A stretch of DNA of 34,265 nucleotides from Clostridia bacterium (GTDB lineage Bacteria > Bacillota > Clostridia > UBA1381 > UBA9506), in contig JAFQAZ010000014.1 in assembly GCA_017416855.1 (NCBI GenBank), forward strand, positions 1-34,265. Direction: 5' to 3'. A program made the translations under genes and the position numbers. Shown piece by piece: positions 1 through 34,265 of the stretch; position 1 is the first letter of the stretch, and the number at the start of each line of letters is the position of its first letter. Below the pieces are notes generated by a model that was not told where the DNA came from, ran no database searches, and saw only the letters and a program-made list of their open reading frames with translations.

Positions 1-1
1 A

Positions 2-3000
2 GTGTATGGTACGTTTTTAGATTTGAGCCTTAGCACTCTTGCTGTAAGTGCAGGGGAGCTTTCGCCTGCTTTTGACCCTGCAGTAATGACCTATGAGGTG
101 ACAGTTCCTTCATTAGATGCCATACCGCAGGTAACAGCAACGCCCAGCAATTCAAATGCTGCTGTTGTTATTACACAGGCTGATGCTACGACCAAGAAGG
201 CAACCGTTACGGTAAGCTTTGGTGAAGGTTTGCCTTCCTTGACCTATACCATCAATATAGTTCTTGATTTGAAATTGGCTACACTTACTGCTAATGCAGG
301 CGTGCTATCCCCGAGTTTTGATCCCGACGTAACTGAGTATGAGTTGGCTCTTCCATCTTTAGATACAATGCCGGAGATAACAGCAACGGCCAGCGATTCA
401 AGTGCTACTGTTGCCATAACCCAGGCTGATATTACCACCAAGAAGGCAACTGTTACGGTTACAGCAGCTGATGGATCCGACTCTCTTATCTATACCATTA
501 CGATGGTAAAGCAGGAAACCAATTTTGCTTTAGCTGTAAATGGAGGTAAAGCCACAAGTCCTGCTGGCTATAGTAATAAAGGTGCAGGTCAGGCTATAGA
601 TGGCGATATAACTACCGTATGGCATCCCAATCCCAATAGCTATGATGAAGTAGGCACAGCTTGGTTCAAGGTTGAACTTTCAGATGTAATCTTAGTAAAA
701 AAGATTATTATCTATGAAGGCTATAGCAACAACAAAGATGCAATGTACAGTAACCTTTTTGCCTCTTTAGACGGTGAAAACTGGACACAGCTTTCCTGTC
801 AGATGGAAAAAACTGAGGCAGTAGGAATGTCCAATGGCCGTAAGAGAGTATTCACATTGAATACACCTACAGGAGCTAAGTTTGTGAAAATGGTGAATCC
901 GCTGACGGGAACCATCACCATGACAGAATTTGAGGTGTATGGTGAGCCAATAGACTTAAAGTTAAAAGAGCTTACTTTTTCTGAAGGTACTTTGTCACCG
1001 GCCTTTACGCCCGGTACTATTCTTTACGAATGTGCATTACCTTCTTTGGAAGCGATGCCTGTCGTTACCACTGCAACAGCTAATAATCCTGAGGCACAAG
1101 TGGAAATCTTGAATGCAACAACGGCTACAAAACAAGCCAAGGTTAAGGTTTCTTTAGGCGAATATTATTTAACATATACCATTAATATGCTCCAACAGGA
1201 AAAAAACTGGGCGTTGGCCGAAAACGGCACAACTTTAACCAGTAGCCGAACCTACACCACAACAGGCGTAAAAAACGCTGTGGATGGTTCTAAATCCACT
1301 AACTGGCAATCTAATTTGGAAAAGCCGGATAGAGAGTATGCCTGGTTTCAGGCAGAATTTCAAGATGTTCTTTGTGTTACGCGCGTAGTGGTTTACGATA
1401 AAACTAGCAACGGCAATGGTAATACCATGAAGCTTCAATATTCCTTTGATGGGAAAACTTACTATGATTTACCTTGCGAAGAGACGCGTACAACCGATAT
1501 AACAACATCTAACGGACGTAAAAGAGTCTTTGCCGTGACCGAGCCTGTTGGTGCAAAATATTTGAAGGTAGTTAATCCTAAAGCGGGAAACTATTTTATT
1601 TCAGAGTTTGAGGTGAATGGTTACCTCATCAACCCCTATCTTAGAAGTCTGCAATCCAGTATCGGTGAGCTTTCTCCCTCCTTTAACCGGAAGGTAGTAA
1701 GCTACGATTTGGTGATTGCTTCTAAAGATGTGCTTCCCACAATTAGTGCGACTGCAGATGATGAAAATGCTCAAGTAGAACTTATTCAGGCAGACTTAAA
1801 TACTATGGAAGCTAAGGTACTTGTAACAACAGCCGGAGAGGAATGTACAATGCCCTATACTATCCGGATTCTTTATCCCCCGGATAACGTTGAGCTTGAG
1901 TATCTGACAATATCCTCTGGCAAATTGGAACCGTCTTTTGATCTGAGCACCGAGTCCTATTCTGTTACCTTAGGGCCGGATGATGAAATTCCGGTTGTGA
2001 TGGCCGGGGCATTATTCCCCGAAGTAACAAATGTGGAAATCACACAGGCTACTGATGAAAATGGCCTTCTGGCAAAGGTAGAGGTTGGTTCCGGTAATGG
2101 TTTATTTACCAAGACCTATACTATTCAGTTTAACAGAACCGGTGTTGATCTTAACACACTCACAGTTGGCACCAAGGAATTAAATCCTGCGTTTTCTCCT
2201 GATGTGCTGGACTATTCTGTTATTTTAGAGGCTGATGAAGCTTTACCTGAGGTTGCGATTACCATAGACTATGCTTTGGCAAGTCAAACAATTACTCAGG
2301 CCACAGAAAGTACGATGAAAGCCACTGTTAAGTTGGTTTCCTTAGAGGGAGAAGAGCAAGTTTACACCGTTTATTTCTATCGTAGAAATAATGCAGCAGA
2401 TAATGCAAACTTATCTGGTATCAAGTTTTCATCCGGCAGTCTTTATGAGGTGTTTGACCCTGCCAGAACAGAATTTTCCTATATTGCAACAGATGAAATG
2501 AACCTGCCGATTATTTCCGAGGCTGTCACAGAAGCCACAGGAGCTACGGCAGTAATCACTCAGGCAGACAACAAAACAATGACTGCTACCATTGTTGTAA
2601 CCAGTGCAAACGGTAATGTTACCAAGACATATAAGGTATATTATCTTACGAATCTGGCTTTGGGTAGGGAAACTTATTCTTCCAGTGCGTATAGCCCCAC
2701 CAAGCCGGTACGTGCCACCGATGGTATTTATAAGACCTATTGGGGTGCATCTAACGGTAATGTTAAGGAGTGGATTGTCTGCTATCTGGAAAATAAGGGT
2801 ACCATTCGACATATGCGCGTTCATGAAAACTGTTCAGGTGAAGTAGAAAACAATTACTTTAATCATATTTTAAAATCTGATGATGGCCGGAACTGGACAG
2901 AAGTTGAAACCACAATGACTGTCTCTTCATTTCCCGGCAGAGAAGGTCTGAAAGAATATTATATTCTGGAGTATGACTTTGAGCCCTTTGAAGCAAGATA

Positions 3001-4747
3001 CGTAAAAATTACCGGCGACGATTGCTCGCGTGTTCGTCTGAATGAAATTGAGCTTTTTGGCGTTTGGGAAGAGATTATATCCACCAATGCGTACCTTAAA
3101 AGCTTAGAACTGAGCAACGCTACCTTAACACCCGCTTTTACTTCCTATTTAATGGATTATACAGTAAACCTTGGCAAAAATGAGCCTCTGCCCACAATCA
3201 CCAAAGCAGAGAGCGTCGATCCTGCGGCTACTGTTACCATAACGGATGCTACAGAAGAAATGCCACAGGCACAAGTGCAGGTGTTGGCAGAAGATGGCGT
3301 TACCAAGAGGACCTATTCCATTATGATGAACAAGGAAGTTGATCCGGAAAAGGATACAAGACTTTCGAGTATCAGCACATCCAAGGGAATTCTGGAGCCG
3401 GCTTTCTCACAAAACATTCTCAGATATACATTATATCTCCATCCGGGAGATGTTCTTGCAGAAATTTCCGGTCAAACGGTGACCAAAGATGCTTCTTTGG
3501 AAATTATTAAAACAGCTTCTGAGGCAAAGCTTGTGGTTATATCTGCTGATGGAACAGCACAACGTAACTATGTGATAGCCATTGTTTATGTAAATGCTGA
3601 GTTGGGTACTCTGGAGGTCCCCGGCGCGGTATTAACCCCGGCTTTTGACCCCGGCGTTTATGAATACAAAGCAGAGCTGCCTGCCGGTAGTGCAATTCCG
3701 GATGTAAATGCCAACCCGGCAGATGCTGAAGCCTTTCTATCCATTACACCGGCAACGGAGCAGAATATGACCACCATCATTGAGGTAAAAGGTGCCGGAA
3801 CAAGTTTAGTTAAAACCTATAAGATAACCTTCAGCCGCAGGCAGAGCTTCTTAGAGGGCGTGGAAGCGGCAATGGAGGCAGTGAAAAATTATCAGGTATC
3901 AGAGACAACTACAGCGGCTGCTATGATGGCAACTATACGGTCATCGATAACCAATGGTGATATTTCTCTAACCTGGCATCAACCGTTCCAGAACCAGGTG
4001 CCCACAACGACAAATCAGGGTTTAGTTGCCGGTCAAATAACCATAGCTCTGGGCGGTGAAAGTGCAGTTATAAAAATAAACAAACCCTATGGCACGTTGC
4101 TGCCTGGTGCTATAACACCTGCTGGCGGCGGAGGTGGCAGTTCCGGTGGTGTTTATAATGCAGCTGTATCGGTAACACCGGGCGATGTGTTGGGCACAAC
4201 AGAAGTAGAGTCTGGAATACTGAAAAACGAGTTGGCCGGCCATTGGGCGGAAAAAGAGATTACAGTTCTTTACGAAAAAGGTATTGTGAAGGGCAATGGC
4301 CAATCTCTTGATTTAGAATCTAAGGTCAGCCGGGCTGAGTTTGTTTCGATGCTGGTACGAGCCAGTGGCCTTGAAAAAGTAGCTTATCAGGGCATCTTTA
4401 GTGATGTGGATAAGAGTAAATGGTATGCAGACGATGTGCAAATGGCCTATAACAAGGGTTTGGTTTCCGGTTACGGTGATCAATTTGGTCCGGAAGATGA
4501 AATGAGTCGTGAGCAGGCTTCTAAAACCTTACTTTCCTTCTATGAGATGCTGTATGGCAAGTCAGAAGAAGCAACAGTGTCCACCTTCACAGATGCTCAT
4601 GCAGTGAGCCAGTGGGCGCAGGAGAGTGTTAACCGTTCTGCTGCTTTAGGTCTCATACAGGGTTATCCCGATAATAGCTTTAGACCGATGGCTCCCTTAA
4701 CGCGAGCACAGGCTATGGTTTTAGTTTATAGACTTTGCAGATTCTAA
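2..4747 (+). CDS. Giant SLH-anchored surface protein with cadherin-like and F5/8-type-C modules (5' partial)
   Basis: The frame is open from the left edge, so the true start and signal peptide lie outside the window; the GTG at base 2 is not a credible start. In order, counting from that GTG, the visible 1581 residues hold: cadherin-like beta-sandwich repeats at about 6-89 and 90-171; a discoidin domain at 172-315; a cadherin-like repeat at 317-399; a discoidin domain at 400-540; four cadherin-like repeats at about 541-883; a discoidin domain at 884-1021; three cadherin-like repeats at about 1029-1280; a Gly-rich linker near 1373-1385; and three SLH repeats from about 1410, 1465 and 1530. The cadherin-like repeats share the pattern L.P.FdP.v..Y.v..p. 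By family knowledge SLH triplets bind secondary cell-wall polysaccharide and discoidin domains often bind sugars. I see no catalytic domain; one could lie upstream. It is 13 nt ahead of the next SLH gene, so they are probably cotranscribed. Confidence 0.9.
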   Translation: MYGTFLDLSLSTLAVSAGELSPAFDPAVMTYEVTVPSLDAIPQVTATPSNSNAAVVITQADATTKKATVTVSFGEGLPSLTYTINIVLDLKLATLTANAGVLSPSFDPDVTEYELALPSLDTMPEITATASDSSATVAITQADITTKKATVTVTAADGSDSLIYTITMVKQETNFALAVNGGKATSPAGYSNKGAGQAIDGDITTVWHPNPNSYDEVGTAWFKVELSDVILVKKIIIYEGYSNNKDAMYSNLFASLDGENWTQLSCQMEKTEAVGMSNGRKRVFTLNTPTGAKFVKMVNPLTGTITMTEFEVYGEPIDLKLKELTFSEGTLSPAFTPGTILYECALPSLEAMPVVTTATANNPEAQVEILNATTATKQAKVKVSLGEYYLTYTINMLQQEKNWALAENGTTLTSSRTYTTTGVKNAVDGSKSTNWQSNLEKPDREYAWFQAEFQDVLCVTRVVVYDKTSNGNGNTMKLQYSFDGKTYYDLPCEETRTTDITTSNGRKRVFAVTEPVGAKYLKVVNPKAGNYFISEFEVNGYLINPYLRSLQSSIGELSPSFNRKVVSYDLVIASKDVLPTISATADDENAQVELIQADLNTMEAKVLVTTAGEECTMPYTIRILYPPDNVELEYLTISSGKLEPSFDLSTESYSVTLGPDDEIPVVMAGALFPEVTNVEITQATDENGLLAKVEVGSGNGLFTKTYTIQFNRTGVDLNTLTVGTKELNPAFSPDVLDYSVILEADEALPEVAITIDYALASQTITQATESTMKATVKLVSLEGEEQVYTVYFYRRNNAADNANLSGIKFSSGSLYEVFDPARTEFSYIATDEMNLPIISEAVTEATGATAVITQADNKTMTATIVVTSANGNVTKTYKVYYLTNLALGRETYSSSAYSPTKPVRATDGIYKTYWGASNGNVKEWIVCYLENKGTIRHMRVHENCSGEVENNYFNHILKSDDGRNWTEVETTMTVSSFPGREGLKEYYILEYDFEPFEARYVKITGDDCSRVRLNEIELFGVWEEIISTNAYLKSLELSNATLTPAFTSYLMDYTVNLGKNEPLPTITKAESVDPAATVTITDATEEMPQAQVQVLAEDGVTKRTYSIMMNKEVDPEKDTRLSSISTSKGILEPAFSQNILRYTLYLHPGDVLAEISGQTVTKDASLEIIKTASEAKLVVISADGTAQRNYVIAIVYVNAELGTLEVPGAVLTPAFDPGVYEYKAELPAGSAIPDVNANPADAEAFLSITPATEQNMTTIIEVKGAGTSLVKTYKITFSRRQSFLEGVEAAMEAVKNYQVSETTTAAAMMATIRSSITNGDISLTWHQPFQNQVPTTTNQGLVAGQITIALGGESAVIKINKPYGTLLPGAITPAGGGGGSSGGVYNAAVSVTPGDVLGTTEVESGILKNELAGHWAEKEITVLYEKGIVKGNGQSLDLESKVSRAEFVSMLVRASGLEKVAYQGIFSDVDKSKWYADDVQMAYNKGLVSGYGDQFGPEDEMSREQASKTLLSFYEMLYGKSEEATVSTFTDAHAVSQWAQESVNRSAALGLIQGYPDNSFRPMAPLTRAQAMVLVYRLCRF
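21..515 (+). repeat. Intragenic tandem repeat, 246-bp period (two cadherin-like modules)
   Basis: Two consecutive modules in the first gene are still recognisably similar as DNA. For example the stretch from 176 recurs from 422, with GCTGATNNTACNACCAAGAA shared by both. The period is 246 bp, or 82 codons. The later modules of the same protein are alike only as protein, so this pair is the most recently duplicated. Confidence 0.6.
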
Positions 4748-4760
4748 GGAGGAACCGAGA

Positions 4761-7403
4761 ATGAAAAGAATATGTTCAATTTTGCTGGCGGCCATTTGTT
4801 TATTTGCCGCCCTGCAGGTATCGGCTATTTCGGTAGATCCAAAGAAGCAATTTGATATTGTTTCGCTGGGTATTATGGAGGGTGACGAAAATGGCGAACT
4901 TCATTTAGAGGATGCTTTAACTCGCGCGGAATTTGCCGCTGTTATTACAAGGCTTTTGCGATACGAAAACCTGGTGGACTCCTTCTCCGGAGTCCCCGGA
5001 AAATTTACCGATGTTTCTCAGGATGCCTGGTATGCAGGCTATGTGAACCTGATGCATGGTATGGGAATAATGAATGGTGTAGCAGAGAATGCTTATGCTC
5101 CACAGCAAGAAGTTACTTATGAGCAAACCATTAAAACCTTAGTCAACGTTTTAGGTTATAGTGTATTGGCAGAAAAAAAAGGGGGGTATCCCAACGGCTA
5201 TCTGGCTGTGGCAGGCAGTATTGGCTTAACCCGTGAGGTATCTAAGGATGAGACCTTTACCCGTGGACATTTGCTCCTTTTGTTACACAATGCCCTGAGC
5301 ATTGATATGATGGTGGAGAGCTATAACGCTGATGAAGAGTACTATATAGAAAAAGGAAAGAATTTTTGGAATTTATATTTAAGCAGTACTACTCAGGCCC
5401 AGATGGTGAAGGGTGAAGGCGTTGTAACGGCCAATGTGGATACTTATTTAACCGCTGTCAATGTTTCTTTGCGACCTGATGAGGTTGAGATTGATGATGT
5501 TATCTTCCATGCAGGGAACACAGATGCTTACAATTATATTGGTCAGCGTGTGAGCTACTATGCTATGATCGATGAAAGCGGTATCAGAACATTGCTTTCT
5601 ATAAGCCCTGCCAAAGGCAATTTGGTATATGAAATAAACAGAGCAGATGTGCTGTTTGCTGATGCTTCCAAGGTGACTTATGAACAAAATGGTCGCATTA
5701 AGGAAGAAAGTATTGTTGGTGCTACAGTGGTGAAAAATGGTCGTATGCTTCTGCCTAATGCTCAAAACGCAGACTTCACCGGTTTAAAAGGCCCCTTGAC
5801 AATGATCGACTGGAACGATGATAACGATATAGACGTTGTATTTTTAGAAAGCTTTAATGCATATCGCGTGCTTGAAAACAAAGATGGCCTTATCGAGTTT
5901 GTCCCCGGACAAACCTTGGATGGTTCCAAGTTCCTTCGCATTGACTTAGAGGATAACCAGATTCATTACCGTGTGGAAGATGAAAACGGCAATATTGTTG
6001 ATCCGGTAGAGATTGAAGCGGATAGTCTTTTAAGCATCAGTCAGGATGCAGGTAAAAAGCTCTATACCATTGTGGTATCAACCGAAAAGGTTGAGGGGAC
6101 CATTTCTATGGTAGATGCAGATGGAGTAACCATTGGGGATATCACATATCCCGTCTATCCCGGTTATGCTTTAGACTTTGCACCCGGTGATGCCGGTATT
6201 GCATACATAGACCATCAGGGTTATCTGGCCGATTTTGAAGACAAAACAACAACCAGCCAGTATGGCTATCTGATTGCAGCTACCCAAGAAGGCAACTTAA
6301 ACACAAATGTGCTTGTAAAGATGGTAATTGGTGCACAGGTTGAGTTTAACTACGATAAGAACACAACAGACTTAGACGATACTAACCTGATTCCGGTTAT
6401 CAACTGTCACAACGAAGGTGTTCGCGTTTTAGAAACTGCCGAACGTATCGTGGTAAATGGTGTTTCCAAGAAAAATGCCGGCGAGATGCTTTCAGCCTTA
6501 ACCCCCGGTCTTTATAGCTTTGAAACCAATGCTGATGGGAGTTTAACCCGGCTTAGCCTGGCTGAAAAGAAGGGTGGCGGCACCAATATGACCTATAACG
6601 CCTATGATAAGGTATTTGGTGGCAGCCAATGGCGCACGCCGTTTGCAGTTGACAAAAATACAATCGTTATCTGTCTGCCTACCAATAAGGCGTACAATCA
6701 GGCCAGTGATGCTGATTATTTGGTGCCTTTAAAAATCAGCAACAAAGCTACCAGTATTACCTTCTATGCAGAAGGTTACGATTATGATGAAACGGATAAA
6801 AAAGTTGATGTTTTAGTGTTCCATGATGCAATGGATGCAGAATCTGTTCTCTCTGCCTATGAGTCCAGCTCTTCTATTGGTATGGTTTCAAAGGATACCA
6901 TAACAGTTGATGAAGAAGGCTTAGAGGTCAGAATGATCAGCATCGTTGATAAAAGTGGCACAACTGACTATTTAATTAACCATATTCCCGGTAAAAATGA
7001 TATTTTAACCACATTAACACCAGGCGATTTAATTTATTATGAGGTAGACTTGTTTGGCAAGCTGAGCAATGCTCTTATTATTCGTTCCTTTGCCAATGGT
7101 GTTAGCTCCTATGACGATACTAAAGAAATTTACGGAACTGTTAACGATTTGGAATATGATGAAATTCATACTTCTACTGCAAATTTGGTAACTCGCGCTT
7201 ATATAACTACAGATTCTGGAATCGGCACTGTGGATATACCGCAGCGAAATGTACCGCCTATCTTTATTTATGATAGTTTGAGAAAGACCGTCACAATGGG
7301 TTCTATTAGCGACCTGTTCCCCAAGAGCAGCAGTGAAACATTCTACGCCTTAAAGCCTTCCGACTTAGCCGGTCGTGCTAAAGTCTGTGTGATTTGTAGA
7401 TAG
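4761..7403 (+). CDS. Secreted SLH-domain protein of unknown function, 880 aa
   Basis: The protein starts with a signal peptide (charged MKR, hydrophobic core, likely cleavage after QVSA near residue 22). The N-terminal 200 residues carry SLH-type repeats: LTRAEFAAVITRLL near 53-66, then FTDVSQDAWYAGYV near 87, and a degenerate third repeat ending in LLLLLHNAL. So the wall anchor is N-terminal here, whereas it is C-terminal in the flanking genes. About 680 further residues are rich in Asp, Val and Tyr and look like consecutive beta domains. I do not recognise them and see no enzyme motif. An AGGAGG directly after the upstream stop sets the ATG, and the heparinase-like gene follows after 14 nt. 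It may be a structural or glycan-presenting part of the same surface apparatus, which is an inference from position. Confidence 0.85.
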   Translation: MKRICSILLAAICLFAALQVSAISVDPKKQFDIVSLGIMEGDENGELHLEDALTRAEFAAVITRLLRYENLVDSFSGVPGKFTDVSQDAWYAGYVNLMHGMGIMNGVAENAYAPQQEVTYEQTIKTLVNVLGYSVLAEKKGGYPNGYLAVAGSIGLTREVSKDETFTRGHLLLLLHNALSIDMMVESYNADEEYYIEKGKNFWNLYLSSTTQAQMVKGEGVVTANVDTYLTAVNVSLRPDEVEIDDVIFHAGNTDAYNYIGQRVSYYAMIDESGIRTLLSISPAKGNLVYEINRADVLFADASKVTYEQNGRIKEESIVGATVVKNGRMLLPNAQNADFTGLKGPLTMIDWNDDNDIDVVFLESFNAYRVLENKDGLIEFVPGQTLDGSKFLRIDLEDNQIHYRVEDENGNIVDPVEIEADSLLSISQDAGKKLYTIVVSTEKVEGTISMVDADGVTIGDITYPVYPGYALDFAPGDAGIAYIDHQGYLADFEDKTTTSQYGYLIAATQEGNLNTNVLVKMVIGAQVEFNYDKNTTDLDDTNLIPVINCHNEGVRVLETAERIVVNGVSKKNAGEMLSALTPGLYSFETNADGSLTRLSLAEKKGGGTNMTYNAYDKVFGGSQWRTPFAVDKNTIVICLPTNKAYNQASDADYLVPLKISNKATSITFYAEGYDYDETDKKVDVLVFHDAMDAESVLSAYESSSSIGMVSKDTITVDEEGLEVRMISIVDKSGTTDYLINHIPGKNDILTTLTPGDLIYYEVDLFGKLSNALIIRSFANGVSSYDDTKEIYGTVNDLEYDEIHTSTANLVTRAYITTDSGIGTVDIPQRNVPPIFIYDSLRKTVTMGSISDLFPKSSSETFYALKPSDLAGRAKVCVICR

Positions 7404-7417
7404 GAGGGAAGTTACAT

Positions 7418-10400
7418 ATGAAGGGAATAAAATCTTTTATCAGCCTGCTTTGTGTAGCTTCGATGCTTTTCTCCTGTGGTATAATGGTTTCTGCCGAAAC
7501 AACGAATGGCGAGCCCTTAAGTGGTGCGACTACAAGCCGTGCTTATTTTGAGCAAACCATCAGCCAATATGAGCAGAGTGAAGCGGAATTCCGTGATCCA
7601 CAGGCAAAAATCACCGATGAACAGTTTTTTGGTGTATACGATGCTTCATCAGAGACTTGGACAACACAGCCTCTTTTGAACTATGAAGAGTATGTGGCGC
7701 TTTCGGATGTAGAAGGAGCCGCAAAAGAAGGCGATTACAGTAAAGCAAAAGAAGGTATTTTAAACTATTATCAGCAAAAGTTTTCCACAACAACAGTGGG
7801 TCTTAATGCTTCCACCTCTAAGGTAGATGAATACAAAGCCAAGCTAATGCTGGAAAACATCATCGCCACTTGCACTGTGGCGGACATCATCCAGTTAACG
7901 AACGAATTTCAGACTTTTGATGTAGATGTTACCTCTTTGGTCAGTTCTGCAAAATCAACGTCTACCAAGCGTCAGTCGTTTTCTTTACTGGCTCTGAAAA
8001 AGGATGGCAGTATGGGCTTGTTCTATTCAAAGGAATCGGAACAAAAGCCATATATTGAAGCAACGGTTAATGGTCGTCTGCGTACCTATTATCCCATTGC
8101 TGATACTTACATTGAAGCGGGTACAAAAAGTACTGTGGTAAATGGTACAAGTGGCATTATGGCAGTAGAGGAGTCTTATTCAAGTATTGGTATTGCAACC
8201 TCCAGCCGAACCGATACGTATACAAAACGCGGTGTACTCTTATTTGAATTTAGTGATATTAACGCAAATGATAAGGTTACTGGTGCCCGTTTGGTATTAA
8301 CCGGCTGTAAAACCATCTCCGACAATCCACGCGGTCCTGAAACACTGCTTTCTTATAAGGACATTGTGGTTGCGAGTGCTTCAGATGAACAGTGGGATGA
8401 AAACTCTTATTGCTGGGGTCAGGCCACTACTGGTGATTTTCATTCCTTCAATGGCGAATATGCCTGGGAACCCGGTACCAGTCTTGCACTGGTTGATCCC
8501 TTGCGAATTGGTATTCGTGTTTGGAAAAATACGCAAGAAGAGGCCTATGCTTATAACACACTGCGTATGATGACCACAGCTATGGGCTTTCACCTGCAGA
8601 GAGCAGAGGGCTTAGGTGAGCAAACAACGTTGGCTTTAACGAGCTTTTTAGGAGACTTTCCTCAGCTTGTTGCCGATGCTACAAGAATGCCCTGTATTAC
8701 GCCGGAAAAGTTTACTTTAATTCTAAAATATATGCACGAGGCAACCGAAACAGCAGTACGTCAATGGACGCCTAATGAAGAAGGCGGCAACTTTGGTATG
8801 TCAAGCGGTGGCAGTATTTTAATGTCCGGTTTGTTATATCCTGAATTCAGAAAGGCAACAGAGCCTTTATCAGAAAAACCAATGGATGAAGATGCACCAG
8901 GTGGCCGTACAGGTGGTTGGCGTGCCGTTGGCGATTTTCGTGTAAATTATAATGCAAATATTGAGTTGTTTTCTGATGGCTCCTGTATTGAGGTCGCTTT
9001 TGGCTACGTCCGATATGTTTTAAATCTGTTCATTCGTGTGCCAAACCTTTGCGCTAATATGAACATTGATATGAATGAAGTTGTCAGTCCTGAGTTGATG
9101 AAAACTATGGAAAAATTCATGATTTATCTTATGAATGTTTCCACCCCTTCAGCCAATGGTGGCAGTTGGGGTCAAGGTGATGAAAAGGGTTTAAACACCA
9201 GCGCTCTGACGAATTTTAAAAGTCTGATTGATGCGGTGGATAATCCCAATTTAGAGTGGCTGTATTCCGGTAAAACAACAGGTGAGGCACCTGATTATCT
9301 TTCTGTTGCCTACGATGTAGGCAGAAAAGCCGTTCTTCGTTCCGGTTGGGACCCGCAGGCAATTGCTGCACAAATTAATGCAGACGGCGCTAATGAAACT
9401 CACGGTCACTCAGATGATTTATCTTTGAATTTCTATGCTTATGGCCGTAATCTGTTGATAGATCCTCTCTGTCCGGATTATGATACGGTTGAGGATATAA
9501 CTGCCTGGTTTTATACAAACCGAGCCCATAACACCATCGAGATTAACGATGTGAAGCAAAAGGGTAAGGGTAGATCCGGTGAATTGACTTATACAACCCC
9601 TCGAGGAGAAACAGAAACTGTTTACTCAAAGCATGGCACGGAAACAGAGGCCGGTGATTTACATCCGGAGGATAGGGAACTGAACCCTATGTATAACTAC
9701 TTTAAGGCAGAAACCTATAGCTATCAGCAAAACAACGGCCTTTATGATGATTATGAAGTTCTCCGCGAAATTCTGTTTATTGAACCGGAATATATGTTGG
9801 TGACAGATTACATAAATCCCATGATGGATCAGCGTGCGGTGAATAACTACAAGCAACATTGGCATGTGCCTTTAAATGCCGGCCTGACGGTAGATAGTGA
9901 AACCGGCATTGCCAAGACAAACTTTGAAACAGGTGCTAATGTTATTGTTGCGCAGGCTATGGGTGGCGAGATTCCTTTAGAAAGTAAGTTAGCAAGCGGA
10001 TGGTATAACACCAAAGACCAGCCTGCAGATTACATTCGCTATGAAAAAACAGCCCCCGGTACAGTAACCTTTAACACTATTTTATATCCTGTGGCGCCTG
10101 GTGGTCAGGCTGAGGTAGAAGCTCAAAAGCTGCCCATTGCTTTAACAGAAGCGCAGGCCAGTGCCTTTAGCTACACCATTGAGGATAAAAAGGCAGGTAG
10201 CAATAAAGAAGCAGCTTGCTATAGCCTCCATGATGTAACGAAAAAGCAGGAAATTATCTTTGGTGACTATAAAACAGATGGTCGCCTGGCCTTTGTACAG
10301 AAGCAAGGCACAGTCTATGATAAAGCCATTCTTCGTGATGGCACAAGTCTGGCAATAGATAATAGCGATATTGTTCTTCTTTCCTCAACGGAAAATATTT

Positions 10401-11335
10401 CTGATTTAGGTTTAGATTGGAACGGTAATGAGATTCATTTGGCAACATCTAAAACAGATGAAACTGCTGAGAACTATGTAGACCTTTCTAAGGTTAAAAT
10501 TTATGCTCCTTATGCAGAAAAGTTATATATCAACGATGTTGAAACAGGTTTCACCCGTGATGGTCACTATGTGATTCCGGTGCCCGGCACCTCCGGCGAT
10601 AATAATCCCGACTTGCCCACCGATATTCCTGCAGATCCAGGCAGCACACCGCAGCCTCCCAGTCACGGTGATGTAACCGGTGGCGTTACCGACACAACAG
10701 TACCTCAGCTTCCTCCCATTGCAATAGGTAATGTACCTATTGGCGGTGCTACAAGCGGCGGTGGCATAAGCAGTGGCGGTATTAGCGGTAATGTTCCGCA
10801 AAATCCTTATGCAAAAGAACTTTCCGGTCATTGGGGCAAAGCAGAAATTGAAGCCTTGATAGCGAGTGGGATTGTAAATGGTTCCGGCGATTCTCTGTTC
10901 TTAAATAATGCCGTAACCCGTAGTGAGTTCGCAGCCTTATTGGTTCGTGCTCTTAAATTAGAGATTGTTCCCTATGAGGGCGCTTTTTCTGATGTTTCCG
11001 GCACGGAATGGTATGCAGATATTTTACAGACAGCAGAAAAATATAACATAATAGAAGGTAGCGACGGTAAGGCGATGCCCAATAGTGTGCTCACTCGTGA
11101 GCAGATGGCCAAAATGCTGGTAATCGCTTTAGAAAAAACAAAGCCGGAGGCACTAATCGGTACGGTTCCTGCGTTTGCCGATGAGGCCAGTATCAGCCCC
11201 TGGGCCAGGGATTATGTGGCAAAAGCCACAGCCTGCAGTTTGATGAATGGGGTGGGTGACAACTGCTTCCTGCCCGGTGGCACGGCTTTAAGAGAACAAG
11301 CCTTTGTAACTGTTTATCGTTTACTCAATAAGTAA
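7418..11335 (+). CDS. SLH-anchored heparinase II/III-family polysaccharide lyase, 1305 aa
   Basis: A signal peptide ends near VSA-E (about residue 27). Residues about 60-130 include the A..GDYSKAKE.IL.YY pattern typical of the alpha-helical N-terminus of alginate-lyase/heparinase II-III proteins. About 145-380 resembles DNRLRE/CBM96-type wall or sugar-binding sandwiches (FDVDVTSLV; YYPIADTYI; RGVLLFEFSD). The helical toroid follows. At about 660-720 lies the heparinase II/III C-terminal signature, HGHSDDLSLNFYAYGRNLLI and then NRAHNTIEI, which supplies the conserved His residues. A beta-sandwich, a Pro/Gly-rich linker (about 1060-1130) and three SLH repeats (from about 1135) end the protein. 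These enzymes cleave uronate-containing polysaccharides by beta-elimination, leaving a 4,5-unsaturated uronate, the substrate type of the GH88 enzyme encoded downstream. The PL family and exact polymer cannot be told by eye. Ribosome site AGGAGGG at 7403-7409. Confidence 0.88.
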   Translation: MKGIKSFISLLCVASMLFSCGIMVSAETTNGEPLSGATTSRAYFEQTISQYEQSEAEFRDPQAKITDEQFFGVYDASSETWTTQPLLNYEEYVALSDVEGAAKEGDYSKAKEGILNYYQQKFSTTTVGLNASTSKVDEYKAKLMLENIIATCTVADIIQLTNEFQTFDVDVTSLVSSAKSTSTKRQSFSLLALKKDGSMGLFYSKESEQKPYIEATVNGRLRTYYPIADTYIEAGTKSTVVNGTSGIMAVEESYSSIGIATSSRTDTYTKRGVLLFEFSDINANDKVTGARLVLTGCKTISDNPRGPETLLSYKDIVVASASDEQWDENSYCWGQATTGDFHSFNGEYAWEPGTSLALVDPLRIGIRVWKNTQEEAYAYNTLRMMTTAMGFHLQRAEGLGEQTTLALTSFLGDFPQLVADATRMPCITPEKFTLILKYMHEATETAVRQWTPNEEGGNFGMSSGGSILMSGLLYPEFRKATEPLSEKPMDEDAPGGRTGGWRAVGDFRVNYNANIELFSDGSCIEVAFGYVRYVLNLFIRVPNLCANMNIDMNEVVSPELMKTMEKFMIYLMNVSTPSANGGSWGQGDEKGLNTSALTNFKSLIDAVDNPNLEWLYSGKTTGEAPDYLSVAYDVGRKAVLRSGWDPQAIAAQINADGANETHGHSDDLSLNFYAYGRNLLIDPLCPDYDTVEDITAWFYTNRAHNTIEINDVKQKGKGRSGELTYTTPRGETETVYSKHGTETEAGDLHPEDRELNPMYNYFKAETYSYQQNNGLYDDYEVLREILFIEPEYMLVTDYINPMMDQRAVNNYKQHWHVPLNAGLTVDSETGIAKTNFETGANVIVAQAMGGEIPLESKLASGWYNTKDQPADYIRYEKTAPGTVTFNTILYPVAPGGQAEVEAQKLPIALTEAQASAFSYTIEDKKAGSNKEAACYSLHDVTKKQEIIFGDYKTDGRLAFVQKQGTVYDKAILRDGTSLAIDNSDIVLLSSTENISDLGLDWNGNEIHLATSKTDETAENYVDLSKVKIYAPYAEKLYINDVETGFTRDGHYVIPVPGTSGDNNPDLPTDIPADPGSTPQPPSHGDVTGGVTDTTVPQLPPIAIGNVPIGGATSGGGISSGGISGNVPQNPYAKELSGHWGKAEIEALIASGIVNGSGDSLFLNNAVTRSEFAALLVRALKLEIVPYEGAFSDVSGTEWYADILQTAEKYNIIEGSDGKAMPNSVLTREQMAKMLVIALEKTKPEALIGTVPAFADEASISPWARDYVAKATACSLMNGVGDNCFLPGGTALREQAFVTVYRLLNK

Positions 11336-11367
11336 TATTCATTAATATATTTAAAGAGGTGTTTAAA

Positions 11368-13929
11368 ATGAAAAAACTGTTCAGTTTAGTCCTCAGCTTA
11401 TGTATTTTAGCCGGTTGTCTTTGTCTGCCTATAAGTGCATTTGCTGCGGCTCCCGCGCTCTCTTCTTTAGAGATTAGTGTAGACGGGGTAACCTATGAGT
11501 CTGTGGAAGACTTTAACGCCGAAACATTGACTTATTATTACAAATGCAGAGGCGAAGTGCTTCCTACTGTTCGTGCAACGGCGGCTTCCAAGGATGCAAC
11601 CGTAACTGTGCACCAGGCAGGAAAGTATTATCGCACAGCTGAAATTATTGTTTCTGAAGGCGGTCAGGATACGACTTATGAAGTTGTTTTTCTGCAAAAT
11701 CTTTCCCATTTAGATGGCGTAACGGCAACGGCAAACCTTGGGTATCAATCCAACCCTGCCTCCATGGCGATTGATGGGGTATACACAGCAGCAAGCTCCT
11801 GGCTTTACAGTACCACTGCTACCGAAAAAGGTGTTTTCAATCTGGATTTAGGCGCTGTTTATGATGTGTATGACATTTCTATTGTTTACAATTATAATGT
11901 GGGCAACGATGCAGAAAATCATGATATTATTTATAGCTCCACCACCGGAACAGAGGATGCAGATTATGGTGACCCTATTGGTGTGACCTCTACAGATAAG
12001 GGAGAATTTAATGAAGTGGCAGATGCCAAAAATGTTGACTGGTTCGACCTTACCCTTGATAAAGCCATTCCTTTTAAGGCGCGTTACTTTAAGCTTACAG
12101 GTAGCGCAGAAAAAGGTGCTATCGGTTATTCCGAGGTGGAAGTCTGGGGTTTAGGGGAGCAATATCCCACAGCCTTAGATGATATTAAAATCAGTGAAGA
12201 TGGTGGTGCAACCTACACTTCTTTTGCTGATTATAATCCGGCTACAAACACCTATTATTATAAGTGCGGCAGAACTGCTGATGATTCCGGTAACATTCTG
12301 CCCTTGGTGCAGGCTATTGCCGCCGATGGCACAACCGCCACCGTTCTGCAGGCGTCTGAAGGTATTCGCAATGCTAAAATTACCGTGAGCAACGGCACCG
12401 AAACCTCTACCTATACCATTTATTTTTTGATAAACCTATCCTTGGAAACAGATGTAACTGCAGCTGCGACCACTACAGGCTGGAACGCTAACAGACCCAT
12501 CACAACCATAGACGGTGACTTAACGACCTATTGGTCTTATGCCTCGAATTCAACGAAAGATAGTATCTGGGTTGATTTGGGTGCCTCCTATCAGGTTTAT
12601 GAAATATCAGCTTTAATTTTTACAGCCCATGCCACAGGCGGTTCTACGAATGTGGATGAACTTGCCATTAAGAATACAGCCGCAACGGCTGCAACGGATG
12701 CTGATTGGACCAAACCGACAGCCACCTTTGCTCAGAATACGACGAATCCACCCAGTGGTGATAGATTAGAAGAATATAACCATACCTTATCCGCCCTCAC
12801 GACCCTTCGCAGCGTTAAGATAAGCGGTTCTGCTACAACCGGAGCCAGAGGTATTTATGAGCTGCAAATATGGGGTCTGCCGGCACAGGCAGCCGACAAC
12901 GATGCCAGCCTGAGTAACATCAGCCTCTCAACCAATGGCCGTACCTATGAGAATATTGCTGATTTTGATAGTGAAAAAGACACCTATATCCATTATTGTC
13001 AGGATTTCAGCACCTTTGAAAACGGCGGAAACTATCCGCTTACCTCCAACATTCCCAGCGTTAAGGCAGCAGCTTCCCATCGCGATGCGAGGGTAGCAAT
13101 CACCCAGGCAACTGCCGGTGATGCCACGGCCACCATCGTGGTAACAGCGCCCGATGGTGTGACCCAAAAGACCTATAAGGTTCTTATGGTATCGGATGTG
13201 GCTTCTACCAGCACCGTAACAACGGGAGGTTCCTATTCTGACCATAGAGCACAACCGGTAATTGATAGAAATATTACAACCTATTGGCAAGCTGGTTCGG
13301 CAGCAGGCGGATATTTACTAACTATCGATTTTGGCGCAGCTAAGACCATAACCGGTTTTGACTTCTATGTGCATAAAAATTCTCAATCAACAACTCATTG
13401 GGATGTGGTTACTATGGATACAGACACATCGACAGATGTACCAGTAACTTTGAGCACCATATCTTCAACTGCAGTTGGTAGCAAGTATAAAGTGTCAGGC
13501 CGTTTTGAAACACCGGTAACAGCAACCAAACTGAAATTTAAAGGTTCTACCACAACCAGTGTTGGACGTTTTCTCTATGAAGCTGTCGTTTGGGGCAATA
13601 GCTCAAGAAATGCAATATATCAGGATGCAGAGCATAATTTTAATGCTACCTTGAACTGGGCTTCTGCAAAGAGCGAGACAGGTACTCTTTATTGGGGCTG
13701 GTACGATGGACAGGGCAACTTGTTAAAAATCGGCAAAATTGCAAACCCCGTAGCTGTAGCGCCCGGTACCGGCCAGACAACTGGAAACACTTCAACTAAT
13801 GCAGCGGCAACCGGCACAAATGTTACTGCAAGCTTAGGCAAGGCTCCTGCAAATGCGGAAACAATTCGTTTCTTCTTCTGGAACGGTGACATTCAGCCTG
13901 TAGAAACAACTTTATGGATTGGCCTTTAA
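11368..13929 (+). CDS. Secreted protein with three cadherin-like/F5-8-type-C pairs, 853 aa
   Basis: I start at ATG 11368, preceded by AAAGAGGTG at a good distance; a GTG nine bases upstream overlaps that ribosome site. The N-terminus is a signal sequence that contains LAGC (residues 14-17), a perfect lipobox, but the hydrophobic stretch continues to AFA-A, so lipoprotein or ordinary secretion are both possible. The body is three repeats of a cadherin-like sandwich followed by a discoidin domain; the sandwiches begin near residues 30, 270 and 508. Each discoidin begins with an ID(G/R)..TTYW-like motif and ends in a (V/L).VWG-like strand. A C-terminal sandwich from about 752 ends in IRFFFWNGDIQPVETT, a pattern seen at the ends of other clostridial surface proteins. 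Unlike its three neighbours it has no SLH repeats. It is probably a sugar-binding component of the same system and the last gene of the surface operon. Confidence 0.85.
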   Translation: MKKLFSLVLSLCILAGCLCLPISAFAAAPALSSLEISVDGVTYESVEDFNAETLTYYYKCRGEVLPTVRATAASKDATVTVHQAGKYYRTAEIIVSEGGQDTTYEVVFLQNLSHLDGVTATANLGYQSNPASMAIDGVYTAASSWLYSTTATEKGVFNLDLGAVYDVYDISIVYNYNVGNDAENHDIIYSSTTGTEDADYGDPIGVTSTDKGEFNEVADAKNVDWFDLTLDKAIPFKARYFKLTGSAEKGAIGYSEVEVWGLGEQYPTALDDIKISEDGGATYTSFADYNPATNTYYYKCGRTADDSGNILPLVQAIAADGTTATVLQASEGIRNAKITVSNGTETSTYTIYFLINLSLETDVTAAATTTGWNANRPITTIDGDLTTYWSYASNSTKDSIWVDLGASYQVYEISALIFTAHATGGSTNVDELAIKNTAATAATDADWTKPTATFAQNTTNPPSGDRLEEYNHTLSALTTLRSVKISGSATTGARGIYELQIWGLPAQAADNDASLSNISLSTNGRTYENIADFDSEKDTYIHYCQDFSTFENGGNYPLTSNIPSVKAAASHRDARVAITQATAGDATATIVVTAPDGVTQKTYKVLMVSDVASTSTVTTGGSYSDHRAQPVIDRNITTYWQAGSAAGGYLLTIDFGAAKTITGFDFYVHKNSQSTTHWDVVTMDTDTSTDVPVTLSTISSTAVGSKYKVSGRFETPVTATKLKFKGSTTTSVGRFLYEAVVWGNSSRNAIYQDAEHNFNATLNWASAKSETGTLYWGWYDGQGNLLKIGKIANPVAVAPGTGQTTGNTSTNAAATGTNVTASLGKAPANAETIRFFFWNGDIQPVETTLWIGL

Positions 13930-13959
13930 AAACAGCTTGTAGTGGCCTTTTGAAAAATG

Positions 13960-14024
13960 AGTCAAAATTATCCAATAAAAGGCTAATGCTGTACATTGCT
14001 TCTACGAAAGCTTTAGGCTACAAT
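13960..14024 (+). promoter_or_regulatory. Regulon promoter copy A (operator + sigma-A-type promoter)
   Basis: The operator block AGTCAAAATTATCC (13960-13973) is followed by AATAAAAGG and by AATG...CATT just upstream of the -35. The -35 TTGCTT (13996-14001) and -10 TACAAT (14019-14024) are 17 bp apart. The same block-to-(-35) distance of 36 bp is found in the copies at 18033 and 22008. It drives the GH28-like/GH88 genes. Confidence 0.8.
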
Positions 14025-14039
14025 TAGAGTAGATACGAT

Positions 14040-14212
14040 GTTTTGGGGAGGTTTTTTTCCTCCCCAAAACTATATCTATCCACCGGAGCAGGGGTTTGTT
14101 CCTTTTAGATAAAAGAAGTAAACCCGTTCCCCGGAAGCCTCACTTCGGTGCGGCAGACCCCTTAGTTTTTTTAAGGTAGCTTTTATCCGGCCCAAGAAAA
14201 AGCTATCCTTTA
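14040..14212 (+). promoter_or_regulatory. Structured 5' leader of the GH28-like gene (four hairpins)
   Basis: Transcription from promoter A should start near 14031. The leader then folds into: a perfect 12-bp hairpin with a seven-T loop (14040-14051/14059-14070); a long bulged hairpin (14085-14089/14126-14130, 14092-14097/14120-14125, and inner CTTTT-AGAT-AAAAG at 14102-14115); a UUCG tetraloop hairpin (14137-14154) followed by T7; and AAGGTAGCTTTT/AAAAGCTATCCTT (14173-14212). I do not recognise a known riboswitch, T-box or ribozyme. It could be an attenuator, an mRNA stabiliser, or a readthrough terminator of the upstream surface operon. This also accounts for the 319-base gap between genes. 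Confidence 0.55.
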
Positions 14213-14248
14213 CATAAAATAATTTTACTGGGCAGAAAGGTGATTGTC

Positions 14249-15670
14249 ATGTGTATAGACAAATTTAACCCAAATTATTATGTGGATTTAGCCGACGACA
14301 GTGCAATGATTCAAGCCGCTGTTGATGAAGCTGCCAAAACCGGCGATGCAGTAACCATTCCCAGAAACAATGCCAGAACCGGCAAAAATGTCTGGGACAT
14401 CAGCCGTGCCATCATGCTTTATACCGGTAGTGTGATTTATTTAGATAACTGTCATCTGCGTCAGGCAGATGATGTAATTACCAATATTTTTCGTAACTCC
14501 AACAACGAAACGGAATTAGGTTGTACCAGAGAGGGCCGTCAGAGCAACATCACCATTATTGGTATGGGCAACTGCCTGTTAGATGGCGGCGTTAAAAATG
14601 GTTTAACTGAAGTTAACTGTGCAGAATATGGTGTAAAAAGTGCTTGCGAAAACAGTATGTTTAACTTTATGAATGTGGAGAAGGTTAACATACGCAACAT
14701 TCGCATCACCCATCATAGATATTGGGCATTTGTATTCCATTATTCTTCTCATGTACAGATTTCCGGCATTGATTTCTATGGTCCCTATCATTGGCGTAAC
14801 CAAGACGGCATTAACTTAAGAACCGGTTGCTCCCACTTCTTTATTGAGAACCTGACCGGTGCTTTAGGTGATGATGTTGTGGCTATGACCAATCTTAACA
14901 ACTACCGTGATGAGTTAATGGCCGGCTGTGGCTATGATGACTCCATTCATAATGTAGTCATTCGCAACATTCGTGCTACGACCCGTGCTTCTTTTGTTCG
15001 CATTTTAAACCACCATGGCAAGAAAATTTATAATGTTTTAATTCAAGACTTAATGTTCGATGCTGAAGCTGACCCCACAGATCCAAGAATGGCCGGCTAT
15101 GATCCGATTCATCCCGAAGTTTACAAGTTCCGTCAGCATTACTGTGTGCGTATTGGTCAATGCCATTACTTTGGCAAGGGCTCCATGGCTCAGCTTGGCG
15201 ATACCTATAATATCACCGTTCGTAATGTAACCTGCCGTGGCCTTGCTGCTGTAAACATTGGCTGTGCTGTATCTGATGTTTTGGTGGACAATGTTCGCCT
15301 TTATGGTGAAGCCAACACCGTTGCCTACTTTGTGCAGGGTGTGGCCAGAAACATTATGATCCGTGATGTATATTATTCTGAGCATTGCCGTCCCAATCCG
15401 AACAATCCTGAAGACGATAACCGTAAGATTGAGGTTGAGTATGAAGGCTGTGAAAAGGACTGCGAAATTATGCCTGAAAAGCAGGTTTGTATGGCCTATT
15501 TTAAAAACACCGATGCTGATGATGTTACCTTCCGTGATGTTCATGTGGGCAAGGGTGTTACCGCTGTGTTTGGTGGTTATGGTAAGGTTCGTGTTCGCAC
15601 CTCGAATATTCGTTATCCCGAAGGCACACCTTTAACTGTGGGTCAGGGTATTGAGGTTATTGAAGAATAA
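14249..15670 (+). CDS. Cytoplasmic GH28-like right-handed beta-helix protein, 473 aa
   Basis: The start is ATG 14249 after AGAAAGGTG; an in-frame GTG at 14240 overlaps that ribosome site. There is no signal peptide, so it acts in the cytoplasm. Repeated short strands (NVVIRNI, ISGIDFYG, VLVDNVRLYG) mark a parallel beta-helix. NQDGINLRTG (from residue 184) and GDDVV (207-211) match the NTD and DD motifs of GH28 polygalacturonase-type hydrolases. The usual GHG and RIK motifs are not evident; at that place there is ASFVRILNHHG, with an RI and a displaced His. So it keeps the Asp residues of the family but departs around the catalytic His and substrate-binding Lys. It may hydrolyse imported oligosaccharides of unusual linkage, or do something else on the beta-helix scaffold. 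It is followed by GH88, as in uronate-polymer loci. Confidence 0.75.
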   Translation: MCIDKFNPNYYVDLADDSAMIQAAVDEAAKTGDAVTIPRNNARTGKNVWDISRAIMLYTGSVIYLDNCHLRQADDVITNIFRNSNNETELGCTREGRQSNITIIGMGNCLLDGGVKNGLTEVNCAEYGVKSACENSMFNFMNVEKVNIRNIRITHHRYWAFVFHYSSHVQISGIDFYGPYHWRNQDGINLRTGCSHFFIENLTGALGDDVVAMTNLNNYRDELMAGCGYDDSIHNVVIRNIRATTRASFVRILNHHGKKIYNVLIQDLMFDAEADPTDPRMAGYDPIHPEVYKFRQHYCVRIGQCHYFGKGSMAQLGDTYNITVRNVTCRGLAAVNIGCAVSDVLVDNVRLYGEANTVAYFVQGVARNIMIRDVYYSEHCRPNPNNPEDDNRKIEVEYEGCEKDCEIMPEKQVCMAYFKNTDADDVTFRDVHVGKGVTAVFGGYGKVRVRTSNIRYPEGTPLTVGQGIEVIEE

Positions 15671-15768
15671 AATATAAGGGATGTAAAAAAAGGTCCTGAA
15701 CGCAAAAAGGCAAACAACTACTGATAAAACCATTGGTATAAAGTAATATGTTTGCGATAAAATTGTTG

Positions 15769-15793
15769 AAAAATCTCATTTTTTGAGATTTTT
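15769..15793 (+). terminator. Hairpin, probable terminator or leader element
   Basis: AAAAATCTCA (15769-15778) pairs perfectly with TGAGATTTTT (15784-15793) around a T5 loop. The stem ends in A5/T5, so it could work in either direction. It lies about 100 bases after the GH28-like stop. Confidence 0.55.
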
Positions 15794-15819
15794 CTCAAAA
15801 TTAAACCTTTTTGCTACAA

Positions 15820-15870
15820 ACAAACCTCACCTCTCGCCGTACCCACGTACGCCTTCGGGATTCGGTTTGT
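15820..15870 (+). promoter_or_regulatory. Possible structured leader upstream of GH88
   Basis: ACAAACC (15820-15826) pairs with GGTTTGT (15864-15870). Inside this closing stem lie CGTAC/GTACG (15838-15842/15847-15851) and a CC-TTC-GG mini-hairpin. The 259-base gap between the GH28-like and GH88 genes holds only this and the hairpin at 15769. I see no copy of the regulon promoter here. Confidence 0.35.
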
Positions 15871-15929
15871 CCATTCAGGAACCTTTTTTCCTATCCCCTA
15901 TAGAGCGAAAAAGAAAGGATTTTAAAGTT

Positions 15930-17093
15930 ATGTTCGATTTTAAACAAGCAATAGCACAAGATAAGGCTTTTGCCGATAGCGTTTGGGAAAAGCTGGATAA
16001 AAAGCTTCAGGTTATGGCAGTTCGTTCACGTGAAAAATTGCCCTATACCACCGAAAACGGTGAGCATATTAACTCTTATCTTCGTGGCATTTGCAGCTGG
16101 ACAAACGGCTTTTGGCCGGGTATGATGTGGCTTTTATATTATGGTACAAAAAACGAGACCTACCGTACCACTGCTGAGCGAAGTGAAGAACTTTTGGATG
16201 AGGGTTTAAAGGAATATGAAGGCTTGCATCACGATGTGGGCTTTATGTGGCAGCTTTCTGCCGTTGCCGATTACAAAATTACCGGCAACAAGGCCTCTCG
16301 CATTCGTGCATTGCACGCAGCTAACCTGTTAATGGCTCGCTATAACATTCGCGGTGGTTTTATCCGTGCCTGGAATGACTGGGATGAAAAATGTGAGCAA
16401 AGAGGCTGGACCATTATAGACTGTATGATGAATCTTTCTCTTTTATATTGGGCCAGTGAAGAAGTTAATGACCCCCGGTATAAATATGTGGCTATGGCAC
16501 ATGCAGATAAGGCAATGGAGCATCATATTCGTCCTGATGGTTCTGTTCGTCACATCGTTTCCTTTAATCCGGAAAATGGTGAATTTATTGAAGCTTTGGG
16601 CGGTCAGGGTTATGATGCAAACTCCTCTTGGTCTCGTGGACAGGCGTGGGCTCTTTATGGCTATGCCATCAGCTATATGAAAACCGGAAAAACAGCCTAT
16701 TTAGATACGGCTAAGCGTGTGGCTCATTACTTTATTTCTTGTGTTTCCAACGATTATATGCCTCGTTCTGATTTCCGCGCACCGAAGGAGCCGGTGATTT
16801 ACGATAGCAGTGCCGGTGCCATTGCAGCCTGTGGATTATTAGAGTTGGCACGTTTGGTTCCTGCTAATGAAGGCGCGTTTTATTATGATGCTGCAGTTAA
16901 ACTCTTAAAGGTTATAGATGAAAACTGGTGTAATTATACCTTAGAGGAGGATTCTATTCTGCAAATGTGCACCAGTAGCTGGACACAAGAAGGTCTTGCT
17001 CATCGCTGGGCTCATAAGCCTCTTATTTTTGGTGAGTATTATTTTGTAGAAGCCATCTACAAATTAAAGGGCTTTGATTTGTTGTTTGAATAA
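15930..17093 (+). CDS. Unsaturated glucuronyl hydrolase, GH88 family, 387 aa
   Basis: It removes the 4-deoxy-4,5-unsaturated uronic acid left at the non-reducing end by polysaccharide lyases, by hydrating the vinyl ether; the product opens to a 5-keto-4-deoxyuronate. The alpha6/alpha6-barrel family signatures are clear: WTNGFWPGMMW near 54, LHHDVGFMW with Asp102, and IIDCMMNLSLLYWAS with Asp164. These two Asp residues correspond to the catalytic pair of characterised GH88 enzymes. AYRWG-like closing motifs (LAHRWAHKPLIFGEYYFVEA) end the protein. The start is ATG 15930 after GAAAGGA; the frame remains open upstream to 15783, but that extension begins with TTG inside a hairpin and has no family match. 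Length is typical and there is no signal peptide. The SLH-anchored lyase upstream is the natural supplier of its substrate. Confidence 0.93.
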   Translation: MFDFKQAIAQDKAFADSVWEKLDKKLQVMAVRSREKLPYTTENGEHINSYLRGICSWTNGFWPGMMWLLYYGTKNETYRTTAERSEELLDEGLKEYEGLHHDVGFMWQLSAVADYKITGNKASRIRALHAANLLMARYNIRGGFIRAWNDWDEKCEQRGWTIIDCMMNLSLLYWASEEVNDPRYKYVAMAHADKAMEHHIRPDGSVRHIVSFNPENGEFIEALGGQGYDANSSWSRGQAWALYGYAISYMKTGKTAYLDTAKRVAHYFISCVSNDYMPRSDFRAPKEPVIYDSSAGAIAACGLLELARLVPANEGAFYYDAAVKLLKVIDENWCNYTLEEDSILQMCTSSWTQEGLAHRWAHKPLIFGEYYFVEAIYKLKGFDLLFE

Positions 17094-17145
17094 CGGCCCT
17101 ATATATGAAATGTAGAGAATAGGCAAAGTATAGGAGAAACAGCTG

Positions 17146-18015
17146 ATGTTTAAATTAGGAATAATTACCGATGAGGTTTCACAAGATTTTGAAGAGGCAT
17201 TGCAATTTGCCCAAAAAAATAAGTTAGACTGTGTGGAACTTCGTTCTGCCTGGGAAAAAAATCCCTTTCAATATGATGAGGAGGATTTTCAAAGAATTGC
17301 GGGCTTATTAAAGCAATATGAAATGCCCTTGCTTTGCATTTCTTCTCCTTTATTTAAATGTGATTTTTATAATCCCGAAGAAAGAAAAGAGCATTTGGAG
17401 GGTTTAAAGCGACTACTGGCTCATAAAGATCTTTTGGGCTTTACCATGATTCGTTGTTTTGACTTTTATCTTAAGGAAGGGATGCCCGTTAGCCATGAAC
17501 AGATAAAAGAAGCTTTTGCTGAGCCCATTGCTCTCTGTAAGGCTGCCGGTGTAACCCTAGTGTTAGAGTGTGAGCCTTCCACTCATTCGGGCAACTGTGA
17601 AACCACCGCAGCAACCATTCGTGCCGTTGGCTCTGAAACCCTGCGTGGCGTTTATGAACCGGGCAATGTGCTTTTTAGCGGGACTGATGAAGTACCATTT
17701 CCCCAAGGTTATGAACGGATGAAGGACGTTTTTGCCCATGTGCATATTAAAGATGCTAAAGAGATTGACGGCAAAATGCAAGGGGTTTGTGTGGGAACCG
17801 GTTTGGTGGATTATCCCGGCATAATTCAGGAGTTTATTGACTCCGGCTATGAAGGCGCTTTGATTTTTGAACCACATTATAAACCCAATGGTATTGTGAT
17901 TAGCGAAGAAGTGTTTAGAAATCCACAAGGTAGCGCTATTTCCGCCTTTGGTGATATTGCAAGCCAGGAGTGTATTGATTCTCTGCGTGATATTATCGCT
18001 AAAGTGACGAAATAA
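17146..18015 (+). CDS. Sugar-phosphate isomerase/epimerase family (xylose-isomerase-like TIM barrel), 289 aa
   Basis: The protein opens with MFKLGIITDEVSQDFEEAL, as in AP-endonuclease-2/xylose-isomerase-like TIM barrels. Probable metal ligands are Glu141 in LVLECEPS, a His in the VYEPGNVLF region's neighbourhood, His200 in HVHIKDAK and Glu in ALIFEPHY near the C-terminus. This order is typical of the family, which includes sugar and keto-inositol isomerases, epimerases and dehydratases. The substrate cannot be read from the sequence. It is 52 nt after GH88 with ribosome site AGGAG and no promoter between, so it probably acts on the sugar GH88 releases. It could act as a KduI-like isomerase for the unsaturated uronate product, since no KduI homologue is present. 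That is an inference. Confidence 0.8.
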   Translation: MFKLGIITDEVSQDFEEALQFAQKNKLDCVELRSAWEKNPFQYDEEDFQRIAGLLKQYEMPLLCISSPLFKCDFYNPEERKEHLEGLKRLLAHKDLLGFTMIRCFDFYLKEGMPVSHEQIKEAFAEPIALCKAAGVTLVLECEPSTHSGNCETTAATIRAVGSETLRGVYEPGNVLFSGTDEVPFPQGYERMKDVFAHVHIKDAKEIDGKMQGVCVGTGLVDYPGIIQEFIDSGYEGALIFEPHYKPNGIVISEEVFRNPQGSAISAFGDIASQECIDSLRDIIAKVTK

Positions 18016-18032
18016 AAAACTGACAATTAAAA

Positions 18033-18097
18033 AGTCAATATTGTCCGTATAAAAGCCAATGCAATGCATTGCTTTTTGCTTGATTCTAAGATACAAT
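18033..18097 (+). promoter_or_regulatory. Regulon promoter copy B
   Basis: AGTCAATATTGTCC (18033-18046), GTATAAAAG, then a perfect inverted repeat AATGC-AAT-GCATT (18058-18070) runs into the -35 TTGCTT (18069-18074). The -10 TACAAT (18092-18097) is 17 bp away. This is the clearest of the three copies. The predicted start near 18104 forces the next gene to begin at ATG 18147. Confidence 0.82.
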
Positions 18098-18146
18098 AAA
18101 AGTGTTCATGCTTTTGAATTTTTTATGTGTTTTTAGGAGGATAAAT

Positions 18147-19028
18147 ATGATAAAAGTAGCAATTTTAGGAATTGATAATAGCCATGCCTGGGCTTTTGCA
18201 GGGGCTCTTGCCAATAAGGATGGTTCTAAATTGTTTGAAGATGTAGAACTTATTGGCATGTATGGGGATTATGATACCGAGGATGGAAAAATTGCCATGG
18301 CTGAAATTGCCAAGTGCAGCAGCTGTAGCAATTATGCAGCGCATTATAATGACTTTTTAGATGAGGCTGATGCCATTCTGGTTACCGCTCGCCATGGTAA
18401 ATATCATTTAGAATATGCCAGAGAGTATATTAAAAAGGGCATTCCTGTTTGGATCGATAAGCCCTTTACCTGTTCTCCGGAAACGCTTTGTGAAATGCTG
18501 GATTTGGCTAAAGAGTGTGGTTGTACCATTACGGGAGGTTCGGACCTGCCTCATTTGCCCATAATAAAAGAGGCTATTGCAGAAACAAATGCCTTTTCTA
18601 AAATTTTAGGCGGTCATGTAACGGCACCCATTCATATGAATAGCCCTTATGGCGATTTTTGGTTCTATGCTCAGCATCTGGTGCAAATGATAACCTCTGT
18701 TTTTGGCACTGAGGTAAGAAGCGTGCGTGCATTTCGGGAAAATGATGGTGTAACAGCTCTTTATTCCTTTGATGATTTTACTGTAACAGCCCGATTTGGC
18801 AGTGGTTACACCCTTTTAGTCTATGGTGAAGATAACAAAATTGTTCAAAAAGAAATTATTTCCTCTGCGGAGCACTTCGTAATAGCTTTACACGTTTTTT
18901 ATGATGTGATTAAAAGCGGTAAATCCGATATGACTTATCGGGAAATGGCGGCTCCTGTTTACATTATTGATGCAACCATAAAGGCTTATACAGATGGCAA
19001 GGAAGTTTCAATCACCCTGCCTTATTGA
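18147..19028 (+). CDS. Gfo/Idh/MocA-like oxidoreductase with atypical nucleotide-binding motifs, 293 aa
   Basis: I start at ATG 18147, seven bases after AGGAGG; the frame open from 18102 would begin upstream of the predicted transcription start of promoter B. The N-terminus MIKVAILGIDNSHAWAFAG has a Rossmann strand-turn, but with GIDNSH in place of the usual GxGxxG. The family EKP motif is DKP at residues 104-106 (WIDKPFTCS). The C-terminal half is the alpha/beta substrate domain, and the whole is shorter than the usual 330-380 residues. The family reduces or oxidises sugar hydroxyl/keto groups with NAD(P). It is a one-gene unit: own promoter and a strong terminator at 19042. It could be the reductase step after the isomerase, or have lost normal cofactor use. 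The substrate is unknown. Confidence 0.75.
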   Translation: MIKVAILGIDNSHAWAFAGALANKDGSKLFEDVELIGMYGDYDTEDGKIAMAEIAKCSSCSNYAAHYNDFLDEADAILVTARHGKYHLEYAREYIKKGIPVWIDKPFTCSPETLCEMLDLAKECGCTITGGSDLPHLPIIKEAIAETNAFSKILGGHVTAPIHMNSPYGDFWFYAQHLVQMITSVFGTEVRSVRAFRENDGVTALYSFDDFTVTARFGSGYTLLVYGEDNKIVQKEIISSAEHFVIALHVFYDVIKSGKSDMTYREMAAPVYIIDATIKAYTDGKEVSITLPY

Positions 19029-19041
19029 GGATGTGAAGCAT

Positions 19042-19090
19042 AAGCCACTTGCTATGGCGAAAAGGCTTATAGCAAGTGGCTTTTTCTTTT
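19042..19090 (+). terminator. Rho-independent terminator
   Basis: A perfect 14-bp stem (19042-19055/19069-19082, AAGCCACTTGCTAT and its complement) is followed by TTTTTCTTTT. It closes the isomerase/oxidoreductase transcription units. Confidence 0.9.
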
Positions 19091-19101
19091 GTACTAACAA
19101 A

Positions 19102-19123
19102 AACTATGGCTATGCTCATAGTT
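19102..19123 (+). promoter_or_regulatory. Inverted repeat upstream of nagB-like gene, possible operator
   Basis: AACTATG and CATAGTT flank an 8-base spacer. It lies between the terminator and the nagB-like gene, where a promoter is expected, but I could not find convincing -35/-10 boxes and the regulon block is absent. Confidence 0.35.
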
Positions 19124-19215
19124 CCCTTTGAGTAAACTATTTATCCTGACGAAATGTACGGAAGACGACCACAAGATATCAATTATTTTGTTTTCAAAAG
19201 AAAGGATTTGATACG

Positions 19216-19983
19216 ATGATTAAAAAAATTAAAATAGATGCCTTAGGTGTGCAGGTTTTTGCCACTCGTGATGAAATGGGAAAGGCCGCTGCCGATGATG
19301 TGGCCGCTTGTATTAAAGAGCTACTTTCTGAAAAAGAGGAAATTAATATGATTTTTGCAGCGGCTCCTTCTCAAAACGATGTTTTATATCATCTTTGCGA
19401 GAAAGAAGATATTCCATGGGAAAGAATTAATGCTTTTCATATGGATGAATACATTGGTTTGCCCCAAAATGCGCCTCAAGGCTTTGCTAATTTTCTATTA
19501 GATAAAATTTTCTCCAAAAAACCTTTTCGGTCTGTGAACTTAATTGATTCCACAGCTATTGAGCCGGAAACAGAGAGTGCGCGCTATGGTGCCCTTTTGG
19601 ATGCTTATCCTACCGATATTGTCGTTTTGGGCATTGGGGAAAATGGACACATAGCCTTTAACGATCCCCATGTGGCCGATTTTAATGATAAGCTTGTGGT
19701 AAAGCCTGTGCAGTTAGATGAGGTTTGTCGCCAGCAACAGGTGAATGACGGCTGTTTTGAGAAGCTTTCGCAGGTGCCGAAATTTGCATTGACACTCACT
19801 ATTCCCACTTTGTTTCGTGCTCAACATTTGTTTTGTGTTGTGCCTTGCCAAACTAAGGCAAAGGCGGTTAAGGCGACTGTTGAAGGTCCCATTAGCGTGG
19901 ACTGTCCGGCATCAATTATGAGAAAGCATCCCTCTGTCACTCTTTATTGCGATGCTGAGAGCGCATCTCTTTTGGAGGACTGA
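19216..19983 (+). CDS. nagB: Glucosamine-6-phosphate deaminase-like protein, 255 aa
   Basis: NagB converts glucosamine 6-phosphate to fructose 6-phosphate and ammonia in the cytoplasm. FHMDEYIGL (around residue 75) matches the FnmDEYvgl motif, and GIGENGHIAFNDP (139-151) matches GvGnDGHIAFNEP. Against the E. coli enzyme the Asp of that motif is Asn143, a change I recall in Gram-positive NagB proteins, and the Glu is Asp150. ALTLTIPTLFRA and ATVEGPIS are the later family blocks. Length is slightly short of the usual 240-266 range's upper end and complete. The gene is followed after 2 nt by nagA, with the latter's ribosome site inside the nagB end. The pairing makes N-acetylglucosamine-6-phosphate (or a close relative) the likely pathway input. 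GAAAGGA precedes the ATG. Confidence 0.85.
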   Translation: MIKKIKIDALGVQVFATRDEMGKAAADDVAACIKELLSEKEEINMIFAAAPSQNDVLYHLCEKEDIPWERINAFHMDEYIGLPQNAPQGFANFLLDKIFSKKPFRSVNLIDSTAIEPETESARYGALLDAYPTDIVVLGIGENGHIAFNDPHVADFNDKLVVKPVQLDEVCRQQQVNDGCFEKLSQVPKFALTLTIPTLFRAQHLFCVVPCQTKAKAVKATVEGPISVDCPASIMRKHPSVTLYCDAESASLLED

Positions 19984-19985
19984 TT

Positions 19986-21155
19986 ATGACCACAAGAATA
20001 AAAAACGGAAAATATATTTTGCCTGATGGAATTTATGAGGACTTATATCTCTATTTTACCGATGATACTATTACGGCTATTACCAAAGATGAACTTACCT
20101 ATGAGGAAGAAATTGACGCGAAGGGGTATTATGTTTCCCCCGGTTTTATTGACATGCACGTACATGGTGGCGGCGGCCGGAGCTTTGCAGCAGGTGATAA
20201 AGAATCCATTATTAAAGCAGCCAACTTCCATGCCTCTCATGGTACTACTTCTATTTTAGCTACCTCTTCGGCTTGTTCACCCAAACGGTTGGTAGATTTT
20301 TTAAGAGCTTTACATGAAGTGATGGAAGAAAAGAGTGCCCCCAGCGTGATTGGTGCTCATTTAGAGGGTTCTTATTTTTCACTGGCCCAAAGCGGTGCTC
20401 AGAATCCGGAATTCATTAAAGCACCGGACCCGAAAGAATATGAAATGTTTTATGAAGAGGGTAAGGGGCACATTATGGTATGGTCCTTTGCACCAGAGCT
20501 TCCTGGTGGCGAAGCATTTGTTAAGTTTTTAATGGAGAAGGGCATTATTCCATCTATCGGTCATTCCAATGCCACTTATGCCGATGTGAAAAAGGTCTAT
20601 GACTTAGGTTGTCGAGCCTTTACTCATTTATATTCCGGTATGTCTACCATTACAAGGGATAATGGCTTTCGTCGTTTGGGTGTTATTGAATCGGCCTATC
20701 TTTTAGATGATGTTCATGCAGAAATCATTGCCGATGGCTGCCATCTGCCACCAGAACTTTTACAGCTGATTGTAAAACGTTTGGGTGTGGATAATCTTTG
20801 TCTCATTACTGATGCTCTTCAGGTGGCCGGTATGGAGCATATGGAACAATCCCTTACCAGAGAGGTAGAAAGTCTGGCCTTCATCGTAGAGGATGGAGTA
20901 GCCAAATTGCCGGATAGAAGTGCCTTTGCCGGGAGTATTGCTACGACCAATCGGTTAGTGAAAACCATGATTGATAAAGCTGGTGTTTCTTTGGAGGAAA
21001 GCATTCAGATGATGACTGCAAATCCGGCCAGATTTCTGCATCTTACAAAGAAAGGCAGACTGGATCCCGGACTGGATGCCGATATTGTTATCTTTGATGA
21101 TGAAATTGACATTAAGCGGGTGATTATTGGTGGCAACACTTTTACAGTAGCCTGA
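19986..21155 (+). CDS. nagA: N-acetylglucosamine-6-phosphate deacetylase, 389 aa
   Basis: This amidohydrolase removes the acetyl group from N-acetylglucosamine 6-phosphate, feeding NagB. Family motifs are in place: GFIDMHVHGGGG with His58/His60, HLEGSYFS with His125 and metal ligand Glu127, GHSNAT, THLYSGMS (usually THLFNAM), and LITDALQVAG with catalytic Asp276. The C-terminal NPARFLHL and GRLDPGLDADIVI are typical. Length equals the family norm of about 380-395. Ribosome site GGAGG sits within the nagB end. The altered THLYSGMS and HLEGSYFS positions might reflect a related substrate rather than GlcNAc-6-P itself; this is only a hint. Confidence 0.92.
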   Translation: MTTRIKNGKYILPDGIYEDLYLYFTDDTITAITKDELTYEEEIDAKGYYVSPGFIDMHVHGGGGRSFAAGDKESIIKAANFHASHGTTSILATSSACSPKRLVDFLRALHEVMEEKSAPSVIGAHLEGSYFSLAQSGAQNPEFIKAPDPKEYEMFYEEGKGHIMVWSFAPELPGGEAFVKFLMEKGIIPSIGHSNATYADVKKVYDLGCRAFTHLYSGMSTITRDNGFRRLGVIESAYLLDDVHAEIIADGCHLPPELLQLIVKRLGVDNLCLITDALQVAGMEHMEQSLTREVESLAFIVEDGVAKLPDRSAFAGSIATTNRLVKTMIDKAGVSLEESIQMMTANPARFLHLTKKGRLDPGLDADIVIFDDEIDIKRVIIGGNTFTVA

Positions 21156-21184
21156 TTTATGGTTTTTTGAGAGGAGGAAAGGAT

Positions 21185-22027
21185 TTGCCTTTACAAAATC
21201 AAGAAAAGATGATATTTGAGAAGGAAGATTTTCCTATTCGGGTTTCCTTCCTTCCCTCTGTCAACAGCACCAACAGTCTTTGGCACGAGGACATTGAACT
21301 GAAATGTGTTCTTTCCGGTCAGGTTCAAATGATGATCGATACAGAAATTATAACGGCTGGTGCGGGAGACATTATTTTTATTAATCCGCATCAGATTCAC
21401 TCTAATGTGACTTTGGGGGAGGAAGGGAGCTATCAACTCATTATACTGGGGCTGGACTTGTTTGCTCCTACTGATACTTTAGATTTGCGAAGACTCTTTT
21501 TGGAGGAAGGAATGCAGATCAAAAATCTGGTGCAAAATTCAATGGCTTTTTCCATAGCGGAGCGCTTGATAAATGAATATGAAAGCCATCAGCCCTACAG
21601 CCAACTGGCTATGGAAGGACTTGCAAAAGAGCTTTTTGCAGTGTTACTGCGTCAGGAACAGGACAAAGGAGCCTTGCGTGGGAGTCTGAAGGGACATATT
21701 AAGTTTTATAAAACCATTGAACCGGCGGTGGTTAAGCTTCGGGAGTGTTATGATGAAAGCTTTTCCGGTGATGAATTAGCTGGCTTTTGTAAGTTGAATC
21801 GCCATTATTTTTGTCGTATATTTAAACAGGCGATGGGAGTCACTCCAATACAATACCAGAATGCTTGCCGATTAAAGATGGCCGATATTTTCATGAAGGA
21901 TATGAAACTGAGTATTTCTGAAATCGCTCATCGTGTAGGCTTTGAGGATGAAGCTTATTTTAGTCGCGCCTATAAAAAATACCGTGGGATATCTCCTAAA
22001 CAAGCGAAGTCAACATTGTCCAAATAA
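21185..22027 (+). CDS. AraC-family transcriptional regulator with cupin sensor, 280 aa
   Basis: I choose TTG 21185, seven bases after AGGAGG (21172-21177); an upstream TTG at 21167 overlaps that site, and ATG 21209 is the alternative. Residues about 20-100 are an AraC-type cupin (WHEDIELKCVLSGQVQMMI, AGAGDIIFINPHQIHSN). The C-terminal 100 residues are two helix-turn-helices: DELAGFCKLNRHYFCRIFKQ, then ISEIAHRVGFEDEAYFSRAY followed by GISPKQ. It is cotranscribed with nagBA (29 nt gap). One copy of the conserved regulon operator (22008) overlaps its last codons, so it is the prime candidate to bind all three copies, probably as an activator because the operator sits directly upstream of poor -35 boxes. 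The ligand may be a degradation intermediate. Confidence 0.9.
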   Translation: MPLQNQEKMIFEKEDFPIRVSFLPSVNSTNSLWHEDIELKCVLSGQVQMMIDTEIITAGAGDIIFINPHQIHSNVTLGEEGSYQLIILGLDLFAPTDTLDLRRLFLEEGMQIKNLVQNSMAFSIAERLINEYESHQPYSQLAMEGLAKELFAVLLRQEQDKGALRGSLKGHIKFYKTIEPAVVKLRECYDESFSGDELAGFCKLNRHYFCRIFKQAMGVTPIQYQNACRLKMADIFMKDMKLSISEIAHRVGFEDEAYFSRAYKKYRGISPKQAKSTLSK

Positions 22028-22072
22028 AAGCTAATACAATGCATGGACTTTTATTTTTTTCTAAGATAAAAT
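22008..22072 (+). promoter_or_regulatory. Regulon promoter copy C
   Basis: AGTCAACATTGTCC (22008-22021), then AAATAAAAGC and AATACAATGCAT. The -35 position holds TGGACT (22044-22049), a poor match, and the -10 is TAAAAT (22067-22072), again 17 bp apart. The operator block overlaps the end of the araC coding sequence. It drives the oxidoreductase-aminotransferase-amidohydrolase operon. Confidence 0.78.
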
Positions 22073-22111
22073 ATTTTTGTTGAAATATTTTGATTTAATA
22101 GGAGTAAACTG

Positions 22112-23110
22112 ATGAAAGCATTGATTATTGGTGGTGGCGCTATTGCTGAACAACACTGTCAGGCGTTAACCAAGCTGGGCGTGGAGGTTTATGCCATTTG
22201 TGATTTAAACATAAAAGCAGCTCAGACGCTGGCAGAACAATATCGGGCTAAAGCATTTGGCGATGTTAGCCTTGCTTTAGCAGAACAGGTTGATTTTGTG
22301 TCCGTTTGTACCCCTAGCGGCACACATCCGGCTCTGGCTATTCAAGCAATGGAGGCAGGTAAGCATGTGGTTGTAGAAAAACCATTAGCTTTATGTGTTG
22401 AAGATTGTAAGTCTGTGATAGAAACAGAAAAGAAAACCGGAAAAATTTGTGCCCCTATTTCTCAGCTGCGTTTTTCTGAAACCTATAAAAGCGTTAAGCG
22501 CATTATAGAGGCTGGCGAGCTTGGCACCTTAGTTACCGGTTCTTTATCTATGCACTATTATCGAGCGCCGGAGTATTATGCGGGTAGCTGGAAGGGCACC
22601 AAAGCATTAGATGGTGGCGAGTTGTTTAACCAGGGAATTCACGGTTTGGATGTTATGTGCGGTCTTTTGGGAAAACCTACCCAAGTATCCGGATCAGTTG
22701 TTACCCGGCTTCATCAGATTGAAACAGAGGATACGGCTGTTGCTTCTATGATATATCCCGGTGGTATGATGGGTACATTAGAGAGTTCTACTGCTGTGTT
22801 TTATTCCACACCAAGACGGATGGAAATCTGCGGTACCAAGGGTAGCATTACGATGATTGAGGATACGATTTCTGTAGCTGAGGGAGTTTCCTTAGAACTA
22901 AGCCCCCAAAAGAAGTTTATTACCAATGATCCGAAATTAGAAAGCAGCGAAGAACATGAACGTATTTATAAAAACATTCTGGCTGCCTTTCTTGGAAAAG
23001 AAAAGCTTCAGTATACAACAAAAGATGCAGCAAATACTGTGCATCTTATTTGTGCCATCTATGAATCATCAGAAACGAAACAAGTCATTACTTTGAAGGA
23101 GGAATTATAA
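22112..23110 (+). CDS. Gfo/Idh/MocA-family NAD(P)-dependent oxidoreductase, 332 aa
   Basis: The N-terminal Rossmann motif is GGGAIAEQH (residues 7-15), and EKP (89-91, VVEKPLALCVEDC) holds the catalytic-site Lys90. The C-terminal sheet domain carries GGELFNQGIHGLDVMCGLLG with the usual H...D arrangement. Length is typical. It should oxidise or reduce a sugar or sugar-derivative carbon. Its stop overlaps the start of the DegT-type aminotransferase by one base (TAATG), a sign of translational coupling. In known pathways such pairs (WbpB/WbpE, NtdC/NtdA) interconvert a 3-hydroxy, 3-keto and 3-amino sugar. Here the catabolic setting suggests the reverse direction; that is an inference. Start ATG 22112 follows AGGAG. 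Confidence 0.9.
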   Translation: MKALIIGGGAIAEQHCQALTKLGVEVYAICDLNIKAAQTLAEQYRAKAFGDVSLALAEQVDFVSVCTPSGTHPALAIQAMEAGKHVVVEKPLALCVEDCKSVIETEKKTGKICAPISQLRFSETYKSVKRIIEAGELGTLVTGSLSMHYYRAPEYYAGSWKGTKALDGGELFNQGIHGLDVMCGLLGKPTQVSGSVVTRLHQIETEDTAVASMIYPGGMMGTLESSTAVFYSTPRRMEICGTKGSITMIEDTISVAEGVSLELSPQKKFITNDPKLESSEEHERIYKNILAAFLGKEKLQYTTKDAANTVHLICAIYESSETKQVITLKEEL

Positions 23111-24444
23111 TGGTAAAGGAAAAACTAGCATTACTTGGAGGAACCCCTATCATTGACAAAGAGCCTCCAAAGGAATTATTTAAGTGGCCCATCATCACAA
23201 AAGAGGATGAAGAAGCAGCTTTAGAGGTTATTCGTTCCGGAAACTTTTCCGGTACAGATATTTCAATGCAATTTGAAAAGGAATTTGCACAATGGATCGG
23301 CACAAAACACGCTTTGGTATTCTGCAACGGAACCCAGGCTCTTGCCGCTGCGATGTTTGCCGTCGGTCTGGGTGCAGGAGATGAAATCATTTGCACCACC
23401 AAAACCTATTGGGCCAGCATTACGCCGTCTCTGATTTTTGGTGCAACCCCTGTATTTTGTAATGTTGATGAAAATCTGAGTATGGATCCGGATGATATTG
23501 AACGTTGCATTACCCCAAAGACAAAGGCTTTAATGGTGGTTCATTATTGTGCATATCCCTGCGATATGGATAGAATTATGGCTATTGCAAAAAAACACAA
23601 CTTAATTGTAATTGAAGATGTTTCTCATGCACAAGGTGGCTACTATAAGGGTAAGAGACTGGGTACCTTTGGTCATGTAGCAGCTATGTCTTTAATGAGT
23701 GAAAAATCCTTTGCGATTGGTGAAGGTGGTATGTTCGTTACGAATGAAACTTATATGTATGAACGAGCAGTTGCTTATGGCCACTATGAACGTAATAATG
23801 AAAAGTTTTTATCTGAAAATGAGGACATCAAAAAATTTTATGGCTTGCCTCTGGGTGGCGTTAAGGCAAGATTAAATCAGGTTTCTGCAGCCATTGGTCG
23901 TGTGCAGCTTAAGTATTATGATGAACGCTGTGCAGAAATTGATGAGGCAATGAATTATTTCTGGGATATATTAGAAGAAATTCCCGGTATTCGTGCCATC
24001 CGTACAGAAAAGGGCAGCGGATCTACTATGGCTGGTTGGTATGCTTGTAAGGGAGTATATGATGCTGAAGCCTTTGGCGGTCTTCCAATAAAGAAGTTCT
24101 GTGAAGCTGTGCGTGCGGAAATGAGTAATACGGCCGGTGTTTATGCCGGTGCAAACTACTGTCTGCACACCCATAAGCTGTTCACGGAACTGGATTTCAG
24201 AAATGCAGGCAAGCCTTCTTCCATCGAATATTTGGAAACTTCCTCCTACCATGGTGCTGAAAACTGCGACGAATCTATTATTGATAACAGTTTTTCGGTG
24301 CCGATGTTTAAACGCAATTATAGAGAATGGTTGGAAAAATATGCTCAGTGCTTTAAGAAAGTTGCAGAAAACTATGAGCAGCTTTTAGGTGAAGTGTCTG
24401 TGCAAGACACTCAAGGTGGCCGTTGGTTTGGTTCTGTAGACTAA
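23110..24444 (+). CDS. DegT/DnrJ/EryC1/StrS-family PLP aminotransferase, 444 aa
   Basis: Fold-type I aminotransferase of the sugar-aminating class. VIRSGNFSGTD and FCNGTQALAAAMFAVGLG form the cofactor pocket entrance. IEDVSHAQGG holds Asp170, which contacts the pyridine nitrogen. SEKSFAIGEGGMFVT holds the Schiff-base Lys199. GGVKARLNQVSAAIGRVQL is the typical later block. It is longer than most members (370-400 residues) through a C-terminal extension (about 370-444). The family transfers an amino group to or from a keto sugar or keto-inositol. The one-base overlap with the upstream dehydrogenase points to a channelled two-step conversion. Substrate unknown. Confidence 0.9.
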   Translation: MVKEKLALLGGTPIIDKEPPKELFKWPIITKEDEEAALEVIRSGNFSGTDISMQFEKEFAQWIGTKHALVFCNGTQALAAAMFAVGLGAGDEIICTTKTYWASITPSLIFGATPVFCNVDENLSMDPDDIERCITPKTKALMVVHYCAYPCDMDRIMAIAKKHNLIVIEDVSHAQGGYYKGKRLGTFGHVAAMSLMSEKSFAIGEGGMFVTNETYMYERAVAYGHYERNNEKFLSENEDIKKFYGLPLGGVKARLNQVSAAIGRVQLKYYDERCAEIDEAMNYFWDILEEIPGIRAIRTEKGSGSTMAGWYACKGVYDAEAFGGLPIKKFCEAVRAEMSNTAGVYAGANYCLHTHKLFTELDFRNAGKPSSIEYLETSSYHGAENCDESIIDNSFSVPMFKRNYREWLEKYAQCFKKVAENYEQLLGEVSVQDTQGGRWFGSVD

Positions 24445-24481
24445 ATCGGGCTTGAAATAATATCAAACAGGAGATAAGAGA

Positions 24482-25366
24482 ATGATTAAAATTGATGCAC
24501 ATAATCATCCGGACTTTCTCGGGATGGGAATTCAAAAATTTATTGCCAATATGGATGAAAACGGCATTGATAAAACCGTTTTGTTAACTGACGAAAAACC
24601 TTGGGAAGAAATATATATGAATGAACTTGGTGTAAATCCCAGTCCTTTGGCTGCCAGTGAGGAGCATTGTATTCCTTTTAATCGTTGCTTGGATTTTTAT
24701 GAAAAAGCACCTGAACGTTTCATTTTAGGCTATTGCCCGGATCCACGTCGGCCACAGGCAGTACATAAAATGAAATCAGCTATCCATACCTACGGCGTTA
24801 AGGTTTGCGGTGAGGTTAAGTTCAGAACTATGTATGATAATCCTGACTGTATTGACCTGTTTCGTTACTGCGGTGAACAGGGGGTGCCGGCAATTTTGCA
24901 CTTTGATGTGGCAGAAGCCCAGATTGCACCTAAAGGCTCCTATTGGAGACATTATTGGTATGGCGGTGATATTAACACCTTAGAACGACTGTTAGAACTT
25001 TGCCCTGAAACTAATTTTCTGGGTCATGCTCCTGGTTTCTGGGCTTGCATTTCGAATGACGATTTGTGGAAAACGGTAGACTATCCCCAAGGACCTGTAA
25101 TCCCCGGTGGTCATATTGAACGGTTGCTGGAAAAATTCCCAAACCTTTATTGTGATTGTTCTGCTTATTCTGCTTTGGCGGCACTTTCACGCGACTCTGA
25201 ATATACCAAGAAACTGATTATGACCTTTCCGGATAGATTTGTATATGCCCGTGATAATTTTGAAATTCAGTTGGCACCATTTATTGATTCCTTAGGCCTT
25301 TCGCAGGATGTCTTGGAAATGTTTTATCACAAAAATATTGAGCGTTTAATCGGGGAAGGCAAATAA
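24482..25366 (+). CDS. Amidohydrolase family 2 (metal-dependent TIM-barrel hydrolase), 294 aa
   Basis: The protein begins MIKIDAHNHPD, with the HxH metal motif at His7/His9. CGEVKFRTMY and PAILHFDVAEAQ are further strand ends, FLGHAPGFWA supplies another His, and YARDNFEIQLAPF the C-terminal Asp region. This pattern fits PF04909 amidohydrolase-2 enzymes, which include sugar lactonases, decarboxylases and hydratases. It is last in the operon, 37 nt after the aminotransferase, with ribosome site CAGGAGA. A lactonase for a lactone formed by one of the two Gfo/Idh enzymes is a reasonable guess; the sequence does not prove it. Confidence 0.8.
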   Translation: MIKIDAHNHPDFLGMGIQKFIANMDENGIDKTVLLTDEKPWEEIYMNELGVNPSPLAASEEHCIPFNRCLDFYEKAPERFILGYCPDPRRPQAVHKMKSAIHTYGVKVCGEVKFRTMYDNPDCIDLFRYCGEQGVPAILHFDVAEAQIAPKGSYWRHYWYGGDINTLERLLELCPETNFLGHAPGFWACISNDDLWKTVDYPQGPVIPGGHIERLLEKFPNLYCDCSAYSALAALSRDSEYTKKLIMTFPDRFVYARDNFEIQLAPFIDSLGLSQDVLEMFYHKNIERLIGEGK

Positions 25367-25369
25367 GAC

Positions 25370-25660
25370 TCCAATCAAATTGGACATTAGAGCTCCAATG
25401 CACACTATTGGCACCACCATTATGCTGTTGGCAAGCTTTTGTTTCAGCTTAAAAGAGACTTTTCAGGCACTTGTGCTGGGTCTTTCATTATTTTTCAATA
25501 TATCAACCGACGACGATATTTGGGTGCAAATACTATGTGATACTTGCAATTCCAACGTGTGTGTGATAAACTTTCTGTATCAAGTTTCATTACTTGATTC
25601 CTCCTTTGATTAATTTCGGCGGTTGGCTAGACCTGCCTCGATAATATCAAAGGAGGATAT
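25370..25660 (-). mobile_element. Internally deleted IS200/IS605-type element (remnant)
   Basis: On the - strand this stretch begins with the typical IS200 left-end structure: ATCCTCCTTTGAT-like arms (25646-25657 against 25599-25610) enclosing the motif GTCTAGCCAACCGCCGAAAT, with the ribosome site buried in the stem. The first 31 codons of the transposase follow, then a jump to unrelated sequence and a terminal hairpin TCCAAT-CAA-ATTGGA (25370-25375/25379-25384), which may be the right end. The boundaries are approximate. Together with the terminators beside it, this explains the 397-base gap before the tRNA. Confidence 0.7.
25495..25590 (-). pseudogene. tnpA: IS200-family transposase TnpA, N-terminal fragment
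   Basis: From ATG at 25590 the - strand reads MKLDTESLSHTRWNCKYHIV, then FAPKYRRRLIY and a stop. This is the conserved start of IS200 Y1 transposases (usually ...KWNCKYHIVFAPKYRR..IYG). The stop is a TGA at the expected Gly codon; a few more residues (WKIMKD) still resemble the family before the match ends. The HUH motif and catalytic Tyr are absent, so it cannot be active. Confidence 0.88.
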
Positions 25661-25693
25661 TTTTTTACTACGCATAGCTAAAGCTTTTTTATC

Positions 25694-25717
25694 CCACCAG
25701 CACTGCTGGTGGTTTTC
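25694..25717 (+). terminator. Terminator-like hairpin
   Basis: CCACCAG (25694-25700) pairs with CTGGTGG (25706-25712), followed by TTTTCGTT. It is the first ordinary intrinsic terminator after the amidohydrolase operon on the + strand. Confidence 0.6.
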
Positions 25718-25728
25718 GTTATACAAAT

Positions 25729-25762
25729 AAACCGTCAAAAACGTAATTGTTTTTGACGGTTT
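25729..25762 (-). terminator. Terminator of the tRNA/sigma-factor unit
   Basis: AAACCGTCAAAAAC (25729-25742) pairs perfectly with GTTTTTGACGGTTT (25749-25762) around a 6-base loop. It is directly after the tRNA CCA on the - strand and can also end + strand transcription, where it is followed by T residues. Confidence 0.8.
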
Positions 25763-25763
25763 T

Positions 25764-25840
25764 TGGCGTCCCCAAGAGGATTTGAACCTCCGACCTACCG
25801 CTTAGGAGGCGGTCGCTCTATCCAGCTGAGCTATGGGGAC
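25764..25840 (-). tRNA. tRNA-Arg (anticodon CCT), CCA encoded
   Basis: Read on the - strand from 25840: acceptor GTCCCCA pairs with TGGGGAC; the D-arm is GCTC-AGCTGGATA-GAGC; the anticodon arm is ACCGC-CTCCTAA-GCGGT with anticodon CCT; the T-arm is GGAGG-TTCAAAT-CCTCT. Discriminator G and a genomically encoded CCA follow (25767-25764). All stems are intact. It starts only 23 bases after the sigma-factor stop, so the two may share a transcript. Confidence 0.96.
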
Positions 25841-25863
25841 ATAAGAACAGGGGTGTAAGACAA

Positions 25864-26607
25864 TCAGTTAACAGATTGCTCATATAATTTACGCAGGTGG
25901 GCAAGAACTCTCTTTTCCAGACGGGAAATGTTCATCTGAGAGGTGTGCAAAATCTGCGCAATTTCGGTTTGGGTCATTTCTTCGTAAAAACGAAGCCGGA
26001 TAAACTCCTGCTCGCGTTCAGGCAAGGAACGGATACCGCTTTCTACAAAATCCTTGTTTTCAATCATTAAATATTCATTATCTTCAGCACCAATGCAGTC
26101 AGATAACATGGCATCGTGATCGTCAATGGAATAATCTAGTGAATGAATTTCTTTAATATCTCCCCAATGGAGAGCCTGGGTTACTTGATTAACAGGAATA
26201 TCCATAGCTTGAGCCAGTTCTTCGGTACTGGGCATTTTTCCGTTCTTTATCAGTTCCTCATTACGGATTTTACTGGCTTTTACAAAGGTTTCATATAAAC
26301 GACGGGGAATACGGATGCAATTTCCCTTGTCGCGGAATAAACGCTTGATTTCCCCTAGAATTGTCGGGGTGGCATAAGTTGCAAAACGAACACCTCGGGA
26401 GGGGTCGTAGCGTTTAATGGCATTCATTAAACCGATGGAAGCAGATTGATAAATATCATCAAACTCAATTCCGCGTCCGGTAAAACGTTTCGACAGGATT
26501 TCGGTTATATAACTGTAAGTTGCCATAATGTCAGCCAAAAGAGAAGTATCACCACTGGATTGATAACGTGTAAACAAGTCTTGCTCTTCAGAAAGTGCTA
26601 TTGACAT
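25864..26607 (-). CDS. RNA polymerase sigma factor, SigB/SigF/SigG subfamily, 247 aa
   Basis: Group-3 sigma-70 factor. Region 2 is clear: GIEFDDIYQSASIGLMNAIK and then FATYATPTILGEIKRLFRD, the core-binding and -10 recognition part. Region 3 (EELAQAMDIPVNQVTQAL) and region 4 (EREQEFIRLRFYEEMTQTEI, AQILHTSQMNISRLEKRVL) follow. Length matches SigF/SigG/SigB. It is not beside spoIIAA/spoIIAB, rsbV/rsbW or spoIIG genes, so the usual anti-sigma partners are absent locally. The upstream gene (50 nt away) encodes a one-span membrane protein and probably shares its promoter. A sporulation or stress role cannot be decided from the sequence. Confidence 0.92.
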   Translation of the reverse strand: MSIALSEEQDLFTRYQSSGDTSLLADIMATYSYITEILSKRFTGRGIEFDDIYQSASIGLMNAIKRYDPSRGVRFATYATPTILGEIKRLFRDKGNCIRIPRRLYETFVKASKIRNEELIKNGKMPSTEELAQAMDIPVNQVTQALHWGDIKEIHSLDYSIDDHDAMLSDCIGAEDNEYLMIENKDFVESGIRSLPEREQEFIRLRFYEEMTQTEIAQILHTSQMNISRLEKRVLAHLRKLYEQSVN

Positions 26608-26657
26608 TGTGTTAGTCCTCCGATACTAAAAAATCCGGCGATGCTACTTAAGAAAAC

Positions 26658-27329
26658 TTAATTGGCTTCAGCCTGCTTCACTAATTCCGCCAGCACTAAA
26701 GCTGCATTTTCGTATTCGGCAATGCGTTTAGGATCGGTTGTATCCTCGGGACGGCGAAACAGAACCAGAGCATATAAATCATCCTCAGTAAACTGCATAT
26801 CAGATAACACTTTGCTGCCGGCAAGCGAGAGCGCAACCGGCACATCGTTACGATAAATCACACGATCACCATAGGATGAAATGTCAATCAATTCATTTAA
26901 AGGGCAGAAAGCATCTTTCTTTATCATGCGGTCAAGATTAATTTTATCAAAAATGAAGAGAGTAGCACCTTTATCGGATAATTGCCCCATCAATGTCTGA
27001 TAATAAGTCTGATTTTCATCGGAGGTGATATCTTCCCCTAAGAAGGTGCGCTGGATGGTGATGTTTGCTTCACCGTCATTATTGATGTCTTTAATGAGAC
27101 CGGGCATACCTTCGTTAAAGTTAATGGAGCCTTCGGTCAAGGGATTTTGGGAGGTTAACGAAATCTTCAGATCAGATGAGACCGAAGAGGTCAGTTCAGA
27201 AATTAAAAAAGCGGCAATTGCGATCAGGATTACAACAATAATAACCGGGGTTTTATAATAGTACCAAAAGTTTTCCAGTTTTTCTTTCACGGAAGTTGAT
27301 TGCTTATTTTTTGTATTCAACAGTTTCAC
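26658..27329 (-). CDS. Uncharacterised single-span membrane protein, 223 aa
   Basis: A short basic N-terminus with WYYYKTPV is followed by one transmembrane segment (about residues 29-46, VIIVVILIAIAAFLISEL) and about 175 extracytoplasmic residues. The outer part includes TLFIFDKINLDRMI and a C-terminal helix (AALVLAELVKQAEAN). I recognise it only as a type common in Clostridia; no function is known to me. The WYYYKTPVIIV entry to the membrane is characteristic. It is the first gene of a unit with the sigma factor behind a consensus promoter (27368-27396), so a link to sigma-factor control is conceivable but unproven. Confidence 0.8.
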   Translation of the reverse strand: MKLLNTKNKQSTSVKEKLENFWYYYKTPVIIVVILIAIAAFLISELTSSVSSDLKISLTSQNPLTEGSINFNEGMPGLIKDINNDGEANITIQRTFLGEDITSDENQTYYQTLMGQLSDKGATLFIFDKINLDRMIKKDAFCPLNELIDISSYGDRVIYRNDVPVALSLAGSKVLSDMQFTEDDLYALVLFRRPEDTTDPKRIAEYENAALVLAELVKQAEAN

Positions 27330-27367
27330 CTCAATTTACAAATCAAACATCATAACTTTAATACAAA

Positions 27368-27396
27368 ATTATAACATTTTCCTCTCGTTTTGTCAA
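27368..27396 (-). promoter_or_regulatory. Promoter of the membrane-protein/sigma-factor unit
   Basis: On the - strand TTGACA (27396-27391) and TATAAT (27373-27368) are separated by 17 bp: a perfect consensus promoter, about 40 bases before the gene. Confidence 0.88.
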
Positions 27397-27418
27397 GGGA
27401 ACAGAAGTGGTTTTGCGC

Positions 27419-27447
27419 TTGACAGAGAAAAAACTTTGGAGTATAAT
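27419..27447 (+). promoter_or_regulatory. Promoter of the HMA/Cys-rich protein gene
   Basis: TTGACA (27419-27424), 17-bp spacer, TATAAT (27442-27447): a perfect consensus promoter, divergent from the one at 27368. I see no DtxR-type operator on it, unlike the feo promoter. Confidence 0.9.
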
Positions 27448-27494
27448 TAAATTACATAATTAAAAATTTATTGTCTGATGGGGAGGAAAATGAA

Positions 27495-27845
27495 ATGAAT
27501 ACTTTTTTATATGTTTTAATTGGTGCACTTGTACTTTTGGGTTTAGTGTATGCCATTGTTAGTATAAAGAAGAAGACAAATAGCCCTTGTGACTGTTGCT
27601 GCAGTTCTTGCAAAGAACAAGCAGAAAAGGCATATACCTATATTGTACGGATTGACGGTATGAGCTGTGAGCACTGTAAAGCAAGAGTTGAGAATGCATT
27701 CAACGAGCTGGAAGGTTGCAGTGCTGAAGTTAATCTGGAAGAAAAAGCAGCCACTCTGCGTTGCGCCCAGGCGTTGACAGAAGACGAGATTAAACAGACG
27801 GTTGAGAATCTTGGCTTTACTTATGTGAGTTATACAGAAGAATAA
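27495..27845 (+). CDS. Membrane-anchored Cys-cluster + HMA metal-binding protein, 116 aa
   Basis: The start is ATG 27495 after GGGGAGG; the open frame begins with a TTG at 27471 that precedes the ribosome site. Residues 3-22 form one transmembrane helix, followed by KKK and a cysteine cluster, Cys32-Cys34-(Cys35)-Cys36-Cys39. Residues about 47-116 are an HMA domain with GMSCEHC (Cys58, Cys61), the copper/heavy-metal pair. The helix-lysines-cluster arrangement matches FeoB-associated Cys-rich proteins (PF12669), and the spacing C.C.C..C is the same as in the small protein after feoB (30853). So this looks like a fusion of that family with a metallochaperone domain. It lies back to back with the DtxR-type regulator. 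Iron or copper handling at the membrane is likely; which metal is unknown. Confidence 0.85.
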   Translation: MNTFLYVLIGALVLLGLVYAIVSIKKKTNSPCDCCCSSCKEQAEKAYTYIVRIDGMSCEHCKARVENAFNELEGCSAEVNLEEKAATLRCAQALTEDEIKQTVENLGFTYVSYTEE

Positions 27846-27850
27846 AAGAG

Positions 27851-27881
27851 AAGGCAGAACGAATTTCGTTCTGCCTTGTTT
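27851..27881 (+). terminator. Terminator between convergent genes
   Basis: AAGGCAGAACGA and TCGTTCTGCCTT form a 12-bp stem, followed by GTTTATT. It separates the HMA protein gene from the convergent dtxR-type gene and should serve both. Confidence 0.85.
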
Positions 27882-27882
27882 A

Positions 27883-28248
27883 TTATCTTTTTTCTAAAAA
27901 TTCTTTTAATTTTTCGAAGGTTTCCTGGCTGATATCGTGTTCTATTTTGCAACTATCTTCATAAGCAGTTGTTTCGTTTACGCCTATTGCCATTAAAGCT
28001 TTGGCAATAACCTGATGCCGTTCATACACCCGTTCAGCAACGGAAAGGCCTTTTTCGGTCAGGGTAATGTTGCCCTCTGCATCGATCACAATGTATTCAT
28101 CTTCACGAAAATTTTTCATAGCAACTGAAACGCTGGGCTTTGAAACGCCTAATTCGTTTGCGACATCAATGCTGCGGACATAGCCTTTTTCTTTATGTAA
28201 CATAAAAATGGCTTCGAGATAATTCTCGGCCGATTCTTTAATAATCAT
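27883..28248 (-). CDS. DtxR-family iron-dependent repressor, short form, 121 aa
   Basis: The N-terminal winged helix (VRSIDVANELGVSKPSVSVA) is followed by a dimerisation/metal domain, with no C-terminal SH3-like domain, as in MntR. Against B. subtilis MntR the ligand Glu of EGIEHH is Cys here: Cys100-Lys-Ile-Glu103-His104. This equals the Cys-x-x-Glu-His set (C102, E105, H106) of diphtheria DtxR, which senses Fe(II). His78 and Glu12 are also at ligand positions, and MntR Asp8 is Asn9. So I favour iron over manganese sensing. It is divergent from feoAB, whose promoter carries two palindromes that are its likely targets. A separate consensus promoter drives it. Confidence 0.88.
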   Translation of the reverse strand: MIIKESAENYLEAIFMLHKEKGYVRSIDVANELGVSKPSVSVAMKNFREDEYIVIDAEGNITLTEKGLSVAERVYERHQVIAKALMAIGVNETTAYEDSCKIEHDISQETFEKLKEFLEKR

Positions 28249-28282
28249 ATGACATACCTCATATCAATTTTGAAGTATTTTA

Positions 28283-28311
28283 ATTATAACATAATTGAGA
28301 GTGAATGTCAA
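28283..28311 (-). promoter_or_regulatory. Promoter of the dtxR-type gene
   Basis: On the - strand TTGACA (28311-28306), 17 bp, TATAAT (28288-28283): perfect consensus, about 35 bases before the ATG. No palindrome overlaps it, so it may not be autoregulated. Confidence 0.9.
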
Positions 28312-28346
28312 ACGAAGAAATTTTTAAAAAAAGTTATCAAAAAGAC

Positions 28347-28375
28347 TTGACAAGACTGGTTAGTTATGGTAAACT
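28347..28375 (+). promoter_or_regulatory. feoA promoter
   Basis: TTGACA (28347-28352), 17-bp spacer, TAAACT (28370-28375). The first operator palindrome covers the -10 box and the end of the spacer. Confidence 0.85.
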
Positions 28376-28379
28376 AACC
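28358..28379 (+). promoter_or_regulatory. Operator 1 of the feo promoter (DtxR-type)
   Basis: GGTTAGTT-ATGGTA-AACTAACC is a palindrome with perfect 8-bp arms. TTAG/CTAA half-sites are typical of DtxR-family boxes. Its overlap with the -10 implies repression. Confidence 0.82.
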
Positions 28380-28385
28380 GTGTTG

Positions 28386-28401
28386 GTTAGTTATGACTAA
28401 C
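28386..28401 (+). promoter_or_regulatory. Operator 2 of the feo promoter (DtxR-type)
   Basis: GTTAGT-TATG-ACTAAC is a second palindrome just after the predicted transcription start. It shares the GTTAGTTATG core with operator 1, and the two GGTTAGTTATG starts are 27 bases apart. Confidence 0.8.
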
Positions 28402-28431
28402 TTGTTGATGGATACGGAGGTGACAACTTAC

Positions 28432-28653
28432 ATGTTTACATTAAAAGATGCTAAAATCGGCCAGACAGTCAAGGTTGTTAAACTAGAAGGCGAAGGTGCT
28501 GTGAAACGCCGTATTATGGATATGGGTATCACGAAAGGAACAATGATTACATTGCGCAAACTGGCACCGTTAGGCGATCCTATGGAATTAACCGTGCGTG
28601 GTTATGAACTGTCGCTGCGAAAAGAGGATGCTCAACGGATTATAGTTGAGTAG
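28432..28653 (+). CDS. feoA: Ferrous iron transport protein A, 73 aa
   Basis: Small SH3-like cytoplasmic partner of FeoB. The pattern is typical: LKDAKIGQTVKVVKLEGEGA, then RRIMDMGITKGT, and a final PMELTVRGYELSLRKEDAQ. I start at ATG 28432 after GGAGGTG (28417-28423); an in-frame ATG at 28393 lies within operator 2 and would add 13 residues not usual in the family. It is 57 nt before feoB in the same unit. Confidence 0.95.
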   Translation: MFTLKDAKIGQTVKVVKLEGEGAVKRRIMDMGITKGTMITLRKLAPLGDPMELTVRGYELSLRKEDAQRIIVE

Positions 28654-28710
28654 TGTATAGTTTTTTGATAAACAGTTAGTTTCTTCTAACTGATAAATGG
28701 AGGCAAAAGA

Positions 28711-30840
28711 ATGATCAAAATTGCTCTTGCCGGTAATCCCAACTCCGGTAAAACAACTTTATTTAACAGTTTAACAGGTGCGAACCAATATGTTGGTAAC
28801 TGGCCTGGTGTTACGGTAGAAAAAAAAGAAGGAAGTTTAAAAGGTGACAAGGAAGTTGTCTTTACAGATTTACCCGGTATTTATTCATTATCTCCTTATA
28901 CTTTGGAGGAGGTAGTTGCCCGGGATTATTTAATCAATGAGTGTCCTGACGCTATTTTGAATATTATTGATGGAACAAACTTAGAAAGAAATCTTTATTT
29001 GACAACTCAGCTGACAGAGCTGGGCATACCGGTTGTTGTGGCCATCAATATGATGGATATTGTACGCAAGAATGGCGACAAAATTGATTTACAGGAACTG
29101 AGCAAGCTGATTGGATGTCCTGTTGTGGAGATTTCTGCATTAAAGAATGAAGGCATTGAAGAAGCTGCGGAAATAGTAATTCTGGCAGCGAAGGATAAAC
29201 ATAAAGCTCGCGAACATCGTTTTTCAGGTGCTGTAGAGCATGCTATTGCACATATTGAAGAGGCCGCAGTTCACGATATGCCGGATGTTCAGCAACGCTG
29301 GTATGCAGTGAAAATTTTCGAAAGAGATCCTAAGGTTTTAAAACAGCTTTCTTTAAGTGACGAAAAGATGGAGCACATTGAGGAAGATATCAAGGCTGTA
29401 GAACAGGAATTGGATGATGATGCAGAGAGCATCATTATTAATGAACGTTATGAATACATAACTAAAGTGACAGCTAAATGCTACTATAAAAAAGATGCTT
29501 CCAGGCGTTCGGTATCTGAGAAAATCGATAAAGTTGTGACTAACCGCATTCTGGCATTACCTATTTTTGTGCTGGCTATGTGGGCGGTTTATACCATCTC
29601 AATTGGAACGATCGGTGACTGGACTGTTGGGTTTATGAATGATACTCTGTTTGGAGAATGGATTGTTCCGGGAGTTACAGCTGGACTTGAAATGATTGGT
29701 TGTGCGCCCTGGCTGACCTCCTTGGTGGCAGATGGTATCGTGGGTGGCGTTGGTGCCGTTCTCGGTTTTGTGCCTCAGATGATGATATTGTTTTTATTGC
29801 TATCTCTACTGGAAGACTGTGGGTATATGTCCCGTATTGCATTTATCATGGACAGGCTATTCAGAAGATTCGGACTTTCCGGTAAAAGCTTTATTCCTAT
29901 GCTGGTTGCATCCGGCTGCGGGGTGCCGGGCATTATGGCCAGCCGAACCATTGAACAGGATCGTGATCGTAAAATTACCATTATGACTACTGGATTCATT
30001 CCTTGCAGCGCCAAAATGCCTATCGTGGGTCTGGTGGCAGGTGCACTTTTTGGTGGTAGTGCCTGGGTGGCCACGGGCGCTTACTTTATCGGCGTGGCAG
30101 CCGTAGTAATTTCCGGCGTTATTCTCAAAAAAATGAAGGCTTTTGCTGGTGATCCGGCACCGTTTGTTATGGAATTGCCTTCTTATCATGCACCTGTTGC
30201 TTCTAATGTGGCAAGAACTACTTGGGATCGCGGTTGGGGCTTTATTAAACGTGCAGGTACCGTGATTGTGGCAGCGAGCATTATCATTTGGGTGCTGAAT
30301 AATCTGAGCTTTACCGGCGGATTGCATTATATTACCGATGAAAATGGTGGCACTTCTGTTCTTGAGTCGATTGGTCAACTCATTGCATACCTGTTTCTGC
30401 CTCTTGGCTTTGGTAAGTGGCAGGCTGCTGTTGCAACGGTGCTGGGCCTTGTGGCGAAAGAAGAGGTTGTGGGTGCCTTTGGTGCTTTGTCTGCAACGGG
30501 CAACGCTGAGCAGGCAATGGTTGAAATCTTTTCCGGCAGCGCTCTGGGTGGATTTTCTTTTATGGTGTTTAATCTTTTGTGTGCACCTTGCTTTGCGGCG
30601 ATGGGTGCCATTAAACGGGAAATGAACAACGGCAAATGGACATTTGCAGCCATAGGCTATATGTGCCTGTTTGCGTATGGTGTGTCTTTAATCATATACC
30701 AGCTTGGCTCATGGTTTACAAGTGGTGCTTTTGGCGCTGGAACAGTAGTGGCAATAGCTGTTTTGGGTATGTTGATTTATCTTATATTCAGAAAACCATT
30801 TCAAGCAACAACTGATGTCAAAACCGGAATTAACAGTTAA
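28711..30840 (+). CDS. feoB: Ferrous iron transport protein B, 709 aa
   Basis: Fe(II) transporter of the cytoplasmic membrane. The N-terminal G-domain has G1 GNPNSGKT (residues 8-15), G3 DLPG (53-56) and G4 NMMD (113-116). A helical spacer domain follows (about 165-270). The membrane half contains the two Gate regions and FeoB core: ILFLLLSLLEDCGYMSR near 355, then SGCGVPGIMASRTI near 400 with the conserved Cys, and CSAKMPIVG. Eight or so hydrophobic spans are visible. The length is within the 600-800 range. Operon order feoA-feoB-small Cys-rich protein is standard for Firmicutes. Regulation is expected to be iron repression through the two operators upstream of feoA. Confidence 0.97.
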   Translation: MIKIALAGNPNSGKTTLFNSLTGANQYVGNWPGVTVEKKEGSLKGDKEVVFTDLPGIYSLSPYTLEEVVARDYLINECPDAILNIIDGTNLERNLYLTTQLTELGIPVVVAINMMDIVRKNGDKIDLQELSKLIGCPVVEISALKNEGIEEAAEIVILAAKDKHKAREHRFSGAVEHAIAHIEEAAVHDMPDVQQRWYAVKIFERDPKVLKQLSLSDEKMEHIEEDIKAVEQELDDDAESIIINERYEYITKVTAKCYYKKDASRRSVSEKIDKVVTNRILALPIFVLAMWAVYTISIGTIGDWTVGFMNDTLFGEWIVPGVTAGLEMIGCAPWLTSLVADGIVGGVGAVLGFVPQMMILFLLLSLLEDCGYMSRIAFIMDRLFRRFGLSGKSFIPMLVASGCGVPGIMASRTIEQDRDRKITIMTTGFIPCSAKMPIVGLVAGALFGGSAWVATGAYFIGVAAVVISGVILKKMKAFAGDPAPFVMELPSYHAPVASNVARTTWDRGWGFIKRAGTVIVAASIIIWVLNNLSFTGGLHYITDENGGTSVLESIGQLIAYLFLPLGFGKWQAAVATVLGLVAKEEVVGAFGALSATGNAEQAMVEIFSGSALGGFSFMVFNLLCAPCFAAMGAIKREMNNGKWTFAAIGYMCLFAYGVSLIIYQLGSWFTSGAFGAGTVVAIAVLGMLIYLIFRKPFQATTDVKTGINS

Positions 30841-30852
30841 GGAGTGAGTCAG

Positions 30853-31020
30853 ATGAACTGGCCAACGATGATTGTTGCGTGTATTATTGCTGTGATTTTT
30901 GTCAGTATAATTTATTTTGAAATTAAGAAACGAAAAAGTGGCAAAGGTTCCTGTTCCTGTGGTTGCTCAGGATGCGGAATGGCGGATGTTTGCCATGGTC
31001 AGATGGAAACAAAAGAATAA
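30853..31020 (+). CDS. FeoB-associated Cys-rich membrane protein, 55 aa
   Basis: A short frame 12 nt after feoB, with ribosome site GGAG. One transmembrane helix (residues about 4-22) is followed by KKRK and the cluster Cys34-Cys36-Cys38-Cys41, with Cys47 further on. This is the PF12669 arrangement. The cluster is thought to bind iron or protect FeoB; its role is not established. Its Cys spacing is identical to that of the HMA fusion at 27495. It ends the feo operon. Confidence 0.92.
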   Translation: MNWPTMIVACIIAVIFVSIIYFEIKKRKSGKGSCSCGCSGCGMADVCHGQMETKE

Positions 31021-31025
31021 ATTTG

Positions 31026-31059
31026 CAGGGATAATTGTATGAACAATTATCCCTGTTTT
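31026..31059 (+). terminator. feo operon terminator
   Basis: CAGGGATAATTGT (31026-31038) pairs perfectly with ACAATTATCCCTG (31043-31055) around ATGA, followed by TTTT. Confidence 0.9.
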
Positions 31060-31092
31060 CATTATGACATAATATGTGGAATTAAGTTTTTC

Positions 31093-31121
31093 TTGTAATT
31101 TGTCGAATTTTGTGGTACAAT
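31093..31121 (+). promoter_or_regulatory. Promoter of the E2-like gene
   Basis: TTGTAA (31093-31098), 17-bp spacer, TACAAT (31116-31121). It excludes the upstream start at 31110 and supports ATG 31149. Confidence 0.7.
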
Positions 31122-31148
31122 GTATGTATCAAAATAAGTGGGGTTATT

Positions 31149-32006
31149 ATGATGAGTAGAAAAGAAGGCAGAAGAATCCGTGGTGGGATTCCAATGGATG
31201 CGGTGTCTCCTTTTATTATGCCCAATCGAACAGGAGCATCGAATATTTTTCAGGCAACGGTGGATATTGGCCGTTGCGAAGAGCTTCTTCGCCAGAAAAA
31301 GGCGGAAGGGCTTAAAGGCATTGGCATGATGCATATTTTTATGGCGGCTTATGTTCGTATGCTGTCTCAGTATCCCGGGGTTAATCGGTTTATCAGAGGT
31401 CAGCGTGTATATGCCCGTAAGAATATCGAAATTTGTCTGACCATTAAAAAAGAGCTAAAGCTCAATGCACCGGAAACAGTTATTAAGCTGTGTCCCTCAC
31501 CCAGCGATACCTTAGATGTTATCTATTCTCAGCTACAGGAAGAGATTATTAAAAATAAAGAAGAAGGCGACCAGAACAGTATGGATTCATTTGCACGCCT
31601 GTTGATTTATATGCCGCGCGTGTTGCTTAAGTTTGTTGTCTGGATGCTTAAATTCTTTGATTATTTTGGCATGTTGCCTCGTGCGCTGACAAAATTAAGC
31701 CCCTTCCACGGTTCTATGTTCATTACTAATTTAGGTTCTTTGGGCATACCTCCGGTTTGTCATCATCTTTATAATTTTGGCAATTTACCGGTGTTTGTAG
31801 CTATGGGTACCAAACGCACGGAATATGTTTTAAACAAGGATGGCGAGGTAGAAAAACGCCGCTTGATTGATTTTACATTTATGTGTGATGAACGTATTTG
31901 CGACGGACATTATTATGCAACAGCATTCAAGAAACTGAAGCGGTTACTGGAAAAACCAGAAGAGCTTTTAACGGCTCCGGAAACAGTTGTAGAAGATATT
32001 AGATAA
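31149..32006 (+). CDS. Stand-alone 2-oxoacid dehydrogenase E2/CAT-fold acyltransferase-like protein, 285 aa
   Basis: The fold signature is the C-terminal DERICDGHYYATAFKKLKRL (from residue 247), which aligns with the E2 catalytic motif DHRxxDG, and FITNLGSLGIPPV, which matches the preceding E2 block (itNlGs.G). There is no lipoyl domain, no E3-binding domain and no E1/E3 genes nearby, so it is not part of an ordinary 2-oxoacid dehydrogenase. The catalytic His of HxxxDG is Glu248, while Asp252-Gly253 remain. A central amphipathic/hydrophobic stretch (LLIYMPRVLLKFVVWMLKFF) may contact the membrane. It could be an acyltransferase with altered chemistry or a non-catalytic acyl-CoA binder. Two adjacent ATGs (31149, 31152) are possible starts; the ribosome site is weak. 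It is a single-gene unit. Confidence 0.78.
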   Translation: MMSRKEGRRIRGGIPMDAVSPFIMPNRTGASNIFQATVDIGRCEELLRQKKAEGLKGIGMMHIFMAAYVRMLSQYPGVNRFIRGQRVYARKNIEICLTIKKELKLNAPETVIKLCPSPSDTLDVIYSQLQEEIIKNKEEGDQNSMDSFARLLIYMPRVLLKFVVWMLKFFDYFGMLPRALTKLSPFHGSMFITNLGSLGIPPVCHHLYNFGNLPVFVAMGTKRTEYVLNKDGEVEKRRLIDFTFMCDERICDGHYYATAFKKLKRLLEKPEELLTAPETVVEDIR

Positions 32007-32045
32007 AAACAATCGGCAGACCATCGGTTTGCCGATTGTTTTTTA
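32005..32045 (+). terminator. Bidirectional terminator
   Basis: AAAAACAATCGGCA (32005-32018) pairs with TGCCGATTGTTTTT (32030-32043), ending in A and T tracts on both sides. It separates the convergent E2-like and tetR-type genes. Confidence 0.9.
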
Positions 32046-32609
32046 TTATTGAATTATGCCGATAGCTGCATAAAAGAATTTTGTGATTTCCTCAGGAGAT
32101 TGCTCTCTTTTATGACCTACCCACCAGCGAACAGTTTCCACAAAGGTAGAGGTGAGATGATTCACCCAGAATGAGTGTGGCAGTTCAGATGTTTTGCTGT
32201 GTGTAAACAGCTCAGGCATTGCTTCCAGCAGCTTTGACAATTCTGTTTTGAAATAACGTAAAAACAAATCGTTATTCTCGCAGGCGAGAAGCTCTAAAAT
32301 TTGATTATCATTGTTGGCAAGATGCTGAAAAAGGTGCAAGAAAACGGAATCAGGGGCGTTGCAGTTAAAGATGTGTCTATGATTATTTTCAACATGGCCG
32401 GTGGCATCGAAAATATGGCAGAAAAGCTCTTCGCACAACGCTTTCAGCAGGAAATCTTTCGTTTCAAAATGAGCGTAAAATGTTGCGCGGCCGATATCTG
32501 CGCGCTTGATAATTTCGCCAACTGTGATCTGACTGACATTTTTCTCAGACAGCAGTTCAATAAATGCTTTAAAAATAGCTTCTTTTGTTTTTCGTTGTCT
32601 TCTATCCAT
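32046..32609 (-). CDS. TetR/AcrR-family transcriptional regulator, 187 aa
   Basis: The N-terminal helix-turn-helix is typical: RQRKTKEAIFKAFIELLSEK, then ITVGEIIKRADIGRATFYAH and FETKDFLL. The C-terminal part ends with a helix-rich effector domain (SFWVNHLTSTFVETVRWWVG), as in TetR proteins with a TetR_C_7/8-like domain. I start at ATG 32609, six bases after GGAGA. The frame stays open to 32654, but that extension would run through the palindrome at 32637. It is divergent from the CDF efflux gene with overlapping promoters, so it probably controls it and itself. The effector may be a metal or an organic compound. Confidence 0.87.
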   Translation of the reverse strand: MDRRQRKTKEAIFKAFIELLSEKNVSQITVGEIIKRADIGRATFYAHFETKDFLLKALCEELFCHIFDATGHVENNHRHIFNCNAPDSVFLHLFQHLANNDNQILELLACENNDLFLRYFKTELSKLLEAMPELFTHSKTSELPHSFWVNHLTSTFVETVRWWVGHKREQSPEEITKFFYAAIGIIQ

Positions 32610-32636
32610 TGGCATTCTCCATACAATTTTAAAATT

Positions 32637-32654
32637 TTGTTCAGTAATGAACAA
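32637..32654 (+). promoter_or_regulatory. Palindrome, probable TetR operator
   Basis: TTGTTCA-GTAA-TGAACAA has perfect 7-bp arms and lies just before the regulator gene. The half-site TGAACAA occurs again at 32706-32712. Confidence 0.65.
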
Positions 32655-32671
32655 GCCGGAATAATTATCTC

Positions 32672-32700
32672 TTGTTATTTCTCTTTGTATTGAATATGAT
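32672..32700 (+). promoter_or_regulatory. Promoter of the CDF efflux gene
   Basis: TTGTTA (32672-32677), 17-bp spacer, TATGAT (32695-32700), leaving a leader of about 65 bases. Confidence 0.55.
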
Positions 32701-32712
32701 AATAGTGAACAA
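32684..32712 (-). promoter_or_regulatory. Promoter of the tetR-type gene
   Basis: On the - strand TTGTTC (32712-32707), 17 bp, TACAAA (32689-32684). It overlaps the opposing promoter, and its -35 coincides with the repeated half-site TGAACAA. Confidence 0.5.
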
Positions 32713-32773
32713 TGTGTACGGTAACGTATATATTGTACATTAAAAATTGTATTAAGTCAATATAGGAGGCACT

Positions 32774-33664
32774 ATGAAAACAGAGAAAAAACTTTTGATT
32801 GCGTTTATACTGAATTTATCCTTTTCGGTTTTTGAACTGGTGGGCGGTATGCTGACGGGAAGTATAGCCATTCTGTCAGATGCTATTCATGATGCAGGGG
32901 ATGCGCTTGCAATCGGCTCGTCTTATTTTTTTGAAAGAAAGGGCAAAAAAGAATCGGATGAACAGTATACCTATGGTTATGGACGGTTCTCGGTTGTTGG
33001 AGGCGGAATCACCACCTTGATTTTATTGTTTAGTTCGATTACGGTTATGTATCACGCAATTGAAAGGATATTCCATCCTGTTGCCATCCATTATAACGGT
33101 ATGATTCTGTTTGCGATTGTAGGCGTTATTGTGAATCTTGTGGCATCTTTTGTAACAAGCGGCGGGCATTCCGTCAATCAGAAAGCAGTTAATTTACATA
33201 TGCTGGAGGATGTGCTGGGTTGGGCTGTTGTGCTGGTTGGCGCTGTTTTAATGCGATTTACAGATATTACAATTTTAGACCCCCTTATGTCTTTCGGAGT
33301 CGCGCTGTTTATCCTGAAACACGCCGGTAAGCATTTGCTGTCAGTGATTCATTTGTTTTGTGAAAAAGTACCGGAAGGTGTATCGGTTGCCCATGTTAAA
33401 GAACATCTTGCCCAGCAGGAGGGCGTGTTAGATGTTCACCATCTTCACATATGGAGTTATGATGGCGAACATCATTATGCCACCATGCATCTCGTATTTG
33501 ACGGAGAGTTGGCAGATATAAAGTCAAGGGTAAGAGAAGCGTTAAGGCATTTTAATATTGTACATGTAACCATTGAGACAGAAAGAGAAGGGGAGCATTG
33601 CGAAGAACGGCGGTGCGTGGTAAAACATAACGAAGGTACAGGGTGCCATTGTCATCATCATTAA
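32774..33664 (+). CDS. Cation diffusion facilitator (CDF) efflux transporter, zinc-type, 296 aa
   Basis: Six-span metal/proton antiporter of the CzcD/ZitB type. The transport site in span 2 is HDAGD (His39, Asp43) and in span 5 HMLED (His142, Asp146). This double HxxxD set is typical of zinc/cobalt/cadmium exporters. The cytoplasmic C-terminal domain carries VLDVHHLHIWSYDGEHHYAT, the family dimer and metal-site block. A Cys/His-rich tail (CEERRCVVKH, CHCHHH) may bind extra metal. Length is typical, and AGGAGG precedes the ATG at the usual distance. The divergent TetR gene suggests inducible export. Confidence 0.93.
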   Translation: MKTEKKLLIAFILNLSFSVFELVGGMLTGSIAILSDAIHDAGDALAIGSSYFFERKGKKESDEQYTYGYGRFSVVGGGITTLILLFSSITVMYHAIERIFHPVAIHYNGMILFAIVGVIVNLVASFVTSGGHSVNQKAVNLHMLEDVLGWAVVLVGAVLMRFTDITILDPLMSFGVALFILKHAGKHLLSVIHLFCEKVPEGVSVAHVKEHLAQQEGVLDVHHLHIWSYDGEHHYATMHLVFDGELADIKSRVREALRHFNIVHVTIETEREGEHCEERRCVVKHNEGTGCHCHHH

Positions 33665-33689
33665 AATAATTTTATCCCTTAATTAAAAG

Positions 33690-33718
33690 CAGTAAAACTT
33701 CGGTTTTGCTGTTTTTTT
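33690..33718 (+). terminator. Terminator of the CDF gene
   Basis: CAGTAAAAC (33690-33698) pairs with GTTTTGCTG (33703-33711) around a TTCG tetraloop, with one G-T pair, followed by seven T. Confidence 0.9.
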
Positions 33719-33785
33719 ATTATATGCCCAATCAGGATGAGTAGCATCTGATTTTAAAATCCACATCAATATAACAAAAATACAC

Positions 33786-33814
33786 TTGTGTCAAATTTTT
33801 GCGAATGATACAAT
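33786..33814 (+). promoter_or_regulatory. Promoter of the secreted beta-helix gene
   Basis: TTGTGT (33786-33791), 17-bp spacer, TACAAT (33809-33814). Confidence 0.65.
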
Positions 33815-33848
33815 TAATGTGAGAAAAAACAAAGAAAAGAGGAAGAAT

Positions 33849-34265
33849 ATGAAATTTAATAGGTTTGTTGCAGTTATTTTAGTAGTCGTTATGTCCTTTT
33901 GTTCTATGAGTTTTAATGCTTTTGCTGAGGAGGATTTGCAGGTGCTTGCAGCAATTGGTGAGATAGAATATACAAGCCTGACAGATGCCTTTATGGCAGC
34001 CAAAGAAGGCGACACCATTGAGCTTTCAGAAGGTACTTTTGAACAGGGAAAGGTTGTGCTGCCTCCTGAACTTCACAAAGTAACCCTGAAGGGTTCTCCC
34101 AATAAGGCTACGGTTCTTAAAAACTCAATTATTGCCTCGGCGACCGGCGATATCATTAACTATACGGATATCACCATTGACGGTATTGTGTTTGACAATA
34201 CCTACATCACTTTAAAGTCAAACGGCAAAGGTAACTCGGTGTTCAAAAACTGGACCGTTACAAAC
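33849..34265 (+). CDS. Secreted beta-helix-like protein (3' partial)
   Basis: ATG 33849 follows AGAGGAAGA. The frame stays open to the right edge, giving 139 residues. A signal peptide is clear (MKFNRFVAVILVVVMSF..., likely cleavage at AFA-E, residue 26). Then comes YTSLTDAFMAAKEGDTIELS, EGTFEQGKVVL, a KVTLKGSPNKATVL turn and YTDITIDGIVF. This is the usual entry of Clostridia surface proteins with a pectate-lyase-like right-handed beta-helix. The rest, including any enzyme motif or wall anchor, lies outside the window. It has its own promoter and is apart from the glycan locus. Confidence 0.85.
   Translation, partial: MKFNRFVAVILVVVMSFCSMSFNAFAEEDLQVLAAIGEIEYTSLTDAFMAAKEGDTIELSEGTFEQGKVVLPPELHKVTLKGSPNKATVLKNSIIASATGDIINYTDITIDGIVFDNTYITLKSNGKGNSVFKNWTVTN

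Follow-up and report, generated by a model that had tools for sequence, protein, structure and literature searches.

What regulates the predicted sugar-polymer-degradation genes on this 34,265-nucleotide stretch of DNA from a Clostridia bacterium, here called the window, is raised as a question by a short block of sequence that recurs before several of them. An earlier note had read the block as part of a shared promoter/operator and had named the mid-locus AraC-family gene the obvious candidate to encode its binding protein, but it treated the elements of the site separately and expected the regulon to extend elsewhere in the genome. The answer that we consider highly probable is that each copy is a complete AraC class II operator-promoter, and that the local AraC-family protein (21167-22027) would use it to activate three units; we infer binding, activation and the existence of an inducer from the arrangement of sites and genes described below.

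The block AGTCAANATTRTCC is found as an exact match at 13960, 18033 and 22008, each time on the + strand, and these are its only exact matches in the whole 2,368,526-base assembly. When mismatches are allowed the 14-mer says little: 20 matches with 3 mismatches are found in the window where 20.4 are expected, i.e. no enrichment, and with 2 mismatches the genome gives 134 compared with 115 in a reversed control. The evidential strength of the copies rests in a longer stretch of approximately 66 bp, over which copies 1 and 2 have 42 letters in common, copies 1 and 3 have 40, and copies 2 and 3 have 53, where the window averages 17.4-17.8 (sd 3.6-3.7) and the most similar unrelated stretch reaches 35. 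The three copies are thus confirmed both by exact match and by this longer similarity. Their 50-bp flanks have 14-18 letters in common upstream and 15, 12 and 22 downstream (the last for copies 2 and 3), and because the flanks are much less alike than the 66-bp core, the copies did not arise by recent duplication of a larger segment, which agrees with the earlier view that the surrounding context differs and that simple duplication does not explain them. No known RNA family coincides with the copies, a tRNA being the sole match to Rfam that reaches the gathering score within the window.

When the sites were slid along themselves a single offset stood out, 21 bp, with the three copies and again with a set of five sites consisting of the three window copies and the sites in the araC-degT gaps of two other genomes, G228 and G017. 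With five sites, offset 21 gave 43 of 85 matches and no other offset between 9 and 44 exceeded 31; at offset 21 no shuffle of 20,000 was as good, and when columns were permuted jointly, so that conservation was kept, 6 of 1,000 permutations were as good, taking the best of 13 offsets. The operator is therefore built of two 17-bp half-sites arranged head-to-tail 21 bp apart, a distal one of the AGTCAAnATTGTCC type and a proximal one of the GCYAAT...TGCAT type, a spacing that would place both on the same side of the DNA helix. The distal half-sites, each with the exact block, lie at 13960-13976, 18033-18049 and 22008-22024, and the proximal half-sites, each the 21-bp direct repeat of its partner, at 13981-13997, 18054-18070 and 22029-22045, all on the + strand; operator 1 is in phase with copies 2 and 3 and with the sites of the two other genomes.

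The sites of copies 1 and 2 and of G017 are intergenic, as is the proximal half-site in all five. Copy 3 covers the final araC codons together with the stop (...TLSK, stop), so the overlap with the araC end that had been described is real, and the G228 operator covers the corresponding codons (...ILSK, stop), so that in two genomes the operator lies within the gene of its own regulator, in the region of the stop codon. Constraint on the araC coding sequence could account for part of the similarity between copy 3 and the G228 site.

The anatomy of the site changes how its parts are best described. The block and the AATG...CATT element are the distal and proximal halves of one tandem operator. 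The element itself is present, as part of the proximal half-site, but its dyad is no better than chance, equally good dyads arising in 291 of 1,000 column permutations, and we rejected it as a palindromic operator. The ATAAAAG tract, which had been taken for a conserved element, is shifted by 1 bp in copy 1, where the proximal half-site stays in register; it was likewise rejected as a phased element, and is spacer.

Each operator runs into a putative promoter on the + strand. Promoters 1 (13996-14024) and 2 (18069-18097) combine a -35 of TTGCTT with a -10 of TACAAT, and promoter 3 (22044-22072) a -35 of TGGACT with a -10 of TAAAAT; the proximal half-site overlaps the putative -35 by 2 bp. The 36 bp from block start to -35 start and the 17-bp promoter spacing that the earlier note had given both hold in all three copies. 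Its description of the -35 boxes as weak is also borne out, with 3/6, 3/6 and 4/6 matches to consensus for promoters 1, 2 and 3, and with promoter 3 alone listed by a consensus scan from which promoters 1 and 2 are absent. The geometry of the three predicted promoters supports a fit to activated promoters, the positions of the transcription starts being predicted with them.

Copy 1 precedes unit 1 (14240-18015), copy 2 precedes the gene for Gfo/Idh oxidoreductase A, and copy 3 precedes unit 3, the boundaries of the transcripts being likewise predicted; all of the genes concerned are on the + strand. Unit 1 consists of a GH28-like gene (14240-15670; PF00295 at 22.3 bits, slightly below the cut-off of 22.9), a GH88-family unsaturated uronyl hydrolase-like gene (15930-17093; PF07470, 45.3 bits), for which the mechanical open reading frame starts at 15783 and an ATG lies at 15930, and a xylose-isomerase-like TIM-barrel gene (17146-18015; PF01261, 91.1 bits). 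A repeat element lies between the first two of these genes, so that transcription of unit 1 as one transcript is uncertain. Unit 2 is the Gfo/Idh/MocA oxidoreductase A gene (18147-19028; PF01408, 37.3 bits; mechanical reading frame from 18102). Between it and nagBA-araC stands a terminator-like hairpin followed by a T-rich stretch (19042-19082, + strand), with a folding energy of -27.1 kcal/mol for 19030-19085 (z -5.9), which is absent from the list of a simple terminator scan. Unit 3 (22112-25366) contains Gfo/Idh oxidoreductase B (22112-23110), a DegT aminotransferase (23110-24444) and an Amidohydro_2 protein (24482-25366).

The nagB-like and nagA genes (19216-21155, + strand) have no operator upstream: between 18355 and 22007 nothing matches the block with 3 or fewer mismatches, in agreement with the earlier statement that nagBA-araC lacks it. 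The stretch before copy 1 (2-13929) encodes a series of large proteins; S-layer homology domains occur in three, one of which also has heparinase II/III domains. Because the contig begins there, the promoter of this series is outside the window. Among the locus genes scanned for domains, none was recognised as a sugar transporter.

The candidate for the binding protein, a proposed activator, is encoded on the + strand at 21167-22027 (PF12833, PF00165, PF02311) and has a C-terminal helix-turn-helix region (HTH_18 65.9 bits, HTH_AraC 66.5 bits in two stretches) and an N-terminal cupin sensor (AraC_binding 41.6 bits). Its orthologues are rare, with at least 5 among 150 relatives at E up to 1e-30 and, with a three-sequence profile, at least 3 matches at 1e-60 among 391 genomes of the class, the genome itself included in both; these counts are lower bounds, since only part of the candidates in each genome was scored (up to 16 in the scan of relatives, 6 in the profile scan), and G017, which has both AraC and DegT genes, is absent among the matches of the 391-genome AraC search and of the DegT search, having been either outside the draw or overlooked there. 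A search of named genomes gave weak matches only (6 loci), a plasmid search gave no match, and no further orthologue was found in the family of G228 (1 of 9, G228 itself) or in that of G440 (1 of 16, G440 itself).

Three orthologue loci were available for comparison. The G228 protein is 44% identical and its gene order is araC-degT-amidohydrolase; the G017 protein is 36% identical, with the order araC-degT-amidohydrolase-Gfo-Gfo, so that both genomes have araC, degT and amidohydrolase in the order of the window, with no Gfo/Idh gene separating araC from degT. In G440 the AraC gene, its product also 36% identical, is immediately followed by a gene with heparinase II/III domains that has no tblastn match at 1e-5 to the heparinase-like protein of the window. 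Neither the G228 stretch (5.5 kb) nor the G017 stretch (30 kb) has a match to the heparinase-like, GH28-like or GH88 proteins of the window, and the 26 loci compared give no match to GH88 at an E of 1e-5 or below.

The araC-degT gaps of G228 and G017 both hold the operator in the same phase, with none of 300 shuffles as good in either case. A profile made from the three window copies alone finds the G228 gap as the best match of that genome (E 1.2e-4), the best background matches in seven genomes being at about 0.02 or above; for the G017 site it gives a genome-wide E of only 0.92, below five unrelated places in G017, so that the weight of this site rests on its position. With the five-site matrix, the five sites, which are its training set, score 44-53, and nothing elsewhere in the scanned loci exceeds 18.0.

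Upstream of degT the operator was present in both loci with an adjacent araC orthologue and in none of the 15 scored loci without one. The test covered 350 bp upstream in 18 loci, and the DegT search scored up to 4 candidates per genome; L105, with 10 bases only, was left out, and two DegT matches (G210 and the second in G104) were not included. In the loci without an adjacent araC orthologue best scores ranged from -11.3 to 2.5 and 32 to 299 of 300 shuffles were as good, compared with scores of 24.7 and 19.6 in the two loci with one. The contrast with the 15 loci is weaker because in several of them degT stands behind a gene on the same strand (L095, L100, L103 and L104 among them), and because on some short contigs an araC could lie out of sight. 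The region upstream of the G440 araC is at chance level (250 of 2,000 shuffles as good), so that overall the operator stands beside orthologous araC in two of three orthologue loci. This association, together with its absence from the 15 loci, supports the mid-locus AraC as the candidate binder, as had been proposed. In G141, G104 and G103 (L087, L088, L086) block-like stretches near more distantly related AraC genes score at most 9.8 and are leads only.

Within its own genome the operator is confined to this locus. A profile scan found no fourth site in the assembly, the next match having an E of 0.06, although contig ends may hide some, and the two-box pattern with 3 or fewer mismatches returned the three copies and three places with 3 mismatches, compared with 2 in a reversed control. 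The expectation that a matrix-type scan would find regulon members elsewhere did not hold, subject to the same limit of contig ends; with no fourth copy by exact match, profile or two-box pattern, we rejected a genome-wide, dispersed regulon. The arrangement is that of a local regulator with three promoters.

AraC recognizes the consensus TAGC-N7-TCCATA, whose internal spacing equals that of the half-sites here. In the araBAD promoter of E. coli the corresponding half-sites, which we take to be I1-I2, are presumably followed by a -35 at index ~34, compared with 36 here. Ungapped superposition on araBAD (NC_000913) places half-sites at index 0 and 21 in both and the -10 at 58 in E. coli and 59 here; the layouts agree within 1-2 bp, and in both the proximal half-site overlaps the -35. 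The systems differ in that the local protein shares only 20% identity with E. coli AraC and in that three target promoters here lie within one locus. Rhamnose regulators of the AraC family in Bacillales, Bacteroides and Enterococcus are described as binding 21-bp direct repeats, but they serve rhamnose pathways and other target genes (PMC3870299). In a study of Caldicellulosiruptor, AraC-family regulators have tandem sites upstream of promoters that were read as activator sites (PMC8579813). That work resembles the present case in having a local regulator that adjoins its carbohydrate-locus targets and tandem sites upstream of promoters, and differs in its substrates and targets and in that several of its loci include ABC transporters (PMC8579813), no sugar transporter having been recognised among the genes scanned here.

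Other explanations of the same sites have to be weighed. The local AraC might bind them as a repressor, or as both activator and repressor; occlusion would be compatible with the overlap of the proximal half-site and the -35, and the annotation of E. coli AraC makes it a dual regulator. We nevertheless regard this as improbable, given that the -35 boxes are weak, that, as in araBAD, neither half-site extends downstream as far as the -10, and that upstream tandem AraC-family sites were taken as a sign of activation in the Caldicellulosiruptor study (PMC8579813).

A different DNA-binding protein, for example a LacI-type repressor, could instead read the block or the AATG...CATT dyad, leaving AraC a bystander, but the chance level of the dyad in column permutations and the company that the operator keeps with araC orthologues in the loci compared make this very improbable, even though copy 2 has a perfect CAATG-N5-CATTG, pairing is kept in 18 of 25 pairs across the five sites and the terminator scan also lists this hairpin (18057-18071). 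It would be more surprising still if the copies were what is left of a promoter segment that had been duplicated or was mobile, with no shared regulation. Copies 2 and 3 each precede Gfo/Idh genes, are identical at 53 of 66 positions and share 22 of 50 downstream letters, as such an origin might leave them; the upstream flanks, on the other hand, are near background, the genome has no further copies, and the phase is kept in two other genomes.

We therefore return to activation by the local AraC as the preferred reading. The cupin domain would probably bind a sugar derived from the locus substrate before the operators are occupied, and a dimer of the protein would then occupy both half-sites and recruit RNA polymerase. 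Occupied operators would switch on the GH28-like, GH88 and TIM-barrel genes, Gfo/Idh A, and the Gfo/Idh B-DegT-amidohydrolase genes, and nagBA-araC would be outside AraC control or under a promoter of its own. That the inducer of the locus is a glycosaminoglycan is a guess. The GH88-family gene in unit 1 and the heparinase-like S-layer homology protein upstream point toward a uronic-acid polymer, while the nag genes without a site, and the degT-amidohydrolase pair as the partner of the regulator in G228 and G017, lend a glycosaminoglycan no support.

The plan of regulation is a textbook one, 21-bp AraC repeats having already been described, and it may be the controlled pathway that is less known; we found no literature that joins four or more of DegT, Gfo, heparinase, S-layer and AraC. 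We put forward tentatively, as a doubtful proposal, that this AraC subfamily controls an undescribed pathway in which a heparinase-like lyase anchored in the S-layer and a GH88-type hydrolase release products that then undergo Gfo/Idh oxidation, DegT transamination and amidohydrolase action. If this were true, uronic-acid sugars would pass via keto and amino intermediates and not by the usual route. For the cluster itself, one sugar-polymer-degradation locus now has a predicted regulator with a predicted DNA site and three predicted target units, and a recurring, uncharacterised degT-amidohydrolase-Gfo/Idh gene set is tied to a putative sugar-sensing activator. The assignment of the regulator would thus offer a route to the inducer, and hence to the substrate.

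The proposed transcript from promoter 1, which would run into the GH28-like gene (14240-15670), would begin at a region of predicted secondary structure. A perfect 12-bp hairpin (GTTTTGGGGAGG/CCTCCCCAAAAC) with an outer stem occupies positions 14030-14078 of the window and coincides with the predicted 5' end of this transcript, and folding of 14030-14090 gave -25.9 kcal/mol (z -5.8). No T run was found downstream of the hairpin, which is possibly a 5' stabilising stem of the transcript. The leader (14028-14240) is present in one copy only in the genome. Further along the same unit, the GH28-like and GH88 genes are separated by a repeat element (15671-15930) that carries terminal inverted repeats of 22 nt each (15673-15694 and 15881-15902, 82%). 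The genome has 14 more matches to it, full or partial, at 74-89% identity, and together they form a MITE-like family.

Outside the operators, the best match in the window to the five-site operator matrix, built from the three window operators and the araC-degT gaps of two other genomes, was at 13342-13384 on the minus strand. It scored only 18.0, against 44-53 for the sites, falls within the F5/8 type C gene, and is probably due to chance.

On the minus strand lie a short remnant of an IS200-type transposase (25370-25611; HTRWNCKYHIVFAPKYRRR read in one frame), whose Y1_Tnp match (E 2.5e-4), obtained with a query peptide transcribed by eye, is below the curated cut-off, and a SigB/SigF/SigG-family sigma factor gene (25864-26607; TIGR02980, 209.5 bits, under its 234.35 cut-off). 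The latter is adjoined by a 223-aa ORF (26658-27329) with no match in Pfam or NCBIfam.

In genome G149, nagB accompanies the degT-Gfo genes: at L103 (4190-8268) a nagB-like gene (54%), degT and two Gfo/Idh homologues adjoin. In genome G440, two genes for SLH-domain surface proteins precede same-strand degT, amidohydrolase and three Gfo/Idh genes (L095, 5471-14997), an order that ties such surface proteins to the gene set. At a second G440 locus (L117, 5293-9905), the gene for an AraC relative (36% identity) stands directly before one whose 1237-aa product has domains of the heparinase II/III C-terminal and F5/8 type C families, and this adjacency suggests that the AraC subfamily goes together with lyases of this kind.

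Follow-up and report, generated by a model that had tools for sequence, protein, structure and literature searches.

Gene content of the locus

The window (the whole stretch of DNA that was analysed, 34,265 nucleotides) corresponds to an entire contig, C13, of a genome of 2.37 Mb in 32 contigs. The host is a gut-type bacterium. An Rfam scan of the window returned tRNA only. The features on which the analysis relies are as follows:

7418..11335 (+), heparinase II/III-like polysaccharide lyase, SLH-anchored, with CBM96
13960..14003 (+), first copy of the operator-like element, some 280 nt ahead of the GH28-like gene
14240..15670 (+), GH28-like beta-helix protein, score just under the Pfam cut-off
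15930..17093 (+), GH88 unsaturated glucuronyl hydrolase (Pfam)
17146..18015 (+), AP_endonuc_2 sugar isomerase/epimerase-like TIM barrel (Pfam)
18033..18076 (+), second copy of the operator-like element, ahead of Gfo1
18147..19028 (+), Gfo1, a short member of the Gfo/Idh/MocA family whose N-terminus bears an NSH motif (Pfam)
19216..19983 (+), NagB-like deaminase/isomerase, under the nagB cut-off
19986..21155 (+), NagA, N-acetylglucosamine-6-phosphate deacetylase (NCBIfam)
21167..22027 (+), AraC-family regulator with an AraC_binding cupin (Pfam)
22008..22051 (+), third copy of the operator-like element, ahead of Gfo2-DegT-AmH2 and overlapping the 3' end of araC
22112..23110 (+), Gfo2, WlbA-like Gfo/Idh/MocA dehydrogenase, 332 aa (Pfam GFO_IDH_MocA plus C-terminal domains)
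23110..23110 (+), one-base stop/start overlap of Gfo2 and DegT, TAATG (sequence)
23110..24444 (+), DegT/DnrJ/EryC1/StrS aminotransferase of a 444-aa subfamily, catalytic Lys present (Pfam)
24482..25366 (+), AmH2, Amidohydro_2 metal-dependent hydrolase, 294 aa (Pfam)

The locus appears to be devoted to the degradation of a glucuronate-containing polymer, which probably also contains amino sugars. The GH88 protein scores 222 bits against unsaturated glucuronyl hydrolase. The initial annotation placed both nagA and nagB next to the dehydrogenase-aminotransferase pair. NagA can be kept, with 233.8 bits and thus above the NCBIfam cut-off of 225.65, but the NagB homologue reaches 131.9 bits, under the NCBIfam nagB cut-off of 236.9, and is consequently a NagB-like paralogue.

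The ORFs of Gfo2, DegT and AmH2 are all intact and lie on the + strand. The one-base overlap reported between the first two is real: base 23110 belongs to both the Gfo2 TAA (23108-23110) and the DegT ATG (23110-23112). An AAGGAGG sequence lies just 5' of the DegT start, and AmH2 starts 37 nt after DegT. Judging from this arrangement, Gfo2 and DegT are translationally coupled through their overlap. By analogy with known biosynthetic pairs, such an overlap would fit the passing on of an unstable keto sugar.

A private operator-like element

A 99-nt repeat with 72% identity was found by repeat search in front of both Gfo1 and Gfo2, and a third copy lies in front of the GH28-like gene. Within the window, the pattern AGTCAANATTRTCCNNATAAAAG, allowing up to 3 mismatches, matches three times for 0.02 expected, and the operator-like element is 44 nt long. 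Genome-wide (2.37 Mb), these 3 matches are the only ones, against 1 for the reversed control. The repeat, its third copy and these exactly three genomic matches bear out the earlier suggestion of a catabolic regulon promoter. At the sequence level, the GH28-like gene, Gfo1 and Gfo2-DegT-AmH2 share a private operator-like element, to which the AraC regulator would bind. As Gfo2 and DegT share this switch with polysaccharide-degrading enzymes, they probably contribute to dismantling an amino sugar.

From the three sites of the window, we built a scoring matrix. Its best matches outside the window lie directly upstream of DegT in loci L038 (26.9) and L037 (22.1), compared with background maxima of 17.6 in five 800-kb shuffles and 18.9 in 509 other promoters. 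Weaker matches precede DegT in L016 (15.2) and L009 (8.3). In these four loci, DegT adjoins an AraC clearly related to that of the window (31-44% identity), and the signal upstream of DegT is confined to them; when the DegT orthologs are all taken together, operator scores show no significant increase (Mann-Whitney p = 0.09). The element overlaps the end of the araC gene in both L038 and the window and is therefore partly coding, so conservation of the protein could explain some of the L038 match, but the match runs beyond the stop codon.

Relationships of Gfo2, DegT and AmH2

Gfo2 carries the motif YYRAPEYYAGSWKGTKALDGGELFNQGIH and the Lys of an EKP motif, and its residues K90, N173, Q174, H177, W160, G162 and T163 are invariant in our alignment (A3). 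Against solved structures, the Gfo2 family profile scores highest with 3q2k (286 bits) and 3q2i (271 bits), which we take to be WlbA of Bordetella pertussis and Chromobacterium violaceum, the best non-WlbA structure reaching 180 bits. The EKP Lys, the EYY..WRGT..GG..NQ..H stretch and the IE.ED motif are likewise found in WlbA. In the tree, a quick search with moderate support, WlbA joins the Gfo2 clade, apart from 8tdi and from the IolG-like paralogues of the genome (SH-aLRT 87). Being nearest to WlbA, a UDP-GlcNAcA 3-dehydrogenase, Gfo2 would be suited to oxidoreduction at C3 of a sugar of the GlcNAc or uronate type. The glucuronide-3-dehydrogenase 8tdi is also a Gfo/Idh/MocA protein with a similar type of motif (YY..W[RK]GT..GG..NQ..H), but Gfo2 falls in a separate clade, and it is two other Gfo paralogues of the genome that cluster with 8tdi. 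Enzymes of the 8tdi type, which oxidise glycans, presumably serve catabolism, and we know of no DegT partner for them.

DegT scores 241.3 bits against Pfam DegT_DnrJ_EryC1 (cut-off 19.8), and its catalytic Lys, K199, is invariant in our alignment (A1). A ColD/E1-type PLP dehydratase is ruled out by the presence of this Lys, the ColD-type enzymes having a His. Among solved relatives, the DegT profile scores 227 bits with Pcryo_0638 (7l7x), 214 with Fic25 and 204 with perosamine synthase, whereas WbpE reaches 146 bits and NtdA, among the weaker matches, 128 bits; these profile scores rule out an origin from either of the latter two. The placement of the two enzymes agrees with the initial annotation for Gfo2, which groups with WlbA, but not for DegT, which shows no special kinship with WbpE or NtdA. 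GDP-perosamine synthase, Fic25 and BtrR are at least as near to DegT as these two, so its homology does not give a "3-amino" product. From the idea that the pair acts on a 3-amino sugar or a 3-keto intermediate, only the 3-keto part therefore finds support, in the closeness of Gfo2 to WlbA.

In structural comparison, the DegT aminotransferases all tie (Z 38-41). The alignments with Fic25 and BtrR/RbmB cover the full length (384-406 residues, Z 38-40), compared with about 350-362 residues for most nucleotide-sugar enzymes. Fic25, BtrR and RbmB do not use nucleotide sugars, BtrR and RbmB being cyclitol aminotransferases. This wider alignment hints at a substrate without a nucleotide link. DegT is of comparable length to these three proteins and has the same LA.LGG N-terminus as Fic25; however, they are biosynthetic and share only 26-28% identity with DegT. 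To our knowledge, all characterised DegT sugar aminotransferases work in the aminating direction in vivo, which counts against a deaminating role.

AmH2 matches Pfam Amidohydro_2 with 32.8 bits. Its HxH motif (HxH), E111 (strand 4), H140 and H182 (strands 5 and 6) and D258 (strand 8) are conserved or nearly so, which suggests a metal hydrolase. Modelled with a pLDDT of 86, AmH2 folds as an Amidohydro_2 TIM barrel. Its nearest structural neighbours are the uncharacterised 3irs and 3cjp, followed by decarboxylases, LigJ hydratase and lactonases, with Z scores of 18.8-19.5 both to lactonases (the COG3618/LigI-like group) and to decarboxylases/hydratases. The possible lactonase of the initial annotation can thus be assigned only to the Amidohydro_2/COG2159-like fold, whose neighbours are decarboxylases, hydratases and lactonases alike, and AmH2 is a candidate lactonase or amidase.

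Conservation of the module and its interpretation

DegT orthologs (49-58% identity) were detected in Planctomycetes, Verrucomicrobia, Latescibacterota and haloarchaeal plasmids as well as within the class, where 16 of 391 genomes have one. The neighbourhood, whose conservation the initial annotation had named as a check, recurs in part of the loci: counting the window, 13 of 30 ortholog loci have a Gfo2-type gene within 5 kb of DegT and invariably on its strand, and 12 of 24 AmH2 relatives have Gfo2 within 4 kb. The Gfo neighbours in L045 and L054 were left out of the Gfo2 count because they fall outside the Gfo2 clade in the tree. Some DegT orthologs have neither Gfo2 nor AmH2 nearby. Relatives of Gfo1 join the module beside DegT/AmH2/Gfo2 in L037, L044, L052, L097 and L104. 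Gfo1 is thus tied to DegT, Gfo2 and AmH2 in two independent ways, by the shared operator in the window and by its company in other genomes, which argues for one functional unit. In L052, a NagB relative (54%) is located immediately upstream of DegT.

In the DegT tree, the window's protein groups with those of L038, L009 and L016 under full support, and a related AraC is present in each of these loci. L046-L050 fall in a clade of their own; in L046 and L048, DegT sits among glycosyltransferases, an NTP transferase, a phosphomannomutase and a GHMP kinase, so a biosynthetic role is likely for other members of the family. Clustering with cell-wall biosynthesis, which had been named as evidence against a catabolic pair, is therefore seen for one separate DegT clade and not for the clade of the window. 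Outside Bacillota, the conserved neighbours of DegT are loose. On two haloarchaeal plasmids, whose DegT proteins are at 48-51%, a ceramidase-like gene lies no further than about 15 kb away in both cases; one of these plasmids also carries Gfo genes, the other only an amidohydrolase-family protein.

The earlier interpretation of the locus is thus partly supported, and we tentatively propose that Gfo1, Gfo2, DegT and AmH2 constitute a conserved AraC-controlled catabolic module for an amino sugar from a uronic-acid/amino-sugar polysaccharide, a reading that we regard as quite possible though somewhat short of probable. The polymer would be opened by the lyase and the GH88 enzyme, and the GlcNAc part would be taken by the NagA/NagB-like enzymes. 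DegT, with its PLP, would move the amino group of this sugar onto 2-oxoglutarate or pyruvate, leaving a keto sugar; the deaminating direction, the substrate and the position of the amine are all presumed here. The WlbA-like Gfo2 would then reduce the keto group (or, on another substrate, form it), most likely at C3, so that an ordinary sugar would be released and nitrogen scavenged. AmH2 may hydrolyse the substrate or the product at a lactone or amide bond, and Gfo1 may perform a further redox step. A broader version, which we consider possible but doubtful, is a widespread Clostridia-type route with a dedicated AraC regulon, in which DegT would deaminate glycan amino sugars together with a WlbA-like 3-dehydrogenase and transamination would replace the NagB-type deamination. 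Literature searches for DegT/Gfo pairs in catabolism, for kanosamine breakdown and for amino-sugar degradation by DegT enzymes yielded no relevant report. The DegT aminotransferases are familiar from the assembly of amino sugars; a conserved regulon in which one of them is joined by a C3-type dehydrogenase, polysaccharide lyases and NagA would suggest an undescribed breakdown of unusual amino sugars, from bacterial or host glycans. The four-gene signature and the operator sequence make this pathway testable.

The pair also resembles known biosynthetic systems. The WbpB/WbpE pathway has been described (PMC10622841). Like WlbA/WbpB with WbpE, Gfo2 and DegT combine a Gfo/Idh/MocA protein and a DegT protein, but the 444-aa DegT is not WbpE-like (146 vs. 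227 bits) and the pair lies in a degradation locus without nucleotide-sugar genes. NtdC and NtdA, which form kanosamine in Bacillus subtilis, represent the same two superfamilies in one operon; there the pair is accompanied by antibiotic genes, here by an AraC regulon with the lyase, GH88 and NagA, and the match of DegT to NtdA is weak (128 bits). According to a biosynthetic explanation, Gfo2 would oxidise the C3 of a sugar, perhaps a nucleotide-linked one, for amination by DegT, as in WlbA/WbpE or NtdC/NtdA, the amino sugar being destined for a surface glycan of the cell itself or for a small molecule and the position of the locus reflecting sensing or exchange of the same glycan. Such a role would agree with the WlbA kinship of Gfo2 and with the DegT orthologs L046/L048 amid sugar-activating and glycosyltransferase genes, but we judge it unlikely in view of the operator that the pair has in common with the glycosidase-like gene and Gfo1, the distance of DegT from WbpE and NtdA, and the distinctness of the window's DegT clade from the glycosyltransferase-linked one. 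Moreover, neither the ORFs nor the Pfam matches of the window reveal a nucleotidyltransferase, glycosyltransferase or N-acyltransferase adjoining the pair.

An oxidation-elimination route is a little easier to envisage, while still rather improbable: Gfo2 would generate a 3-keto glycoside, the AP_endonuc_2 barrel would catalyse beta-elimination, Gfo1 would reduce the product and DegT would handle an amino-ketone derived from a 2-amino sugar. The locus does hold AP_endonuc_2 and two Gfo proteins, Gfo2 and 8tdi have the same type of motif, and two further Gfo paralogues of the genome group with 8tdi. Nevertheless, Gfo2 itself clusters with WlbA, and the AP_endonuc_2 gene lacks a separate operator; in most relatives, none was found beside DegT. 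Finally, an ordinary Gfo/DegT pair for the turnover of an aminocyclitol (inosamine-type), unrelated to the polysaccharide, seems very improbable. The full-length alignment of DegT with BtrR, RbmB and Fic25, and the absence of nucleotide sugars from their reactions, would agree with it, as would a match of Gfo2 to the IolG inositol 2-dehydrogenase model. This match, however, reaches 121 bits, far from the NCBIfam cut-off of 355, Gfo2-DegT is co-regulated with the glycosidase-like gene, and the active-site motif of Gfo2 is of the WlbA type and not of the IolG type.

Gfo/Idh/MocA proteins of the genome

The 2.37-Mb genome of the window (G000; its other contigs are given as C numbers) contains 21 Gfo/Idh/MocA matches. 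In the tree, two such proteins, L114 (G000:C17:49743-50798) and L119 (G000:C18:117253-118299), fall in the clade of the glucuronide-3-dehydrogenase 8tdi, with which L119 shares 47% identity. Because of this grouping, 3-keto glycan breakdown may also be used by this genome.

A second AraC-DegT-Gfo cluster and other NagA and NagB relatives

The same genome carries a second AraC-DegT-Gfo cluster in locus L129 (G000:C16:1-15000), with a GH3 enzyme close by. Its DegT protein has 41% identity with the window DegT.

L129, 7074-14496: AraC, DegT, Gfo, AP_endonuc_2, DHDPS-like aldolase, BNR_2 sialidase-like protein

In L128 (G000:C1:40000-59000), a NagA-like amidohydrolase is fused to a ROK-family kinase domain (8534-10609; 691 aa), next to ceramidase-like, Gfo and TIM-barrel genes. 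Locus L125 (G000:C17:44000-63999; 560-18723) combines a NagB paralogue (73%) with several Gfo genes and an alpha-L-fucosidase; a rough gene caller picked up the NagA of this locus only as a fragment.

Recurrent neighbours in relatives and iron genes

In four loci (L089, L091, L093, L095) a pyroglutamyl-peptidase-like protein comes after the AmH2-Gfo2 pair, and in some of them a URO-D family gene adjoins the set. Neutral-ceramidase-like proteins were found near DegT orthologs in L009, L015, L016, L107 and L108, a proximity that spans Bacillota, Verrucomicrobiota and haloarchaea; RidA is close to the haloarchaeal members.

Judging by the translations, one further stretch of the window appears to be a typical locus for iron uptake.

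27883-30840: iron-dependent-repressor-like gene, short FeoA-like ORF, FeoB
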